Part shown: positions 1 to 64,000 of the stretch, one piece after another
How the letters are laid out: each line of letters begins with the position of its first letter
How positions within the stretch are numbered: the stretch's first letter is position 1
Source of the DNA: a virus
Strand: one strand, 5' to 3'
IMG/VR virus record: IMGVR_UViG_3300030685_000016
Span: 108,189 to 172,188 of that record
DNA length: 64,000 nucleotides
Made by a program: the position numbers and the translations under genes
Notes under the pieces: generated by a model
Seen by the model: the letters and a program-made list of their open reading frames with translations, nothing else
Told to the model about the DNA's origin: nothing
The model's database searches: none

Positions 1-45
1 ACGCAGGACAAAGCAAAATACCCAGAATTATATAAAAAGAAATAA
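1..45 (+). CDS. C-terminal end of an upstream gene (partial)
   Basis: The window opens inside a reading frame that ends TQDKAKYPELYKKK followed by TAA. The stop shares its last A with the ATG of the next gene (TAATG), the same tight packing seen through the whole plus-strand region, so this is probably the tail of a real upstream gene. Only 14 residues are visible and the function cannot be inferred. Confidence 0.5.
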   Translation, partial: TQDKAKYPELYKKK

Positions 46-260
46 TGGATGAAATAAAATTAGAAGATTATTGGACAAAGAAGTTTCCTAATGGACATTT
101 GCCTTCTTATGCTAAAGAAATGATGCTTGAATTTGCATCAGATATTCTTCAATTAGCTACTGAAAATGCCTCAATAAAAACTGAAGTATGTATGGGAGTT
201 GTAATAGATCATAATATTGACAGAGATTCTATTCTTAACACAATAAATCAAATAGAATGA
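45..260 (+). CDS. small hypothetical phage protein (71 aa)
   Basis: A 71-residue soluble, acidic protein with no motif I recognise. It starts at an ATG overlapping the previous stop and ends at TGA inside ATGA, so the next gene's ATG overlaps its stop. The first in-frame TAA or TAG lies nine codons beyond this TGA, so read-through would add only a short tail. Function unknown. Confidence 0.7.
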   Translation: MDEIKLEDYWTKKFPNGHLPSYAKEMMLEFASDILQLATENASIKTEVCMGVVIDHNIDRDSILNTINQIE

Positions 261-676
261 AAAATTTATTTGTACCATATGAATTAGCTTTAAAGCTAAA
301 AGAGAAAGGATTTAATGAACCTTGTTTTGCTGTATATGTGAGACATAAATTACTTATGATTGGTCAACCAAATGATCTTCAAATTTATACTACTGAAGAT
401 TTTGAAGATGATATAAAAAGTGAAGATATTATTGCTCCTCTTTATCAACAAGTAACAGATTGGTTTAGAGAGGAACATAATATACATATTCATATATCAA
501 GAATGTATTGCTATGTAGGAGATAAGCCAAGAACCTTCGATGGTTGGTGCGTCTATATTGATAATGGGGTTGAAGATTCTGATTTAGAATGTAATTCCAT
601 ATTCATTAAAATGTTCTATCCTACTTATTATGAAGCTTTAATAAAGGCTATTGAAGAAGCATTAAAACTTATTTAA
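257..676 (+). CDS. conserved phage hypothetical protein (139 aa)
   Basis: The start (PYELALKLKEKGFNEPCF), a central QQVTDWFREEH block and the C-terminal YYEALIKAIEEALKLI block match, from memory, a small protein family common in Bacteroides phages and mobile elements. Its function is unknown. It is translationally coupled on both sides (ATGA upstream, TAATG downstream). The family resemblance is one of the hints for a Bacteroidota host. Confidence 0.8.
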   Translation: MKNLFVPYELALKLKEKGFNEPCFAVYVRHKLLMIGQPNDLQIYTTEDFEDDIKSEDIIAPLYQQVTDWFREEHNIHIHISRMYCYVGDKPRTFDGWCVYIDNGVEDSDLECNSIFIKMFYPTYYEALIKAIEEALKLI

Positions 677-1026
677 TGAAAAAAGGAGTATCACGAATAG
701 TTTTTAAAATAGGAAAATTTGCAATAAAAATTCCTAATCATTCATTTAATCACGAACATTTTCTACTTGGATGTTGGGCAAATTGTTCAGAAAGAAACTG
801 GTATAAATGTACTAATAAAATAGCTGAATATAAAGATAAGATGGCACCTTCTCTATTTTGTTCATGGTTTGGTTTAATTCAAATTCAATATTGGTGTAAT
901 CCTATTGATAGAGATTTAACAGATGAAGAACTTAAATATTTTGATAATATTAGAAATGGAGAACAAAAATCTGAAAACTTTGGATATTATAATAATAGAA
1001 TGGTTTGTTTAGATTATGCACAATAG
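676..1026 (+). CDS. conserved phage hypothetical protein (116 aa)
   Basis: The N-terminal segment RIVFKIGKFAIKIPN and the aromatic-rich SLFCSWFGLIQIQYWC core belong, as I remember it, to a small protein family of unknown function recurring in gut Bacteroidota phages. It contains several Trp residues, all TGG. The gene ends at TAG, which shows TAG is still a stop here. It overlaps the previous gene by one base. Confidence 0.75.
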   Translation: MKKGVSRIVFKIGKFAIKIPNHSFNHEHFLLGCWANCSERNWYKCTNKIAEYKDKMAPSLFCSWFGLIQIQYWCNPIDRDLTDEELKYFDNIRNGEQKSENFGYYNNRMVCLDYAQ

Positions 1027-1066
1027 ATATAATTAATATTTGATTTATATTAATGGAAAAATTATT

Positions 1067-1153
1067 ATGAAAAAATGGATTATTAAATTATTTAATAAAT
1101 TTATTATATTGATCAATACTGACTCATATGATGATGGAACAGGTTGGGGATGA
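1067..1153 (+). CDS. possible very small protein (28 aa)
   Basis: A short basic-hydrophobic frame starting MKKWIIKLFNKF sits in the 196-base gap between two better supported genes. It ends at TGA at 1151. If that TGA were read as Trp the frame would run 16 further residues to TAA at 1204. There is no recognisable family and coding is uncertain. Confidence 0.3.
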   Translation: MKKWIIKLFNKFIILINTDSYDDGTGWG

Positions 1154-1222
1154 AGAAAGAACTTAATTTCTATTTCTATATTCTTTTTGGCAGATGTCAA
1201 TTAATGTTGGATTATTGTTTAA

Positions 1223-1627
1223 ATGAAAATTATTATGGAAGAATTAGAAAAGAAAGTTGAAGAAGCTGCTAAAAAGTATATAAAAGACTATTATAGTGAG
1301 CAAATAATGCCTAAGTGTGTAAAAGATGCTTTTATTAATGGCGCTAAATCTCCTGAAGCTAAAGAATATTGGCAACAAGAAAAAAAACTTAAGAATATTA
1401 TCTTCTCTGATGATATTGATACAATTGGTAAATGTGCTAAGTGTGGAGTTGAATTTCATATACATAAATTAGAACAACAAGGAATGTATACTGAAGAAGA
1501 TTTAAGAGATGCTTTTAATACAGCACAAAAACAAGCATCTGCAAGTACAGATCAATGTGGAAATGTAGAAGTAAATCATACAGAAACATTTGAAGAATGG
1601 TTTGAACAAAATAAAAAGAAATCATGA
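1223..1627 (+). CDS. hypothetical phage protein with Cys/His cluster (134 aa)
   Basis: A helical, charged protein with a central CAKCGVEFHIH segment that could bind zinc, and a C-terminal TFEEWFEQNKKK segment resembling the ends of many small Bacteroidota-phage proteins. An internal ATG at 1235 is an alternative start. It ends at TGA within ATGA, coupled to the next small gene. Function unknown. Confidence 0.7.
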   Translation: MKIIMEELEKKVEEAAKKYIKDYYSEQIMPKCVKDAFINGAKSPEAKEYWQQEKKLKNIIFSDDIDTIGKCAKCGVEFHIHKLEQQGMYTEEDLRDAFNTAQKQASASTDQCGNVEVNHTETFEEWFEQNKKKS

Positions 1628-1776
1628 AGACTAAAAAAATTGCTAAAGAATTAACGAGTCAAGAACTTATAGAAAGAATTTATAATTATACAGTTCAGAT
1701 TGAAAAGCTCCAAACTATGCGACTTATTTTTACAAAGGAAATAATTAAACGAAAGAAAAGAAAAATTAAATTATGA
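1624..1776 (+). CDS. small basic helical protein (50 aa)
   Basis: A 50-residue lysine-rich protein, probably one helical hairpin, joined by ATGA overlaps to the genes on both sides. The overlapping start and stop at each end are the main evidence that it is real. Its TGA stop is followed two codons later by TAA. No family recognised. Confidence 0.55.
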   Translation: MKTKKIAKELTSQELIERIYNYTVQIEKLQTMRLIFTKEIIKRKKRKIKL

Positions 1777-1907
1777 AAATAAATTTTAAAACAATGAGAC
1801 TTGATATCCAAAGGTTAAAAGATGCTATGGGCAGTGAATATACTTGTGAAAGATGTTTAGGAAACAGATGTCATCCAGAGACTTGTAATTGTTGGTGTCA
1901 TAATTAG
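1773..1907 (+). CDS. small Cys-rich, possibly zinc-binding protein (44 aa)
   Basis: The C-terminal half carries CERCLGNRCHPETCNCWCHN, with seven Cys and two His in twenty residues, which suggests a compact metal-binding knuckle. The start overlaps the previous TGA, and the TAG stop shares its G with the first base of the tRNA-Arg gene. No family recognised. Confidence 0.6.
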   Translation: MKINFKTMRLDIQRLKDAMGSEYTCERCLGNRCHPETCNCWCHN

Positions 1908-1980
1908 GAGATATAGCTCAATTGTATAGAGTTCTAAATTACGAATTTAGAAGTTGCAGGTTAGAATCCTGCTATCTTCA
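1907..1980 (+). tRNA. tRNA-Arg (anticodon ACG)
   Basis: A full cloverleaf can be drawn: 7-bp acceptor stem (1907-1913 with 1973-1979, one G-T pair), D arm, anticodon stem CTAAA/TTTAG around loop TTACGAA, and T arm GCAGG/CCTGC with loop TTAGAAT. The anticodon ACG reads CGT arginine codons after deamination of A34. CCA is not encoded. Confidence 0.9.
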
Positions 1981-1998
1981 CTAAAAATAAAAAAAATT

Positions 1999-2172
1999 AT
2001 GAGAACATTATTTAATTATTTCAGACAGGTATTTTGTAAACATGAATTTGAAGTAGAAATTGTAGAATCAACCGAAAGAGATATATATTCAGGTGCTAGT
2101 AAACAAGGAGAAAAACGTTCTCTATATTGTCCTAAATGTGGATATCATTCTTGGCATTGGAAGAGTTTTTAA
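1999..2172 (+). CDS. small zinc-ribbon-like protein (57 aa)
   Basis: The N-terminus has CKHEF and the C-terminus CPKCGYHSWHWK, giving CxH plus CxxC spacing typical of small zinc-ribbon proteins common in Bacteroidota phages. I chose the first ATG after the tRNA; the open frame extends upstream only into tRNA sequence. Probably a small nucleic-acid- or protein-binding protein, but the role is unknown. Confidence 0.7.
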   Translation: MRTLFNYFRQVFCKHEFEVEIVESTERDIYSGASKQGEKRSLYCPKCGYHSWHWKSF

Positions 2173-2173
2173 T

Positions 2174-2455
2174 ATGGCAATGTTTGGAAGCTCTTGGTCA
2201 GAGGGCACTGAAGGAGAAGAAATAGGACCATTTAGTCATTGGTTAGAAGATTCAATTGAAGATGATGGGCCTATGGTACCTTCATCTTGGAAAGAAGAAG
2301 TTCCTACGAATGCATTTGACTTATGTATGGAATTAAAAAGAAAAACAGGTATGGGATTATTAAGTGCCAAACGTTGTTTACAAGATAATACTTGGGATAT
2401 TGATAAAGCAAATGAAAACCATCACACTTATATGTGGGATGGTAAATTGAAATAA
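2174..2455 (+). CDS. protein with UBA/EF-Ts N-terminal-like domain (93 aa)
   Basis: Residues about 52-80 (LKRKTGMGLLSAKRCLQ then WDIDKAN) fit the TS-N/UBA helical domain of elongation factor Ts, whose usual form is LRxxTGAGMxDCKxAL then DxxxA. In EF-Ts that domain contacts EF-Tu. The remaining N-terminal half is acidic. A phage protein carrying only this domain inside a tRNA cluster hints at contact with EF-Tu or another translation factor, but that is inference. The ATG two bases after the previous stop was chosen over an upstream one that lies inside the previous gene. Confidence 0.65.
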   Translation: MAMFGSSWSEGTEGEEIGPFSHWLEDSIEDDGPMVPSSWKEEVPTNAFDLCMELKRKTGMGLLSAKRCLQDNTWDIDKANENHHTYMWDGKLK

Positions 2456-2539
2456 ATATTCATCACATGGATACCGCATGGTTGAGTCAAATTTGAACTC
2501 TTCACCTCTTCGGCCGGTTAAACGATTAGGTATGAATAT
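2456..2539 (+). ncRNA. tRNA-like folded RNA, identity unknown
   Basis: An 8-bp outer stem (2456-2463 with 2532-2539) encloses a CATG/CATG arm at 2466-2480, a GAGT/ACTC arm at 2484-2500 and an ACCT/AGGT arm at 2504-2531. The topology and size resemble a tRNA, but the anticodon loop is not seven bases and there is no TTCRANY T loop. It lies between a gene and a tRNA. It could be a decayed tRNA or a different small RNA. Confidence 0.4.
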
Positions 2540-2589
2540 AAATAGTTTTAAGGCATCTGAATTCTATTCAAAAATAATGGTGCCACCAC

Positions 2590-2676
2590 GTCTCGGTTGC
2601 CTTAGTTGGTCGAAAGGTCTAGGCTGTTAACCTAGTGAGTTTTACTCCACCGTGGGTTCGAATCCCACCCCTGACT
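2590..2676 (+). tRNA. tRNA with anticodon GTT (Asn by anticodon) and long variable arm
   Basis: The anticodon stem CTAGG/CCTAG holds loop CTGTTAA (anticodon GTT), and the T arm GTGGG/CCCAC has the classical TTCGAAT loop. The variable region is long and holds a small GAGT/ACTC hairpin, a class II feature of Leu, Ser and Tyr tRNAs rather than Asn. The acceptor stem has two mismatched pairs. It is a real tRNA gene by its T and anticodon arms, but its amino acid is uncertain. Confidence 0.75.
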
Positions 2677-2678
2677 CT

Positions 2679-2770
2679 AAACAAGTAAGTTCTATAAGAC
2701 AGATCTCGTGTACACGACATAAATTAGAACAGAAACTAATCTGTCAAGGCTACAAGCAAAGTACTTGTTT
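2679..2770 (+). ncRNA. structured small RNA between tRNAs
   Basis: Nested perfect helices can be drawn: outer 9-bp stem 2679-2687 with 2762-2770, inner 7-bp stem 2698-2704 with 2739-2745, and inside it the hairpin TCGTG-TA-CACGA (2706-2717) and a TTAG/CTAA hairpin (2724-2739). No T loop or anticodon loop is present, so it is not a tRNA. It starts three bases after one tRNA and ends six bases before the next. Function unknown. Confidence 0.5.
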
Positions 2771-2776
2771 TTAAAT

Positions 2777-2861
2777 GGTAATTGTAGCCGGTAATGGTCT
2801 CCGAACAGATTGTGGTTCTGTAATGCGAAAGCTAATGCGGGTTCGAGTCCCGTCTTTTACC
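2777..2861 (+). tRNA. tRNA-His (anticodon GTG)
   Basis: The anticodon stem ACAGA/TCTGT holds loop TTGTGGT (GTG), and the T arm has TTCGAGT. The extra 5' G at 2777 faces C at 2861, the G-1:C73 pair that marks histidine tRNAs. The acceptor stem has two T-T mismatches, the D region is expanded, and the variable region contains a GCGAAAGC mini-hairpin, so the body is unusual, but the histidine identity elements are intact. Confidence 0.8.
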
Positions 2862-2876
2862 CTAAATTTTAAATAA

Positions 2877-3323
2877 ATGATAAATATTTGTAAAATTAGA
2901 AAATTTCCTGACTGGCATTATTTTGTTTATTATTTATCTAAACAAGATAGAGGAAAATGGTTAAATGTTTGGTTTCAAGAAGAAGATTGTTTATATAAAG
3001 GAAAAAAATATTCTCCTAATAATTATTGTACCTTAAAAGAAGTTGATAAAGAATCTATGTTTCATTTATATGGAAGAAGGTTTAATCCAGTTTCTATCTT
3101 TATTATTAATTCTTATAAAAAAGAAAATCCTTTTTCTATGAAAGTTATGATACATTCAGTAGATGATAGTTCTTATGGTATATGGTTTGATTTTCCATTA
3201 GAAGGATTAGAATGTAGAAGATTGTTAATAATGAAATGGATTTCAGAGAGAAGTATAATAAATGGAGAAAAACTCCTTGATTATTGTGAATCTTTGGGAG
3301 GAGAAGACAGAGATTATAATTAA
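2877..3323 (+). CDS. hypothetical protein (148 aa)
   Basis: A soluble, aromatic-rich protein of mixed composition starting 15 bases after the tRNA-His. No motif, signal peptide or membrane segment is evident. All Trp codons are TGG and the stop is TAA. It is followed after two bases by another small gene, probably in one transcription unit with the tRNAs. Confidence 0.7.
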   Translation: MINICKIRKFPDWHYFVYYLSKQDRGKWLNVWFQEEDCLYKGKKYSPNNYCTLKEVDKESMFHLYGRRFNPVSIFIINSYKKENPFSMKVMIHSVDDSSYGIWFDFPLEGLECRRLLIMKWISERSIINGEKLLDYCESLGGEDRDYN

Positions 3324-3325
3324 TT

Positions 3326-3553
3326 ATGGCAAAGGATAAAGAATTTGAAAAAAAATATAAAGCTGAGCGAATTATGAGAAAAACAGTTCGGAAGGCTAAG
3401 AGACAATTAAGGAATAATGGGATGTGCAAATGTGGTATTAACCACAAAACAGATTGGCACTCTTGTCCTTATGATGAGGATATGAATGGCAATTATGAAA
3501 AAAATTGTAGATGCTGTTCTGATTGCACACACAATTGTGCAATGGATATTTAA
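3326..3553 (+). CDS. small basic Cys-rich protein (75 aa)
   Basis: The N-terminal 35 residues are strongly basic and helical. The rest contains CKCGINHKTDWHSC and a terminal CRCCSDCTHNCAMDI segment, a Cys/His arrangement that suggests one or two zinc sites. The C-terminal motif recurs in Bacteroidota phage proteins as far as I remember. Possibly nucleic-acid binding; role unknown. Confidence 0.7.
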   Translation: MAKDKEFEKKYKAERIMRKTVRKAKRQLRNNGMCKCGINHKTDWHSCPYDEDMNGNYEKNCRCCSDCTHNCAMDI

Positions 3554-3557
3554 GATT

Positions 3558-3611
3558 GCGAGGTAGCTCAGTGGTAGAGCGATTGTCGGGCGTTCGATTC
3601 GTTCCCTCGCT
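3558..3611 (+). tRNA. tRNA-like gene lacking the anticodon arm
   Basis: Acceptor strands GCGAGG and CCTCGC pair perfectly, the D arm GCTC-AGTGGTA-GAGC is canonical, and a TTCGATT T loop sits on a five-pair stem with two G-T pairs. Only seven bases (GATTGTC) separate the D and T arms, so the anticodon arm and variable loop are missing. It cannot decode. It is either a deletion relic or a tRNA mimic. Confidence 0.6.
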
Positions 3612-3625
3612 ACAAATTTAAAAAA

Positions 3626-4000
3626 ATGAAAAGTATTATAAAAGAAATTTTAAGAATAGAAAAACAATTATCTGATACTTCTTTAAAATTAAGTAATAAT
3701 AATTTTCTTTTAAAAGCTTCAAAAGATGCAGTTGAAAAAGAGAAACAGAAACAGTCAGATTTTAAAGCAAGTTTAATATTATTAACTGGACAATGGGATA
3801 ATCAATATAAGATTTTATTAAACTATTTTAAGACCAGGGAAAGAATAAGTTGGCATATTCAATATTTGAGAGAATGTATCACTGAATTGGAGCTTTATGA
3901 ATCAGATTGGTTTGATTATGTTTATAAAGAAAATATTGAATTAGAAGAATTAGAGCAATTATATAAAAAAATTAATGGGACAATTACAAAACAGAATTGA
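3626..4000 (+). CDS. coiled-coil hypothetical protein (124 aa)
   Basis: Heptad-like spacing of Leu, Ile and charged residues over most of the length, with long Lys/Glu-rich stretches, predicts a coiled coil. It ends at TGA with an in-frame TAA five codons later, and overlaps the YqeY-like gene by 26 bases. Function unknown. Confidence 0.65.
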   Translation: MKSIIKEILRIEKQLSDTSLKLSNNNFLLKASKDAVEKEKQKQSDFKASLILLTGQWDNQYKILLNYFKTRERISWHIQYLRECITELELYESDWFDYVYKENIELEELEQLYKKINGTITKQN

Positions 4001-4358
4001 AAAGGATTTGCATAATTCTATTTTAAATAGAAATGATGCTAAAAAAGATATTTTAAGAGTTATTTACTCTGATATGAATAAAATTGGAAGAGATGTTACT
4101 GATGAACAAGTTATTAAAATTATCAAGAAACAGATTGAAGATTCTAGAGCTTGTCATACAGAAGAAGAAATTCCTTTAATAGAGGTTTATCTTCCAGCCG
4201 AAATGTCAGATGTTGAGATGAAGATGAACTTAACAATTATGTTATCTGAACAATGTATTTCTAAAACTGATATACCTAATGCAATGAAGGCTGCAAAGAC
4301 TTTTTTAGGTTCTGATTTTGATGGAAAAAGAGTTTCAGCAATTTTAAAAACATTATAA
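3975..4358 (+). CDS. GatB/YqeY domain-containing protein
   Basis: The family features are present in order: a basic amphipathic N-terminus (NRIEKDLHNSILNRNDAKKDILRVI), a central EQVIKIIKKQIEDS helix, the EIPLIEVYLPAEMSD segment and the terminal DGKRVSAILKTL. The family's usual length is about 150 residues and this has 127. The domain is homologous to the tRNA-binding tail of the amidotransferase subunit GatB, so binding of tRNA is plausible. It sits in the phage tRNA cluster and overlaps both neighbours. Confidence 0.75.
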   Translation: MGQLQNRIEKDLHNSILNRNDAKKDILRVIYSDMNKIGRDVTDEQVIKIIKKQIEDSRACHTEEEIPLIEVYLPAEMSDVEMKMNLTIMLSEQCISKTDIPNAMKAAKTFLGSDFDGKRVSAILKTL

Positions 4359-4522
4359 TGAAATGGGGATATAAAGTTATTATTGAAGACATGTCTATTT
4401 ATCAATTAATTGAAATATTAAATATAAATGGAAAACTTGGCTGGGAATTAGTTAATAATGTAGTAACTGATTCCTCAATGTTTAGTAAAACTTATGTATT
4501 AATTTTCAAGAAAGTTCTTTAA
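4358..4522 (+). CDS. DUF4177-like small protein (54 aa)
   Basis: The pattern WGYKVI, LIEILNINGKLGWELVN and a terminal YVLIFKK strand matches DUF4177, a small beta-alpha-beta family with the signature LNxxGxxGWELV. Its biochemical role is unknown. The start overlaps the YqeY-like stop (TAATG). Confidence 0.65.
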   Translation: MKWGYKVIIEDMSIYQLIEILNINGKLGWELVNNVVTDSSMFSKTYVLIFKKVL

Positions 4523-4525
4523 AAC

Positions 4526-4670
4526 ATTAATATTATACCTATATGTATGCAACTGATGGGTGAAGACATTGCAGTAGATGGATTACGGATATCCTGCGAC
4601 TCTGTTTAGCAACAGAGGATAATTGTGAGTAACTTATTCCGCCATCGTCTAATAAAACAATAATATTAAT
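4526..4670 (+). ncRNA. multibranched structured RNA region
   Basis: An 11-bp AT-rich outer stem (4526-4536 with 4660-4670) encloses a GATGG/CCATC stem (4577-4581 with 4642-4646), which holds a palindromic GGATATCC, a perfect CTCTGTT-TAGC-AACAGAG hairpin and a GGATAA/TTATTCC hairpin. No open frame of useful length is present. The anticodon and T-loop signatures of tRNA are missing, so I call it an unidentified structured RNA. Confidence 0.4.
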
Positions 4671-4673
4671 TAA

Positions 4674-4703
4674 AAACTTATCAGCGTATACACTGGTAAG
4701 TTT
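4674..4703 (+). other. long hairpin upstream of tRNA-Asp
   Basis: The inverted repeat AAACTTATCAG / CTGGTAAGTTT pairs over 11 positions (one G-T) around an 8-base loop, five bases before the tRNA-Asp acceptor stem. There is no U tract after it, so it is not a typical terminator. It may be a processing or spacer element in the tRNA transcript. Confidence 0.4.
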
Positions 4704-4708
4704 AATAT

Positions 4709-4784
4709 AGTCTCAGGGCCTGCTAGGGTGGGCGATAGCTTGTCACGCTATTCAATCAGGAGGGTTCGAATCCCTTTGGGACTG
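4709..4784 (+). tRNA. tRNA-Asp (anticodon GTC)
   Basis: All arms are present: acceptor AGTCTCA/TGGGACT, D arm with GCC/GGC, anticodon stem ATAGC/GCTAT with loop TTGTCAC, and T arm GAGGG/CCCTT with TTCGAAT. The discriminator G is the one expected for aspartate. CCA is not encoded. Confidence 0.9.
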
Positions 4785-4801
4785 CAAAAAGATAATAAAA
4801 T

Positions 4802-4875
4802 GCTCTCATGGTGTAACTGCATAACATAACTCACTTCTAATGAATTGACTGGGGGTTGGAATCCCTCTGGGGGTA
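4802..4875 (+). tRNA. tRNA-Arg (anticodon TCT)
   Basis: Acceptor GCTCTCA pairs with TGGGGGT through several G-T pairs. The anticodon loop CTTCTAA gives TCT, reading AGA and AGG. The T arm GGGGG/CCCTC carries loop TTGGAAT. One anticodon-stem pair is mismatched. AGA is the dominant Arg codon in this AT-rich genome, so supplying this tRNA makes sense. Confidence 0.85.
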
Positions 4876-4888
4876 CTAAATTAAAAAT

Positions 4889-5062
4889 ATGAAACAAAAA
4901 ATTGAAAAACTTTTAGAATCATTAATACCTTTAGGTATTGGTTTAATTTCTAGTAGTTTATGGTGGACACATAATGATAATTGGAAGACTTATTTACCAA
5001 TTGTATTATTACTAATGGCAATACAAAGATTATTTGATAAATATAATAAATATAATAAATAA
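4889..5062 (+). CDS. small membrane protein (57 aa)
   Basis: Two hydrophobic stretches, LIPLGIGLISSSLWW and YLPIVLLLMAIQRLF, are separated by a short polar loop and flanked by Lys-rich ends, predicting a two-pass inner-membrane hairpin. The start follows tRNA-Arg by 13 bases and the stop overlaps the next ATG. Function unknown; holin or membrane-anchoring roles cannot be told apart. Confidence 0.65.
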   Translation: MKQKIEKLLESLIPLGIGLISSSLWWTHNDNWKTYLPIVLLLMAIQRLFDKYNKYNK

Positions 5063-5343
5063 TGGGAGAATTAACATTTATAAATTCGAACTCTGATAAA
5101 AATAATCCAACATTACTTGGTTTACACCATGTTCTTGGATTTGGTAAATATAGAAACAAAAGAATAGATACTATTATAGAAATAGACCCAGGATACCTTC
5201 TTTGGTTAGTTGACAGTGAATGTTATAAGTTTTATAATGACGAAGTTTATAAAAAAGTTAGCAGAGTAGCTAGTAAGAAAAGTTCAGAGAAGTATAAAGC
5301 AACTTATTATCCTTGGAGTAAAGGAAGAACTAAATTATATTAA
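5062..5343 (+). CDS. protein with exodeoxyribonuclease X-like C-terminal domain (93 aa)
   Basis: The central block FGKYRNKRIDTIIEIDPGYLLWLVDSE matches the small domain found at the C-terminus of exodeoxyribonuclease X-type proteins (consensus FGKYKGKxIxEIxxxDPxYLxWL), shown in parts here as FGKYRNKRID and DPGYLLWLV. The nuclease domain itself is absent, so this is a free-standing copy, probably a DNA- or partner-binding module. It precedes tRNA-Pro. Confidence 0.7.
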   Translation: MGELTFINSNSDKNNPTLLGLHHVLGFGKYRNKRIDTIIEIDPGYLLWLVDSECYKFYNDEVYKKVSRVASKKSSEKYKATYYPWSKGRTKLY

Positions 5344-5354
5344 TAGATATAAAT

Positions 5355-5430
5355 CGAGATGTTGGGGAGTCCGGTACCCCGCTTGCTTTGGGAGCAAGAG
5401 AACTCGCAGGTTCGAATCCTGCCATCCCGA
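5355..5430 (+). tRNA. tRNA-Pro (anticodon TGG)
   Basis: Acceptor CGAGATG/CATCCCG has one mismatch. The D arm GGGG/CCCC, anticodon stem CTTGC/GCAAG with loop TTTGGGA (TGG) and T arm GCAGG/CCTGC with TTCGAAT are all canonical. The discriminator is A. It is the last tRNA of the cluster. Confidence 0.9.
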
Positions 5431-5432
5431 CG

Positions 5433-5694
5433 TGATACTACGTAAAGCCTCTTCTAAAGAATGTAACGTAGTTATAGCAAAAGCCTTTCGGGTTAAAGGT
5501 ATAAGCACCACCAGTTCCTTTCTAAAAGGAAAAAAACTTTAGGTGACGTACTAGGATAAGGCTGCCTAGTAAAATATAAGTAAACTAAAATTCTAAATGA
5601 TAAGTAATTTTTAATAAAGTCTTTTGAAGATTAAAAATGATGATCCACGATGCGGCCAGAGAAAAGACCTTGGGGTTATTTAGTTACTTAATTT
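5433..5694 (+). ncRNA. 260-nt structured non-coding RNA of unknown class
   Basis: No gene fits here, but many helices do: ACTACGT/ACGTAGT (5437-5443 with 5466-5472), CCTTT/AAAGG (5484-5499), CACC/GGTG (5506-5509 with 5542-5545) around TTCCTTT/AAAGGAA, TACTAGG/CCTAGTA (5549-5571), a long-range helix joining 5578-5588 to 5679-5690, and GTCTTTT/AAAAGAC (5619-5625 with 5662-5668). It ends exactly at a terminator. I could not match it to tmRNA, RNase P or 6S RNA. Confidence 0.5.
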
Positions 5695-5730
5695 ATAAGG
5701 ACATCGAAAGGTGTCCTTATTTTATTTTTA
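5695..5730 (+). terminator. rho-independent terminator after the tRNA/ncRNA cluster
   Basis: ATAAGGACA pairs perfectly with TGTCCTTAT around an 8-base loop and is followed by a T-rich run. It closes the early tRNA transcription unit before the gene at 5753. Confidence 0.8.
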
Positions 5731-5752
5731 ACAAATTGTAAATTAAATACTT

Positions 5753-6013
5753 ATGAGATATGAAATAGACAAAACAAAAAAAGAGATAACTCTTTTAGAA
5801 CCAACACTTTTAAAGGATTTGTTTGAAGAATTGGGAGGATTAGATCTATCAGAAGAGTGGATAATAAAAGGAAAAACTGATTTTAATATTGCTCCTCTTT
5901 ATCCAATATATCCTACTTTTCCTCAGTTTCCCCAACCAGTTATTCCACAACAACCTGTTTACCCTTGGTGGGATCAACCTTATTACACTGTTAATTGCAC
6001 AGTAAAGCAATAA
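5753..6013 (+). CDS. hypothetical protein with Pro/Tyr-rich tail (86 aa)
   Basis: The first 45 residues form a small charged domain (KDLFEELGGLDLSEEW). The rest is a low-complexity tail rich in Pro, Gln, Tyr and Trp (YPTFPQFPQP and similar). Such tails are usually disordered and may bind partner proteins. First gene after the terminator; no family recognised. Confidence 0.65.
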   Translation: MRYEIDKTKKEITLLEPTLLKDLFEELGGLDLSEEWIIKGKTDFNIAPLYPIYPTFPQFPQPVIPQQPVYPWWDQPYYTVNCTVKQ

Positions 6014-6042
6014 TTATTATTAATCTTAAAGTCACTTACAAA

Positions 6043-6447
6043 ATGAGCGCAGAAAAAGTTACATCGAAAGACAAAGCAAAGGAAAAACGTTATCCCCCAG
6101 TGGATACAGCAAATGATTCCCAAATGGTTAGTGAAGGATTACGTCCTCCATTATTTATCCAGGATCCGGAATGGCATAGACAGACTGGCCCAGAAAGAAT
6201 TGCCTTAGGAAGGATGAAAAAGATTAAGGGTTTAAGGCCCTCAGCTCCTCCTACTTTTAGAAGGATTACTCCTCATCGGATTACTGTTCACTTGAAAAAT
6301 TTGAAACAGCAACCAGATTTCAAAACTACTTATTCTGATACTATATATCAGGATGAAATTGGTAGTTATTTAGATCTGTTCTTTTCACATATGAAAGAAG
6401 AGATCAAGGTTGTTTACTTTAATGGTAAGAAGATCCGTGAAAATTAA
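6043..6447 (+). CDS. hypothetical basic protein (134 aa)
   Basis: A basic protein with Pro-rich segments (RPPLFIQDPEWHRQTGPERIALGR among its parts) and no known motif. I start it at the ATG in AAAATGAGCGC; the frame extends a little upstream only through a TTG. Its end overlaps the next gene by 26 bases. Confidence 0.65.
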   Translation: MSAEKVTSKDKAKEKRYPPVDTANDSQMVSEGLRPPLFIQDPEWHRQTGPERIALGRMKKIKGLRPSAPPTFRRITPHRITVHLKNLKQQPDFKTTYSDTIYQDEIGSYLDLFFSHMKEEIKVVYFNGKKIREN

Positions 6448-6853
6448 ACCAAATAAACTAATAACTAAATACAAGGTATTAGTTTTTAGTAATAAGAAAA
6501 GAGAATTAAATTCTCGCACACAACATGTTAAGGATACAGTTAGATTTGTAAAAACTAATCTAAATGTAAGTTCTTCAATAATGTTTGATAAACATGCCGA
6601 CAAATGTTTATTTCGTAATCTTATAGATGATATAGAATTTACTCTAGAAGATAACAGATTAATTGCTGTCGGTAAAGTTCCAATTGATGTACCTATCTCA
6701 ATTTCTGTAAAACAGGAAATACTACGTCATGTTAATAGAGTTCTTAAATCTAGAGAGTTACAATTTAAGAATAAATACGAAACTCAAGTTTCAAAATTAA
6801 TTAATAATTTAAATGATACAGTGGATCAATCAACTTCGGTGTTGGTGGAGTAA
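6422..6853 (+). CDS. hypothetical basic protein (143 aa)
   Basis: A Lys/Arg-rich protein with a short beta-prone centre and a helical C-terminus. The ATG at 6422 is the first that does not extend far into the previous gene; another ATG lies 12 bases upstream. No family recognised. It overlaps both neighbours, as is typical for this compact region. Confidence 0.6.
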   Translation: MVRRSVKIKPNKLITKYKVLVFSNKKRELNSRTQHVKDTVRFVKTNLNVSSSIMFDKHADKCLFRNLIDDIEFTLEDNRLIAVGKVPIDVPISISVKQEILRHVNRVLKSRELQFKNKYETQVSKLINNLNDTVDQSTSVLVE

Positions 6854-6956
6854 ACAGTTTTTTGATATTCATAAATCAATGGATGATATAAAAGGAATTC
6901 CTGATCATTTTAATGAATATAAATGTCAAAGATGTGGTAAAATTTTTAAGTTATGA
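6813..6956 (+). CDS. small zinc-ribbon-tail protein (47 aa)
   Basis: The frame begins MIQWINQLRCWW and ends KCQRCGKIFKL, the half zinc-ribbon ending of a small protein type frequent in Bacteroidota phages (hydrophobic start, GIPDHFNEY middle, CxRCGK end). It overlaps the previous gene by 41 bases and ends in an ATGA overlap with the next. It could instead start at 6879, giving only 25 residues. Confidence 0.5.
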   Translation: MIQWINQLRCWWSKQFFDIHKSMDDIKGIPDHFNEYKCQRCGKIFKL

Positions 6957-7195
6957 CTTATAAAATAGGTAATAAATTTAAAATTATTGATAAGGATGTA
7001 AAAGAAGAAGTTTATATTTTATGTAAACCCAATAGATTTGAATTATGTCTTATTAATATTGAAACTGGACTGCGATGGGATGCCTCCGTTGGATATGAAG
7101 ATAGTCAGTTTCTTATTCCGGAAAATATAATAGAAATGTTATTTAATTTTCAAAATAAAGAAAAATGGAAAGAAGTTTTTACTTTAATACAATAA
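6953..7195 (+). CDS. hypothetical protein (80 aa)
   Basis: A small protein beginning with a KIGNKFKIID beta segment, suggestive of a KOW- or SH3-like barrel, followed by YILCKPNRFELCLINIETG. The assignment to a barrel is only an impression from the strand pattern. Coupled to the previous gene by ATGA. Function unknown. Confidence 0.65.
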   Translation: MTYKIGNKFKIIDKDVKEEVYILCKPNRFELCLINIETGLRWDASVGYEDSQFLIPENIIEMLFNFQNKEKWKEVFTLIQ

Positions 7196-7199
7196 TAAA

Positions 7200-7580
7200 A
7201 TGAAAGAATTGTTAAAATTAGAAGATGTGGGATCAAAAGTCCTTGTGGAGTATTATCGGGAAAAAGAAAAACATGTTCCTGTTTTGATACAAATTGAAGA
7301 TGATGTTTATGAAAGAAATTCCATAGTGATTAAAGGTAAACCAATTGGAGTTGTTATTGCAATTGCTCCAGGTGTTATTGGTTGGTCATTATGTAATAAT
7401 GATGATGTATTTTCAAAAGAAAAAGCAATTGACTTAGCATTAAGTCGTGCTTTTCTTGCAGAAAATATGAACCATGAAGTTCGTAATAAGTTTTATGCAA
7501 AAATACCGAGATCTTTAGATAAACTGTTTGCAAAAATGGATGAAAGATCTCAATTATACTTTAATGATGATACTGATTAA
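7200..7580 (+). CDS. conserved phage hypothetical protein (126 aa)
   Basis: The middle (GVVIAIAPGVIGWSLC, then KAIDLALSRA) and the end (FYAKIPRSLDKLFAKMDERS) resemble a family of unknown function from gut Bacteroidota phages and mobile elements. A strong terminator hairpin begins 15 bases after its TAA, so it may be the last gene of a transcript. Confidence 0.7.
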   Translation: MKELLKLEDVGSKVLVEYYREKEKHVPVLIQIEDDVYERNSIVIKGKPIGVVIAIAPGVIGWSLCNNDDVFSKEKAIDLALSRAFLAENMNHEVRNKFYAKIPRSLDKLFAKMDERSQLYFNDDTD

Positions 7581-7884
7581 GGATCATGATTTTGAAATGG
7601 AGCAGGTAAAATCTGCTCCATTTTTTGATTTAAGCATATTGTCTCCAGTAAATGAGGGGAAGGAAAATGAAAGATATGAAATGAAATTAGTTGGATATGG
7701 AATGACTTTTGAACATTGTATGAAGACTATGGTTATTCATCGTCTCTCACAATTAGAAGAAGTTTTTACTGTTTCAGAATATGTTCAAAGATATGCTGAA
7801 GAGGTTAAGAAATTTGCATCAAATATGAAAATTACTTCTATTCAGAAAGCAACTGTAAAGGAGGAAAATGATGGAGATAATTGA
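7564..7884 (+). CDS. hypothetical protein (106 aa), start uncertain
   Basis: The C-terminal two thirds look like a folded helical domain with no known motif. Two candidate starts, 7564 and 7597, lie before or on a rho-independent terminator hairpin that falls inside the frame; a later in-frame ATG lies near 7681. The gene ends at TGA with a backup TAA four codons on, overlapping the next gene by 17 bases. Confidence 0.55.
   Translation: MMILIKDHDFEMEQVKSAPFFDLSILSPVNEGKENERYEMKLVGYGMTFEHCMKTMVIHRLSQLEEVFTVSEYVQRYAEEVKKFASNMKITSIQKATVKEENDGDN
7595..7626 (+). terminator. intragenic rho-independent terminator-like hairpin
   Basis: ATGGAGCAG (7597-7605) pairs perfectly with CTGCTCCAT (7613-7621) across a 7-base loop, with two further A-T pairs outward, and is followed by six T. 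It sits 15 bases after the stop of the gene at 7200 and inside the 5' part of the next reading frame, so it may end transcription or attenuate it. Confidence 0.65.
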
Positions 7885-8242
7885 GAAAGATTTTAAAATT
7901 ACACATAATGGATATTGTTTTGTTCTTCATTTATTAAAATCTAAAAAAGAATTAAAAGAATCCCAAGAATCTCCTGAGTTGAAAGATTTAGAAGATAAAG
8001 AAGAGAAAGAAGATAAGTTTAAAATTGGTGGGTATTATAGTTTTATAGATCATGCTTTTAGTGGTGCAAATGATTTTAGAAATGGGAAAAAATATCCTTT
8101 TTCTGAGTCAAAAACTGAGTTAAAAATCCAGATTCAGAAGTATAAATTAATTACTAATGAGTTTAATAGATATTTATCGGTAATGAATTTACCTATTACT
8201 TTATTAGCAAAAAAGGTGTTAAATGGAATACGGAATATTTAA
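7868..8242 (+). CDS. hypothetical protein (124 aa)
   Basis: A protein with a highly charged central stretch (KDLEDKEEKEDKFK) between two ordered halves; no family recognised. It is preceded by AAAGGAGG at 7857-7864, an unusually good Shine-Dalgarno sequence for this genome. The spacing favours the second ATG, at 7871. It overlaps both neighbours. Confidence 0.65.
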   Translation: MMEIIEKDFKITHNGYCFVLHLLKSKKELKESQESPELKDLEDKEEKEDKFKIGGYYSFIDHAFSGANDFRNGKKYPFSESKTELKIQIQKYKLITNEFNRYLSVMNLPITLLAKKVLNGIRNI

Positions 8243-8492
8243 TATAGGAATAAAGGATGGAATTCTTATAGTTAAATGTAAAAAACATTCTGTAACTTTA
8301 CAGGATGTTAAAGAAATTAGAGATCAAATGCAAGAATCTACTGGCTTAGTTTATGACTATGTTATCTGGGATTCTTTACTTGGTTATTACAATGGATATG
8401 ATTTTAATTTAAAGAATTATATCTTTTGTGGAAGTTTAAATGAGTCTTATAATATTAACAAAGTTAAAGCTTATATTAAAAATGATGACTAA
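8223..8492 (+). CDS. hypothetical protein (89 aa)
   Basis: A small soluble protein with strand-rich ends and a YDYVIWDSLLGYYNGYDF aromatic centre. No motif recognised. It overlaps the previous gene by 20 bases and the following exonuclease gene by 11. Confidence 0.6.
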   Translation: MEYGIFNIGIKDGILIVKCKKHSVTLQDVKEIRDQMQESTGLVYDYVIWDSLLGYYNGYDFNLKNYIFCGSLNESYNINKVKAYIKNDD

Positions 8493-9042
8493 AATATTTT
8501 TTGATACAGAATTTACAGGGTTAAAACAAGATGCTGATCTTATTTCTATAGGTTTGGTATCTGAGTGTGGAAAAACATTCTATGCAGAGTTTACTGATTA
8601 TAATTTTGTAAAATGTGATGATTGGATTTTTGAAAATATTATTAAAAAATTAGTTTTTAATGATTATCCAAAATCTGGAATTATTATATCAAATGATCCC
8701 GCTGTATTTAGAATGAAGGCTAATTCTCTATCTATTAAAGAGCAATTAGAAAAATGGTTTTCTCAGTTTGATAAAGTAGAAATTTGGAGTGATTGTTTAG
8801 CATATGATTGGGTATTATTTTGTGGATTATTTGGGCATGCTTTTAATATTCCTAAAAATATTTACTACATTCCATTTGATATTTGTACTTTATTTAAAAT
8901 TAAAGGTATTGATCCTGATATAAATAGAGAAGAATATGCTGATATGAATTCAGAAATATTAAAACATAATGCTTTATGGGATGCACAAGTGATTAAAAAA
9001 TGTTATAATAAATTAATGTCTAATGAAATGGTTTGTGAGTGA
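8482..9042 (+). CDS. DEDD-type 3'-5' exoribonuclease-like protein
   Basis: The N-terminus KIFFDTEFTGL carries the DxE of exonuclease motif I, a mid-chain SDCLAYDW segment fits motif II, and HNALWDAQVI near the C-terminus supplies the HxxxxD of motif III. This matches the Rv2179c-like 3'-5' exoribonuclease family of the RNase H fold, whose members are about 170-200 residues. It probably trims RNA or DNA 3' ends. Two ATG codons in tandem open the gene. It ends at TGA and overlaps the phosphoesterase gene by 20 bases. Confidence 0.8.
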   Translation: MMTKIFFDTEFTGLKQDADLISIGLVSECGKTFYAEFTDYNFVKCDDWIFENIIKKLVFNDYPKSGIIISNDPAVFRMKANSLSIKEQLEKWFSQFDKVEIWSDCLAYDWVLFCGLFGHAFNIPKNIYYIPFDICTLFKIKGIDPDINREEYADMNSEILKHNALWDAQVIKKCYNKLMSNEMVCE

Positions 9043-9682
9043 TCCACATTACGGGCATGTAAATTTGTGTTCTGCTACATCAGTATGGCAAGACCAGGAT
9101 AGATGTAGGAAATTTAAGTCACTTGAAACAATGAATGATTGGATTGTTAATAGAATTAATTCTGTTGTTAAACAAGATGATGAACTTTATTGTTTAGGTG
9201 ATTGGTCTTTTGGAGGTATTGAAAATATTTGGAATTTTAGGAACAGAATTATTTGTAGAACAGTTTATGAAATTTTAGGAAATCATGACGATCATATTAG
9301 AAATGATAGACAACTTCCTAATTGTAAATTTGATGATTGTTTTCCAGGTGAAGATTCTTTCTTTGACAATTTTAATTTAAATGCTCAAGAGATATTTACA
9401 TCTGTTCAATCTTTATTAGAATTAGTTGTTGATAAACAACTAATAATTCTATTTCATCATCCAATAGATCATTGGAGAGATGCGGAAAAAGGATCTATTA
9501 TGTTACATGGTCATTTGCACGGTAAATTAAATAACTGTGAAACTAATCTGAAATATAGAAGAAAGGATGTTGGCATTGATTGTGGAGGTCCATTTTCTCT
9601 TGATGAGATTTTAGAAGAAATGAATAAACGTGAAACTTATAAAAGATCAAATGATGAACTTATTAGTATTAACCAATCATGA
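9023..9682 (+). CDS. calcineurin-like metallophosphoesterase
   Basis: The dimetal motifs appear in order: SDPHYGH (D-x-H) at the N-terminus, GDWSFGG, GNHDDH, FHHP and HGHLHG near residue 165-172. The size, 219 residues, fits small phage phosphoesterases. The substrate is not indicated; related enzymes cleave nucleic acid ends or nucleotides. It sits directly after an exonuclease and before RNase H, suggesting a nucleic-acid turnover group. Ends in TGA with a backup TAA six codons on. Confidence 0.85.
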   Translation: MKWFVSDPHYGHVNLCSATSVWQDQDRCRKFKSLETMNDWIVNRINSVVKQDDELYCLGDWSFGGIENIWNFRNRIICRTVYEILGNHDDHIRNDRQLPNCKFDDCFPGEDSFFDNFNLNAQEIFTSVQSLLELVVDKQLIILFHHPIDHWRDAEKGSIMLHGHLHGKLNNCETNLKYRRKDVGIDCGGPFSLDEILEEMNKRETYKRSNDELISINQS

Positions 9683-9689
9683 TTTAAGA

Positions 9690-9902
9690 ATGGGCTATAA
9701 AAATACTCCTGATTGTGATGTAGAACTAAATCATATTCGTTATAATTGTACATCTCTTATTAAAGAAGCAGAAGTTGTCTTATTTGTTGGTAAAAAAAGA
9801 ATAAAAGTTTTAAAAAATAATTTAGGACATCGTGATATAGTATTTCCATTTGGTTGGGAATCTAATGATATTATTGAGTTTTGTAAATTTAAAAATGAGT
9901 AA
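9690..9902 (+). CDS. hypothetical protein (70 aa)
   Basis: A short protein starting MGYKNTPDCDVELNH and ending IVFPFGWESNDIIEF. I use the first ATG after the phosphoesterase stop. No motif recognised. It overlaps the RNase H gene by eight bases. Confidence 0.6.
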   Translation: MGYKNTPDCDVELNHIRYNCTSLIKEAEVVLFVGKKRIKVLKNNLGHRDIVFPFGWESNDIIEFCKFKNE

Positions 9903-10314
9903 AGATATTTCTATATACTGCGATGGTGCCTATTCTTCCTTACGTGATAAGGGAGGATGGGCATTTGTTGTTTTAGAAAATGGGATTAAGATTTATTCTA
10001 AATTTTATTTCAAAAATAATACAACTAATAATAGAATGGAGATACAAAGTTGTATTGAGGCCTGTAGCTGGGCAATTCAACAATCCTATTCTGAAATTAC
10101 AATCTATTCTGATTCTATGTACTTGATAGGGACAATGACTAAAGGATGGAAAAAGAATAAGAATCATGATCTTTGGATTTTAATGGACCAGATAAGTAAG
10201 AAATTAAAAATTAACTTTGAACATGTTAAAGGTCATGCAGGAAACGTTTATAATGAATTATGTGATGCACTTGCAAATCAAGGAAGTCATTTAGAAATTG
10301 ATGAAAATGGGTAA
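9895..10314 (+). CDS. rnhA: ribonuclease HI
   Basis: The protein has the RNase H fold signature: SIYCDGAY with the first Asp, NNRMEIQSCIEA with the catalytic Glu, YSDSMYLIGTM with the second Asp, and VKGHAG followed by NELCDALA with the His and last Asp. Length, 139 residues, is normal for a stand-alone type I enzyme. It removes RNA primers and resolves RNA-DNA hybrids during phage replication. The ATG chosen lies 45 bases after the first possible start and gives a normal N-terminus. Confidence 0.9.
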   Translation: MSKDISIYCDGAYSSLRDKGGWAFVVLENGIKIYSKFYFKNNTTNNRMEIQSCIEACSWAIQQSYSEITIYSDSMYLIGTMTKGWKKNKNHDLWILMDQISKKLKINFEHVKGHAGNVYNELCDALANQGSHLEIDENG

Positions 10315-10570
10315 ATTAGGACAAGGGCCTGCATATCCTATACAAACTAGGATTTATAAAGGTGGTCAAACAGAATTAGGAGAAATTGATGACACTTATT
10401 ATGGTATGTCTATTCGATTACAATTAGCAGGAATGGCAATGCAAGGAATACTGTCTAATCCAAATACTGTATGTGATACTGAAGAAGAATTAGATGAACT
10501 TTTTAATGCCTTTGCTATACTTTCTTTTAAAGCAGCGGATTTATTATTAAAAAAAGAATTTGATGAATAA
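10301..10570 (+). CDS. conserved phage hypothetical protein (89 aa)
   Basis: The middle GMSIRLQLAGMAMQGILSNP resembles a motif (GMSLRDYFAAKAMQG) in many small phage and prophage proteins of unknown function. The C-terminal half is helical and acidic. ATG codons at 10301 and 10307 both fit. Overlaps RNase H at its start and the next gene at its end. Confidence 0.65.
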   Translation: MKMGKLGQGPAYPIQTRIYKGGQTELGEIDDTYYGMSIRLQLAGMAMQGILSNPNTVCDTEEELDELFNAFAILSFKAADLLLKKEFDE

Positions 10571-10952
10571 ATTAAGATGTTATTATGCACATACAATGTT
10601 GTCTTATGGTTCAACTATTGAAGCACAAGATGTTGCATTGTTAGAATTTTTAGGGTTTGAGGTTGTTAATCCAAATAGCCAAGAAATTGAAGCTGGCGTT
10701 CAAACATATATTTTAGAACGTGGTAAAGAAAACTGCATGGATTTTTTTAAAGAAATCATAGATTATTGTGATTTGATTGCGTTTAGAGGTATGCCTAATG
10801 GAGAAATCTTAAGCGGTGTAGCTTTTGAAGTTAATTACGCTCAAAGTATTGGGCGACCAGTAATTGAGTTACCTTGTAATGTTAAGAGGCGTAGTTTAGA
10901 CTATTTAGCTACAAAACAAATATTAATAGAATTGGGACATTATAAAGTATGA
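10563..10952 (+). CDS. nucleoside 2-deoxyribosyltransferase-like protein
   Basis: The order AHTMLSYGS, LEFLGFEVVNPNS, a CDLIAFRGMPNG block and GVAFEVNYAQSIGRPVIEL follows the nucleoside deoxyribosyltransferase and related Rossmann-like nucleotide-binding families. Enzymes of this type exchange or hydrolyse the base of deoxynucleosides. The exact activity is uncertain because the catalytic Glu cannot be assigned by eye. Ends in TGA within an ATGA overlap. Confidence 0.65.
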   Translation: MNKLRCYYAHTMLSYGSTIEAQDVALLEFLGFEVVNPNSQEIEAGVQTYILERGKENCMDFFKEIIDYCDLIAFRGMPNGEILSGVAFEVNYAQSIGRPVIELPCNVKRRSLDYLATKQILIELGHYKV

Positions 10953-11221
10953 CGGGAATAGAATTAATTGCACAAGAAAGGCATGAACAAATCTATAAAC
11001 ATGGATGGCCATTAGAAAAATATTTGGAAGGTGAATTGATTAAAGGTGCATTATTTGCCATTAATCCAGATGTATTTGAATGGCCTTATTATTGGTTAGA
11101 ACATTATAGAGATAAGATTATCAATAAACCAAACCGAATTGAAAGATTGAAAATAGCTGGAGCATTTATTGCTGCAGAAATTGATAGGATTCAATACGAA
11201 GAATCAAATAATGAAATATGA
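10949..11221 (+). CDS. small phage protein related to dNTP diphosphohydrolase N-terminal domains
   Basis: The pattern ERHEQIYKHGWPLE, then GALFAI, WPYYWLEHY and RLKIAGAFIAAEIDRIQ fits a family widespread in phages (ERxxQIxxxGW ... WP ... AGALIAAEIDRL), sometimes annotated as the N-terminal domain of dATP/dGTP diphosphohydrolase. The catalytic part is not obvious, so an enzymatic role is tentative. Coupled by ATGA on both sides. Confidence 0.6.
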   Translation: MTGIELIAQERHEQIYKHGWPLEKYLEGELIKGALFAINPDVFEWPYYWLEHYRDKIINKPNRIERLKIAGAFIAAEIDRIQYEESNNEI

Positions 11222-11799
11222 TACAAAGAACAGTAGTAGAGAATAGTTCCAAGAATATGGTCATTATGGATGTATTTTCCAAATTGGCACAAGAGAGAAT
11301 CATCTTTATTGATGATGTAATTACTGAAGAATTAGCTAATGGAGTAATTGCTCAGATGTTATATCTAGATTCAGTTGATTCTAAAAAATTTATTAATATT
11401 TATATTAATAGTCCAGGTGGAACAATATTAGATGGATTAGCAATTTATGATGTTTCAAAGATTATTAAATCTCCTATAAGAACTACCTGTATAGGTGGTG
11501 CAGAAAGTATGGGAGCTATTTTAATGTTGATGGGACAGGAGAGGATTGGATTACCTCATTGTAGATTAATGTTACATGAAGCTTCTGGATATATTATAGG
11601 TAAAACTGCTTCAGTTAAAATTGATTTTGAATTACAATTATCTCTTCAGAAGGATATTTTTGACATTGTAAAAGAGCATACTACAATAACTAATATTGAT
11701 GAGGTTTTGAAATTTGATAAATGGTTTAATGCAAAGGAAGCTTTGGAATGTGGACTTTTAACAAAGATTGCATCCTATGTCGAAAAAGATAACGGATAA
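11218..11799 (+). CDS. clpP: ClpP-like serine protease
   Basis: The ClpP fold is clear: INSPGG at residues 64-68, the nucleophile region GGAESMGA with Ser97, LMLHEASG with His120, and the late FDKWFNAKEALECGLLTKI segment that supplies the Asp. Length, 193 residues, equals cellular ClpP. Such proteases form tetradecamers and work with an AAA+ unfoldase. Whether this one works with a host Clp ATPase, or as a prohead-type protease, is not shown; its position among replication genes argues against a head-maturation role. Ends in a short overlap with the next gene. Confidence 0.88.
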   Translation: MIQRTVVENSSKNMVIMDVFSKLAQERIIFIDDVITEELANGVIAQMLYLDSVDSKKFINIYINSPGGTILDGLAIYDVSKIIKSPIRTTCIGGAESMGAILMLMGQERIGLPHCRLMLHEASGYIIGKTASVKIDFELQLSLQKDIFDIVKEHTTITNIDEVLKFDKWFNAKEALECGLLTKIASYVEKDNG

Positions 11800-12106
11800 T
11801 CCTATTGTTTATATTAAAAACAAAAGGACTGTATTTATTGAAGATACATTTATCTATGAAGTAACCATATGTGCATATTTTCCTAATTATTTTTCAGTAG
11901 TTAATACAACATATTTTTCCTGTAAACATGAGATCCCATTTATTGTGGAATCATTTTGGAAAAATCCACATACTGAAATTTGTTGTGAATTATATGCAGC
12001 ACCATTAAATTGGTTATTAGATAACGGGTTTACTGTTTATATTAAACCTGAGAAGAAACGAATAACAAAAAAGAATAATGACGAATCGAAAACTATCATT
12101 ACTTAG
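11777..12106 (+). CDS. hypothetical protein (109 aa)
   Basis: A protein rich in aromatic beta-prone segments with four Cys and no recognised motif. I start it at ATG 11777 within the ClpP end; the frame also opens at a TTG nine bases earlier. It ends at TAG and overlaps the ferritin gene by 29 bases. Confidence 0.6.
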   Translation: MSKKITDNPIVYIKNKRTVFIEDTFIYEVTICAYFPNYFSVVNTTYFSCKHEIPFIVESFWKNPHTEICCELYAAPLNWLLDNGFTVYIKPEKKRITKKNNDESKTIIT

Positions 12107-12587
12107 TACTGAGTTAAAGGATTTGTTAGTTAAACAAATAGCACATGAATTAAAGAATCATAATCTATATTTAAGTATAGCAAACTTCTTTAGTGTTGAG
12201 GCTATTTCAGATCTGCAGACATATTATGAGAAAAGAGCGCATGAAGAATGGAATCATCATAAATGGATTATGGACTATCTTTCTGATGCTGATGTAAAAT
12301 TTGTTTACCCAGCTGTGGAAATAAATACTGAGACATTTGATTCAAGTTACACTGCTCCTTTTACTGCGACAGTTGATAGAGAAATTCAAACAACTCAATT
12401 GATTTATGCAATTTATGAACAAGCTGTATCTGAAAAAGATTTTATGACTGCTAGTTGGTTATACGATAAATTAATCAAAGAACAGATTGAGGAAGAAAAT
12501 GTTTCCCGTATGGCAAGAACTATTATGGAGGAGCCAGGAGATATATTTATAAAAGCAGAACAAGTACTTGATTTATTAGAAAACTAA
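12078..12587 (+). CDS. ferritin-like iron storage protein
   Basis: The protein has 169 residues, as in bacterial non-heme ferritins, and all ferroxidase ligands can be placed: Glu24 in HELKNHNLYL, Glu57 and His60 in HEEWNHH, Glu102 in REIQTTQLI, and Gln136 and Glu residues in KEQIEEE. Ferritins oxidise Fe(II) and store Fe(III) in a 24-subunit shell. A phage copy could limit oxidative damage or tie up iron during infection, but that is inference. Its position between small uncharacterised genes gives no further clue. Confidence 0.85.
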   Translation: MTNRKLSLLSTELKDLLVKQIAHELKNHNLYLSIANFFSVEAISDLQTYYEKRAHEEWNHHKWIMDYLSDADVKFVYPAVEINTETFDSSYTAPFTATVDREIQTTQLIYAIYEQAVSEKDFMTASWLYDKLIKEQIEEENVSRMARTIMEEPGDIFIKAEQVLDLLEN

Positions 12588-12769
12588 TGTATTTAATTAA
12601 AACTCCAGAAGGAGAACTTGATGACGTTGTTCCTTTTACTTTAGAAGAAGTAACTGCTTTTGAAAAATCCCATCCCGGATGGACAGTTGAGGAATTTGAT
12701 GAAGAGGATTTTATAGATGAGAATATGTTAACAGATGAATATGGAAGTGCTGATGCCCTCCCATGGTAG
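12587..12769 (+). CDS. small acidic protein (60 aa)
   Basis: A strongly acidic protein (for example EEFDEEDFIDENML) starting at an ATG that overlaps the ferritin stop (TAATG) and ending at TAG inside the next gene's start region. No family recognised. Confidence 0.65.
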   Translation: MYLIKTPEGELDDVVPFTLEEVTAFEKSHPGWTVEEFDEEDFIDENMLTDEYGSADALPW

Positions 12770-13065
12770 AACGAATAGAAGAAGTACAATTAGTAGCATG
12801 TAGGGAATCTAATTACACAATGTATGTTTTTAAAAAAATAAATTCATCAGAATTTATAATGTGTACTAGATTACCTAATTGGCAAGTTCCAGATATAAAA
12901 ATGCTTGATGTAGGATTTTTACAATATCATATTGTAAAAGCTGGAGATGTATATTTTGATCCGAAACTTGAAACAACTACTAAATATAATTATTCTAATG
13001 TTTATTTTATAAATTTTATATTAAAAACAGAGGTTTTACAAACAAATAACGAAATAATATTATAA
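12763..13065 (+). CDS. conserved phage hypothetical protein (100 aa)
   Basis: MYVFKKINSSEFIMCTRLPNW, seen here as a beta segment plus CTRLPNW, then DVGFLQYHIVKAGD and YNYSNVYFINF, is a pattern I recall from a small protein family present in many gut Bacteroidota phages. Function unknown. It overlaps the previous gene by seven bases. Confidence 0.7.
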   Translation: MVERIEEVQLVACRESNYTMYVFKKINSSEFIMCTRLPNWQVPDIKMLDVGFLQYHIVKAGDVYFDPKLETTTKYNYSNVYFINFILKTEVLQTNNEIIL

Positions 13066-13068
13066 GAT

Positions 13069-13926
13069 ATGAATACTACATTACTTGAAAATAAATTATC
13101 AGAAGCTATTGAGCAGAAGAGAACAGATATAAACTCTTTCATTTGGAAGGGTAACAAAACATTAGATAGTGCTGGAAAATATAAACAGTCAGAGAAGAAA
13201 TTAACTGCAATGACTGAATTTGAGATTAATGAATGTTATAATCATTGTAAAACAATGTTGTTCAACAAAAGTATTCAAAATCCGGGAAGGTATCTCGTAT
13301 TAGAATTAATTACTGAACAAAAAGATCATTGTGGTGCAGAATTATTTCTTCGTTTTCTTGAAACAAATAACAAACTTAGTAGATTCAATTTAATTGGAGC
13401 TATTAATGATTTCCTTGCTGCAAACAAAGAAGCGTTAAAAGGAAATAAAGTTAACATGAGTACTATCTTTAATGGGGTCCCCAATGAGTTTGAAAAAATT
13501 CCTTTAAGCTTAGTGATGGATGGTTGTTTAGATCGTTTAGGTGTGTTTAATAAGAAACACATAACAAGAACTTTTATTTTAAAACAGGGTATTTGGTTAA
13601 CTCCTGCTGAATCTAAGGATTTAGTGGAGTATGATCAAGAAGGTAATTTAGTAGATCGTATTGAAGTTATTCGTGATAGACTTGGAATAAAAGAAATTGA
13701 GAGATTATATATCAATTCTAAAGGATTGAATTTCACTCAAATGAGAGCTATGTTGAATATCAAACCTAATAAGAAATATAAAGATTTGACAACATCTCAA
13801 TTAGAGACTCTTAGAAATAGGATATTATTCAGTTTGGAAGAAACAGTTAAAAGCCATATTCAATCTTGGGAACAAAGAATGTTTGAAATTGAATTAGTGG
13901 CTGAGTATAAAGGGTTTAAGTTGTAA
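13069..13926 (+). CDS. uncharacterised replication-region protein (285 aa)
   Basis: A mostly helical 285-residue protein with no membrane segments. Readable blocks include FEKIPLSLVMDGCLDRLGVF and KGLNFTQMRAMLNIKP. It lies just upstream of the DNA polymerase gene and its size suggests a genuine conserved phage protein, but I cannot name a family. All Trp codons are TGG. Confidence 0.7.
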   Translation: MNTTLLENKLSEAIEQKRTDINSFIWKGNKTLDSAGKYKQSEKKLTAMTEFEINECYNHCKTMLFNKSIQNPGRYLVLELITEQKDHCGAELFLRFLETNNKLSRFNLIGAINDFLAANKEALKGNKVNMSTIFNGVPNEFEKIPLSLVMDGCLDRLGVFNKKHITRTFILKQGIWLTPAESKDLVEYDQEGNLVDRIEVIRDRLGIKEIERLYINSKGLNFTQMRAMLNIKPNKKYKDLTTSQLETLRNRILFSLEETVKSHIQSWEQRMFEIELVAEYKGFKL

Positions 13927-13930
13927 ATTA

Positions 13931-14278
13931 ATGAAACGATTTTTAATAAATTTATCTACTAATTGGTGCGGAGAAGATCAAGATTATTCTGCGTGGGCTG
14001 AGGATGAATTTGAGCTAGAAGCTCATGCTAATCTAGATGTACATTCATATGATAATTTTGATAGCTTTGGTGGTTTTGAAGCAATGTTGGAAGAAATGTA
14101 TGGAACATCAGATAGAGATGAATTAACTGACGAACAAATTACTGAAGCAGAAAATAATGAGGGTAGTTATTACTCTTATACTATTGAGCCTTGGGATGAA
14201 GATCGTGATGAAGAAGAATGGAAATGGTATGAGTTAATTTACGACGGAAGAGAAAAGAAAGAGGAAAATGCTATATAA
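13931..14278 (+). CDS. acidic conserved phage protein (115 aa)
   Basis: The N-terminal LSTNWCGEDQDYSAWAED followed by a YDNFDSFGGFEAML block matches small acidic proteins of unknown role seen in many Bacteroidota phages. The C-terminal half is very acidic (DEDRDEEEW). Overlaps the following acidic gene by 11 bases; the two may be related in function. Confidence 0.7.
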   Translation: MKRFLINLSTNWCGEDQDYSAWAEDEFELEAHANLDVHSYDNFDSFGGFEAMLEEMYGTSDRDELTDEQITEAENNEGSYYSYTIEPWDEDRDEEEWKWYELIYDGREKKEENAI

Positions 14279-14639
14279 TATTTATGCAGGATTAGGTGGT
14301 GGTTTTGGTAGCAACTTAGAAGAAGTTGAAAGTGAAGTAGATTTTGCTTGTGAATCAGATGCATGGGAAGCAGCTTGGGAAGCAGCTTGTGAGATATATG
14401 AAGGTTATATTGGAACAGATGATAGTATAAGATCTGTTGCTCAAATTATTGAGGATGATCTTAAAACTGATCCTGAGTATGCTGAAGCAACTGAAGAAGA
14501 ACTTGAAAAAGTTGCAATAGAAATCTTTGAAGAAGAAAGAGAAGGTTGGCTTGAATATAATGTCGAGGAATGCCTTGAAGATGAAGATAATATGTGGGAA
14601 GATGATGTAGAAGAAGAGGAAGAAGAGGAGGATTTATAA
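14268..14639 (+). CDS. acidic conserved phage protein (123 aa)
   Basis: The start YNIYAGLGGGFG and an AWEAACEIYEGY block are typical of a recurrent gut-phage family of unknown function. The C-terminus is a polyacidic tail of Glu and Asp. Extreme negative charge suggests DNA mimicry or binding to basic proteins, which is inference only. It ends three bases before the DNA polymerase gene. Confidence 0.7.
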   Translation: MLYNIYAGLGGGFGSNLEEVESEVDFACESDAWEAAWEAACEIYEGYIGTDDSIRSVAQIIEDDLKTDPEYAEATEEELEKVAIEIFEEEREGWLEYNVEECLEDEDNMWEDDVEEEEEEEDL

Positions 14640-14641
14640 TA

Positions 14642-16624
14642 ATGATTTTTTTAGTAACTAATCAAGTTTCTTTTTTTAATCCAGAATGGTTTAAAATTAT
14701 AAGCTTAGAAGAAGGAATTAATTTACTTCAGGGATATGATGAGTTAGGAATTGACACAGAAACTACCGGGTTAGATTGCTATACTAAACAATTATTATTA
14801 GTACAAATCGGAAATGCAAAATTTCAAGTATTATTTGATATTTCAAGTTATGATGGAGTAATTCCCAAACCTTTGAAAGATTATTTAAATACAACTAATA
14901 CTCTATTACTTCTACAAAATGCGAAATTTGATTTAAAGTTTTTATTTCATCAAGGAGTAATCCTTACAAAAGTATATGACACCTTCTTAGCAGAGGTTAT
15001 CATTACTAATGGTTTACAGTATGCAGGGCGAGATTTAGAATCCCTTGCATTAAAATATTGTCAAAAGCAGTTAGATAAATCTGTAAGAGGTGAAATTATT
15101 AAAAGAGGATTAAGTGATCGTGTTTTAGTTTACGCTGCGGAAGATGTTGAATTTCTTCCACAAATAAAAAGAATGCAGCTTGCAATAGCAAAGGATTTAA
15201 ATCTTCTAAATGCAATAGCTTTAGATAATTCTTTTGTTATTGTACTTGCATATGTAGAATATTGTGGTATCAAACTTGATTATGATAAATGGGTAAAAAG
15301 AACTGCTAAAAATGTTGAGGAAGCTTATGAATTAAAACTTAGGTTAGAAGAACAATTATTAAAAGATGACAAATCTCAATGTTTTTCTGGCATGTCTGAT
15401 CTTTGGTCTGGCAAACAGGATTGTATTGTTAATTGGGATTCTCCAAAACAAGTTCTTAAAGTTCTTGAAAGTTATGGAGTAAAAGTAACTGTAAGAGAAA
15501 AAGGAATTGAGAAGAAATCTATTGATGCTAAGGTGTTAGATCCTCAGCGAGATAAATTCTCAATTCTTCCATTTTATCTTGATTATAAAGCTAAGCAGAA
15601 GGATATCTCTACTTATGGAACATCTTGGAAGAATAAAATTAACCCTATAACTGGAAGAATACATACTACCTTTAAGCAGTTGATGGATACGGGCCGCCTA
15701 TCTTGTGGAAACAAGGATGATGGTACCCCAAATTTGCAGAACCTGCCCTCAGGATATGAAACAAGAAGTTGTTTTATTTCTGAAAAGGGAAATATTATGA
15801 TAGATGCCGATTATTCAAGTCAAGAGCAAATTATATTAGCTAACTTTAGTAAAGAGGAGAATTTAATTAACTTCTATGCTAAGGGATTTCATGATATGCA
15901 TAGCTATATTGCATTTTTAATGTTTCCTAATATTAGGAAATATTCATTAGAAGAATTGACTCCTGATAAATTAGAATATATTAAGAAAGAGTATGCTGAT
16001 AAAAGATTTTTAGCTAAGAAGGCAGGGTTTTCGATAAATTATGGGGGAAATGGATCTACAATTGCTCAAAATTGTAATATATCTAAGAAAGAAGGAGAAT
16101 TTGTATACAAATCATACTTTGATTCTTTTCCAAAGCTACGCGAATATTTTGATTTGGTGTTAAGAAAAGCATGTCATTTTGGATATATTCAGTTTAATAA
16201 TATAACTGGTAGAAAATATTTCTTTAATATTGCAGAAAATCATTATTTTCAATTAAGAGATCAAGTTGAAGATCCTTATTTTTGGCAACATGAACCAAAT
16301 GCTCGAGAGATTTTTAGAAAATATAGCTCTGCTCAAAATGAGATGAGTCGTATTGCTCAGAACTTTCCAATTCAGGGTTCAGCTTCTGATATAACAAAAT
16401 ATGCATGTATTCTATTCTTTAAAGTCATTTTAGCAAACAAATGGTGGATGAAGGTTAAAATTGTTAATCTCATTCATGATGAAATTTTAGTAGAATGTCC
16501 TGAGGAAATGTTAGAGGAAGTAAAGCCTATATTATTAAAATGTATGGAAGATGCAGGTAAGCCATTTTGTGAGATTGTATCATTGAAAGCTTCTGCAGAA
16601 TCAGGATTATATTGGGTTCATTAA
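14642..16624 (+). CDS. family A DNA polymerase with 3'-5' exonuclease domain
   Basis: The N-terminal exonuclease domain starts with GIDTETTGLD (Asp38, Glu40). The polymerase domain shows motif A as DADYSSQEQIILA near residue 387, motif B as KKAGFSINYGG near 460 and motif C as LIHDEILVE near 612. At 660 residues it lacks the 5' nuclease domain, as usual for phage replicases of this family. It is the phage replicative polymerase. Its nine Trp codons are all TGG and there is no in-frame TGA, unlike the giant minus-strand genes. Confidence 0.95.
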   Translation: MIFLVTNQVSFFNPEWFKIISLEEGINLLQGYDELGIDTETTGLDCYTKQLLLVQIGNAKFQVLFDISSYDGVIPKPLKDYLNTTNTLLLLQNAKFDLKFLFHQGVILTKVYDTFLAEVIITNGLQYAGRDLESLALKYCQKQLDKSVRGEIIKRGLSDRVLVYAAEDVEFLPQIKRMQLAIAKDLNLLNAIALDNSFVIVLAYVEYCGIKLDYDKWVKRTAKNVEEAYELKLRLEEQLLKDDKSQCFSGMSDLWSGKQDCIVNWDSPKQVLKVLESYGVKVTVREKGIEKKSIDAKVLDPQRDKFSILPFYLDYKAKQKDISTYGTSWKNKINPITGRIHTTFKQLMDTGRLSCGNKDDGTPNLQNLPSGYETRSCFISEKGNIMIDADYSSQEQIILANFSKEENLINFYAKGFHDMHSYIAFLMFPNIRKYSLEELTPDKLEYIKKEYADKRFLAKKAGFSINYGGNGSTIAQNCNISKKEGEFVYKSYFDSFPKLREYFDLVLRKACHFGYIQFNNITGRKYFFNIAENHYFQLRDQVEDPYFWQHEPNAREIFRKYSSAQNEMSRIAQNFPIQGSASDITKYACILFFKVILANKWWMKVKIVNLIHDEILVECPEEMLEEVKPILLKCMEDAGKPFCEIVSLKASAESGLYWVH

Positions 16625-16639
16625 TAATAAAATAAAATT

Positions 16640-16921
16640 ATGAAAAAAGGTGATTTAATAAAACTTACCAAAGTAAGTGATGATTTTTTCAACGGAAATC
16701 ATCCAAATGGTATTTATGAAGGTTATACAAGAATTGGAGAACTTCAGGATGATATTACAGTTGGAAAACGTTGTCATATTGTTCACCCACTTACTGGCGA
16801 ATATTTATCAACCAGTGATGTTGTTAGTTTTGATGGAGAATTTATGATAACAACATATTCTACTTATAAAGCTGAATTGTTAAAAGATTCTGAGGAAGAT
16901 AAAAATTCTGCAATTTTATAA
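16640..16921 (+). CDS. hypothetical protein (93 aa)
   Basis: A small beta-rich protein (GDLIKLTKVSDDFF, HIVHPLTGEYLSTSDVVSF) that may be an SH3-like barrel. It sits between the polymerase and the SF2 helicase, so a replication accessory role is possible. No family recognised. Confidence 0.65.
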   Translation: MKKGDLIKLTKVSDDFFNGNHPNGIYEGYTRIGELQDDITVGKRCHIVHPLTGEYLSTSDVVSFDGEFMITTYSTYKAELLKDSEEDKNSAIL

Positions 16922-16989
16922 AAATTTTTTTAGTACTTTTATACTCTTATACCGTTTAGAAAATGTATGTAAAAATGAAATTATAAAGA

Positions 16990-18008
16990 ATGGGTTTAAG
17001 TAGGACTGGGCGTCAAAAACTTGGAGTAAAGAAATGGATGGAATTTGGTGGAAGAGGCACGTTTGTATGGGCTACTGGAGTTGGAAAAACTCGTGGAGCT
17101 ATAATGGCAATTAAATCTTTTCTTACAAAAAATAAAGGAAAGACTATAGTAGTTATAGTTCCAACTGAAGTTTTAAAACTTCAATGGATTAAAGAACTTG
17201 TTAAGTTTGAGTTATTCTTTGATGTATCTATAGAGATTATTAATTCTGCTGTTAAAAAAACAGATAAGATTGATTTTATAATACTCGATGAGTGTCACAA
17301 ATATGCCGGAAACCATTTTTATTCAATCTTTACTCAAAGAACTCCGAAATTAATTCTGGGATTATCTGCTACTTTTGAAAGATTAGATGGTGCACAAATT
17401 TTATTGGAACAATATTGTCCAGTTTGCGATGTAATTACTTTACCTGAAGCAATTGCAAATAAATGGGTATCTCCATATAAGGAGTATAAAGTTTTAATAG
17501 AAGCACCAGATATTGAATTGTATAGAGAATATAATCAAAAATTTATCAATTCTTTCAGCTTCTTCAATTTTGATTTTGATACTGCAATGAAATGCTTGAC
17601 TGATATTGTTTATAGAAGAACTTTTGCCAAAACAATGGGACTTCCACCAGGAGAGATTGACGCAGTTACTTTCACTTGGGGAAGAATGTTAAAAGCAAGA
17701 AAATATTTTGTTATGGATCATCCGAAAAAGGTGGAGATAACAAGAAAAATTCTTGATTATAGACCTAATAGTAAAGCAATTACATTTTCTCCAACAAAGA
17801 AACAGGCAGATGAAATCAAAAGAGGATATGTAGTTCATTCTGGTAAAACAAAGAAAAAGAATGCAATAACAATTGAAGAATTTTCTAAGTTAAAAACTGG
17901 TGTATTACATGGAGTTAAAGGATTGAATGAAGGTACTGATATTGATGGTATAAATCTTGCAATTATCTTATGTAATAACTCATCTACTCAGGAAAAAACT
18001 CAAAGGGT
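16990..18008 (+). CDS. SF2 helicase, exon 1
   Basis: This exon encodes the helicase core: motif I ATGVGKT (residues 28-34), motif II DECH near residue 100, motif III SAT near 124, and the second RecA lobe through the start of motif VI, STQEKTQR. Such DEAD/DEAH-type proteins (UvsW- or UvrB-like) remodel branched DNA. The frame is cut by a group I intron inside motif VI. Joining GT at 18008 to A at 19365 restores QRVGRVIR and gives 410 residues. The unspliced frame would add VKF and stop. Confidence 0.9.
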
Positions 18009-19364
18009 AAAATTTTAAATTTATCCCATTATAATTTTTATATTTTTATAAAAACATATAATATACAAAGTCTTTGAATTATTTTGTGTAAATTTATAGT
18101 TATTAATTTAACTAATATTTATTATGAATACATCAAAACTTTATGTATTAAAAGACCCGGAAACATTAGAAATTCGTTATGTCGGGATAACAATCAGAAC
18201 TTTACAAAAAAGATTATCAGGACATATTTGCGATGCAAAATGCAGACCTGAACTTAATTACCATAAAATAAATTGGATAAAATCTATTTTAAAAAAGGGA
18301 TTAAAACCTATTATTGAATTAGTTTTAGAATATGATTCTTTAGATTTAGCAAAACAAGCAGAAATGGATTATATTGCTAAATATAAACAAGAATATAAAT
18401 TAACAAATTGTACTATTGGGGGAGACCATTTAGGAGAAAGATCTCATTCTCGAGAATCTATACTTAAAAAATCTACAACAAGAGCTATTTGTCAATATAA
18501 TATTTTTGGAGAATTACTTAGGGAATTTGAAATTACTGAAGATGCTGCTAGATTTTTAAATTTATCATCTGCTTCTAAAATAACAATGTGCTGTAAGAAA
18601 TTAAGACCTCATAGTCATGGTTATATATGAAGATATAAAGGAGATGAATTAGGTGATATATCTAATATTGATGTCTTTTCTTTATCGTTTAATAGATTGG
18701 TTCAATTTGATTTAGAAGGTAATTATATTGCAGATTATGATTCTTATTTAGCTGCATCTCTTATTGTTGGAGATCATTCTAAAGGAGGGAATATTGTTTC
18801 TGCATGTAAAGGAATACAAAAACATTGTAAAGGATTTCAATGGAAACTAGAACCTAATTTTGAATATTTAGATGAATCATTTCTTTTAATAAATAATGAT
18901 CCATCAATTAAAAAAAGTCTTATAGGTAAGTCTGGTAAAAAAGTAAATCAATATGATATAAACAATAATTTTTTAAAAACTTTTAATTCTATTTCAGATG
19001 CTTCAATAGAAGTATTAGGTACAATTAATGGCAGAAAAAAAATAGTTGAATGTTGTGAAGATTTTGATTTAAAATATAAAAATTATAAATGGCAATACTG
19101 CCCACTAGAAGAGTAATTTTCTAGAAAAAATATTCCTGAATATCGGTGAATCCTTAACGTGTAATGACGATGGTAATACCGAGGCATAGGCTACACTAAA
19201 GTGTAGATTCAGCCGTAGAGACTTAAATGCAGGAACTCCTAGAAATAGGATGAAGATATAGTCCAGACCACAAACAATAAATCAGTAAGAATTCCATGGG
19301 AGGTGAGATATGCATGTCAAGTCCTACAAGTCTGATGATTGGTGATGAAAATTATAGTGGTACG
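18009..19364 (+). mobile_element. group I intron in the SF2 helicase gene
   Basis: The upstream exon ends in T and the intron ends in G, as group I introns require, and exact removal restores helicase motif VI in frame (exons of 1019 and 214 bases, together 411 codons). The catalytic core lies downstream of the endonuclease gene and includes AGACTTAAATG near 19220 and the P7-region sequence GATGAAGATATAGTCC near 19250. The intron is 1356 bases long, most of it the GIY-YIG endonuclease gene. Confidence 0.9.
18124..19116 (+). CDS. GIY-YIG homing endonuclease with NUMOD repeats (one in-frame TGA)
   Basis: The N-terminus LYVLKDP followed by IRYVGIT is the GIY-YIG catalytic segment. The rest contains repeated NUMOD1-type DNA-binding units (QYNIFGELLREFEITEDAARFL, a second near residue 190, a third near 270, each shown here only in part). 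The frame is interrupted by TGA at 18628, within HGYI-TGA-RYKGD, where NUMOD1 units normally have Trp; read as Trp it gives 330 residues. It would spread the intron into intron-less helicase alleles. Confidence 0.88.
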
Positions 19365-19578
19365 AGGTCGAGTGATTAGATTTGAAGAAAATAAAGAAGC
19401 TGAAATATTTACCTTAGTAATAAAAGGTACAGTAGAAGAAGCATGGTATAATACTTCCACAAATGGAAAGAATTATATAGAGATTACTGAAGAAGAATTA
19501 GATATAATTCTAGCAGGAGGTGAGTTGGAAAACTTGGAAAGAACTGCAGAAAAAAGTGATGTATTATTTAGGTTATAA
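19365..19578 (+). CDS. SF2 helicase, exon 2
   Basis: This exon begins with the last base of a Val codon and then reads GRVIRFEENKEAEIF, completing helicase motif VI (QRxGRxxR) begun in exon 1 and running to TAA. The C-terminal tail (GTVEEAWYN, EEELDIILAGGELENLE) is as expected for a UvsW-like helicase. A separate start at the nearby ATG is not needed once the intron is removed. Confidence 0.88.
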
Positions 19579-19580
19579 TT

Positions 19581-19730
19581 ATGACAGTACAAGAATTAAT
19601 TGATGAATTGCAATTAGTAGATGATAAAACTATGGAAGTTTTAGTATATAATTGTTCAGATGGTGAGAATATGGTTATTGAAAATATTGATGTTTTAGAT
19701 GGCCATGTTGATTTAAATATGGAATATTAG
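19581..19730 (+). CDS. small acidic protein (49 aa)
   Basis: A short frame, TVQELIDELQLVDD at its start, resembling the many small phage proteins of the LIxxLxxLxxDxxV type whose role is unknown. It begins two bases after the helicase stop and ends at TAG. About 115 bases without a gene follow. Confidence 0.55.
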   Translation: MTVQELIDELQLVDDKTMEVLVYNCSDGENMVIENIDVLDGHVDLNMEY

Positions 19731-19844
19731 ATCAAGTTTACTTATAGATAATTTTTATTAACAATATGAATTACCCAATTTAGTTAAATATCCCATAACG
19801 GATTAATTACCCAAAGTAAGTAAGTGGTTCAAAATACAGCATAA

Positions 19845-20459
19845 ATGCAACATTTTGAACTATCTCTAAATGAAGAGATTAATGTTTACATTAACAGTGG
19901 TATGACTCCTACTGAACTTTTTATTCTAAGGTTGCTATTTTTGGCGGCTGATGGAGATCAACGATATTTAATTAATTATATATCAAATATCTCTGATGGT
20001 AAGAAAATCTTAAGACAAGTTTTAGAATCATTAAAAGTAAAAAAAGTCATAAACTCCACCTTTAACATTCCTAAAGAAGGTGAAGCTTTAAATTTTAAGA
20101 ATATTCCTTTTAATAAGGTAACTCTTAAAACATACATTAGGGAATCCAATGAATTAGGTAAAGAATTTTTCGATAATTATCCCATGTTTGTATCAATTAA
20201 TGGGAAAATGTGTAGTTTAAGAAATTTTACAAAAGGAAATTTTCAATCATTAGAACAGTTTTGTATTCATTATTCTGCACAAATTAAAAATTGTGGCGTA
20301 ACTCATGAACGTATAATGGCTGCAGTTACCTTTGGAAGGGAAAATAATTTAATCCATTATACTATTTTAGAATTTATTGCCTCTCAGAAATGGATAGAAT
20401 TAGAACACATAAAAAATTCTGACAATATTAATGGCTATAACAACATGGAGTTATTATAA
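19845..20459 (+). CDS. uncharacterised replication-region protein (204 aa)
   Basis: An all-helical protein with blocks LNEEINVYINSGMTPTELFI and HYTILEFIASQKWIE. Its place between the SF2 helicase and the DnaB-type helicase suggests a replication accessory or loader function, but I recognise no motif. It ends two bases before a homing endonuclease gene. Confidence 0.7.
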   Translation: MQHFELSLNEEINVYINSGMTPTELFILRLLFLAADGDQRYLINYISNISDGKKILRQVLESLKVKKVINSTFNIPKEGEALNFKNIPFNKVTLKTYIRESNELGKEFFDNYPMFVSINGKMCSLRNFTKGNFQSLEQFCIHYSAQIKNCGVTHERIMAAVTFGRENNLIHYTILEFIASQKWIELEHIKNSDNINGYNNMELL

Positions 20460-20461
20460 AT

Positions 20462-21604
20462 ATGAAAAAATTAACAACAGAAGAATTTATAGATAAAGCA
20501 ATTAAAATACATAGTAGTACTTATGATTATTCAAAAGTTGTATATCAAAATACTAAAACTGCAGTTAATATAATTTGTCAGAAACATGGAGAATTTTTAC
20601 AAAATCCTGTAATACATTTAGGAGGTTCAGGATGTCCTAAATGTTGAGGAAATCGATGCACATCAAAAGAATCTTTCATAGAAAAAAGTAACATTATACA
20701 TAAAAACAAATATGACTACTCAAAAGTGATTTATTTAGGAAGTAAGGAAAAAGTATGTATAATTTGTTTAGAACATGGAGATTTCTGACAAACTACTAAT
20801 AATCATTTAAAGGGAAAAGGTTGTCCTGTATGTGGTAGATTAAAATGTGATCTAGCAAGAATTAAATCAAAAGATTCTTTTATTGATGATTGCCACATAA
20901 TTCATAATTATAAGTATGATTACACTTTAGTAAACTATAAGACTAGAAAAGATAAAATTAAAATTGTCTGCCCTATTCATGGAGAGTTTATACAAGAAGC
21001 CAGTAGTCATTTAGCAGGACATGGTTGTCCTTTATGTAGCTGAGAAATTTTATCTGAAGATAGGGCTTTCTCTTGGGAGTTTGTTAAAGAACAGTGTAAG
21101 GAAATTCATAAAGGTTTATATAGTTATCCTAATCAAGAATATAAAAATAGTAGATCTAAGATTGAAATTATCTGTAAAAATCATGGTGTATTTTTACAAT
21201 CAATCACGAATCACCTACAGGGACAAGGTTGCCCTATTTGTAGATCTTCTAAAGGAGAACTATTGATTCACAACTGATTGAAAGAAAATAATATTCCTTT
21301 TAGAACTCAATTTGAATTAATTACAACTGAAATTGCTAGAAATACTAATTTGATGAAGATTGATTTCTTTGTTAAATTTAATAATAAACAGTATTTTATA
21401 GAGTTTGATGGGATTCAGCATTTTCAATATGTCCCTATTTTTCATAAAGGAGGAATTATTGATTTTGAAAAAGAACAGAGAAGGGATAAAATTTTAAATG
21501 AATTTTGTGAATTGCATAAAGATAAAATAACTTTAGTTAGATTCAATTATAAACAAAATAATGAAGAAATAATTAAAGAATTAAATAAAATATTTATAAA
21601 TTAA
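20462..21604 (+). CDS. free-standing Vsr/PD-(D/E)XK-like homing endonuclease with zinc-knuckle repeats (four in-frame TGA)
   Basis: Read with TGA as Trp the frame gives 380 residues. It has at least four repeats of the type CxxHGxFxQ...HLxGxGCPxC, each with two Cys pairs, which are known DNA-binding units of phage endonucleases. A C-terminal nuclease domain carries IDFFV and FIEFDGIQHF. TGA occurs at 20645, 20786, 21041 and 21275; the second lies in HGDF-TGA-QTTNNHL, where the repeat consensus has Trp. It overlaps the DnaB-type gene by one base and has no intron around it. Confidence 0.85.
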
Positions 21605-22683
21605 TGTCGGTAACACAATTATTTGAAAATATTCAAAAAGGTAGGCGAGGAAATAATATTGGTATTAGTACTGGTTTACCTAAATTAGATTCTATTATAT
21701 ATGGAATACAACGTAAATACTTATATGTAATTGCAGCCGATCAAGGTGGAGGTAAGACTTCCTTTGCTCTGGATGTATTTGTTTATAATTTATTTAAAAA
21801 TAAAGAAAACCATGCTATAAATATCCTTTATTATTCTTTTGAAATGGCTGGTGATGTATTATATGCAAAACTTTTATCTAGATATATTTATGATACATTT
21901 AATAAAGTTATCACCTATGAAGAGATTCTCTCTTTGACTTTTCCAATATCTGATGAAAATTTCATTTATATAGAAAAATCTAAAGATTGGTTGTTGGAAC
22001 TTCAAAAATGTTTTACCATATATGATAAGCCTTTATCTCCACCAGCTATATATGCTACTTGTAAAGGATGGCTAAGTAATTTTGGCACATTTGAACAAGT
22101 TGGAGACCATAAAGAAAATTATATTGAACATGATCCAACTTCCTATAAAATAGCTTTAATAGATCATATAAGACTAATTTCTGGCAATGATGCAGTAAAA
22201 ACTAAAATAGATTTAGTATGTGATTATTTTGTATATTTTAGAAATAAGTGTAATATGACTGGTGTTTTAATACAGCAGATTAATAGAAATTCTAAAAGTG
22301 TAGAAAGACGTCAGGGAGGATATGAACTACTTCAATTAGATGATTTAGCTGATTCTTCGGGACCAGCACAATCCGCAGAAGTAATTATTATGCTTTATTA
22401 CCCTTACAGAGAAAAAGTATCTTCATGTGAAGGTTTTCCTATAAAAAATGTGTTAAAACACAAAGGAAGAATTATTCAAATTAATAAGAATAGATTTGGT
22501 AGATCAGATTTAAATATCGGCAGTGTATTTCATGGAGAGATTGGTATGTTTATTGAGCTTCCAAAACCCTCTGAAATTGCAGATTATGAACCATATCTAA
22601 ATTTAATGACAACAGATATAGTTAAATCAAAAGAAATAATAAGAGAAGATGATAAAGAAGAAAACAATATATTTAAGTTATAA
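21604..22683 (+). CDS. dnaB: DnaB-type replicative helicase
   Basis: The RecA-like core shows Walker A AADQGGGKTS (Lys51), a SFEMAGDV segment after it, and Walker B IALIDHIRL. Downstream are the IQQINRNSK and DLADSSGPAQSAE blocks that in DnaB-like helicases precede the arginine finger. The N-terminal DnaB domain is missing, as in many phage helicases of about 360 residues. It unwinds the phage fork together with the primase encoded downstream. Confidence 0.9.
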   Translation: MSVTQLFENIQKGRRGNNIGISTGLPKLDSIIYGIQRKYLYVIAADQGGGKTSFALDVFVYNLFKNKENHAINILYYSFEMAGDVLYAKLLSRYIYDTFNKVITYEEILSLTFPISDENFIYIEKSKDWLLELQKCFTIYDKPLSPPAIYATCKGWLSNFGTFEQVGDHKENYIEHDPTSYKIALIDHIRLISGNDAVKTKIDLVCDYFVYFRNKCNMTGVLIQQINRNSKSVERRQGGYELLQLDDLADSSGPAQSAEVIIMLYYPYREKVSSCEGFPIKNVLKHKGRIIQINKNRFGRSDLNIGSVFHGEIGMFIELPKPSEIADYEPYLNLMTTDIVKSKEIIREDDKEENNIFKL

Positions 22684-22686
22684 AAT

Positions 22687-23014
22687 ATGGCGGAATTAGG
22701 CGCAATAGTTGGTGAAGCTGGATCTGGTAAATCAACTAGTTTAAGAAATTTAGACCCCACAAGAACATTTATTATTAATGTTGCAGGAAAGAATCTTCCT
22801 ATTAAAGGTTTTAAAAAGAATTTCAAAGCATTGGTTCAAGATCCTGGATCTAAAGAATTTGTTGGAAATTTATATAATACTAGCAATGTTGATAAAATTA
22901 TCCAAGTAATAAAGTTGGTCAGTGCAAAGATGCCTCAAATTAAACAAATTATTATTGATGATAGTCAATATTTAATGGCATTTGAAGCAATGGATAGAGC
23001 TACTGAGAAGGGGT
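22687..23014 (+). CDS. P-loop ATPase (Sak4/RecA-like), exon 1
   Basis: The exon has Walker A GEAGSGKST (Lys15), typical of phage AAA/RecA-like ATPases that help single-strand annealing and recombination, and Walker B IIIDDSQYLM. It stops inside the codon after ATEKG. Joining T at 23014 to ATGAAAAATT at 23951 gives EKGYEKFTQMAQHF, the usual continuation in this family, and a 232-residue protein. Left unspliced, the frame ends at once on a TGA formed at the junction. Confidence 0.88.
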
Positions 23015-23271
23015 GAATAAACATGCCCAAACCAATCTAACTGCGGGGATAACCTTAGAGTCTTTTTAACCAAACAATAGTAGTAATACATATTGTGGCT
23101 TTCAGTAATGATGAAAGGTATGGTAAAATCAAAAAGAATTGGTCAATTCGCATCCAAGTTTCCAAATTAAATTTGGAAAAAGGTTCAACGACTATCTCCG
23201 TGAAGGAGAGTACATTAAGATTATTTATAATCTTTTTGGAAACGGTTGGGATTTTTATAAAAATTATTCGC

Positions 23272-23279
23272 TATCTTTG
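23272..23279 (+). promoter_or_regulatory. Bacteroidota-type promoter -7 box (TATCTTTG) for the intronic endonuclease
   Basis: TATCTTTG matches the Bacteroidota sigma-factor -7 element TAnnTTTG and lies 27 bases before the endonuclease ATG, with a TTGG about 22 bases upstream as a possible -33 element. It implies that the endonuclease can be transcribed separately from the host gene. Confidence 0.55.
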
Positions 23280-23305
23280 TAAATTATAATTTATTAAAAT
23301 AGCAT

Positions 23306-23887
23306 ATGGAAAAAATTAAAGGAAAAAGTAAAATGCCAGAATATACACAATGGAAATCTATGAAATCCAGGTGTTATTCACCGTCGGCAACAAAAGGAAA
23401 GTATAAAGAGAATAATATTCAGGTTTGTCCTGAATGGATGAATTCTTTTGAGACTTTTTATTTAGATTTAGGTAATTGTCCAGAAGGATTTACTTTAGAA
23501 AGACTTGATAATCTCAAGGATTATTCTAAAGAGAATTGCATTTGGGCAAATAGAACTACACAAAGTAAAAATAGAGAAGATTTTAATGATATAGTTACCT
23601 ATAATGGGAAAACTATGGTATTAAAAGATTGGGCTAAAGAATTTGATATTAAGTACACGACCTTATATCAGAGAATTTACAGAAGTGGTTTATCTTTTGA
23701 ACAAGCTATACAAAAAGATCCATTTAAGAAATTAATAACTATTGGAGAAGAGTCTAAAACTCTTAAACAATGGTGTGAATTTTATAATATGGAGTTTGAG
23801 TTAGTTAACAATAGGGTATCTAAACATAAATGGGCTCCTCTTGAAGCTTTAACTATTCCAAAAGGAATAAAAAGAAGTAAGAATTAA
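23306..23887 (+). CDS. HNH-type homing endonuclease in group I intron
   Basis: The N-terminal half follows the phage HNH pattern: YTQWKSMKSRCYSP, VCPEWMNSFETFYLDLG, FTLERLDNLKDYSKENCIWA and an RTTQSKNR segment. The C-terminal half carries NUMOD/helix-turn-helix-like units (VLKDWAKEFDIKYTTLYQRI). All six Trp codons are TGG and no in-frame TGA occurs, unlike the other three endonucleases in the window. It presumably mobilises the intron. Confidence 0.85.
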   Translation: MEKIKGKSKMPEYTQWKSMKSRCYSPSATKGKYKENNIQVCPEWMNSFETFYLDLGNCPEGFTLERLDNLKDYSKENCIWANRTTQSKNREDFNDIVTYNGKTMVLKDWAKEFDIKYTTLYQRIYRSGLSFEQAIQKDPFKKLITIGEESKTLKQWCEFYNMEFELVNNRVSKHKWAPLEALTIPKGIKRSKN

Positions 23888-23950
23888 GATATAGTCTGAA
23901 CTTTATAGAAATATAAAGAATTGTACATTATGTACATAATAACAAAATTG

Positions 23951-24321
23951 ATGAAAAATTTACTCAAATGGCTCAACATTTTTATTCTATACTTAAAGAA
24001 GCAATGAATGCTCGTGAAGATCTTAAGGTTTTCATTTTAGCACATTCTGAAAATATAGGTGATGTTTTAAATCCTTCTTATAAGATTAAAACTCTTGGTA
24101 AGATGATTGATAATATGATTACAGTAGAGGGATTATTTACCTATGTATTATTTACCTGTAAAAGAATGACAGATGAAGGTATATTGGAATATAAATTTAT
24201 CACTAATTCAGATGGTACAAATACTGCAAAAACACCAATGGGATGTTTTTCTGAATTATACATAGATAATGATTTACAATATGTTTTTGATCAGATTGAT
24301 CAATATAATAGTGGAGAATAG
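23951..24321 (+). CDS. P-loop ATPase, exon 2
   Basis: The exon continues with EKFTQMAQHFYSILKEAM and holds the VFILAHSENIGD segment, whose His/Ser act as sensor in this ATPase family, and a C-terminal VLFTCKR and FDQIDQY. It ends at TAG. The mature protein likely acts with the single-strand DNA proteins encoded just downstream. Confidence 0.85.
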
Positions 24322-24323
24322 AA

Positions 24324-24884
24324 ATGATTAAAGGTGTTACAGTAACTTTTAACTTTGAAACAGAAACATCAGTTGTTACTGATGTAAAATGTTCTGTTGA
24401 TGGAATGGTTAAGAAAACAAGAGCTACAACAAAGAAATCTCATGTAGTCGAAGAAATGGCTTCGGAAAGTATAATTACTTTAGAAGAAAATAAACTATGC
24501 TTTAATAATAAAGCAGTTGCTGAAATGGAACTGGTTTACGAGGATAGGATTGTTATTATATTTGAACCAGAAGGTCCAAAAAAGAATAAGATATTGATTC
24601 CCACAATTGGTAAAGATACTTCTTTCGACCAACCGGGATCTGGAAATAAGCTTACTAAAACAAATTCAATTGGGTATAAAGGAAAACAAAATGCTGTGCT
24701 GGCTGAGTTTGGAACTGAATTTACCCTAGAACCTTTTAAAGAAGGAATTTGGAAGTTAATTTCTAAAAATGGTGTAGAGAAAACTCTACAAGAAAAAATT
24801 GAGATTGTTGAAAAAGAAGAACCTATAGTTATTATAGATGCAGATGAAACAGTACAAATAGATGAATTTGCATTTAATCTTTAA
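24324..24884 (+). CDS. uncharacterised replication-region protein (186 aa)
   Basis: A beta-rich protein with an acidic C-terminal tail (VIIDADETVQIDEFAFNL), the kind of tail seen in single-strand DNA-binding proteins that recruit partners. It begins two bases after the ATPase and precedes an SSB-like gene. The function is inferred only from place and tail; no family recognised. Confidence 0.65.
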   Translation: MIKGVTVTFNFETETSVVTDVKCSVDGMVKKTRATTKKSHVVEEMASESIITLEENKLCFNNKAVAEMELVYEDRIVIIFEPEGPKKNKILIPTIGKDTSFDQPGSGNKLTKTNSIGYKGKQNAVLAEFGTEFTLEPFKEGIWKLISKNGVEKTLQEKIEIVEKEEPIVIIDADETVQIDEFAFNL

Positions 24885-24895
24885 TATATAATAAT

Positions 24896-25618
24896 ATGAG
24901 TGGTTTTTCATTCGGAGCAACAGCTGGCGCATCACAGAGCACAGCTAAACCAAAATTAGTTGGAAATAGTTTACACGTTGTTAAATTTGACGAATGTGTT
25001 TCAGATGATATCGTTGGGGTTAAAGATCCCACAATTACATATAAAGTTTTAAAGCTTAGATTCTCTAATGATGATGGAGCTTTTGAACACACAGTTTTTG
25101 AACCAAAAGCTGAAGATTTTGCAAGAAAAGAAAATGAGATAACAGATAAGAATGGTAATAAACAAAAGATTCCTCAACCTTCAAATGTAGAATCTATGAT
25201 GCTTTTATTTAAGCATGTTATTGACGTTGTTAATCCTACAGTTGCAGGACAAATTGATAGAGAAGAAAAGAATCTTTCTGCACCTTCTTGGGATGTATTA
25301 AGAACATTGGTTATTTCTATTTTAACTCCTGGAAAAGGAACTAAAACTACCATTAAATTATTGAAAAATAAAAATGGAGAAGCAGTTTTTCCTGGATTCT
25401 TTGCAGGATTAACTAAAGAAGGTAAAGCTTATGTCAGAAATAATTTTATTGGTGATAAAGTAGCATTTAGTGCTTATGAAGTTGATAGAATTAAAAATGA
25501 AGCAAATGCTATTGTAACCAAAACTAATAATTTTGCAGGAAATTCTACATCTGATTTTACTATTGATACTCCTAATGGTGAAGCTTTAGATATGAATTTT
25601 GAAGTAACAGGATTGTAA
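24896..25618 (+). CDS. putative single-stranded DNA-binding protein (240 aa)
   Basis: A glycine-rich N-terminus (SGFSFGATAGAS) is followed by a beta-rich domain with YKVLKLRFSNDDGAFEHTVF and FPGFFAGLTKEGKAYV. The pattern resembles proteins of crAss-like and other Bacteroidota phages that I recall being annotated as SSB, lying between the recombination ATPase and the primase. The assignment is tentative, resting on memory and gene order. Confidence 0.55.
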   Translation: MSGFSFGATAGASQSTAKPKLVGNSLHVVKFDECVSDDIVGVKDPTITYKVLKLRFSNDDGAFEHTVFEPKAEDFARKENEITDKNGNKQKIPQPSNVESMMLLFKHVIDVVNPTVAGQIDREEKNLSAPSWDVLRTLVISILTPGKGTKTTIKLLKNKNGEAVFPGFFAGLTKEGKAYVRNNFIGDKVAFSAYEVDRIKNEANAIVTKTNNFAGNSTSDFTIDTPNGEALDMNFEVTGL

Positions 25619-25647
25619 AAAATATTTTGGAGTAAAACAATTTATTT

Positions 25648-26685
25648 ATGTATGAATTAGATATTACTCCAAGAATTACTAAAGAACTTTTACTTAGCAG
25701 GCATACTCAAGAAGATTATTTTGAATATTATCTTGGTGTGCCTGTTAAGAAAGGGTTATTTTGTAGTCCTTCTATAATTAGGAATGATACAAATCCAACT
25801 TGTTCATTTTATAAAAATTCTAAAGGAGATTTATTGTTTAAAGATTTTGCTGGTCCATCATTTAATTTTATTGGATGTGTAATGTATATATTTAGTTGTA
25901 ATTACTATAATGCATTGCAGGTAATAGCAAATGATTTTGGATTTAAATCTATAAGTAAATTAAAAATTAATCCACCAAGAATTCCTTTTACTGGTATAGT
26001 TTTAAAAGAGACTAATAAAGCTAGAATTCAGGTTGAATCAAAGGAATTTAGTCCTAAGGAATTAGAATGGTGGGAGAACTTTGGAATATCTAAAACAACT
26101 TTAAAGAAATATAATGTATTTTCTATTAAATCAGTTTTCTTAAATGGAAATTATTTTAACAGTTCCTCTGAAAAATCTCCATTTTTTGGATATTATGGAG
26201 GAGAGAATTCTGATGGAGATGAACTATGGAGAATTTATATGCCAATGAAAAGAAATTATAGATTTCTTAGTAATTGGGATAGTATAATGATCCAAGGGGC
26301 AAAACAATTATCAAAGTCAGGAGAATATATTATATTAACTAAAGCTCTTAAGGATGTTATGGTTTTACATGAATCAGGTATTCCAGCAATAGCCCCTAAT
26401 AGTGAAAACACTTTTATAACTGATACTCAGATGGAAAAACTGAGAATTAGATTTAAAAATGTAAAAGTATTTATGGATAATGATTTACCAGGTGTAAAAG
26501 CTGCACATAAATATAAGAAAAAATATGGTGTGCAATGCGTTTTTATTAGAAGAAAATATTCAAAAGATATTTCTGACCTATGTAAAAAGGTGAGCAGGAC
26601 TGTATTTTGGACGATTATAGAGGAGTTAAATAGCATTATGAAGAATGATGCAGTAAAAAATACTAAGCATTTTAAGGTATTTTAA
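25648..26685 (+). CDS. DNA primase (TOPRIM type)
   Basis: The N-terminal part has CSPSIIRNDTNPTCSFY and LLFKDFAGPSFNFIGC, the usual start of phage primases. The TOPRIM core follows with YIILTKALKDVMVLHESGI, PAIAPNSEN and VFMDNDLPG (the DxD). It makes RNA primers for the phage fork with the DnaB-type helicase encoded three genes upstream. The stop lies in a small tandem repeat. Confidence 0.88.
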   Translation: MYELDITPRITKELLLSRHTQEDYFEYYLGVPVKKGLFCSPSIIRNDTNPTCSFYKNSKGDLLFKDFAGPSFNFIGCVMYIFSCNYYNALQVIANDFGFKSISKLKINPPRIPFTGIVLKETNKARIQVESKEFSPKELEWWENFGISKTTLKKYNVFSIKSVFLNGNYFNSSSEKSPFFGYYGGENSDGDELWRIYMPMKRNYRFLSNWDSIMIQGAKQLSKSGEYIILTKALKDVMVLHESGIPAIAPNSENTFITDTQMEKLRIRFKNVKVFMDNDLPGVKAAHKYKKKYGVQCVFIRRKYSKDISDLCKKVSRTVFWTIIEELNSIMKNDAVKNTKHFKVF

Positions 26686-26695
26686 GGTATTTTAA
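26671..26695 (+). repeat. short tandem repeat at the primase 3' end
   Basis: Two and a half copies of the 10-mer TTTAAGGTAT cover the last codons and stop of the primase gene and the bases before the next ATG. The second copy supplies the TAA stop. It probably arose by slippage. Confidence 0.75.
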
Positions 26696-27001
26696 ATGAA
26701 AATTGATGAAGAAAAGATTATTACAAATATTATTGAAAACTTTTTAGAAGATCAATTTAATTGTAATGATAGATTCGTTGCTAAAAATCTTCTTAAATTA
26801 TTAAGAAATGATTTAAATGAATTCTTATTAGATGCTCAATATAATGGACATCAAAATGTCTATAATGAAGGTTATGCTGATGGAGTTTTTGATGGAAAAG
26901 CCGAAGGATTTGATGAAGGTTTTACACAAGGAGAAAATAGTGGAATAGATGAAGGGTTTGATCGAGGATATGAACAAGCTTTAAAAGATAATAGTATATA
27001 G
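26696..27001 (+). CDS. glycine-periodic repeat protein (101 aa)
   Basis: After a 60-residue helical domain the chain becomes a periodic GxxxGxxxG array (YADGVFDGKAEGFDEGF, then GENSGIDEGFDRGYEQA), with Gly about every fourth residue and acidic or aromatic residues between. Such Yae1-type repeats form extended helices that pack on each other. Role unknown. It ends at TAG. Confidence 0.7.
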   Translation: MKIDEEKIITNIIENFLEDQFNCNDRFVAKNLLKLLRNDLNEFLLDAQYNGHQNVYNEGYADGVFDGKAEGFDEGFTQGENSGIDEGFDRGYEQALKDNSI

Positions 27002-27009
27002 GATTAATT

Positions 27010-27507
27010 ATGAATATTATTTTAGATGTTGATGATGTAGTTTTGAATTTTTATGGTGGATATGCAAAAAGATATAATTGCAGTATGCCAAAAAGGTGGA
27101 GTAATTCACAAAGAATGATAAATAGACTAGCAGAATTAAAAAAGGATAAATCATTTTGGATACATTTGGAAGCGAAACATATTCCAGATTTTATTCCATC
27201 ACATTTTGTTTCTGCAAGATCTTTACCAGTATCCTGGACTATTGAGGCTTTAAAAAGGCATAATATTCCAGGCAGGAGTAAAGTAACTCATGTAGGATGG
27301 GGACAAAGTAAAATAGGCACATTAAGAAGACTAGGTTGTGATATTTTTATTGATGATAAATGGCAAACTGTAAAAGAATGTAATGAGAATGGAATTTTCT
27401 GTTTATTAATGGATGCTTGTCATAATCGGCATATTAAAACTAAATATCGTATTCATAATTTAGAACTTGATAATATTCTTTATTTATGGAGAAAATTAAA
27501 ACAATGA
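27010..27507 (+). CDS. HAD-superfamily phosphatase, deoxyribonucleotidase-like
   Basis: Motif I is DVDDVVL at residues 6-12, motif II is the Ser of VSARSLP, and the late DIFIDDKWQTV gives the metal-binding Asp pair. This is the pattern of 5'(3')-deoxyribonucleotidase-like HAD enzymes used by phages in nucleotide turnover. It ends in TGA followed at once by TAA, a tandem stop. Confidence 0.78.
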   Translation: MNIILDVDDVVLNFYGGYAKRYNCSMPKRWSNSQRMINRLAELKKDKSFWIHLEAKHIPDFIPSHFVSARSLPVSWTIEALKRHNIPGRSKVTHVGWGQSKIGTLRRLGCDIFIDDKWQTVKECNENGIFCLLMDACHNRHIKTKYRIHNLELDNILYLWRKLKQ

Positions 27508-27516
27508 TAAATAAGT

Positions 27517-27723
27517 ATGACGGTTTATGTAGTTACTAATCCTGAAAGTGGTTGGGATTGTGTTTGTGTAGTTTGTTTAACTATAGAATCTTTAGGAGAT
27601 TTTTTAGATGAACGCATATTTGATAATAAAGGAAATTGGGATAATATGACTGTTGAACAAATGCAAACTTGGATTGATGATTTAGGTCATCATTATATTA
27701 TTCATGAAAAAAATGCATATTAA
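27517..27723 (+). CDS. conserved phage hypothetical protein (68 aa)
   Basis: The start VYVVTNPESGWDCVCVV resembles a small family found across Bacteroidota phages and mobile elements (VYVVTxxExGWDCV). Function unknown. Its stop overlaps the next gene's ATG (TAATG). Confidence 0.7.
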   Translation: MTVYVVTNPESGWDCVCVVCLTIESLGDFLDERIFDNKGNWDNMTVEQMQTWIDDLGHHYIIHEKNAY

Positions 27724-28745
27724 TGGCTGAAATAAAAATAATTCCTGAGACATTGGAATTAATTAAAATGTCTGATGAGGAATATTTTAGTGAGAAATAT
27801 AGAGGCTATATTTCTAATTCAAGTTTAAGTAAAATTAATCCAGACGAAGGTGGATCACTTGAGAAATATTTAGCACCTTATAAACAAGAATATTCTGATT
27901 CTTTTGAGTTAGGTTCTGCATTGCATGCAATGGTTTTACAACCTGATTCATTTATAATTTCAGATATAAGAAAACCTAATGCAAAATTAGGTATTTGGGC
28001 CGAAGAAGTTTTTAAGTTAAGGTCTCAAGGATTAACTTTAATAGAGTCTTTTAAACAAGCATCATTTAATGCAAATTATTATGCTGGAACTTTAAATGAT
28101 AATAAATTAAAAGTTGCAATCAAGAAATCTTTGTCATTTTATCTTGGAAGAATGAAAGTAGAGGAAATATCTGGTATTAAAACATTATTTATTTCTGAAC
28201 CAGTTGCTTTAAAATATGCAGAATGTATTGTTAGAGTAAAAGAAAATCAAAAAATTCATTATACTCTTAATCCAGAAGGACTTTTGGAAAAACCAACTGT
28301 ATTTAATGAATATGCTATCTTTTGTGAAGCAGATTTTGTTAAAGATGATGATACAATAAAAAGAATAAAATTAAAAGGAAAGATTGATAATTTTACTCTT
28401 GATAGAGAAGAATGTGTAGTTACTTTAAATGATTTAAAAACTACTGGAAAACCACTTGGATTCTTTATGGGTAATTTGGTTAATCAGGAAGGTGAAGAAG
28501 TTTGGTATGATGGATCTTTTCAAAAATACCATTATTATAGGCAGGTTGCTTTATATGGATGGTTGCTACAATCTGCATTAAAGCAGTTTTACAATATTAA
28601 TTATCAATTAAAAGTAAATATGCTTGTGGTTGAGACAATCCCATATTTTAATGGTAAAATATTTGTTGTGAATGGTAACTTCATTAAAGAAGGATTAAAA
28701 GAACTTAAACAATTATTAACACTTGTAGTGGATGGAACAACTTGA
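27723..28745 (+). CDS. PD-(D/E)XK exonuclease (Cas4/RecB-like)
   Basis: The nuclease signature is GKIDNF (Asp), then VVTLNDLKTTGKP (Asp-x-Lys), then QKYHYYRQVALYGWLL, the Gln/Tyr helix of RecB-like nucleases. An N-terminal SDSFELGSALHAMVLQP block also fits this family. Length 340 residues. It likely degrades DNA ends in phage recombination or host DNA breakdown and sits beside the AAA+ ATPase. Ends at TGA with TAA three codons on, overlapping the next gene. Confidence 0.85.
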   Translation: MAEIKIIPETLELIKMSDEEYFSEKYRGYISNSSLSKINPDEGGSLEKYLAPYKQEYSDSFELGSALHAMVLQPDSFIISDIRKPNAKLGIWAEEVFKLRSQGLTLIESFKQASFNANYYAGTLNDNKLKVAIKKSLSFYLGRMKVEEISGIKTLFISEPVALKYAECIVRVKENQKIHYTLNPEGLLEKPTVFNEYAIFCEADFVKDDDTIKRIKLKGKIDNFTLDREECVVTLNDLKTTGKPLGFFMGNLVNQEGEEVWYDGSFQKYHYYRQVALYGWLLQSALKQFYNINYQLKVNMLVVETIPYFNGKIFVVNGNFIKEGLKELKQLLTLVVDGTT

Positions 28746-29097
28746 CTTGGATAAATTAAATTATGAACAGAAAAGTGCTTTACATAATAAAGTATTTTCA
28801 TTGGGAGCTTTATTTTCTCATGAACTTAATGATAAACTTATTCTAATTTCTCTAGTTGCTTTAGTTACACAACAAATGAGAAAAAAAGATAAAAATATTA
28901 CTCCATTAAAAGTTTTAATGAGTATTACACAACAAAAAGAAGATAATACTGCATTTTATCAATTTTTAGAATCTTTATCTATCTTAGTAGATGATTTATG
29001 TTATGGGAGTGATAAAATCGATCCTTGTGGATTTAAGACATCACAAGAGATTATTAATAAAATAAAAGAAATTTTAAGTACATGGCTACCCTTTTAG
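28732..29097 (+). CDS. conserved phage hypothetical protein (121 aa)
   Basis: A helical protein with LISLVALVTQQMRKKD, ITPLKVLM and the strongly patterned C-terminus CGFKTSQEIINKIKEIL. I recall this family from many Bacteroidota phages, without known function. Ends at TAG and overlaps its neighbours by about 15 bases. Confidence 0.7.
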   Translation: MEQLDLDKLNYEQKSALHNKVFSLGALFSHELNDKLILISLVALVTQQMRKKDKNITPLKVLMSITQQKEDNTAFYQFLESLSILVDDLCYGSDKIDPCGFKTSQEIINKIKEILSTWLPF

Positions 29098-30014
29098 AAG
29101 AAGGAAATATTTATTTTGTACATGATGATGAAATAGAAGAAGATTTATCCCAGACTGAGGATACAGAAGTTATATCTATGTGGGTTAAAGATAGAGATTT
29201 CATTAGACCTACAACAGATATAACATTATTAAAGAAAATAGAACCAGGAGTTTATACTGCAGAATATGATCGAAATATAGGTATATATTGTCGTAAAGTA
29301 CCAAATACAACGGATGAACTATTTATATTTTCAGATTCTTTGATAACCAATCTATTAGCAGAAATTGATTTATTTTGGAGTAAAAAAGAATTATATAAAA
29401 AAAATAATTTAATACACAAGCGGGGAATTTTATTAGAGGGATTTCCAGGAACCGGTAAAACTTCTATAATTACAATTATATGTAATAAGGTCATTAAAAA
29501 TGGTGGTATTGTCTTTAAAATTAGTAATGATAAGAGCTTAAATGATTATTTATTATTTATGAAATCTGGTTTTAGAAAAATTGAGCCAGATACTCCTGTA
29601 ATTACTATTATTGAGGATCTTGATTTTTATGAAGAAGTTGAGTCTGAATTACTTGATTTTCTTGATGGACAAACACATATTAATCATCATATTGTTTTAG
29701 CAACTACTAATAATTCAGAAGCTATTCCAGATACTTTTCTAAGACCTAGTCGAATAGATCTTAGAATTGAGATAGAACTTCCTAATAAAATTATTAGAGA
29801 AGAATTTTTTAGATTCAAAAATGTTCCAGAAGCAGATATTAAACACTTGGTTAAAGAATCTGATGGATTTTCTTTAGCAGATTTAAAGGAGTTATATATT
29901 TGTATATATTTATTAGATTACCCTACTAAAGATGCAGTTAAAAAAATCTCAAAACCAAGGGAAAAGATTAATTATTTACAAAGTCCATTGAATTCTGGAA
30001 ATATTGGTTTATAG
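29082..30014 (+). CDS. AAA+ ATPase (FtsH/ClpX-like core)
   Basis: After a 110-residue N-terminal domain come Walker A GFPGTGKTS (Lys126), Walker B ITIIEDLD near residue 178, sensor 1 LATTNN and the arginine finger region FLRPSRIDLRIEI, then a helical lid. The order is that of classical AAA+ unfoldases. It could remodel replication or virion complexes, or serve the phage ClpP as an unfoldase; no ClpP-docking loop is evident to me. Ends at TAG. Confidence 0.85.
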   Translation: MATLLEEGNIYFVHDDEIEEDLSQTEDTEVISMWVKDRDFIRPTTDITLLKKIEPGVYTAEYDRNIGIYCRKVPNTTDELFIFSDSLITNLLAEIDLFWSKKELYKKNNLIHKRGILLEGFPGTGKTSIITIICNKVIKNGGIVFKISNDKSLNDYLLFMKSGFRKIEPDTPVITIIEDLDFYEEVESELLDFLDGQTHINHHIVLATTNNSEAIPDTFLRPSRIDLRIEIELPNKIIREEFFRFKNVPEADIKHLVKESDGFSLADLKELYICIYLLDYPTKDAVKKISKPREKINYLQSPLNSGNIGL

Positions 30015-30138
30015 TAACTCTAATTTTTATATTAATAAATTCTTATTGAGTTTTTATTAATATAATGAGTTTTAAATATTAATTTTATTACAAACTCTAA
30101 TTAATTACATTTTAAGCAATTTTATAAAAAATATTGTG

Positions 30139-30146
30139 TAAATTTG
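30139..30146 (+). promoter_or_regulatory. Bacteroidota-type promoter -7 box (TAAATTTG)
   Basis: In a 206-base gap without genes, TAAATTTGC fits the TAnnTTTG -7 element. It lies 75 bases before the gene at 30221, with TTTTAAG about 25 bases upstream. It would drive the single-gene unit that follows and ends in a strong terminator. Confidence 0.55.
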
Positions 30147-30220
30147 CACTATAATTAGATGAAGAAATACATAGATAATTAAACTTATAGATAATAAAAA
30201 TATATATTTTAAAAAATAAA

Positions 30221-30805
30221 ATGATTATGAAAAATGTAGAATCACAAGGTTACAGCAAAGAAAAAGCTTTAGAAGCATCAGGTTTAGAAATTGAATTAGA
30301 GCGTATGAAAAATGCGACTCAGGCATGGAAAAAAGACGGTTCTCCAATGGGAACAAAGGCACTTAATTTGTTTATGGCAAATTACATGAAGAAAAATAAA
30401 GTTGCCGGAGCTTATTTGGTTATCGAACCAGCATCTGATGATACTAGACTTCGTCCTTATTCTGTAATTAATGAAGTTACTACTGGTAAACGTAAAGCTA
30501 CAACAACTTACCAAATTAAGGAAGCTGAATTGAAAGTTAAACACGTAAAAACTGTTAATGAAGAAGGTGAAGAAAAAGAAGTTCCTGTTGTTACAGTAGT
30601 TAATACTGGAGCAGTAGAAGGAAGAGCAGGAAAAAAAGATTCCGCTTTCAAATTAATGAAAGAATTGATTGAGGCTAACAACAAAAATTATGTTGTTGAG
30701 ATCGTTAAAGAAATCACTGATGGACAGAAATATGCTGGCTATGGTCTGTATACTCCATCAAAATCAGCTAAATTGGGGAAATTTAATTTCTTTGTAGTTG
30801 ACTAA
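30221..30805 (+). CDS. conserved crAss-like phage protein in its own transcription unit (194 aa)
   Basis: The blocks ALEASGLEIELERM, GTKALNLFMANYMKKNKVAGAYL, TGKRKATTTYQIKEAE and YTPSKSAKLGKF are, as I remember, strongly conserved among crAss-like and related Bacteroidota phages, with unknown function. A long leader and promoter precede it and a strong terminator follows, so it is probably made in large amounts. Codon use is less extreme in AT than in its neighbours (for example GCC, CGT and GGT occur), fitting high expression. Confidence 0.75.
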   Translation: MIMKNVESQGYSKEKALEASGLEIELERMKNATQAWKKDGSPMGTKALNLFMANYMKKNKVAGAYLVIEPASDDTRLRPYSVINEVTTGKRKATTTYQIKEAELKVKHVKTVNEEGEEKEVPVVTVVNTGAVEGRAGKKDSAFKLMKELIEANNKNYVVEIVKEITDGQKYAGYGLYTPSKSAKLGKFNFFVVD

Positions 30806-30825
30806 TTAGATATAATATCTGAATT

Positions 30826-30865
30826 TAAGCCAACAGTTATTTTAACTGTTGGCTTATTTTTTTTG
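30826..30865 (+). terminator. strong rho-independent terminator
   Basis: TAAGCCAACAGTTA pairs perfectly over 14 bases with TAACTGTTGGCTTA around a three-base loop and is followed by eight T. It is 20 bases after the stop of the single-gene unit. Confidence 0.92.
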
Positions 30866-30911
30866 TATTTTAATAACAACAAGTAAAGGTGTAACAACTA
30901 ATAAAAATTGA

Positions 30912-32240
30912 ATGGATAGTACAACAACACATGATACCCTTCTAGATGATAGAATGAATGAACGTAGTCTAGGAACTGCAGTAAGGGACACAAATGGAAA
31001 AATTATTAGATATGATTATAAGATTTTAAACCATGATGCGCCTGCATTAGAAGGTTCATTTACACTCGATGAGATGAATTTAATTTATAAATTATATTCA
31101 TTTTCAGGGGCAAATTTAGATAGAAGAACTGTATCAAGAGAATTTGATTTAATTATTTTTAATGATTTTATTCGAATTTTGCCTGCATTTCAAATTACAA
31201 AGAAATGTCCTCCTTTTGCTCCTCATATTTCAGAGATGTATACGATAGATGAATTAGTTGCAATTGGTAGACAAACTAAAGAGAATCAATACTTTAAAAA
31301 GATTGAGCAGGATAATAATAAATTAGATCAAATTCGTGTTCAACAATTACTTAAAGAAAATTTTGAATTAAAAGAAGTTATTAGAGAAGCAGAAAGTTTT
31401 CCAGGTTTAAATTTTGAACCTATTGAATTTGTTTCTTGTCAAAATGCATCAGAAAATACTCTTTTAGTTTATTTATCAGATATGCATATTGGTGCACATA
31501 ACTCTGGTGAAGGTGTTTATGATAATCCTTATTCTGAGGAAGAAGTAACTAGAAGATTACAAAAAGTATTTTATAAAATTTCACAATATAAAAACGTAGA
31601 TAAAGTAATTATTGTTAATCTAGGTGATGCAATTGATGGTTATAATGCAAGTACAACTAGACCAAGTTCTAATCATGTATTGCCACAAAATATGACTAAT
31701 AGACAACAAGGAGAAACCTTTGTTAGAGTTGTTACAAATTTCTTTCATAATATTATTAAGAATATTAACTGTAATGAAATACAGTTTTATTCTGTATGTG
31801 AATCAAATCATGGTGGTGATTTTGAAGCTGCTTGGGTAAATGGCTTAATTTGTGTTCTGGATATGATGGGAGTTAAATGTCATTTTGCAAGAAAACCAAT
31901 TGAATATTTCAATGTAAATAATAGAACTTTTATTTATACCCATGGTAAAGATAATCTTAATCAATTTAAAAATTTGCCATTAACCTTAGACCAAAAAGCT
32001 GAAGCATATCTAAATGAGTTTATTGATAGAAGTGATATTAGAGGAAAGATATCTGTAATTAAGGGTGATTTACATCAATCTGCAATTACTAAAGGTAAGA
32101 AATTCACTTATCATTCCTGTGCTTCATTATTTGGAAGTTCTCATTGGATTCATGCAAATTTTGGGTTTACTGCTTGGGGATGTGATTATGCAATCCTAGA
32201 TAAAGATGGTAATATTATAAATGGATTAATTGAAGACTGA
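30912..32240 (+). CDS. metallophosphoesterase, large phage type
   Basis: After a 185-residue N-terminal region, the phosphoesterase motifs follow in order: YLSDMHIGAH, LGDAIDGYN, CESNHGG, IYTHGKD and IKGDLHQSA. The 442-residue length and arrangement are those of a phage family related to SbcD/Mre11-type enzymes, likely acting on DNA ends in replication or recombination. It ends at TGA overlapping the next ATG by one base (TGATG). Confidence 0.85.
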   Translation: MDSTTTHDTLLDDRMNERSLGTAVRDTNGKIIRYDYKILNHDAPALEGSFTLDEMNLIYKLYSFSGANLDRRTVSREFDLIIFNDFIRILPAFQITKKCPPFAPHISEMYTIDELVAIGRQTKENQYFKKIEQDNNKLDQIRVQQLLKENFELKEVIREAESFPGLNFEPIEFVSCQNASENTLLVYLSDMHIGAHNSGEGVYDNPYSEEEVTRRLQKVFYKISQYKNVDKVIIVNLGDAIDGYNASTTRPSSNHVLPQNMTNRQQGETFVRVVTNFFHNIIKNINCNEIQFYSVCESNHGGDFEAAWVNGLICVLDMMGVKCHFARKPIEYFNVNNRTFIYTHGKDNLNQFKNLPLTLDQKAEAYLNEFIDRSDIRGKISVIKGDLHQSAITKGKKFTYHSCASLFGSSHWIHANFGFTAWGCDYAILDKDGNIINGLIED

Positions 32241-32590
32241 TGGCGATAACATATCATGCTTTTAGGACATATGATTACAAAGGAGGAGAATTAGTATCAG
32301 AGATAAATTTATTTAGACCTGGACTAATTAGTGAATTAATACATTATATATTAATTTCCTTTTTAGAAGATGTTGATTATGGAGATATTGATGTAGATGA
32401 TGAGGCTGCTATAAATAGATTTGAAGTAGAATACCTTAGTAGAGAAGAATGTTTTGAAGAAGTAGAAGATTTTATTGCCGATTATGATCGAACATTAATT
32501 ATGTATAAATGTGAAGGTAATATACTTGAAGAAATTTATTTAGATAGACAATTGTGGAATGAAATGGTTGAAGAATATTTAAATGAGTGA
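32240..32590 (+). CDS. acidic hypothetical protein (116 aa)
   Basis: A small protein with a beta-prone N-terminus and a very acidic centre (DVDYGDIDVDDEAA). No family recognised. It is joined by overlaps to both neighbours, TGATG upstream and eight shared bases downstream, and ends at TGA with TAA six codons on. Confidence 0.65.
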   Translation: MAITYHAFRTYDYKGGELVSEINLFRPGLISELIHYILISFLEDVDYGDIDVDDEAAINRFEVEYLSREECFEEVEDFIADYDRTLIMYKCEGNILEEIYLDRQLWNEMVEEYLNE

Positions 32591-33350
32591 AAACGGAATA
32601 ACTCTTAAGGAGTTATTAAAAGGTAAATCTACAATGATTAAGAATAAGGAATTTTTTCCTACTCGTAATTATGTTGAACCTTTTATTGATAGAATGTCCA
32701 AATTTACACAAGACTTTCGTTTTGATGTAAAGTTACCTGATCAAATGACTGGTAATAAAGAACATACAGATATAACATATAATAGAGTATTAATACAAGC
32801 TGTTTTACCTGAATCTCATATGATTGATAATCATGATGAGGTGATAGGATTTCTGTATGGTATTGATGTAAAGAAACCAGTGGTTAAGATTTACAAAGGA
32901 CATTTAAATAGGGCTTGCACAAATTTATGTGTATTCAATCCATCATGGATTAATGTTCAGGAATTAATTCCTGGAGATCCGATTAATTTTAATCCAATTA
33001 GTGAATTATTAGAAATGCAGAGTGATTTTGCATTAAGACTAAAATCATTAAAAGATACTTATATCAACAGAGATGATAGACGTAGGTATCTTGGGGAATG
33101 GGTGGATTATGCTCTTAGAGAATCACAAGATTATGGATTTGGTAAAGTTAAGTTGGCGGTAAGTACTCCGATTGATGCGTATAAAGAATTATTTATAAAT
33201 CAAGAAAGTGAGTATTATGTACCAATGGGAATTGATCCAAGTTTATTTGATATATATAACAGTTTTACTCAAATTATCAATGATGATCGCAAAGATCTGA
33301 TGAATAAATTTGAAAAGACAATAATTATTAATAGGCTATTAGGAATATAA
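32583..33350 (+). CDS. uncharacterised conserved phage protein (255 aa)
   Basis: The protein contains KPVVKIYKGHLNRACTNL and FNPSWINVQELIPG blocks and no known catalytic motif. The CTNLCVF segment recalls DUF932-like phage and plasmid proteins, but the match is weak. Its place between the phosphoesterase and RecD-like helicase suggests DNA metabolism. Confidence 0.65.
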   Translation: MSENGITLKELLKGKSTMIKNKEFFPTRNYVEPFIDRMSKFTQDFRFDVKLPDQMTGNKEHTDITYNRVLIQAVLPESHMIDNHDEVIGFLYGIDVKKPVVKIYKGHLNRACTNLCVFNPSWINVQELIPGDPINFNPISELLEMQSDFALRLKSLKDTYINRDDRRRYLGEWVDYALRESQDYGFGKVKLAVSTPIDAYKELFINQESEYYVPMGIDPSLFDIYNSFTQIINDDRKDLMNKFEKTIIINRLLGI

Positions 33351-33673
33351 TGGAAGAAAGAGAAAATTTTAGTATTCTTGATTTATTTATACAAAAAGAT
33401 CAAGAGGATTATTTTTTAGATAATTTTTATGCATATGAAAATATAGAAGATCAGGATGGAAATCTGTTATTTGAGTTCATTGAAATGACTATATTAGATT
33501 TTGATTTAGAAGATAGTTATAGTAAACAAAGAGTTATTTACAGAAGAGTTTACGATAATAAATTCTTTGAATTTACTTATGCAAGATTTTATGATGGTCC
33601 TGAATTTGAAGAAGAAGGATGGGTTTTCTTTGAAGTATTTCCTCAAGAAAAATTAATTATTGAATATGTCTAA
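33350..33673 (+). CDS. acidic hypothetical protein (107 aa)
   Basis: A protein rich in Asp, Glu, Phe and Tyr with no recognised motif. It overlaps the preceding stop by one base and the RecD-like gene by 14 bases, so it belongs to the same transcript. Confidence 0.65.
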   Translation: MEERENFSILDLFIQKDQEDYFLDNFYAYENIEDQDGNLLFEFIEMTILDFDLEDSYSKQRVIYRRVYDNKFFEFTYARFYDGPEFEEEGWVFFEVFPQEKLIIEYV

Positions 33674-35027
33674 TAGTTTTCAACTTGGAGGGGATCAACT
33701 TCTTGCAATTGAAACTGTTAAAAAATTCTTAAAATCTTCCGATATTGCTATATCTATTTCTGGTTTTGCTGGTACTGGTAAAAGTACTATAACCAAAGAA
33801 ATAGTGAATTATTTAAACGATGAATATATTTCTTATGTATTATGTGCACCTACTCATATTGCTAAGTTAGTCTTAGAGCAATTTACTGAAGAGGAAGGGA
33901 TTACATTACATAAATTACTCGCATTAACCCCTGATATTGAGATCCTTAACTTAGACTTTAAGGATCTCAAATTCTTAACAAATAATAAAATAAGTTTATT
34001 TCCTGCAAAAGGTGTTGTTATTTGTGATGAATCATCAATGGTTAATGATGAATTATTTGATCTACTGATTATGAAAGCCCACGAATATTTTGCAAAGATA
34101 ATATTCGTGGGTGATGAAAAACAGCTTAGACCAGTAACTGCGTTAACTCATTCAAAAGTATTTAATTTACCTAATAAAATAACACTGAATAAAATCTATC
34201 GACAATCTTCTGAAAGTGGCTTAGTTCCAATACTTCCAGTTTTAAGGGAAAGAATTATAGATAGATTTTATGATTCTATTGGAACAAAAGGTTCTCTTAC
34301 TTGTCATACAGATATGAGAGACTTTTTTTCTAAAATTATACCAGCATTTAGAATTGCAATTGAAAATAAGGATATTTTAGAGACAAAAGTATTAGCTTAT
34401 ACAAATGATAGAGTCGGTGTATTTAATAGAAAAGTAAAAGAGATTATATTTGGTTTAGAGAATGAGTACAGTAAATCTGAATTTTTAACTTGTTATGAAA
34501 ATCTGGAATTTAATAATATGAATTTTTGGAACTCAATGACATATATTGTTGTTAGTGATCCAGTTAAGATTAGTATTGAAATTCCATATTTTATGTCATT
34601 GCCAGGTTATAGATTAAATTTATATGATGCGGCAAATGATGTAACTGGATATGTCTGTATTTTAAGTAAGTATATTTCAAAAGAGTATCTTGATTCTTTA
34701 TGTTTTGTAATTGAATCTACTAGATTAGATGCAATTGAATTAAAACGAAGAAGATCAAGAGATGCTTCAAAAAGATGGAGGCAATATTATGAAATCATAA
34801 ATAGTTTTGCTTCACCAATGGATTTATATTTTGATAATAGGTTGATTAGAAAGAAATCATTTGATTATGGTTATGCTTGCACAATCCATAAGGCACAAGG
34901 CCAGACGATGAATGACGTATTCATAGATATGAAGAATGTTTCAATTTGTAGAGATCCAGATGAATTAAGACAGCTACAATATGTATCTGTATCTAGAGCT
35001 AAAAATAACGTATTTATATATCAATAA
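33660..35027 (+). CDS. SF1 helicase, RecD2/Dda-like
   Basis: Motif I is SISGFAGTGKST (Lys41), motif Ia LCAPTHIAK, motif II VICDESSMV, motif III IFVGDEKQLRPV, motif V YACTIHKAQGQT and motif VI QYVSVSRAKN. This is the complete set of a RecD/Dda-type 5'-3' helicase at the usual phage length of 455 residues. It probably restarts forks or clears proteins from DNA. ATG codons at 33660 and 33666 are both possible starts. Confidence 0.92.
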   Translation: MNMSNSFQLGGDQLLAIETVKKFLKSSDIAISISGFAGTGKSTITKEIVNYLNDEYISYVLCAPTHIAKLVLEQFTEEEGITLHKLLALTPDIEILNLDFKDLKFLTNNKISLFPAKGVVICDESSMVNDELFDLLIMKAHEYFAKIIFVGDEKQLRPVTALTHSKVFNLPNKITLNKIYRQSSESGLVPILPVLRERIIDRFYDSIGTKGSLTCHTDMRDFFSKIIPAFRIAIENKDILETKVLAYTNDRVGVFNRKVKEIIFGLENEYSKSEFLTCYENLEFNNMNFWNSMTYIVVSDPVKISIEIPYFMSLPGYRLNLYDAANDVTGYVCILSKYISKEYLDSLCFVIESTRLDAIELKRRRSRDASKRWRQYYEIINSFASPMDLYFDNRLIRKKSFDYGYACTIHKAQGQTMNDVFIDMKNVSICRDPDELRQLQYVSVSRAKNNVFIYQ

Positions 35028-35305
35028 TGAAGATAATTAAAGTCATATATGACAGTAATTGTAAGTTTATTTTAGATATAATAAATAATTTACCTAATAA
35101 AAGAATCTTTATTGAGACTTATAATTATGAGAGTAAGGCTGAACAAAAAACTGCAAGAGGAATTTTAACTCGTTTTGGAACTAAGAATTTACCATTAATA
35201 GTTTTTGAAGATGAGAATTTAGTAGAATATAACGCTATTTGGAGTGAAAGAAATCCAAATTGGGAAGAAGAAATTAATAAAATACTTAATGATGAAAACT
35301 CTTAA
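35027..35305 (+). CDS. thioredoxin-fold-like small protein (92 aa)
   Basis: The chain starts with a beta strand (IIKVIYDSNC) and has RFGTKNLPLIVFEDENLVEYNAIW, where NLPLIVF resembles the cis-Pro strand of thioredoxin folds. The CxxC redox motif is absent, so a reductase role is unlikely. It overlaps the helicase stop and precedes the ribonucleotide reductase by one gene, which is why a glutaredoxin relation is worth considering. Confidence 0.6.
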   Translation: MKIIKVIYDSNCKFILDIINNLPNKRIFIETYNYESKAEQKTARGILTRFGTKNLPLIVFEDENLVEYNAIWSERNPNWEEEINKILNDENS

Positions 35306-35477
35306 AGGTTATTTTTATATTAATACAGGTTATATAGGTTCTCAAAGAGAAGAATCCTTTAATATTACAGTAGATGACAGTGTGTCAGGTGATTCTATAT
35401 TAGAAGAAATGTTTGATAATTTTATGTATAATATAGATAAAGGATGGATAATTGAAGAAGAAAATATAATTGATTAA
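35292..35477 (+). CDS. hypothetical protein (61 aa)
   Basis: A small protein, starting KTLKGYFYINTGYIGSQRE and ending in an acidic GWIIEEENIID, of a type (strand-rich, phage-specific) I cannot name. I chose the ATG at 35292, which overlaps the previous gene by 14 bases. Confidence 0.6.
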   Translation: MKTLKGYFYINTGYIGSQREESFNITVDDSVSGDSILEEMFDNFMYNIDKGWIIEEENIID

Positions 35478-35478
35478 T

Positions 35479-38025
35479 ATGGAAGAATACTTTAAAAATG
35501 ATGAACTAGCATATGATGCTTGGAGAAGCAAGTATCAATTAAATAATGAGACATTAGAGGAATTTTTTATTAGAATTGCTAGAGAATTTGATAGATTAGA
35601 TAACTTTCCTCAATGTTTAAAACTTGATGAAGATAAATTTAAAAAATTATCTCCTTATGGTCAATCTAGAATTAAGGAGGATAAATACGAATTGTTTTTA
35701 GGCTTATTTAAAGATTTTAAATATATTATTCCTGGTGGATCTGTATTAGCTGGAATCGGTGGTACTAAACCTGTTTCTTTATCAAATTGTTTTGTATTAG
35801 AAACAGATGATTCTATTGAACCGATTTTTGATACTGCTAAAGCAATGGCCCAGATTTATAAAAGAAGAGGTGGTGTAGGAGTAGATTTATCTTCATTAAG
35901 ACCACGTGGCGCAGGAGTAAACAATGCTGCAAATACAACAAGTGGTATAGTTCCATTTATGGAATTATATAGCCAAACTACTAATACTATTGGACAAGAA
36001 GGTAGACGTGGTGCGTTAATGCTTTCTGTTGATATTAATCATCCAGATAGTCCTGAATTTATTACAAGTAAACAGAATTTAACTAAAATTACAGGAGCTA
36101 ATATCTCTGTTAAGTTAAATAATGAATTTAAAAAGGCTGTTGAAAATAATAAGGATTATATTTTAAGATGGCCCACAAATGTAGATTTATCTACTTATCC
36201 TGACGATGATTTAACACTTATTCCTTATAATAAATTAATTATGTTATGGGAAGGATTGTATGTTAAAAAAGTTAAAGCTTTAGAAGTATGGAATTCTATA
36301 ATTGAATGTGCTTGGAATACTGCTGAACCTGGTATACTATTTTGGGATAACATTATTGATAATGATCCTGCAAGTGTATATCCTGAGTTTAAAGCAGTAT
36401 CAACCAATCCCTGTGGTGAAATACCCCTTTCTCCTTATGATTCTTGTAGATTAATTGCAACTAATTTATTTAGTTTAGTATATAAACCATTTACTACGGA
36501 AGCCTATCTTAATTTAGAAAAGGCATATGAAATATTTTATGAAGCTCAGATTATTGCTGATATCTTAGTTGATTTGGAAATAGAATATGTTCAAAGGATT
36601 ATTGATAAAACTGAAGGTGCTGAAAAGGAACTTTGGATTAAGATCAAAGAAATTGGACAAAAAGGTCGTAGAACCGGAACTGGTTTAACTGGTTTAGGTG
36701 ATATGTTTGCGGCTCTTGATGTTCCTTATGGTGATGAAACTACTTTACATACTATAATGAGAACTAAAATGGAGGCTGAATTTGATGCATCTATTGACTT
36801 AGCAATTATTAATGACCCATTTCCAGCATATTCTGTAAGTAATGAATGGGATAATTATGATGAAACTGATATTGGGCCAACTATGGGAAATAATCCATTT
36901 TATGAATATTTCCAATGGAATTTTCCTAATCAATTTAAAAGAATGATTCAAAATGGTCGTAGAAACATTTCAATCTCAACAATTGCTCCAACTGGAACTA
37001 TTAGTTTAATGGCTGGAGTTACAAGTGGTGGAGAACCCTTATATGATTATTATTATAGAAGAAGAAGAAAATGCAATCCTGGAGAAACTCCTGATTTTAC
37101 TGATCAAAATGGGATAGGGTTTATGGAATATAATGTAATCCATCCTAAATTTAAAGAATGGGCACATATTATTGCAGGACCTATAGTTCCTCTTGATAAT
37201 ATGACTACTGGTGAATTAAATATTCTTGTAAAACAATCTCCTTGGTATAATCAAATAGCTGAAAAAATTGATCCTTCTGTAAGAATTAAAACTCAATCTA
37301 TTTTACAACAGTACACAACTCATTCTATTAGTTCTACTATTAACTTAGCTGAATCTACCACAAAAGAACAAATTGATTTTTTGTATAGAGAAGCTTGGAA
37401 TAGTAATCTTAAAGGAGTTACAGTATACCGTGACAATTGTAGAACTGGAATTTTACTTAAAAGTGAAGCTTCTAAACCAATTATCGAAGAAAGACCTACT
37501 GAAATAGAATGTAAAGTTGAGCATTTTAAGAATGAAAAAAAGGATTGGATTGCTTTTGTTGGACTTCTTAATGATTTTCCATATGAGATATTTACTGGTC
37601 CAAAAGATTTAGATGTATTTCCTATTCCTAGTAGTGTTATTTCTGGTAAAATTATAAAAGTACGTCAAGAGGATGGAACTTCAAGATATGATTTTAGGTA
37701 TGTAGATTCTTATGGATATACAAATACCTTAGGAGGATTATCAAGAGTATTCGATAAAGAACATTGGAATTACGGTAGATTATTGTCTGCATTGCTAAGA
37801 CAAAATATGGAAATTGTAAAACTTGTAAAAGTTGTAGAAGGACTTATTTTCAGTAATAAAGGTATGAATACTTGGAAAGCTGGTGTTATAAGAGCATTGA
37901 AAACATTTATTCCTGATGGAACAAAAGTTCATGGTGAAATCTGTGAAAATTGTGGTGGTACAAATGTAATTTATAATAATGGATGTAAAGAATGTAGAGA
38001 CTGTGGCAGTAGCAAATGTGGATAA
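35479..38025 (+). CDS. nrdJ: adenosylcobalamin-dependent (class II) ribonucleotide reductase
   Basis: The catalytic barrel is recognisable by LSNCFVLE (first redox Cys), KRRGGVGVDLSSLRP, STNPCGEIPLSPYDSC (active-site Cys and Glu) and STIAPTGTISLMAG. The C-terminus has CENCGG and GCKECRDCGSSKC, the Cys-rich tail of NrdJ-type enzymes. At 848 residues it fits class II, and no class I small subunit is seen in the window. It makes deoxynucleotides for phage DNA, using host B12 coenzyme. All 15 or so Trp codons are TGG. Confidence 0.9.
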   Translation: MEEYFKNDELAYDAWRSKYQLNNETLEEFFIRIAREFDRLDNFPQCLKLDEDKFKKLSPYGQSRIKEDKYELFLGLFKDFKYIIPGGSVLAGIGGTKPVSLSNCFVLETDDSIEPIFDTAKAMAQIYKRRGGVGVDLSSLRPRGAGVNNAANTTSGIVPFMELYSQTTNTIGQEGRRGALMLSVDINHPDSPEFITSKQNLTKITGANISVKLNNEFKKAVENNKDYILRWPTNVDLSTYPDDDLTLIPYNKLIMLWEGLYVKKVKALEVWNSIIECAWNTAEPGILFWDNIIDNDPASVYPEFKAVSTNPCGEIPLSPYDSCRLIATNLFSLVYKPFTTEAYLNLEKAYEIFYEAQIIADILVDLEIEYVQRIIDKTEGAEKELWIKIKEIGQKGRRTGTGLTGLGDMFAALDVPYGDETTLHTIMRTKMEAEFDASIDLAIINDPFPAYSVSNEWDNYDETDIGPTMGNNPFYEYFQWNFPNQFKRMIQNGRRNISISTIAPTGTISLMAGVTSGGEPLYDYYYRRRRKCNPGETPDFTDQNGIGFMEYNVIHPKFKEWAHIIAGPIVPLDNMTTGELNILVKQSPWYNQIAEKIDPSVRIKTQSILQQYTTHSISSTINLAESTTKEQIDFLYREAWNSNLKGVTVYRDNCRTGILLKSEASKPIIEERPTEIECKVEHFKNEKKDWIAFVGLLNDFPYEIFTGPKDLDVFPIPSSVISGKIIKVRQEDGTSRYDFRYVDSYGYTNTLGGLSRVFDKEHWNYGRLLSALLRQNMEIVKLVKVVEGLIFSNKGMNTWKAGVIRALKTFIPDGTKVHGEICENCGGTNVIYNNGCKECRDCGSSKCG

Positions 38026-38439
38026 ATGACTAATGAACAAATTTTAGAAGGTAATAAACTAATTGCTGAATTTATGGGTTATGAAATACCAAAACAAACT
38101 CATAAACTAGATTGGATCTATTATAAAGGAGTATTACAAAATATGCTATTTCATTATTCTTGGGATTGGTTAATTCCAGTAGTTGGAAAGATTGAATCTA
38201 TCTATGATAAGCATCATGGACATTTTGGAGTACATATTTCAAGTAATACTTGTTCAATACAAGGCACTAATTTATGGAAATCTTTAGAAATGGAAGTGGA
38301 TAATAATGAATCTATAACAAGACCATATGGCTATGTTTATTGTTCAGATTCAAATGTTATATTTGATACTAAAATAGAAAGTACCTGGTATAATGTAGTA
38401 GAATTTATTAAGTGGTACAATAATTACAAAGAAAAATGA
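38026..38439 (+). CDS. conserved phage hypothetical protein (137 aa)
   Basis: EQILEGNKLIAEFMGYE at the start, YSWDWLIPVVGKIES in the middle and TWYNVVEFIKWYN at the end form a pattern I recall from a common family in Bacteroidota phages and their hosts, function unknown. It ends in an ATGA overlap, and here the next TAA is nineteen codons downstream. Confidence 0.75.
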   Translation: MTNEQILEGNKLIAEFMGYEIPKQTHKLDWIYYKGVLQNMLFHYSWDWLIPVVGKIESIYDKHHGHFGVHISSNTCSIQGTNLWKSLEMEVDNNESITRPYGYVYCSDSNVIFDTKIESTWYNVVEFIKWYNNYKEK

Positions 38440-38726
38440 GTAAATATATTTATATCCAAGCGGATACTAATGACGGTGATTACATTAGTGAATTAAATGA
38501 AATAGATGAAGAAGATTTAGTATCAATTCTTCCTATTATTCAACAAGTTGCTAATAATTTTGGAGATTTTGGAATGGGAGAATTTGGAGATTCTGCTGAT
38601 AAACTTTATGGAGAAATAGATAATTATGATTTATTTAGACAATTTGTTCCCAGAGGAGAATATGGAATTCATACAATTGTCGAAATAAGAATTTTGGAAG
38701 TAACAAGTGATAAAAAATTATTATAA
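38436..38726 (+). CDS. conserved phage hypothetical protein (96 aa)
   Basis: The start YIYIQADTNDGDYISE and EEDLVSILPIIQQV resemble a family of small phage proteins of unknown role. Coupled by ATGA upstream and by a one-base overlap (TAATG) downstream. Confidence 0.65.
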   Translation: MSKYIYIQADTNDGDYISELNEIDEEDLVSILPIIQQVANNFGDFGMGEFGDSADKLYGEIDNYDLFRQFVPRGEYGIHTIVEIRILEVTSDKKLL

Positions 38727-38926
38727 TGGTAGTATTTTTTGAAGAAAGAGATTTACTTTCTTTTGGTTTATTTATGGTGTCAGATTTTAGGAAAACAGCT
38801 TATATTAATTCTATGAAAGAAACTCCTGCATTAGTTCCACAAGTTTTAAGTGAATGTGGGCAGGATGATTTAGAATTATGGATGTATTATAAACAAAATA
38901 CAGAAAAGGGACAAGAAGATGCTTAA
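38726..38926 (+). CDS. hypothetical protein (66 aa)
   Basis: A small helical protein with EERDLLSFGLFMVSDFRK at its start, a pattern present in short phage proteins found next to nucleotide metabolism genes. It overlaps the dUTPase gene by eight bases. Function unknown. Confidence 0.65.
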   Translation: MVVFFEERDLLSFGLFMVSDFRKTAYINSMKETPALVPQVLSECGQDDLELWMYYKQNTEKGQEDA

Positions 38927-39365
38927 TGTTCAGGTAATAAATAAATCATATAATGATTTACCAGAATATTCTACAAAAGGATCTGCTGGAATGGATGTAA
39001 GAGCAAATGTAATAAATGAAGTTGGTTATATTACTCTTTATCCTAATGAAACAAAGTTAATCCCAACTGGATTGTTTTTTGCAGTACCAGAAGGATATGA
39101 AATGCAAATTAGACCTAGAAGTGGTCTTGCATTGAAAAATGAAATTACAGTTCTAAATACTCCTGGCACTTTAGATAGTGATTATATTGGTGAGTTGGGA
39201 ATTATTTTACATAATTTCGGGAAAAGCACATTCTTTATAAATAATGGTGATAGAATTGCTCAGATAGTGTTCAATAAATACGAATCCGCAGTATTAGAAT
39301 CTGTTTCACAATTAAATGAAACTAATAGAGGAACTAGTGGATTTGGATCAACTGGTATTAAATAG
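38919..39365 (+). CDS. dut: deoxyuridine 5'-triphosphate nucleotidohydrolase (dUTPase)
   Basis: All five trimeric dUTPase motifs are visible: AGMDVRA, IRPRSGLA, NTPGTLDSDYIGE, NNGDRIAQIVF and RGTSGFGSTG, in a 148-residue chain of normal length. It hydrolyses dUTP to dUMP, keeping uracil out of DNA and feeding ThyX. It ends at TAG. Confidence 0.95.
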   Translation: MLNVQVINKSYNDLPEYSTKGSAGMDVRANVINEVGYITLYPNETKLIPTGLFFAVPEGYEMQIRPRSGLALKNEITVLNTPGTLDSDYIGELGIILHNFGKSTFFINNGDRIAQIVFNKYESAVLESVSQLNETNRGTSGFGSTGIK

Positions 39366-39366
39366 T

Positions 39367-39708
39367 ATGAAAATAGTACTAAGAAATGAATATTCAGTAA
39401 CTATGCCAAAGGTGTTTATTACTGAAATTGATTTTAATATAGAAGAATTTTTAAAAGATTCAGAAATACATGATGAAGATGATTTAAGATACAGATTAGA
39501 GGATTTAATATGGGATGCTAATTATCAATATTTTGATAATGGGGATGAAGACATAGAAAATGATGATTTAGAAACTTTCATTGAAAATATAAATGAATTA
39601 GTTGAAAAATATTCATATTTAATTATCACTGAGTTAAAAGAAACATGTTGTAATAGCGCTACTGAAGAATCCAATTTTTGTAATATTTGTGGTAAAAAAT
39701 TAAAGTAA
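39367..39708 (+). CDS. hypothetical protein with zinc-ribbon tail (113 aa)
   Basis: An acidic N-terminal region is followed by a C-terminal CCNSATEESNFCNICGKKL segment, a half zinc-ribbon tail typical of many phage and bacterial small proteins. I start it at the ATG one base after the dUTPase stop. Function unknown. Confidence 0.65.
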   Translation: MKIVLRNEYSVTMPKVFITEIDFNIEEFLKDSEIHDEDDLRYRLEDLIWDANYQYFDNGDEDIENDDLETFIENINELVEKYSYLIITELKETCCNSATEESNFCNICGKKLK

Positions 39709-40085
39709 TGACAAGGTTAGAAGGATTAATTGAGGTTTTAAAAGAGAATGATTTTGACAATGAAGTAATAGATGAACTTATTTTAAAATATTATTCAACA
39801 CAAGATGATATTACATTTTATTCAGAAGGATATACTTTTAAAGTATATACAAATGATGAAATGGAAGATAATTTATATGAGATTGCTGATGTAATTTATT
39901 GTGAGGTTATATCAGATATGCAAAGAACTACCAGAAATATAACATATAGTGATTATGTTCTTGAAGAATTAAAGCGTGATAATATAATAGATAATATTTC
40001 TAAAGACTTAAATTATTTTGAAGAAAAAGAAGATTGTTTATTTTTAGGTGAAACTGGTAGATATACAGTTTGTGAGTTAGTATAA
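39708..40085 (+). CDS. hypothetical protein (125 aa)
   Basis: A protein with an amphipathic helical start (RLEGLIEVLKEND) and acidic, Tyr-rich remainder. No motif recognised. One-base overlaps (TAATG) with both neighbours. Confidence 0.6.
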   Translation: MTRLEGLIEVLKENDFDNEVIDELILKYYSTQDDITFYSEGYTFKVYTNDEMEDNLYEIADVIYCEVISDMQRTTRNITYSDYVLEELKRDNIIDNISKDLNYFEEKEDCLFLGETGRYTVCELV

Positions 40086-40567
40086 TGGAAGAAAAAGAGT
40101 TTAAGAAATATAGATATTTAGGTTATTGGTATCCAGGAGTTCCAGAACACTGGAAACCAATAGTCCTAAATATGTTAAAAGAAATGGATGAATATATTAA
40201 ACCTAAGTTAGTTCCTAGGTTTATATATAATTGGGTTGCATGGTTTGCAAGAAGAGGAAGTGTTGTAAATGTTTCAAATAATTTTTGGTATAAAATTTCA
40301 TATTATTTAAATAAAGGGAATTTTATTACTGATATTAAAGATAAATATGCAACTTTAAGAGTTTATGGTTATTTTGATAATTCTGTTGATGAAATAATTG
40401 AAAAAGCTGAAAAACTTTGTGAGAATACTTGTGAACGATGTGGTGGAACTGAAGAAGTAAAAGATATAGCAATTAAAGGATGGGTAACCAATCTTTGTAT
40501 TAATTGTAGAACTGAATTAAAGCCAAAAAAGAATGATAGTAATATCGGAAATAGTACTAGTAAGTAG
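40085..40567 (+). CDS. conserved phage protein with zinc-ribbon C-terminus (160 aa)
   Basis: The arrangement GVPEHWKPIVLNMLKEM, then IKDKYATLRVYGYF, then CERCGGTEEV and GWVTNLCINC matches a common phage family (GWKPLV ... IKEKFGxLRxY ... CExCG ... WxxTLCxxC) of unknown function that likely binds one zinc. It overlaps the ligase gene by 35 bases. Confidence 0.75.
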   Translation: MEEKEFKKYRYLGYWYPGVPEHWKPIVLNMLKEMDEYIKPKLVPRFIYNWVAWFARRGSVVNVSNNFWYKISYYLNKGNFITDIKDKYATLRVYGYFDNSVDEIIEKAEKLCENTCERCGGTEEVKDIAIKGWVTNLCINCRTELKPKKNDSNIGNSTSK

Positions 40568-41687
40568 AAATGCACGTGATAAAGTTCAGGTTGCAATTAC
40601 ATCATTAAGTCAGAATGGTAATTCTTTTATTATTAATAGAAAAACTGGTCAGTATAAAGGAAAAATGTCAGTTCAACCTGAGTTAGTTATTGAAAAAGGT
40701 AAAGCAAAAAGGTCTGTAATTCAGCAAGCAGAGTTAGAATTTAATAGTATTATTAATAAATATTGTGATAAAGGTTATAAAAAACTACATAATTTAACTG
40801 ATACTAAATTTGAAGAAATAGAAGATTCTGAACTTAATGAATTAGTTCCAACCATTAAAAGTGATGATAATGGAAACAATAAACCTATGTTAGCTAAATC
40901 ATTTGATGATTGTCAGAATTCTGTATTGGAAAAACCAATGTATTGTTCTCGAAAACTTAATGGAGTTCGCTGTCTTATTAGGCAGGGTAGTACTAGTAGT
41001 AGAGGTGGTAAAGATTATGATTGTTCTACTATAAAAATTATGGAAGAACTTGAAGATTTCTTTATTGATCATCCAGATATAGTTCTGGATGGTGAATTAT
41101 ATATTCATGGGGAGTTTCTACAAAGAATTTCTGGTATTGCAAGATTAAAAACTTGGGAATCTAGGTGTGATAGATTACAATATTGGATTTATGATATAGC
41201 TTCTGAAACTGAAACTTTTGAAGAAAGATTAGAAACTTTAAAAGAAATGCAGGAGATATTTAAATCTGCTACATATGTTAAAGTTTTAGAGCACGTACTT
41301 ACTGAGGGTTGGGATAAAGTTAAAACTTTACATGATAAATGGGTGGCTGAGGGATTTGAAGGATTAGTCGCAAGAAAACCTGATAAGGTTTATCAATTTG
41401 GAAAGAGAAATTCTACAATGATTAAGTTAAAAATGACTAAAGATGATGAGTTTGAAATTATTGATTATAAAGATGGGTTAAGACCTGAAGATTTTGTATT
41501 CGTATGTCAAACTAAATCAGGTAAAGTTTTTGAAGCTAAACCATTAGGAAGTAGAGAATTAAAAGCAGAATATTTAGAGAATATTGATAATATTATTGGT
41601 AAAATGGGAACTGTTAGATACTTTGAATTATCAAAGGATGGAATTCCATTACAGACAAGATTATTAGCAATCAGGGATTACGAATAA
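40533..41687 (+). CDS. ATP-dependent DNA ligase
   Basis: The nucleotidyltransferase motifs are in order: SRKLNGVR (Lys about residue 141 takes the AMP), VLDGELY (motif III), EGFEGLVARKP (motif IV) and MIKLKM (motif V). The N-terminal 120 residues include a WGR-like beta region (FIINRKTGQYKGKM). The C-terminus holds an OB-fold-like segment. It seals Okazaki fragments in phage replication. Length 384 residues is typical of phage ligases. Confidence 0.92.
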   Translation: MIVISEIVLVSRNARDKVQVAITSLSQNGNSFIINRKTGQYKGKMSVQPELVIEKGKAKRSVIQQAELEFNSIINKYCDKGYKKLHNLTDTKFEEIEDSELNELVPTIKSDDNGNNKPMLAKSFDDCQNSVLEKPMYCSRKLNGVRCLIRQGSTSSRGGKDYDCSTIKIMEELEDFFIDHPDIVLDGELYIHGEFLQRISGIARLKTWESRCDRLQYWIYDIASETETFEERLETLKEMQEIFKSATYVKVLEHVLTEGWDKVKTLHDKWVAEGFEGLVARKPDKVYQFGKRNSTMIKLKMTKDDEFEIIDYKDGLRPEDFVFVCQTKSGKVFEAKPLGSRELKAEYLENIDNIIGKMGTVRYFELSKDGIPLQTRLLAIRDYE

Positions 41688-41697
41688 AAATTAAATT

Positions 41698-41910
41698 ATG
41701 AAATTTAGAAAAGTAGTTGAGACTTATATCTTAAATGAAGAATTATTAGATATGGTAAATGAAGTTTTAGAATGTGATGATAAAGAACCTTTAACAACTT
41801 TGGAAAATTTAACAATTGAGAATTACATTGAAATCTTTGGAGAAGATTGGTTTTATGAGGAATTTGAATATGCAAGTGATGATAATTCAGTAATTACGAT
41901 TGTTGAATAA
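41698..41910 (+). CDS. small acidic protein (70 aa)
   Basis: A short acidic protein (for example EYASDDNSVITIVE at the end) with no recognised motif, in the tight gene series after the ligase. Confidence 0.6.
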   Translation: MKFRKVVETYILNEELLDMVNEVLECDDKEPLTTLENLTIENYIEIFGEDWFYEEFEYASDDNSVITIVE

Positions 41911-41916
41911 AAATGA

Positions 41917-42165
41917 ATGACTGCAAACGAATTCAATAAGAAATATGCAGACTTTATAGTTAAGCGACATCCTGGATGTTGTTTAATTAATAAGTCTGTT
42001 ATTGATTATTTAGACAGAGAATTTGAGGAATTGATTAAAATCCCAGGTTTTCAATTCCACGAGATTAAACCAAGGTTTAATTTCTTTAGATTAACAGGAA
42101 CAGATTTATCTCAAGAAAAGATTTGGGAGATTGAGAATAAATTATATGAATTACATAAACAATGA
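41917..42165 (+). CDS. hypothetical protein (82 aa)
   Basis: A small mixed protein with KRHPGCCLINKSVIDYLD and a helical end. No family recognised. It ends in an ATGA overlap, with TAA two codons beyond the TGA. Confidence 0.6.
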   Translation: MTANEFNKKYADFIVKRHPGCCLINKSVIDYLDREFEELIKIPGFQFHEIKPRFNFFRLTGTDLSQEKIWEIENKLYELHKQ

Positions 42166-42671
42166 AATTAATAATAAAAGAAAAATCAAAATCACAACTT
42201 AGGGAAGTTTATGTTATTGAAGTTGATTTTATGTTTGGGGACGCAGATGGTAATGAAACTTTAACTTTTGAGTTTTCTGAAGCAGAGTATGCAGATTTAT
42301 ATTTTGCAGATGAAGTGCATTCATTTATTAAATCTATATTAGAAGCAATTGATATAGATCGTCTAGGAAGAGGTGGTTTTGAATCTTCAAGAGAATGTAT
42401 AAGATGGTATGGTTTAGGTCAGGATTATACATGGAAAAATAATAAAATGGCATATGTTGAAGTACATAATCCAGTTTATCAGTGGAATAGATTTTGTGAA
42501 GATGATTATGATATTGAAGAATTTGAAGAGTTAGAATTTAGATCGGATAGATTTTTATATAGCATCCCAACTTACTCTGATAGATGGTATGGTTCATATG
42601 AATCTATTACCATTTCATATTATGATGATCAAGGATATAAATATTTAGTAGAAATTGATGAGAAAAATTAG
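42162..42671 (+). CDS. hypothetical acidic protein (169 aa)
   Basis: An acidic, aromatic-rich protein with alternating strands (VYVIEVDFMFGDADGNETL) and no known motif. It ends at TAG and overlaps ThyX by 14 bases. Trp codons are TGG. Confidence 0.65.
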   Translation: MKLIIKEKSKSQLREVYVIEVDFMFGDADGNETLTFEFSEAEYADLYFADEVHSFIKSILEAIDIDRLGRGGFESSRECIRWYGLGQDYTWKNNKMAYVEVHNPVYQWNRFCEDDYDIEEFEELEFRSDRFLYSIPTYSDRWYGSYESITISYYDDQGYKYLVEIDEKN

Positions 42672-43746
42672 TGCAGAAATAATTGCGGACAGTACAATAC
42701 ATGGCCATAGATTGATTACTTATATGTTGACTTATCCAAGATTTATACATGCAGAACTGATGACACATCGTGTGTTTTCAAGAAATTCGGCTAGTAGCAG
42801 AGCCATACCATTTGAGAAAATGATAAAATCTGTTGGAGAAGATCCGTTTATTCCTATTGCATGGCAAAAAGATCATAAAGGTATGCAGGGAGCACAATAT
42901 ATTACTTCTCCACAGGGAATAGAACATTGTAATAATTTATGGGAAGTAGCAGCAGAACAAGCTGTTAAATCAGCTAAGATGATAAGAATAATGGATGGAG
43001 AAATTGAGTATCCCGGTACAATTGAGGAAGTATTTTCTGATTTTGAAGATGAGGATGAGATTTTAATTACAAAACAACTTTGTAATCGTCTTTTAGAACC
43101 GTTTTTATGGCACACTGTAATAGTAACATCAACTGAATTTTCAAATTTCTTTGAATTAAGATGTCCTAAATATATTCAACATACTATAAACAAAGTAAAC
43201 ACTTTTTACAGTAAAAAAGATTATGAAAATAAGTATGGTAAACAAGATATATCTGAATTAGATTGGATTAAATCTAGTCAATCAGGAGCTGAAATACATA
43301 TTCAAGCATTAGCGGAAGCTATGTGGAATGCTAAAAATGAATCTACTCCTAAAGAATTAAAAGAAGGTGAATGGCATATTCCTTTTGGAGATAAAATATC
43401 TGGAGATGTTACAAAATGGTTTTCAACTATTGAAGATCAAGCATATTGGTTAGGAAAAGATATGACTAAGTTATTTCTTAAAGTAGCTGTTGCACGATGT
43501 GCTAGATTATCTTACATGACATTTGATGGAGAAATAGATTATAAAAAAGATATTCAACTCCATGATACACTGTTAGCTAGTAAACACGCAAGCCCATTTG
43601 AACATGTAAGTCGAGGTTTAACTGAAGAAGAATATAACACATTAGGTAAAATGATATTAGATCCAGTTAAAGGTTATGTTTTTGAAAAAGGATGGGCTGA
43701 TAATTTTAGAGGATTTATATCTTATAGAAGAATTCTAAATTTCTAA
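42658..43746 (+). CDS. thyX: flavin-dependent thymidylate synthase
   Basis: The ThyX signature appears as MTHRVFSRNSASSRA, followed later by KHASPFEH and DNFRGFISYRR, which hold the dUMP- and FAD-binding residues. At 362 residues it is longer than cellular ThyX (about 220-250) because of a central insertion, as in other large phages. It converts dUMP to dTMP with FAD and NADPH, after the dUTPase. I start at ATG 42658. Confidence 0.92.
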   Translation: MRKISAEIIADSTIHGHRLITYMLTYPRFIHAELMTHRVFSRNSASSRAIPFEKMIKSVGEDPFIPIAWQKDHKGMQGAQYITSPQGIEHCNNLWEVAAEQAVKSAKMIRIMDGEIEYPGTIEEVFSDFEDEDEILITKQLCNRLLEPFLWHTVIVTSTEFSNFFELRCPKYIQHTINKVNTFYSKKDYENKYGKQDISELDWIKSSQSGAEIHIQALAEAMWNAKNESTPKELKEGEWHIPFGDKISGDVTKWFSTIEDQAYWLGKDMTKLFLKVAVARCARLSYMTFDGEIDYKKDIQLHDTLLASKHASPFEHVSRGLTEEEYNTLGKMILDPVKGYVFEKGWADNFRGFISYRRILNF

Positions 43747-43777
43747 ATTTTAAAGGATTTATTAAAATTTTAATTAT

Positions 43778-43785
43778 TATCTTTG
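43778..43785 (+). promoter_or_regulatory. Bacteroidota-type promoter -7 box (TATCTTTG) before the GIY-YIG gene
   Basis: TATCTTTG, 14 bases upstream of the endonuclease ATG, is identical to the box before the intronic HNH endonuclease at 23272. The 52-base gap holding it is one of the few spaces between genes in this region. Confidence 0.55.
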
Positions 43786-43798
43786 CATATAACTTTAA

Positions 43799-44530
43799 AT
43801 GAAGAATATGTCAGGAATTTATAAAATTTTAAATAAATCCAATAACAAATGTTATATTGGTAGTACAGTTAATTTCGGTGATAGAAAAAATTTACATTTT
43901 TCTAAATTAAAACGAGGAAAACATCATTCAATTATTCTGCAAAGAGCATATGATAAATATGAAATAGATAGTTTTGAATTTATTATTTTAGAAGAGTGTG
44001 AAAATGAAAAACTTCTAGAAAGAGAACAATGATATTTTGATAATTATAAACCAGAATATAATGTTGCAAAAGTTGCAGGAAATACACTAGGTGTTGCCTC
44101 TACAAGACGTATAGCTATAGTACAATATGACTTAGATGGAAATCAAATAAAAATTTGGGATTGTTTAGAAGATATTAAAAAAGAATTAAATTTGGCTGCA
44201 TCCTCAAAGATATCTGAATGTTGTAAATTAAAACGAAATAAAATTTATGGCTTTGTTTGAAGATATTTAGAGGATAATCCTGGATTTTCATTAAGTACAG
44301 TTAGAAAAGGTAAATGTATTGCTGAGATAGATTCTTGTGGAAATATTATTAATGTATGAGAAAGAATTATAGATTGTGCAAATGATATAGGAACATCTTC
44401 TGCAGCAATTTGTGATACTTTATCAGAAAAATCCCGAAGAAAAACAATATATAATAGAATGTTTAAAAGAATAGAAAAAGAAGAGTTAGAACAATATCGT
44501 TATTTAATAGAAAATAAAAATGATTGATAA
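43799..44530 (+). CDS. free-standing GIY-YIG homing endonuclease with NUMOD1 repeats (in-frame TGA codons)
   Basis: The N-terminus SGIYKILNKSNNKCYIGST is the GIY-YIG catalytic part. Reading TGA at 44030, 44258 and 44357 as Trp gives EREQW-YFDNYKPEYN, GFVW-RYLED and NVW-ERIIDCA, each matching Trp or an aromatic conserved in GIY-YIG or NUMOD1 units. A fourth TGA, at 44525, lies just before TAA. The protein has about 243 residues. It follows thyX and overlaps the endolysin gene by 11 bases; I found no sign that it lies in an intron. Confidence 0.85.
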
Positions 44531-45035
44531 TATAACTTTAGAAAGAATAAAATTACTTCATCCTAAAATTAGGAATGAAGTACATGATATATATGTAAAT
44601 GAAGTTGTTCCTGCTTTAACAGGTAAATCAACTTGTAGATTTGCATACACATTAAGAACATTTGCTGAACAAGATTTATTGTATGCACAAGGTAGAACCA
44701 AATTATTTGATGCAAGTGGAAATCGATTAGGTATCGTAACTAATGCTTCTGGTGGAAAATCTATCCATAATTATGGATTAGCTTTTGATATTGTATTGTT
44801 AGAAAATGCAATTGCTTCATGGGATATAGTAAAAGATTTTGATGGTGATCATGTTCCAGATTGGATGGAAGTTATTAATATCTTTAAAAATAAAGGATAT
44901 GAATGGGGTGGAGACTGGAAAAGTTTAAAAGATACACCACATTTACAAAAGACTTTTGGATTAAACTGGGCACAATGTTCAGCTATATATAAAAGAAAAG
45001 GTGGATTAGATGCTGATGGATATATTATTTTTTAA
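44520..45035 (+). CDS. M15-family peptidoglycan peptidase (endolysin)
   Basis: The zinc ligands of M15C peptidases are present: SIHNYGLAFDIVL (His and Asp), WGGDW, and DTPHLQ (final His). The N-terminal part LHPKIRNEVHDIY is also typical of L-alanyl-D-glutamate or D-Ala-D-Ala peptidases of phages. It cuts peptidoglycan cross-links for lysis. A DFDGDHVPDW loop could bind calcium. No signal peptide is present, so a holin elsewhere would be needed. Confidence 0.9.
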   Translation: MIDNITLERIKLLHPKIRNEVHDIYVNEVVPALTGKSTCRFAYTLRTFAEQDLLYAQGRTKLFDASGNRLGIVTNASGGKSIHNYGLAFDIVLLENAIASWDIVKDFDGDHVPDWMEVINIFKNKGYEWGGDWKSLKDTPHLQKTFGLNWAQCSAIYKRKGGLDADGYIIF

Positions 45036-45039
45036 TTAA

Positions 45040-45423
45040 ATGGAAGAAAAGGCATTAAGATTTAATAGTGGAAAACCTAAATGGTCTTTAGTTCATTATA
45101 AATCAATAGTTCCCATGATCCGTGTATTGGAATATGGGGCACATAAATACAGCACTTTTATAAGTCAAGATGGATCAAAAACTGTAACAGGTGCTGAGAT
45201 AACTCAAGAAGAAGCAAAGGATTGGATTTTATTAACCTCTGGAAGAAATAATTGGAAGAAACCAATGGATCTGAAAGAGATTTTAGAATCTATGCAACGA
45301 CATATAGCTCAATTAATGGATGGAGAAGATTGTGATTTAGAGTCCGGTATTAATCATATGGGACACATAATGTGTAATGCAATGTTCTATAATTATCATA
45401 AAGATAATGAACTTTTAACTTAA
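45040..45423 (+). CDS. dATP/dGTP diphosphohydrolase-like protein (MazG-related)
   Basis: KALRFNSGKPKWSLV, RVLEYGAHKY, NNWKKPM and ILESMQRHIAQLMDGEDCDLESGINHMGHIMCNAMF follow, in these parts, the DUF5664 family, which includes the MazG-like dATP/dGTP diphosphohydrolases of phages. The Glu and Asp residues of the helical metal site are present. It likely trims purine dNTP pools, alongside the related small gene at 10949. Confidence 0.8.
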   Translation: MEEKALRFNSGKPKWSLVHYKSIVPMIRVLEYGAHKYSTFISQDGSKTVTGAEITQEEAKDWILLTSGRNNWKKPMDLKEILESMQRHIAQLMDGEDCDLESGINHMGHIMCNAMFYNYHKDNELLT

Positions 45424-45424
45424 A

Positions 45425-45607
45425 ATGGAAAAGAAGGCAAAGTTCAAAGTAGTGCATAATAAACCTCAGTTAATTTGCTCTAAATGTAGTGAATTAGTGA
45501 AATATTCAAAAGATTTCTCAGAAGAGGATTGGAAAGCATTTAAAGGAGAGATTTTATTAAAACCACAATTTTGTGATAAATGTGAAGAAATTTTAAAATA
45601 TAAATAA
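45425..45607 (+). CDS. small zinc-ribbon protein (60 aa)
   Basis: Two CxxC pairs (CSKCSELV and CDKCEEIL) about 30 residues apart make a minimal zinc ribbon. It begins one base after the preceding stop and overlaps the kinase gene. Role unknown. Confidence 0.7.
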   Translation: MEKKAKFKVVHNKPQLICSKCSELVKYSKDFSEEDWKAFKGEILLKPQFCDKCEEILKYK

Positions 45608-46029
45608 TGCAATATATTAAATTTTTACAAGGATTACCAGGAAGCGGAAAAACTACATGGGCTAAGAAAGTAATTGAACTGAATAAAGACTATGTAATTG
45701 TTTCTAGAGCAGAAATATCTAAAATAGTTGATGGAATCCCTTACACAGAAGAAATTCATAATGATGTGTTTGAATTGCAGAAGATTATTTGTAAAATATT
45801 TCTAAATTCTGGAAAATCTGTAATTCTTGATGATATGAATTTTGATCCAAAATATTGGGAATATTTTTCTCAATTATCTGTTTCTAGAGGCATTCCAATT
45901 GAAAGGATTTTCTTTGATGTGCTAGTTGAAGAATGTATCGAACGAGATTCAAAACGTGAAAAACCAATTGGAAAAGTAGCTATCGAGCTTGCGTATACAA
46001 AGTATCTTAAAGATAATAATAATGAATAA
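45607..46029 (+). CDS. P-loop kinase, polynucleotide-kinase-like
   Basis: The Walker A LQGLPGSGKTTWA lies at residues 8-20, a VILDDMNF strand gives the second acidic motif, and RDSKREKPIGKVAIELAY resembles the lid of T4 polynucleotide kinase N-terminal domains. There is no phosphatase domain. It probably phosphorylates 5' ends of nucleic acids; with a phage tRNA set, repair of cleaved tRNAs is one possible use. 140 residues. Confidence 0.8.
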   Translation: MQYIKFLQGLPGSGKTTWAKKVIELNKDYVIVSRAEISKIVDGIPYTEEIHNDVFELQKIICKIFLNSGKSVILDDMNFDPKYWEYFSQLSVSRGIPIERIFFDVLVEECIERDSKREKPIGKVAIELAYTKYLKDNNNE

Positions 46030-46285
46030 AGAGATTGTGATTAAAATTTTGGAAACCAATTCTGTTTCACGAGATGAATTACATATTTTTATTTCAGATT
46101 ATATATTGGAAAAGAAAAATAAGAACATCTCAGGACAAGAATTAGCTGCAATTGAAAGTATGATCCATCAAGGATTTTTAAATCTAAGATTTGCTGCTGA
46201 ACAAGCTGCATATGATTTGGGATTAACAGTATTATCTTTATTGGATAATGCTTCAAATCCTAAAAAAACTTGGGTATATGAATAA
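46022..46285 (+). CDS. hypothetical helical protein (87 aa)
   Basis: A helical protein with ELHIFISDYILEKKNKNISGQELAAIESM in parts and an Ala-rich second helix. I chose the ATG at 46022, which overlaps the kinase gene by eight bases. It is the last gene before a strong terminator. Function unknown. Confidence 0.65.
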   Translation: MNKEIVIKILETNSVSRDELHIFISDYILEKKNKNISGQELAAIESMIHQGFLNLRFAAEQAAYDLGLTVLSLLDNASNPKKTWVYE

Positions 46286-46291
46286 ATAATA

Positions 46292-46338
46292 ATAGGGAAG
46301 GATTGTAGTTTAACTACAGTCTTTCCCTATTTTTTTTT
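46292..46338 (+). terminator. rho-independent terminator ending the early/middle plus-strand operon
   Basis: ATAGGGAAGGATTGTAGTT and AACTACAGTCTTTCCCTAT form a long hairpin with one or two mismatches, followed by about nine T. It separates the replication and nucleotide-metabolism genes from the virion-type gene that follows. Confidence 0.88.
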
Positions 46339-46369
46339 GATTTTTATATTTTTTATGAAAAAATATTTA

Positions 46370-46377
46370 TATTTTTG
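46370..46377 (+). promoter_or_regulatory. possible promoter -7 box (TATTTTTG)
   Basis: TATTTTTG fits TAnnTTTG and lies 27 bases before the ATG of the lysozyme-like gene, just after a terminator, so a promoter is needed here. The surrounding DNA is extremely AT-rich, which makes chance matches likely. Confidence 0.4.
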
Positions 46378-46403
46378 ATGATTAATTTAATATTATAATT
46401 CTT

Positions 46404-47111
46404 ATGGAAAATTCAAATTTTGCTTCATATACACCGTACATTGATGATCTTTCATCTGATGAAAAATTAAAAGAATATTATACTCAGCATCCTCATTTTT
46501 CTAATGAGTATTTAGATAGATATTTAGCACAACTAACTCCTGAACCTAAAACTATGATTGTAACAACTCCTAAAGATGAAAAACATTACTCCACAAGTGA
46601 TATTATAGGAAATAAAGAATATTTTGCTAAATTATTAGGAACTAAATCTAATTATGTTTCTCCAGTTAAAAATGAAATTACTGATGAAATTAGTAAAATG
46701 GATGTACCTGATGAAGATAAAGAATATCTAGTAAAATTAGCAGGAAGAGAAAGTAATTATAATCCAACTGTCAAGAATAAATTTGGGTACTATGGATTAT
46801 ATCAATTTGGTGATAGTGCTCTAAAAGATATTGGTGAGACTAGACAATCTTTTACAGATAGTGCAACACAGAATAATGGTGCACTAAAATTAGCTAAGTT
46901 AAATGAATCTCGTTTACAAAATGTAATGAGTGAATTTGTAGGTAAGAAATTTAGGGGATTAAATATCACAAGAAATGGAATTTTAGCTGCAGCACATTTA
47001 TTAGGTGCAGGAAAAGTGCAGAAATGGTTTAGTGAAGAAAAACCTGATGCAAAAGATTATCATGATGGTTTTGGAACAAAAATAGAAGAATATTTAAATC
47101 TTTATTCATAA
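46404..47111 (+). CDS. lysozyme/transglycosylase-like protein (235 aa)
   Basis: The C-terminal half has GRESNYNPTVKNKFGYYGLYQFGDSAL, in parts ESNYNPT and GLYQFG, which is the soluble lytic transglycosylase pattern with the catalytic Glu followed by the G-hxQF motif. An AAAHLLGAGKVQKWF segment near the end supports a lysozyme fold. The N-terminal 100 residues are Pro-, Asp- and Tyr-rich and probably disordered. Such proteins serve for cell-wall entry from the virion. It stands alone between two terminators and uses TGG for Trp. Confidence 0.78.
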   Translation: MENSNFASYTPYIDDLSSDEKLKEYYTQHPHFSNEYLDRYLAQLTPEPKTMIVTTPKDEKHYSTSDIIGNKEYFAKLLGTKSNYVSPVKNEITDEISKMDVPDEDKEYLVKLAGRESNYNPTVKNKFGYYGLYQFGDSALKDIGETRQSFTDSATQNNGALKLAKLNESRLQNVMSEFVGKKFRGLNITRNGILAAAHLLGAGKVQKWFSEEKPDAKDYHDGFGTKIEEYLNLYS

Positions 47112-47122
47112 TAAAACAGAAA

Positions 47123-47159
47123 TACCCACAGTACAATCGTACTGTGGGTATTTTTTTTT
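47123..47159 (+). terminator. convergent terminator between plus- and minus-strand units
   Basis: TACCCACAGTAC pairs perfectly with GTACTGTGGGTA around the loop AATC and is followed by nine T on the plus strand. The last T overlaps the stop codon of the minus-strand giant gene, so the hairpin sits exactly at the meeting point of two convergent units. On the minus strand the U tract is weaker. Confidence 0.88.
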
Positions 47160-50100
47160 ATTCTGATGGATGCATAAACTCAAACATCTTAAGATCTTTA
47201 TTCATTAATTGTTCAAATGTTTTATTTCCTCATAATACACTGTGTACATCTGTTGCAGTTTTAGTTCCTCAAGCTCAAAAAACTGGCTCAGTTTTTAAAG
47301 CTCCTAAAGTATTATTTCATAAATTTCCTTCACTTAATACTTTTTTATTTACGGATGCCATAAACTCTACTGTTCTTCCATCAATTCCATCAGTACCATT
47401 TTCTGCAATTCAGCCATCATAAATAGCCTTCATCATACCAAACAGTAAAACCATTAATAATGAATCTACCATTGCAAAACCTACTCTCTCATTTCTATGA
47501 TCTTTATTTTTTGCAATTTCTCCTCAGTTTCCTTTTATAACATCTTGCATTAGATATCCTACAGAGTATAATAACCCTTCTTGTGGATGTCCTACTCATG
47601 CTAACATTGGATCTCCAGTATTTTCAGTAGTTGCTTTAAATCCAATAATTTCATCAGGATTTGTTTGACTATAAACAGGTTCTCTTCATAATAATTGACC
47701 TGTTTCCTCATCAGTTACTTGTTGATGACTTCCCATCATACTTTTATCTGCAGAAACTGGTTTACCAAATCACATATTCATCTTACCTGGCCAGAATTGA
47801 AGTAATTGTAATCAGATTATTCCATACCAAGTATTATGTCACTCGGCTTGACTATCTTTATCATAATATCCATAAACTGTATCAGTAAAAGATTTAAATC
47901 CAGTTCTTTCTTTTTCAGAATAAGCTTGATCTAATAAATCAGTTGCTTCATCAAGAATTGGATTGTTTCCTTTAGCTAATTCTGTATTTCTTTCACCTAA
48001 AATTATTGTATAAAGATTTCTTTGTTCATTATATTTTAGATTATTCTTTGCAGGAATATATTGTCCATCAGCATTTTTATATTTTTCTCTATTTTGGAAA
48101 TAATATTCAAATCGCTTATCTTGAGTTGGATCATAGTGTATATAACCTTTATCGTCTAAAGTATGTGCATAAAAACTTCCATCATGAATCATTTTTGCAA
48201 TGAATAGAGATAATCTATTATAATAATCAGGAATAGTATTACAAGCATACATCCATTTACTTAATCCTAACATAGCACCTCTTCTATTTGTCTGCATTTT
48301 TCTCGGTAAAGAATTAACATCCATATTTGCAAATCCATAATAAAGATTTATTCCATCCATTAAATTTCATTTTTTAGACATTTTATTATCAACTGCTAAC
48401 ATAATCTTCATTGCTTCTGCTAAATCTTTAATATTAAATGGTTTTTTTCCACCATAAATATTAAGGGCAGCCAATCCTACATTTTTATACAATCCAAATG
48501 TTAATTCCTTTGCCATTAAAGCAGGACGAAATCCTAACATTGCAGCAGTTGCAATGGTTTTCCCTGATCGAACTAATCTAATTGCATCACTTGCCTCTGG
48601 ATCAATAATAGGTTCATCAAATAATCCTAATTTTATTCTATTAGTAATGTATTCTAATTGTTTAGATATGTTTTCTTTATTTTTTCCTGCAAGTAATTTC
48701 ATTCATCAAACATATGATGTAATATTTGGAAGAATTGCGTCAACATTTGCTTTTCTTATACTACTGAAAGCAACTCTATGAGCTATTGTATCTAAATCCA
48801 ATTCATAATATCCTGGGGAATTTTCATTAATTAGTCTAACTTTCATTTCATCTGATTGCATAGAATAAATATCATACATTTCATTGAAACCTAATTGTGT
48901 TTCTTTAATTCTATTTAAATCATTTTCTGAAAATTCTCTTGGATCTAAATAGTCCTTAGTTTCATCAAGTCATTTAGATACATCTTGTCATAATCCTGCT
49001 AATCCACTTTTTAAAATTCTATCATTTCTATTAATTTGTTGAGAACGCATTATTGGCATTTTGAAATAATCTCCAGAAATAATACTCTTTATAATTATAC
49101 CAGAAGTATCAGTTTTAGTAATAGATTCTATACTTGTTAAATCAATTTTACCTCATAATTTTTCTGGAATATGTAGTCTATATTTTTTAATTTCAAATAA
49201 CATTTGCTTAGAATATTCTTGTTCAGCCTGTGTTAGAGTCTTATCAGAATATGGATCTTTTAATGACCAACTATTAGAAACTTCACTGCCATCATGTTCT
49301 CACATATTTTTATTAAGAGATCTAACATTACCAATTCAATTTTGTGAAAGATTTGAGTAGTTTATTTTTTTAAAAAATTCATATGTAAATGCAGCTATTG
49401 TAGTAGATTGTTTATACATTTTATGTCTAATACTAGAATTTGCTCCTGTAATCATTTTATTAATATTCTGTAAATCTACAGAACCTATACGATCAGGAGT
49501 ATTAGTTTTCAAACCACCAATAATTCCTAAAATTCTTCTACCAGTTTTATCATAATCTGCTTGTTCATCTGAATAAAAAGCTGCTAATAAACTTTTAAAA
49601 TCAGAGAAACCAATAGCAAAATTTCTCATTTGCATAAAATCTCCCTCTGGGACATCTCCTGATTTAGCAACAATTAATGAAGATAGAATTGCAAAAACAT
49701 ATTCAAGTCTGTTCTTAAAATCAATTTCAGAACCAAAAGTTTTTTTCTTTAATTCTGGAAAAGCATCAGCAAGTTCTCTATGAATTTGTTTCAATTTATA
49801 CAATTCCATTCCTTGATAATCTTCACCATATTTTAAAACAATTTTTTCAACTGATGTAGACTCTAAATTAAGAACTGCCTCTTGCATTTCTGTAACAGCT
49901 CTATCTGTAAGATTAAGAAAATTAGATAAATTTATTTTTGGAGTTATTCCTTTTGAAGTTAATAAATCAAAATATTGTTTTTGTATTTTATTTACATCAA
50001 AATATCTTGCCTGAGATCCCTCAACATTTAATGGTATTAAATTCTTAATTTTATTGAAATCTAAATCTAATTCATCATAATAATGATGAAAAAATAATAA

Positions 50101-51759
50101 CATTTTTAAATATTCAACCTCAGCAAATGTTGTGTTTTTATCATATTTTGCATCACCATTTAATACAGTCAAACTAAATAAAACTAATTTATTACTTCTT
50201 TTACTTTTTAATAAGATAAATCCTAAAGAATCAAGTGCCATATTATTTTCAACAACTTTATAATCACCATTTAAATACGGAGATAGTAAGGCATTAACAT
50301 GAAGGGTTTGGTGGTCATTAGCCATCTTAAGAGGTAAATCCGATTTATTTAGAATTGCCTCAGAAATTTTATCCTTTAATTGCGTAACTCTGTAATAGTT
50401 ATTTTCCGATAATTTCTTAGTATATGCGTAAACTCTTTCTTTAAATTTTACCAGTTTTTCAGCATCTGATAAACCTGGTGCCCTAAATCTAAAATTTTCA
50501 TCTTTAATTAAACCAAGTTCAAAATCATCAATTTTACTAATAAATTCTAATTTATTATTTTTTATTGCATCTGCAATTATTTTTTCTGGATCATTTTCAT
50601 CCTTAGATGTTTTGATCTTATATAATGGGAATAAAAAAGCTAAATCTGCTAAAAATCTATCATTCTTTTTAGTATCATATTCTATATTAAACTTTTCAGG
50701 AATAATTAACTGAGCAGTTCTTGTTATAGTACCAGTAGATTGTAAACCAGTATTTGCAGCAGATAATGATACAATTTTTCCTGCGCTAAAATTAATTGGA
50801 TTAAATTTATTTAAAGTTGAACGTTCTCCAATACTGATTGGAATAACATTTATAGAAATAATATTTTTAGCATTAATATGTTGTGCTAATAACTGTCTTT
50901 GAAGTGCTAATTCTCAATCTGTTGTTAATTTCTTTGTTGAATCCCAGTCTGGATAATCACGTTTTGATAATTTTAATTCAAAAATATGAACATTTCCATC
51001 CTCATCAACTACAACAAAATCTAATTTTCCTTTTAAACCAATGGCTCCACCATCTATAGTATCTAATATAACATTAGTTAATATAGTTCCTTTACTATTT
51101 AGAGTTGAATAAATTTTATATAATACATCTTTAATTTTATCTTTTCAATCCTGACTTTCTCCACCTAAATGCCATTTATTCTTTTCAATTAAATCATCAA
51201 TATTCTGTTCAACACTAATATTAAATTCACCTTGAGAAAATTTAAGACTACTTAAAATTGAATGTAATCCAATTCCAAAATCTCTTAATCCTTTTTCTAT
51301 TTCAATAACATCTTGAATATCCTTTGTATATTGTATGATTTTATTACTTATATCTGGATTATCAGCATATTGAGAAATTAGTTCTTTTAAACTTCAATCA
51401 ATATGTGGATTAACTCCATCAGAAATTAATTTCCTTTTAACTTCTGATAGTATTCTATTTTCTTCAATATATTCAGGAGCTAATCTTTGTTTAGAAATTC
51501 CTAAAGTTCCTAAAAACTCTTCCTGTCTAGTAGTAATAAATTGTGAAATATCCATTTTACTTGGATCCATTGATATAGTTTTTCCTCTTGGAAATTGATC
51601 TTTAATTTTATCTACTATACTATTTACAATTTCATCAGAACTAAAAATTTTTGTATTTTTTAGTTCTGATGTATTTTTATAATAATATTCAGTTAATCCT
51701 GTTAAAGTTACAGGATGTTTAAAATTATCCTTTAATAAGTAAGTACAATTTATTGACAT
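47158..51759 (-). CDS. giant virion/transcription-module protein with PD-(D/E)XK nuclease domain (1533 aa, TGA=Trp)
   Basis: A single frame runs from the ATG at 51759 to TAA at 47158 if TGA is read as Trp. In its last 680 bases I count eleven TGA and two TGG Trp codons. About residue 247-263 the chain reads GKLDFVVVDEDGNVHIFELKLSK (in parts LDFVVVD, HIFELKLSK): Asp at 51019-51021 and ExK at 50971-50979 form a PD-(D/E)XK site, and the following DWELALQRQLLAQHI fits the Gln helix of such nucleases. The C-terminal half (GLSKWMYACNTIPDYYNRL and beyond) is unassigned. It overlaps the upstream giant gene by ten bases. Confidence 0.85.
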
Positions 51760-54700
51760 TGTATTTCTAAATTATTGTTTTTAATTTGTTCTGACATTCA
51801 TTCACGGAAATTGGTTTCAAATAAAATTAAACTTTCATTTCCTATTTCATGAGAGAGTCTGGGAAATCTTGATTCCATAGTAGTATTTAATATAGAAAAT
51901 ATATTTGAATCTTCTGTTATTGGTTCTAATTCTAATTTTATTAAAGCACTATTTATTGCATTGCTAAATGATTTATAATCAATAATATTTTCAATTCCAA
52001 GATTAATTTTATTAGTTAATTTATTAATTAATTCTTCTTCTAATTCAGATAAATCTTCTGTTTTAGAATTAGAAAGTAATTTATAATTTTGTAATACTTC
52101 TTCATATGTATTTTTACTTAAATCATTGTATTTTAATGCAATAAAAAATAAATGTAAATACTCATGAATAATATTTTGTTTACCAGAATTAAGATTTGCA
52201 GTATTTATAACCAATCTTTGTCCTTGTTCATTAGATTCTATTCAAGCCTGTTTAGATTGAAGATCAGTATTATATACATGATCTACATCAATATTAAAAA
52301 TTGTTGAAAATCTTTTAGTTAAATCTGAAAGTATAATTCTATTTCTAGCAATAATATCCTCAGGAGAATTATTATTTTCACCAATTTTAAGATCTAATTT
52401 TTCTAATTTTGATCCAATTTTACGATTTCCTTTCTTTGCATAAATTCACATTATATCATTAGAATTTTTAGGAATAGTTTTAATTACTGTTAGAATTTTA
52501 CCCCTGTGTGAAAATGTATTAAATTCTATAGTAATGTTATCAGCTGAAGCAGAAGTAATTTGATATAATTTGTTTTGAGAAACCATATTTCCATCAACTG
52601 TCTTAGCTAATACAATATACGCTCCAGGTTGTAATAATTCTCTTTTTTGTTCAGTTTTTTCCTGAAAATTAGAATTATACAATGCTTTATTAAATCTTTG
52701 ATAATAACCTCTTTCTAAAGTTTTTACATATAATCCAGTTCCGTTAATATTTCGTTTAAAATTAATTGCATTAATTAAATCCTCAGTAACATTAGTGTAT
52801 CCTTCATAGTCTTTTGGATTTTTATTATATATTTCTTCTGCAACAAGTGTTCCTATATTTAATTGTCCACTTGGCATTAACAAAGCTGTCTGAAAATCTA
52901 AATTACTTGGGATAAAACATAACATTGAAGTTTTATCTTCTCCTTCATATAAAGTCTGTAAAAATAAATTATTATATTCTATATTTTCAATAGCAGAACT
53001 TCTACTAATATCACGTGTAGTAATAAAATTAGTTCGTTTTGATAAATCATTATCTACTAAATATTCATTTATTGGCATTAAAGTTTTTTTATCAAAATTA
53101 ATCATTGCTAATAAATTTTTATCTTTATTTAGTATTTGATAAATTTGATTATATTCAACTCCTTCATTAGTTTGCTTTGGTATTATAACAAAGTCTCCTT
53201 CTGAACTTAATTCAAAATTATCAAAACTTGAATAAGAAAATTTAGCTGGAGATTGATCTTTTGCAATTCTATTTGCAAATTCTGACATTTCTTGAAATAC
53301 TTCTCTAGTAACCTGTGGTTTTTTTCTATAAACATTTACTACAGAATCTCTACTAATTGCTTCAGAATAATATTTATCATTTCTTTTTACTAATATATAA
53401 ATTGATTTTTCATCATCACTTATTCCAAGAACTTTATTATATCTTCTTTTACCTTTTTCATCAATATGAAGTATATAATCAGATGAATCAATAGGAACTT
53501 GAGGATTTCTTCTTAATTCTATTGCATCATAATTTTTTAATGTCTGAACTTTTTCTTCCCATGTTTGGTCAGTAAATTCATCTTCAAATGCATTTTTATG
53601 TGTTATTAGAGTTGTAATTCTATCTAAATTAACATATGGATTTTCTAATAATACATCTTGTTTTTCACCAGTATAAACTTTATTAAGCAATAATTTAGAA
53701 GGAGAAACATCTTTAATAGTATTTCAATAAGTTTTTACCTCAGTTTGTTTAGCCCCATTCTTTATTTTTTCTTTTCTAGTTTCACTTTGGACTCTACCAC
53801 CTCTTACTGCGCTAGATAAAACTAATGATTTAGGTAAATATTCACCCTTATTTGCTTTTATAACAATTGAATCATTTGAATTTATTTCATTTGCTTCAGT
53901 AGTATTTAGTATTTTAGTTCCTTTAGCTAATTTTCTAAATTTTATTTCTCCTAAATATATTCTGTCTGTGGCAATTTTAATTTTTCCTTCACTATTATAA
54001 AATCCTCTAATTTTTATTCTATCATCCTCTATATCCACATCAACAGGAACAATATATCTTGTATAATCCTCTTTTTTAGGAATTAATATTAAATCTTGAC
54101 CAAGACTTAGATTGGATTTTATAAAATTAACCATAGATTCTAAATCTGTAAAATCTTTAGAAGTTTCTTGTGGTGAATAATAATCATCCTTTTTTTCTAG
54201 ATACTTCTGAATCTTTATTCCCTTTTGAGTTAAAGTAGATTTTAAATAATCATCAGATATTTTACCATATTCCTCTGATGCTTCTTTATTTTTATCTACT
54301 CAATTTGTTTCTCCTAAATTAAAAATTTGTTTTAAAAGTAAATCAAATTGTGTATTTAAAAGGAATTTTGAACCAGTTATTATATTTACTAAATCAGCGT
54401 AAATGGCATCTCTATTAGGATTTTGAGATAAACTGTCTAAAATTGGATTCTGAAATTCTAAATTTTCATTTTCTCCAATAAATTTTCCAATAAAAAATTC
54501 TTCTGGAGTATATTCTTTAGTTATGCCATATTTTAATAAAACATTTGATAAATTTTCTTTAGACATTAAAGATCCCTGATGTTTAAAAATTCCATAGAAC
54601 ATAGAGAGATAATTATTTTTATCATAAACTATTGTTGGATCTTCTGTTCCATTATTTATTACAGTAGCTTGATTTTGATCAAATTGTCCTGAAATAAATA

Positions 54701-55280
54701 TTTTCTTATGTTTTAAAGGTCCTTTATAAAAGTTATTTAAAATAATAAATAATGCATTATCTGTTTGTGCTTCTATAGTTGTATCACTAAAACTGTTTAA
54801 ATAATCCTCTAATTTATTTAATTCATCTATTGGAGCAGTAGTATTTAATACTCCAGTAATGTTTAGATTATTAAAATAAGTATCAATTTTATTTTCTGAA
54901 GCAAGATTTAATAATTCCTGAAAATTAATCTTCTGATATTTAGTTCCATTAATTTTTTTATAATCAAAGGCAATATCATAATTAAGATTCTTTCATATTG
55001 CATTTTGTAATGAATTATTAGTTACCTTCTTACTAATAAGTTCATTTAATTTAGTAATAACCTCGGAATCTTTAGTGTTTCTAATTATGTTATTTATTTC
55101 ATTTACTGTTAAACCTGTATGTAATGAATTTAAATAGGCAAGCAAATTACTAGTACCTTCTTCTTTAGAAGTTGGGAGTAATTCTAGAAATTTTTGATCC
55201 TGTAAAGATATTTGGTTTACAGTGGAGGGGATTCTTAGTTCCCCCCCATTTGGTAATTTTACATAAAAATAGCACTTCAT
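51750..55280 (-). CDS. giant virion/transcription-module protein with zincin metalloprotease motif (1176 aa, TGA=Trp)
   Basis: The ATG at 55280 overlaps the TAA of the preceding giant gene (TAATG), and the frame continues through many TGA codons to TAA at 51750. Near the C-terminus, at 52152-52166, IIHEYLHLFF carries HExxH, the zincin metalloprotease signature, followed by an acidic helical region. Zincin domains are reported in large proteins of crAss-like phages next to the RNA polymerase. The N-terminal 900 residues are unassigned. Standard-code reading would give a string of short fragments. Confidence 0.82.
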
Positions 55281-58200
55281 TATATACAATTATAATTAAT
55301 TATTAATCCCTTTAAGTTAATTAGGTTTTTTAATTTATCTACATTTCTAGTTAACTCTAAATTTGCGTTATTTACTATATCCATTTCAGTATTAATAACA
55401 TAATCTCCATTTACTAATGATAAATTATTATTAACTCCAGTTGTTAATTTATTTCTAACATTTAAAGTTAAAAATAATAAAGTATTTAATTTACTTCTAT
55501 AGATTTCTATTCTAATTGCTGGATTTTCAATTGGTAATAAATCAAGTAGTTTTGCTTCTCCTCTATCAATTGCAACTGAATATTTTATATATTCTCCTGC
55601 AATATTATTATTATTCTTTATATAATCCTCAAACATTGGAGTTAATCTCTTATCTCCATAAGAATCATTATTTACAATTAAATTATAAACATAAAGTAAA
55701 TCTTTTCACTGCATATTAACTCCTCTTACATTTGGTATTTTTACACACTTTTGATCAATTTCATTAAATTGATTTAATAATATCTGAAATTTTTCCAAAT
55801 TAATAGTTGAATTTAAACTGCTAATAGGAAAAGTTGGAGTAACCTGTGTTGTGGAAATATTAAAGCTATTTTTAACAGTAGATAATCTTAATATATTACC
55901 TAAATCTGTATTTTGTTCATTTTTTAAAATTTGTAATCCTAATACTTCTACCATTCTTTTAAAATTAGCAATACCAGTATCAGTTTTTAAATCAATTATA
56001 TAATCAGGATCAGTAACTTTTACTGTTACAACTTTTCCTTGGTCAAATACTGTAGGATTTACAAGTAAAGCTCCTGAAGTTGAAATCTTAGCTAAATCAT
56101 CTCTGTATAAAGTTATTGAGTTTATACCTGCTAATCTTAATCAATCCTGAACTTTAAATACTAATGCTTCAGCTTTTTCTCCATTTTTTAATCAAGAGGC
56201 AACAGCTAATTTATCATATAAATTAATTATTCTTCTAATCATAACATCATCAATGTTGATAGAAAATGCAGGATTACCTCTTCAAGTTTTAATTGCTCCT
56301 TTATTATATTGTTGGATATTTAGAGAATTTGTTCTGATAATATCACGCATTTGCGAAAATATAAAATTATACTTTTTTGACGATATTAAAAGTATATTAT
56401 TAATAATACCAACACCATCAATCATAGCTTTGAAATGTGGTGAATTTTCTATCACATCAAAAATATTTATTGTATTTTTTATAAGATTGTAATAGCTTGT
56501 GGTTATTTTTCTATAATTTTCATTCTTTGGATGCATATAATATCTAAAGTCAAACTGCCCTCCCAATAAACTTACATTTTTAGTTTCTTCAACACCAGTT
56601 GAATTAATAAAAGATATCTCTACATTATTTGCTAAATTAAATATATCTCTAACATAACCTCTATCCTTTTCTCCTTCATGCAGAAGTGGATTTTGTCTAA
56701 TGACTCTATTAATTAATGAAATTCTAAATTGTTCAGATGTATCCCAAGTTGAACTATCTCTTAATTTTATTGCATCCTGTCCAAATATGGCACCCTCTCT
56801 ATTTCATAGAATTTGATCAAATCCAGTTAAGAATCTATTTAATTCTATAGAATTAGCAGCAATTTTCTGATTAACTTTTAACATACTTGCTAAAATCTTA
56901 AATTCTTGTGCTCCTTCATAAATATCATGAAATGTTTCTAGATCTTTAAATTGCTGTAATATAGATGCCTCTAATTGTTTCTTTTCATTATCAAATTGTG
57001 TTGAAATTAATATAGTTTCTTTCTCAGTTTTTGGAATTATTTGAGAATATTTTTTCTCAAGTTCTTCAATTAATTTTGTTTTATCATTATTTAGCATTGT
57101 TTCATAAGATACTAATAATTCATTAATATATAATTTCTTTGGATCTTTAAAATAATTTGTATTTAATCCTTTAATTAGATATTGAACAATTGGAGAATTC
57201 ATATATTTTACTACTTCATCAATTGAAATTCCTAATGAAGTTAGGTATAAATGGGTTCCTAATAATTCAGTTATTCCATTAATTTTTGCCATAACTAACT
57301 CCTTTGCATTATCAGTTGCACCTGATATAATATTTGAAACAACTACTGCAGCTCTATTGTTAAGAACATCCAGCTGTTTATTTAATTTAGTTAATCCAAA
57401 AGCATCTTCTAATTCCTTAGTCATTTCTTTAGATATATTAATATCTGCAATTGAGGAGATATTATATGATTTACCATTAATATTAAAGGTTTTCAAGAAA
57501 GCTTTATTACTTAATCTTAAATCTTCTGGTTGAGTTTCTAAATGTTTATATCAATTATTGTAATAATTAGTTAATGCTAAAAATACTTTTAATCCATTTG
57601 CACCAATACCTACATCAGCCTTACCAACTGCTGCCTCTTTCTGTTGTTTATAGAAACTTAACATATCTCAATTTGATAAATTTCTATAACTTGCATCCAT
57701 TCCTGCATTTTTTGCAGCATCATGAAGTGATTCTACATCTACTGGTATAGAAGAAAGAAATTGACTACTTGGGGCAGAAATAACTTGTCTAATTCTTGCA
57801 ATAACAGAATTTTTTACTGCATTTTTAGAATAAATAAATTTCTTAAATGAATTATGTTTATTAACTAAATTTAAAACTAAGTTTGCATATGGATTTATAT
57901 TATTTTTAATAACAATAACATCTACTTGATTAAGTTTTCTTAAGATATTTCCAATAATTTTTGCTTCATCTAAAGATAAATTAATATCTGAAAGATCTTC
58001 AATATCACTTGGAATATTAGTTATTTTTGAAAAATCTAATATATCTTGATCTAGATTAATACCATTATCATTAAATGTGTATTTTTTATATGAAGGTAAT
58101 GGAAATTTCTCTAATTCATTTAACTCCTCAACTGTTGAATAATTTGATAAATTAGTTCAAGTATCATATTGACCACTTTTATTAAATCCATATCCCATGA

Positions 58201-61200
58201 TATATGCTTTATCAATATCGAAGTCAGATCCTTGAATTCAAATCTGTCATATTGATACATAGGCATCATTTGATTCTGTACTAAAATATCCAATATTCTT
58301 CATCTCCATTGCAGATTGTAAAGATTGTGCTGGAATTCTAGAAACAATAAACTGATGTGATTTCTGCCATGAAGCATAAACTCTTTCTGATAAAGTATCT
58401 AATACTCCCTCTTTGTTATTAATAAATCAGGTATTATCTAATACTTTTGGAGATTCTCTATATCCAGTAAAGTTTTTAAAGATTGAAAATGATAGACTAT
58501 TTAAATCATACTCTGTAAGGGTGTGATCTCTATTACTTTTAACAACATTATTAATCTTATTATTCATTAAAGGAATAATTGATGAAATCTCACCTTGAAA
58601 TGAGTTAATAAAATCAGAAACTGTTTCTTTAAAATCTCTATATATAACAGTACTGTGTGTATCAGTTTCTTTGATACGAATTGGATCACCTATTTTTATA
58701 TAAACAATATCATAATCTGGTCCAATTTTAATTTCTGAATTTTCTGGTTTCTTATATAATTTTTCTCCTGAATTAGATAATCTTGTCTTTTCAATATAAG
58801 ATTTTCCATCCTTTACTTTTGGTACAAGATCAAAACTGTTAACTGGCTCAACAATACCTGTTAATTCTTTAACAAATTTCACAAATACTGGATTTTGTCC
58901 ACTTTTAAGATTTAAAACCAGGTCAAAGGTTTTTGTTGGATTAACAACAGTGATATTCTCACCTTTATTAGTAGTTAAACTATTATGTATATCTACTACA
59001 TTAAATTCCTTCTCTAATTTATTTCTAAAATATTTTGATCCTAATTTGTTTATCTCTACAATTGATGCTCCATCATTATCAAATACTGTTTTGTATATAT
59101 TTGGCAATATTAGTTCATTAGGTTTAAAAACATAATTTTGAACATCAACTAATTTTGGTAATCAGAAATCTAAAACATCATTATTGATCTTTTTTAAATC
59201 ATCACCATTTTCAGCTTCTGTTCCAAAATATGCATTAAAATCAGTATGCTCACTAACAAATGGTAAAAGTTTAGAACTATTTAAAAATTCTAAGTTTCGT
59301 TCAGTCCATTTATCAAGTATATGATTAGCTTCTTTAAAGTTATCAACAGCTTCTTTATTGTTAGGAACTATTGTTAAATTAAATGCCTTTAAGAAATTTT
59401 GTAAGATAATAAAATCTTTATTATCTGGTAAAATATTCTCTCCTGCTTTATATCTAGATAATAAGAATTTTAATTTAATAGAATCCGTATCAAATAAATT
59501 ATAACTTCTAAGTTCTGTAGATATTGTAGTTTCTGTATTTACAACAACCTGTATTGGAGTTATAATATCAAAAGTTATTTCTGAAGGTTTTAAATCTCTT
59601 GGAATATTTATAATTTTTTCACAAGGTTCATTATTTGAATACATCTCTTTAAAGTCCTGATAAAGTTTTGGGGAAGATAAATTATGTCTTATTCCTTTAA
59701 TTTCAACTATTTCTCCAGGATTAATTTTGCCAACTATTGTTTTAATTGGTTTTAATTTTTTATCCAAATATTCTTTTACAATCTCCTCGCTATTTTTACC
59801 TATAATTCCTCTTTCAACTGAATCCTGCATTGCTTCTTTTATAATATCTTCTTGCTTTAAAATATTTCCTTCTGCATCTTCAAATAATTGAATGATTTTG
59901 TGTGATGGATTTAAAATAGCACCTAATCCTGAATAATACCTTGTAATAAATTCAGAATTTAATCTTCCAATCATATGTTGAACAAATTTACCAAAGAAAT
60001 GTTGATTACTAAATGGTAACATATCTCCACTTCCAAAACTTTCACTAATGATTTTAGATAAATCATTTGTTTGACTATTATTTAAATCTTTTGCAAATTC
60101 TTTTGATAAATTTAAATAAAAATCATTTAAATTTTTATCATCAAGTGAATCTAATGTTTTTAAATATGGAGAAGCTGCTTCTTTAATAATCTGAGCAAGA
60201 TTTTGATAAACTTCATTTGCAATCTGAGAAGTCATTGGAGACTGAGCTAATGTAGAAATTAACTGTGTAATTTCTTTGATTTTAGAAGCATCAGCTGTGT
60301 GATTTGCATCCAACTGTGGACCCATATATTTATGAGAAACAGTTGTATAGTTTAATGGAGTATTATCAATTCAATGAGTAGATGGATTTATATTTGTAGC
60401 TCCTGCTTTAATTGCTGAAAGATTTGACATAATATGGATTAATCTATTTTTTAAAACATAATTACCTTCTTCATTATATGAAGTAATAATGTTAAATAAT
60501 AAATCATTAGATGATTCATCTAGATTAAATTTACTATCAGTAGAATATTCTCCACCAAAAACAGTTCATAAGTCATAAAGTGTGTTAATTTTGGTAGGAT
60601 TATATTCAATGCTCTCAAATTTTTGTAAAATATTATTATATTTTAATAATTCTAGAGATAATACATTATTTTCTATTTTAAGTTTAGAAATTTTGAAATA
60701 ACTTCCATCTTTTCAGTAATATTGATTTAGCCCATCTTTTACAAATAAATTTATATTAATAGGTAATCCTAAAGATTTTTCTTGAAGATTTTTAAAAGCA
60801 ATTGATGAATATTTTGAATTTCTAATTTTATCATTAGTTAATACGGTTTCTGCATCTTTTTTAATCATTATTCCATAAGGAGTTAAGAAAGTACCAAATT
60901 GTTTCTTTGTACCTTTATATCCTTTTCCTGGATAAGATTCTTCAACCATTTTGGCATATAAATATGAAATTACAGATGATCCATCATGAATATCTTGTTT
61001 ATGACTTGTTTTAGCCATATTATATAATTCATCCTGTAAATCACTGATTGTTGCATGATTAATGTTATTTGGAACACCAGTTACTTTATTATGTACTGGT
61101 AGTTCAATAACCGCTGTAGCAACAACGTTTCTTTTACCCATATTAGCAATTCTTCAATGTGCCTCATTTTCAAAGTTCTTACTAAATTTATCATAATCTG

Positions 61201-64000
61201 TAGATGCATAATCTTCTTGTAATGCTATACCTTTAGTTTTATGCATATACTCACCTTTTAAGGTTAAATAATGATACTCTTGTTTAAATAAGTTAGTTGC
61301 TAATAACCATCTTTTAAGTATTGGATTAACATTTCCCTTACTATCATAGAAAGCATGCACATTTTCTTCTTCGTTATCTACAACAAAGCTCTTATTATAA
61401 TTTTCTGAATTTATTCCTAAACTTTGTAATAAATTAGTAATTACCTCTGGATCTGCATCAGAATTTTTTGTTCTTTTTGTAGAGTTAGATAATTGATCAA
61501 GTTCTTCAGCAGAAAATAGTTCATTCTTACCTTCATCTTGTAACTTAGTTATTGCATTTTCAAATTGTTTATTTATAAATTTATTAAAGTTTCCTTTATT
61601 TGAAAATATTTTATAGTAATCTCATATATTTTGATTTATTGCAATACGTTTACCATAGAATGTATAATGTCTTTCAAGTTGAAAATTTACATCAGGATTT
61701 TTAAGTCTTGCCTGTCTTATTACTTCTAAAAATGCATCAGATTTACCCTCGAATTGTTTTAGATATTCATTAATTTTAGTTAAATTCTCAGCAATAGGAC
61801 TTGTTAAATTTAATTCTAATCCCAAATACTTATATTGTTTAATTATTTCATGAAGATTGTCCGTGAAGAAATTTAATGATTGAGTTCTTACTAAATCTTG
61901 TAAAGCTTCTTCTGATAATACATTTTGACCAGATCTATTTCCTATAATACTTTTATTATCATAAGAAGCATTTAATCCAAATAATTTTGATAATATACTA
62001 TTCTTATCAGAATAATTACCAACAATTACTGGAAATACTTCTGATTCTGCTTCTGGTCTAGTAAATGGATTCACAAAACCATAAAAGAAATCCGATATAA
62101 AGTTTTCTAATACACTAAAAGAAAATGCTGACTTACTTTGACCTTTATTAACTAATTCAAGTTTTATACCAGTTCCTTTTAAAATAGAATTATTAGCTAA
62201 AAGACTTTTATATGTAATGTTACCTGTTTCTTTCTTTTCAAAGTCAAATCGTTCTTTTAATGTAACAATATCATTGTTAAATAACGTAGGTGTTTTGAAT
62301 GAAGGAATTTTCTCTCCAGTATATGTTGAAATAACTGTGATTGGAGTTAAAACATAATTATCCAAGAATACATCTAAAATATCCTGTATTTTAGAGTTTA
62401 ATTCAGTAATTACCTTACTCTCAGACTGAACATTTTCTCTATCATCATCATTAACACTTTTTTCATTCTCTGCAATTCTTCCTAATAAATCATTATTATT
62501 AATTGCATCTAAATAATCCAATATTTTACCTTCAACACTAGAATTATTAGTAGTTCATTGTTTTATTAATTCCTCAGCCGAAAATGATTTAATACTAATT
62601 CCTAAAGTTCTTTGAATAAATTTTACCAAGTCAGAAGATGTACTAGTTAATTTTTTTATTCTTTCCAAAGATTTTGCTCTATCTTTTCCAAAAATAAATG
62701 TTTCTGGAGAATTTAAGAGATTTTTTAGATGAGTATACACACTTACTTGTAATGCTATCTTCTCTGCATTATGTGAGTATAATTCTTTTACATCCATTTG
62801 ACTGGAGTTACCATTGAAAGTATTGTAATAAGCCCCATAGCAGTTATTTAACACTTGTGTTAATAATTCTGTTACAGGTTGAGTTTTGGTCTCCTTTTTA
62901 GCTATTTCATTTTTAAAAATACTTAAGGATTGAATAATATCAAATTTTGGTCTGAAAATTAAAAATTTCTTATTATCAAGTCCAAGAAATCCTTGTTTTT
63001 TAGCTTGACTTACCTTTTTTATGTATCATTCATACATATTAATAGGATCCTCATTAAAAGGTTTTCACGTTGGGTCATTAAAAAGTTCTATTGAATTTTC
63101 TAATTCAAATACATGCATTGTTGCAGCTAAACTATATAAATGCTTTGTTTCTAGAAATTGACCAGTAGGATTTCCTCAATGATCATAATGTGGTATAATA
63201 GCAATAGTATTCTTTGTTAAGTCATCTGATAAAGTTTCTGCTGCTTCAGACATATGTTCATCTTCTGCCCAATACTCAGTTTCAAATCCTTTAGTAGTTG
63301 CAGTATATTTAATACCCTGAATTGGATCTTCAAATGTATTGAATTCAGAAAAATTAACTTTAATCTGATTTCTGTATCTTGTAAATAATATATTGTCAAA
63401 GTTAACTAACATAATAGCTGCATTATACGCATCTAATTTTGTTCTTAAAGCTCCATTTGAAATACTTCCTTGTAAATTTGGAATCTCTTTACCACTAGGT
63501 AATATTACTAAATCTTCATCAGAAGCAATTACATCTTGAAACTTACTAATAACGGGTTGATATAATGTATAATTAATTACACCTTTTTTATTATAAATAT
63601 TTCCAATAAATTTATCTTTTTGAAAATATAAATGCCCATTTTCTAAATTACCTCCTGTATATAAATATCTAACAATTCTCTCAAACAATCTATTCTTTAG
63701 ATTCTTTAAACTTTGATTTAATTTTACTGGATCATTAATAAATTCTGAACTATCTTTATCACCAAGTTTAGTAGCCCTCATAATTAATGCATTTGAACTT
63801 TCTAAAAAGTATTTTTCAGCAATATGAAGTGTATGAAATAAATCAGAAACTATTGGAGAGTTAAATAAACAATCAATATTATTAATTGGTCTGTTTTTAT
63901 TAATTCTATTAATAGTTACAGCAGGTTCTAAAATTTCACTTAACTGAATTCCATAATCTGTAATTATAGAATTAAAAGTACTCAGTGATTGCTCACTAAG
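55280..64000 (-). CDS. giant virion RNA polymerase of crAss-like type (partial, at least 2906 aa, TGA=Trp)
   Basis: The frame is open at the window end and runs to TAA at 55280. At 58211-58225 it encodes DFDID within QGSDFDIDKAYIMGYGF, preceded by SRIPAQSLQS. This is the order R-x-P-x-Q then DxDxD of the catalytic double-psi barrel of multisubunit-type RNA polymerases, and DxDxD is the motif described for crAss-like virion RNA polymerases. Other blocks are HDGSSVIS near 60985 and MGPQLDANHTAD near 60320. At least fifteen in-frame TGA codons occur, two of them just before the catalytic motif (SIW-QIW-IQGSD). It would be injected with DNA to transcribe early genes. Confidence 0.85.

Follow-up and report, generated by a model that had tools for sequence, protein, structure and literature searches.

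TGA is probably read as tryptophan in the late genes of a crAss-like phage whose early genes keep TGA as a stop codon

The window analysed here is a stretch of 64,000 nucleotides (positions 108,189 to 172,188) of the IMG/VR viral record IMGVR_UViG_3300030685_000016, which has a length of 172,188 bases; coordinates refer to the window unless given as record positions. Translation with genetic code 4 revealed three very long frames on the minus strand. The first (47158–51759) has 1533 codons, with 22 TGA and 6 TGG. The second (51750–55289) has 1179 codons from a TTG start, or 1176 from the first ATG, with 6 TGA and 1 TGG, while the third (55280–64000) is open at the window end and has 2906 codons inside it, with 21 TGA and 5 TGG. 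The first-pass annotation described frames of 1533, 1176 and at least 2906 codons that are broken by TGA alone and closed by TAA; the code 4 count agreed, with 49 in-frame TGA and zero TAA or TAG in the three frames together and a TAA at the end of each. For the final 680 bases of the first frame it gave eleven TGA to two TGG, which was essentially right: a recount gave 10 to 2, with the eleventh TGA (codon 1307) lying on the boundary. Under table 11 the same frames fall into fragments of at most 414 aa. Frames of such length without TAA or TAG, in DNA of 25 % GC, are not due to chance. Searches of PHROGs and Pfam with all three giant proteins, and of PDB with two of the three, gave no significant match.

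The end of the window and the start of the record overlap by 142 bp (141 of 142 identical, one mismatch), and the record is therefore circular, at approximately 172 kb. Across this junction the largest frame gains a start (MACT...) that matches the homologue consensus and becomes a protein of about 2952 aa. It is this protein, and not that of 1533 aa, which contains a DFDID motif (58211–58225, minus strand), with TGA codons at residues 1845 and 1848 just ahead of it. TGA had been proposed to fall at plausible Trp positions here (SIW-QIW before DFDID); each of the two W is encoded by TGA, and the homologues from MT835492 and G010, a relative discussed below, have Trp at the second. The sequence DFDIDK aligned with cr10_1 gp32 (hhalign E 0.005, probability only 7 %) and had no PDB match; by this motif match the protein is RNA-polymerase-like and a candidate virion RNA polymerase.

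These genes belong to a minus-strand block spanning record positions 0–60 kb and 155–172 kb, whose contents include terminase, portal and capsid protein (PF23898) and which was classed as late from strand and gene content rather than from expression. The plus strand carries replication genes (DNA polymerase A, helicase and ribonucleotide reductase) and nearly all tRNAs. The major capsid protein is of Crass_capsid type (PF23898, E 3e-12), and the large terminase subunit (TerL) and portal are related to those of crAss-like phages; the three genes support the predicted affinity to the Crassvirales. TerL identity to database phages is at most 45 %, indicating a distant sequence. The phage is of gut-type crAss-like character, circular, of about 172 kb, and has two codes in one genome.

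The identity of the residue encoded by TGA was examined in homologue columns, using queries in which TGA and TGG had been masked. Among 294 homologue cells facing late TGA codons there were 80 TGG, 59 TGA, 37 Tyr and 25 Phe, and the Trp fraction was 0.27 as compared with 0.002 at other residues, an enrichment of approximately 130-fold. In a likelihood ranking over 20 residues, W led the next residue by about 31 natural-log units with MT835470, a relative of standard code without in-frame stops, and by 34 with G010. All four relatives that were used placed W at the top; in the two largest data sets Tyr and Phe came next, by a wide margin. The presence of Tyr or Phe in a fifth of the TGA columns is what a less strict, aromatic decoding would give, but Trp was clearly ahead. 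Across 23 late genes TGA made up 79 % of Trp codons (169 of 214), similar to the proportion of A-ending codons in other purine-ending pairs (80–95 %). Stops in homologues, a missing Trp enrichment and in-frame TAA or TAG, which the first-pass annotation had named as evidence against itself, were all looked for and none was found; the count of homologue residues that it had proposed showed Trp to be enriched. Gene decay, assembly errors or inefficient readthrough, which in-frame stops by themselves might suggest, form the least probable explanation of all. The 49 TGA against zero TAA or TAG, and a TGA density that matches neutral Trp codon usage, argue against it, as does conservation: a second, nearly identical contig preserves all 93 aligned TGA codons, and relatives at 63–67 % TerL identity preserve many.

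A tRNA with the anticodon TCA is encoded near the head of the late minus strand (record 60008–60081; 56 bits against the Rfam tRNA model). It has a Trp-type loop (CUUCAAA) and the discriminator G73, both of which are also found in the TCA tRNAs of two related genomes, G004 and G006, where the gene is co-oriented with that of TerL. G73 is a Trp identity element. The phage also encodes a tRNA-Trp(CCA). Decoding of TGA as another residue (Gly as in code 25, Cys, selenocysteine or Arg) or as mixed aromatics would be in line with the ARAGORN label of 'SeC' for the TCA tRNA; that label is owed to the anticodon, the tRNA is of ordinary length and carries G73, and W came first in the ranking with all four relatives, so that such decoding is barely plausible. 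A search for a phage release factor (RF1) and for Trp/TyrRS found none. It follows that host TrpRS probably charges the TCA tRNA and that host RF2 must be outcompeted, a competition that would have to be met by the tRNA alone. The TCA tRNA sits immediately upstream of a gene for an HNH endonuclease both in this genome (record 59420–60081, minus strand) and in G004 (36354–36999, minus strand). A transglycosylase (SLT) gene with 6 TGA codons is located near the suppressor tRNA on the plus strand (record 60555–61520) and seems to be a late gene in the opposite orientation.

Relatives of the phage use TGA for Trp, TAG for Gln or the standard code. In a TerL tree the TGA users form one group (support 80/83), whose sister group consists of standard and TAG users. 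G010 has TAG in the same genes, ranked as Gln by 36 units, and a CTA tRNA. MT835492.1 (L044, L053) is also TAG-recoded, with TAG exceeding CAA/CAG in its giant genes; Ser came slightly ahead of Glu and Gln in its TAG ranking, from 66 cells only. Three TerL relatives (L057, L058 and L059), one of which uses TAG, come from MAG contigs that carry the labels Firmicutes, Tenericutes and Clostridium.

Early genes differ from the late block in that TGA serves as a stop. Under table 11, 26 of 127 early ORFs (at least 70 aa) terminate at TGA, 13 of the 26 overlapping the next ATG as ATGA, and several homologues of TGA-ending early genes finish at matching places. Of the 26 ends, three are not true ones but belong to fragments of recoded endonuclease genes. 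One true end is that of a 442-aa gene (30912–32240, plus strand), where the following gene begins on the final base of the TGA and the G010 homologue has TAG one codon later. Early genes also avoid internal TGA; the early DNA polymerase A gene (14642–16624, plus strand), for example, has none in frame and provides a standard-coded contrast. The code therefore depends on the class of gene in this genome, and the host is very probably no code-4 organism. A host that itself reads UGA as Trp in the manner of Mycoplasma, with the phage simply following it, might be proposed from the low GC content and from the taxonomic labels of the MAG contigs, which may be misbinned, but it is very improbable. 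Under such a code TGA is never a stop, while here it terminates early genes, in half of the cases within an ATGA overlap, and is avoided inside them. In addition, the phage brings its own TCA tRNA, its relatives include users of TAG and of the standard code, and code-4 hosts usually lack RF2. Homologue columns, the TCA tRNA, restriction to the late strand and true early TGA stops all support the original proposal that TGA is Trp. Taken as a whole, these sequence comparisons indicate, with a probability of about 0.88, that UGA in most minus-strand late genes is read as Trp via the phage-encoded UCA tRNA and that early plus-strand genes use the standard code.

We infer a switch in time from this partition. 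The TCA tRNA would accumulate once late transcription starts, would presumably be charged by host TrpRS and could then outcompete host RF2 at UGA, so that full-length late proteins would be made only after its accumulation. A suppressor present throughout infection, with TGA still Trp and early TGA stops kept owing to nearby backup stops, is an unlikely but serious alternative. TAA or TAG occurs within 9 codons of 20 of the 23 early TGA stops, at a median of 5 codons versus 10 after TAA stops (p ~0.02), and no promoter evidence for timing was found, a Bacteroidota-type motif (TTTG-N-TAnnTTTG) having given an uninformative 6 matches versus about 11 expected. On the other hand, the tRNA gene is on the late strand here and co-oriented with TerL in G004 and G006, and internal TGA is avoided in early genes.

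TGA lies well within nine early ORFs of 90 aa or more, of which six encode endonucleases (HNH, HNH_2, two GIY-YIG, DUF4379/HNH and PD-(D/E)XK) and three are short and unassigned. An HNH endonuclease gene (20462–21604, plus strand) contains 4 TGA in frame, and neither TAA nor TAG. A GIY-YIG homing endonuclease gene (43799–44530, plus strand) has TGA at codons 78, 154, 187 and 243, with Trp at codon 154 in two relatives, and a GIY-YIG/NUMOD1 endonuclease gene (18124–19116, plus strand) has one, at codon 169 (Trp in G010). Further early-strand endonuclease genes with in-frame TGA are located at record positions 77275, 85638 and 100661. The enrichment of endonucleases among TGA-bearing early ORFs was significant (Fisher 3e-7, with an incompletely annotated non-endonuclease group). 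None of the six recoded endonuclease genes contains TAA or TAG and decay is therefore less likely. Recoding does not extend to all early homing endonucleases: an HNH gene at record 96637–97176 is without TGA, and some of those in G010 are without recoded stops. On the early strand of G010, TAG occurs in HNH and GIY-YIG genes and also in some unassigned genes and an NlpC/P60 gene.

Use of the recoded stop was also uneven among late genes. Within two blocks of this genome (G000), picked after the counts were seen so that the independent check comes from G010 and MT835492 only, TGA made up 1 of 15 Trp codons in the capsid block of five genes (record 26169–31621, minus strand; Fisher 2e-8 versus 169 of 214 in the 23 late genes) and 0 of 36 in four tail-fibre-like genes (record 32676–38598, minus strand; Fisher 3e-21). 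The A-ending bias of other codons persists in both blocks. The corresponding five genes of G010 have 9 TAG versus 81 CAA/CAG, as compared with 480 versus 650 elsewhere in the late block (p 9e-11), and the MT835492 capsid gene has 4 TAG versus 19 CAR, as compared with 128 versus 62 in a giant gene. Avoidance in the capsid genes may arise because suppression is weaker than normal decoding in highly expressed genes; different timing and gene exchange are alternatives. We tentatively suggest, as a possibility with the odds somewhat against it, that the recoded stop exerts graded control in both TGA and TAG lineages, homing endonucleases in early operons staying incomplete until the suppressor tRNA is present and capsid, the virion protein of highest abundance, avoiding the codon since suppression would be slower than ordinary decoding.

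Capsid-module avoidance and the preponderance of endonucleases among early-strand recoded genes are the less familiar patterns. No report of either was found in the available excerpts of the literature on opal-recoded crAss-like phages (PMC7886860, PMC12386605); in the former, TGA in intron ORFs is noted (Yutin et al. 2021). If both patterns hold in more genomes, recoded stops would be less efficient codons and mobile elements would fall under the code switch of the phage, which is testable in the laboratory. The relatives also provide a natural comparison of the same genes under TGA as Trp, TAG as Gln and the standard code.

Other recoded phages share parts of this system. Code-4 phages (Borges et al. 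2022, as cited in PMC10746230) likewise read UGA as Trp by a suppressor tRNA but carry RF1 and TrpRS, neither of which was found in the present genome. In TAG-to-Gln (code 15) crAss-like phages, for which there is proteomic proof (Peters et al. 2022, PMC9523058), late virion genes are similarly recoded by a phage suppressor tRNA; codon and amino acid differ, and the present phage is known from sequence. The closest likeness is to opal-recoded crAss-like phages. Yutin et al. 2021 (PMC7886860) describe TGA-to-Trp and TAG-to-Gln recoding in late genes, suppressor tRNAs and code switching within the Zeta group, in keeping with the precedent claimed by the first-pass annotation. Lera, an opal-recoded Zeta-group phage, is a close parallel in architecture (PMC12386605). 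These phages and the present one have in common TGA-to-Trp recoding that is mostly late, a TCA suppressor tRNA, genomes of about 170–190 kb with more than 20 tRNAs and PolA, a division of replication and virion genes into opposite blocks, and relatives that switch between TGA, TAG and the standard code; the present phage differs in its distance from database phages. Late-gene opal recoding is thus confirmed in a deep crAss-like lineage and, since it has been published for crAss-like phages, the present phage adds another example rather than a new phenomenon.
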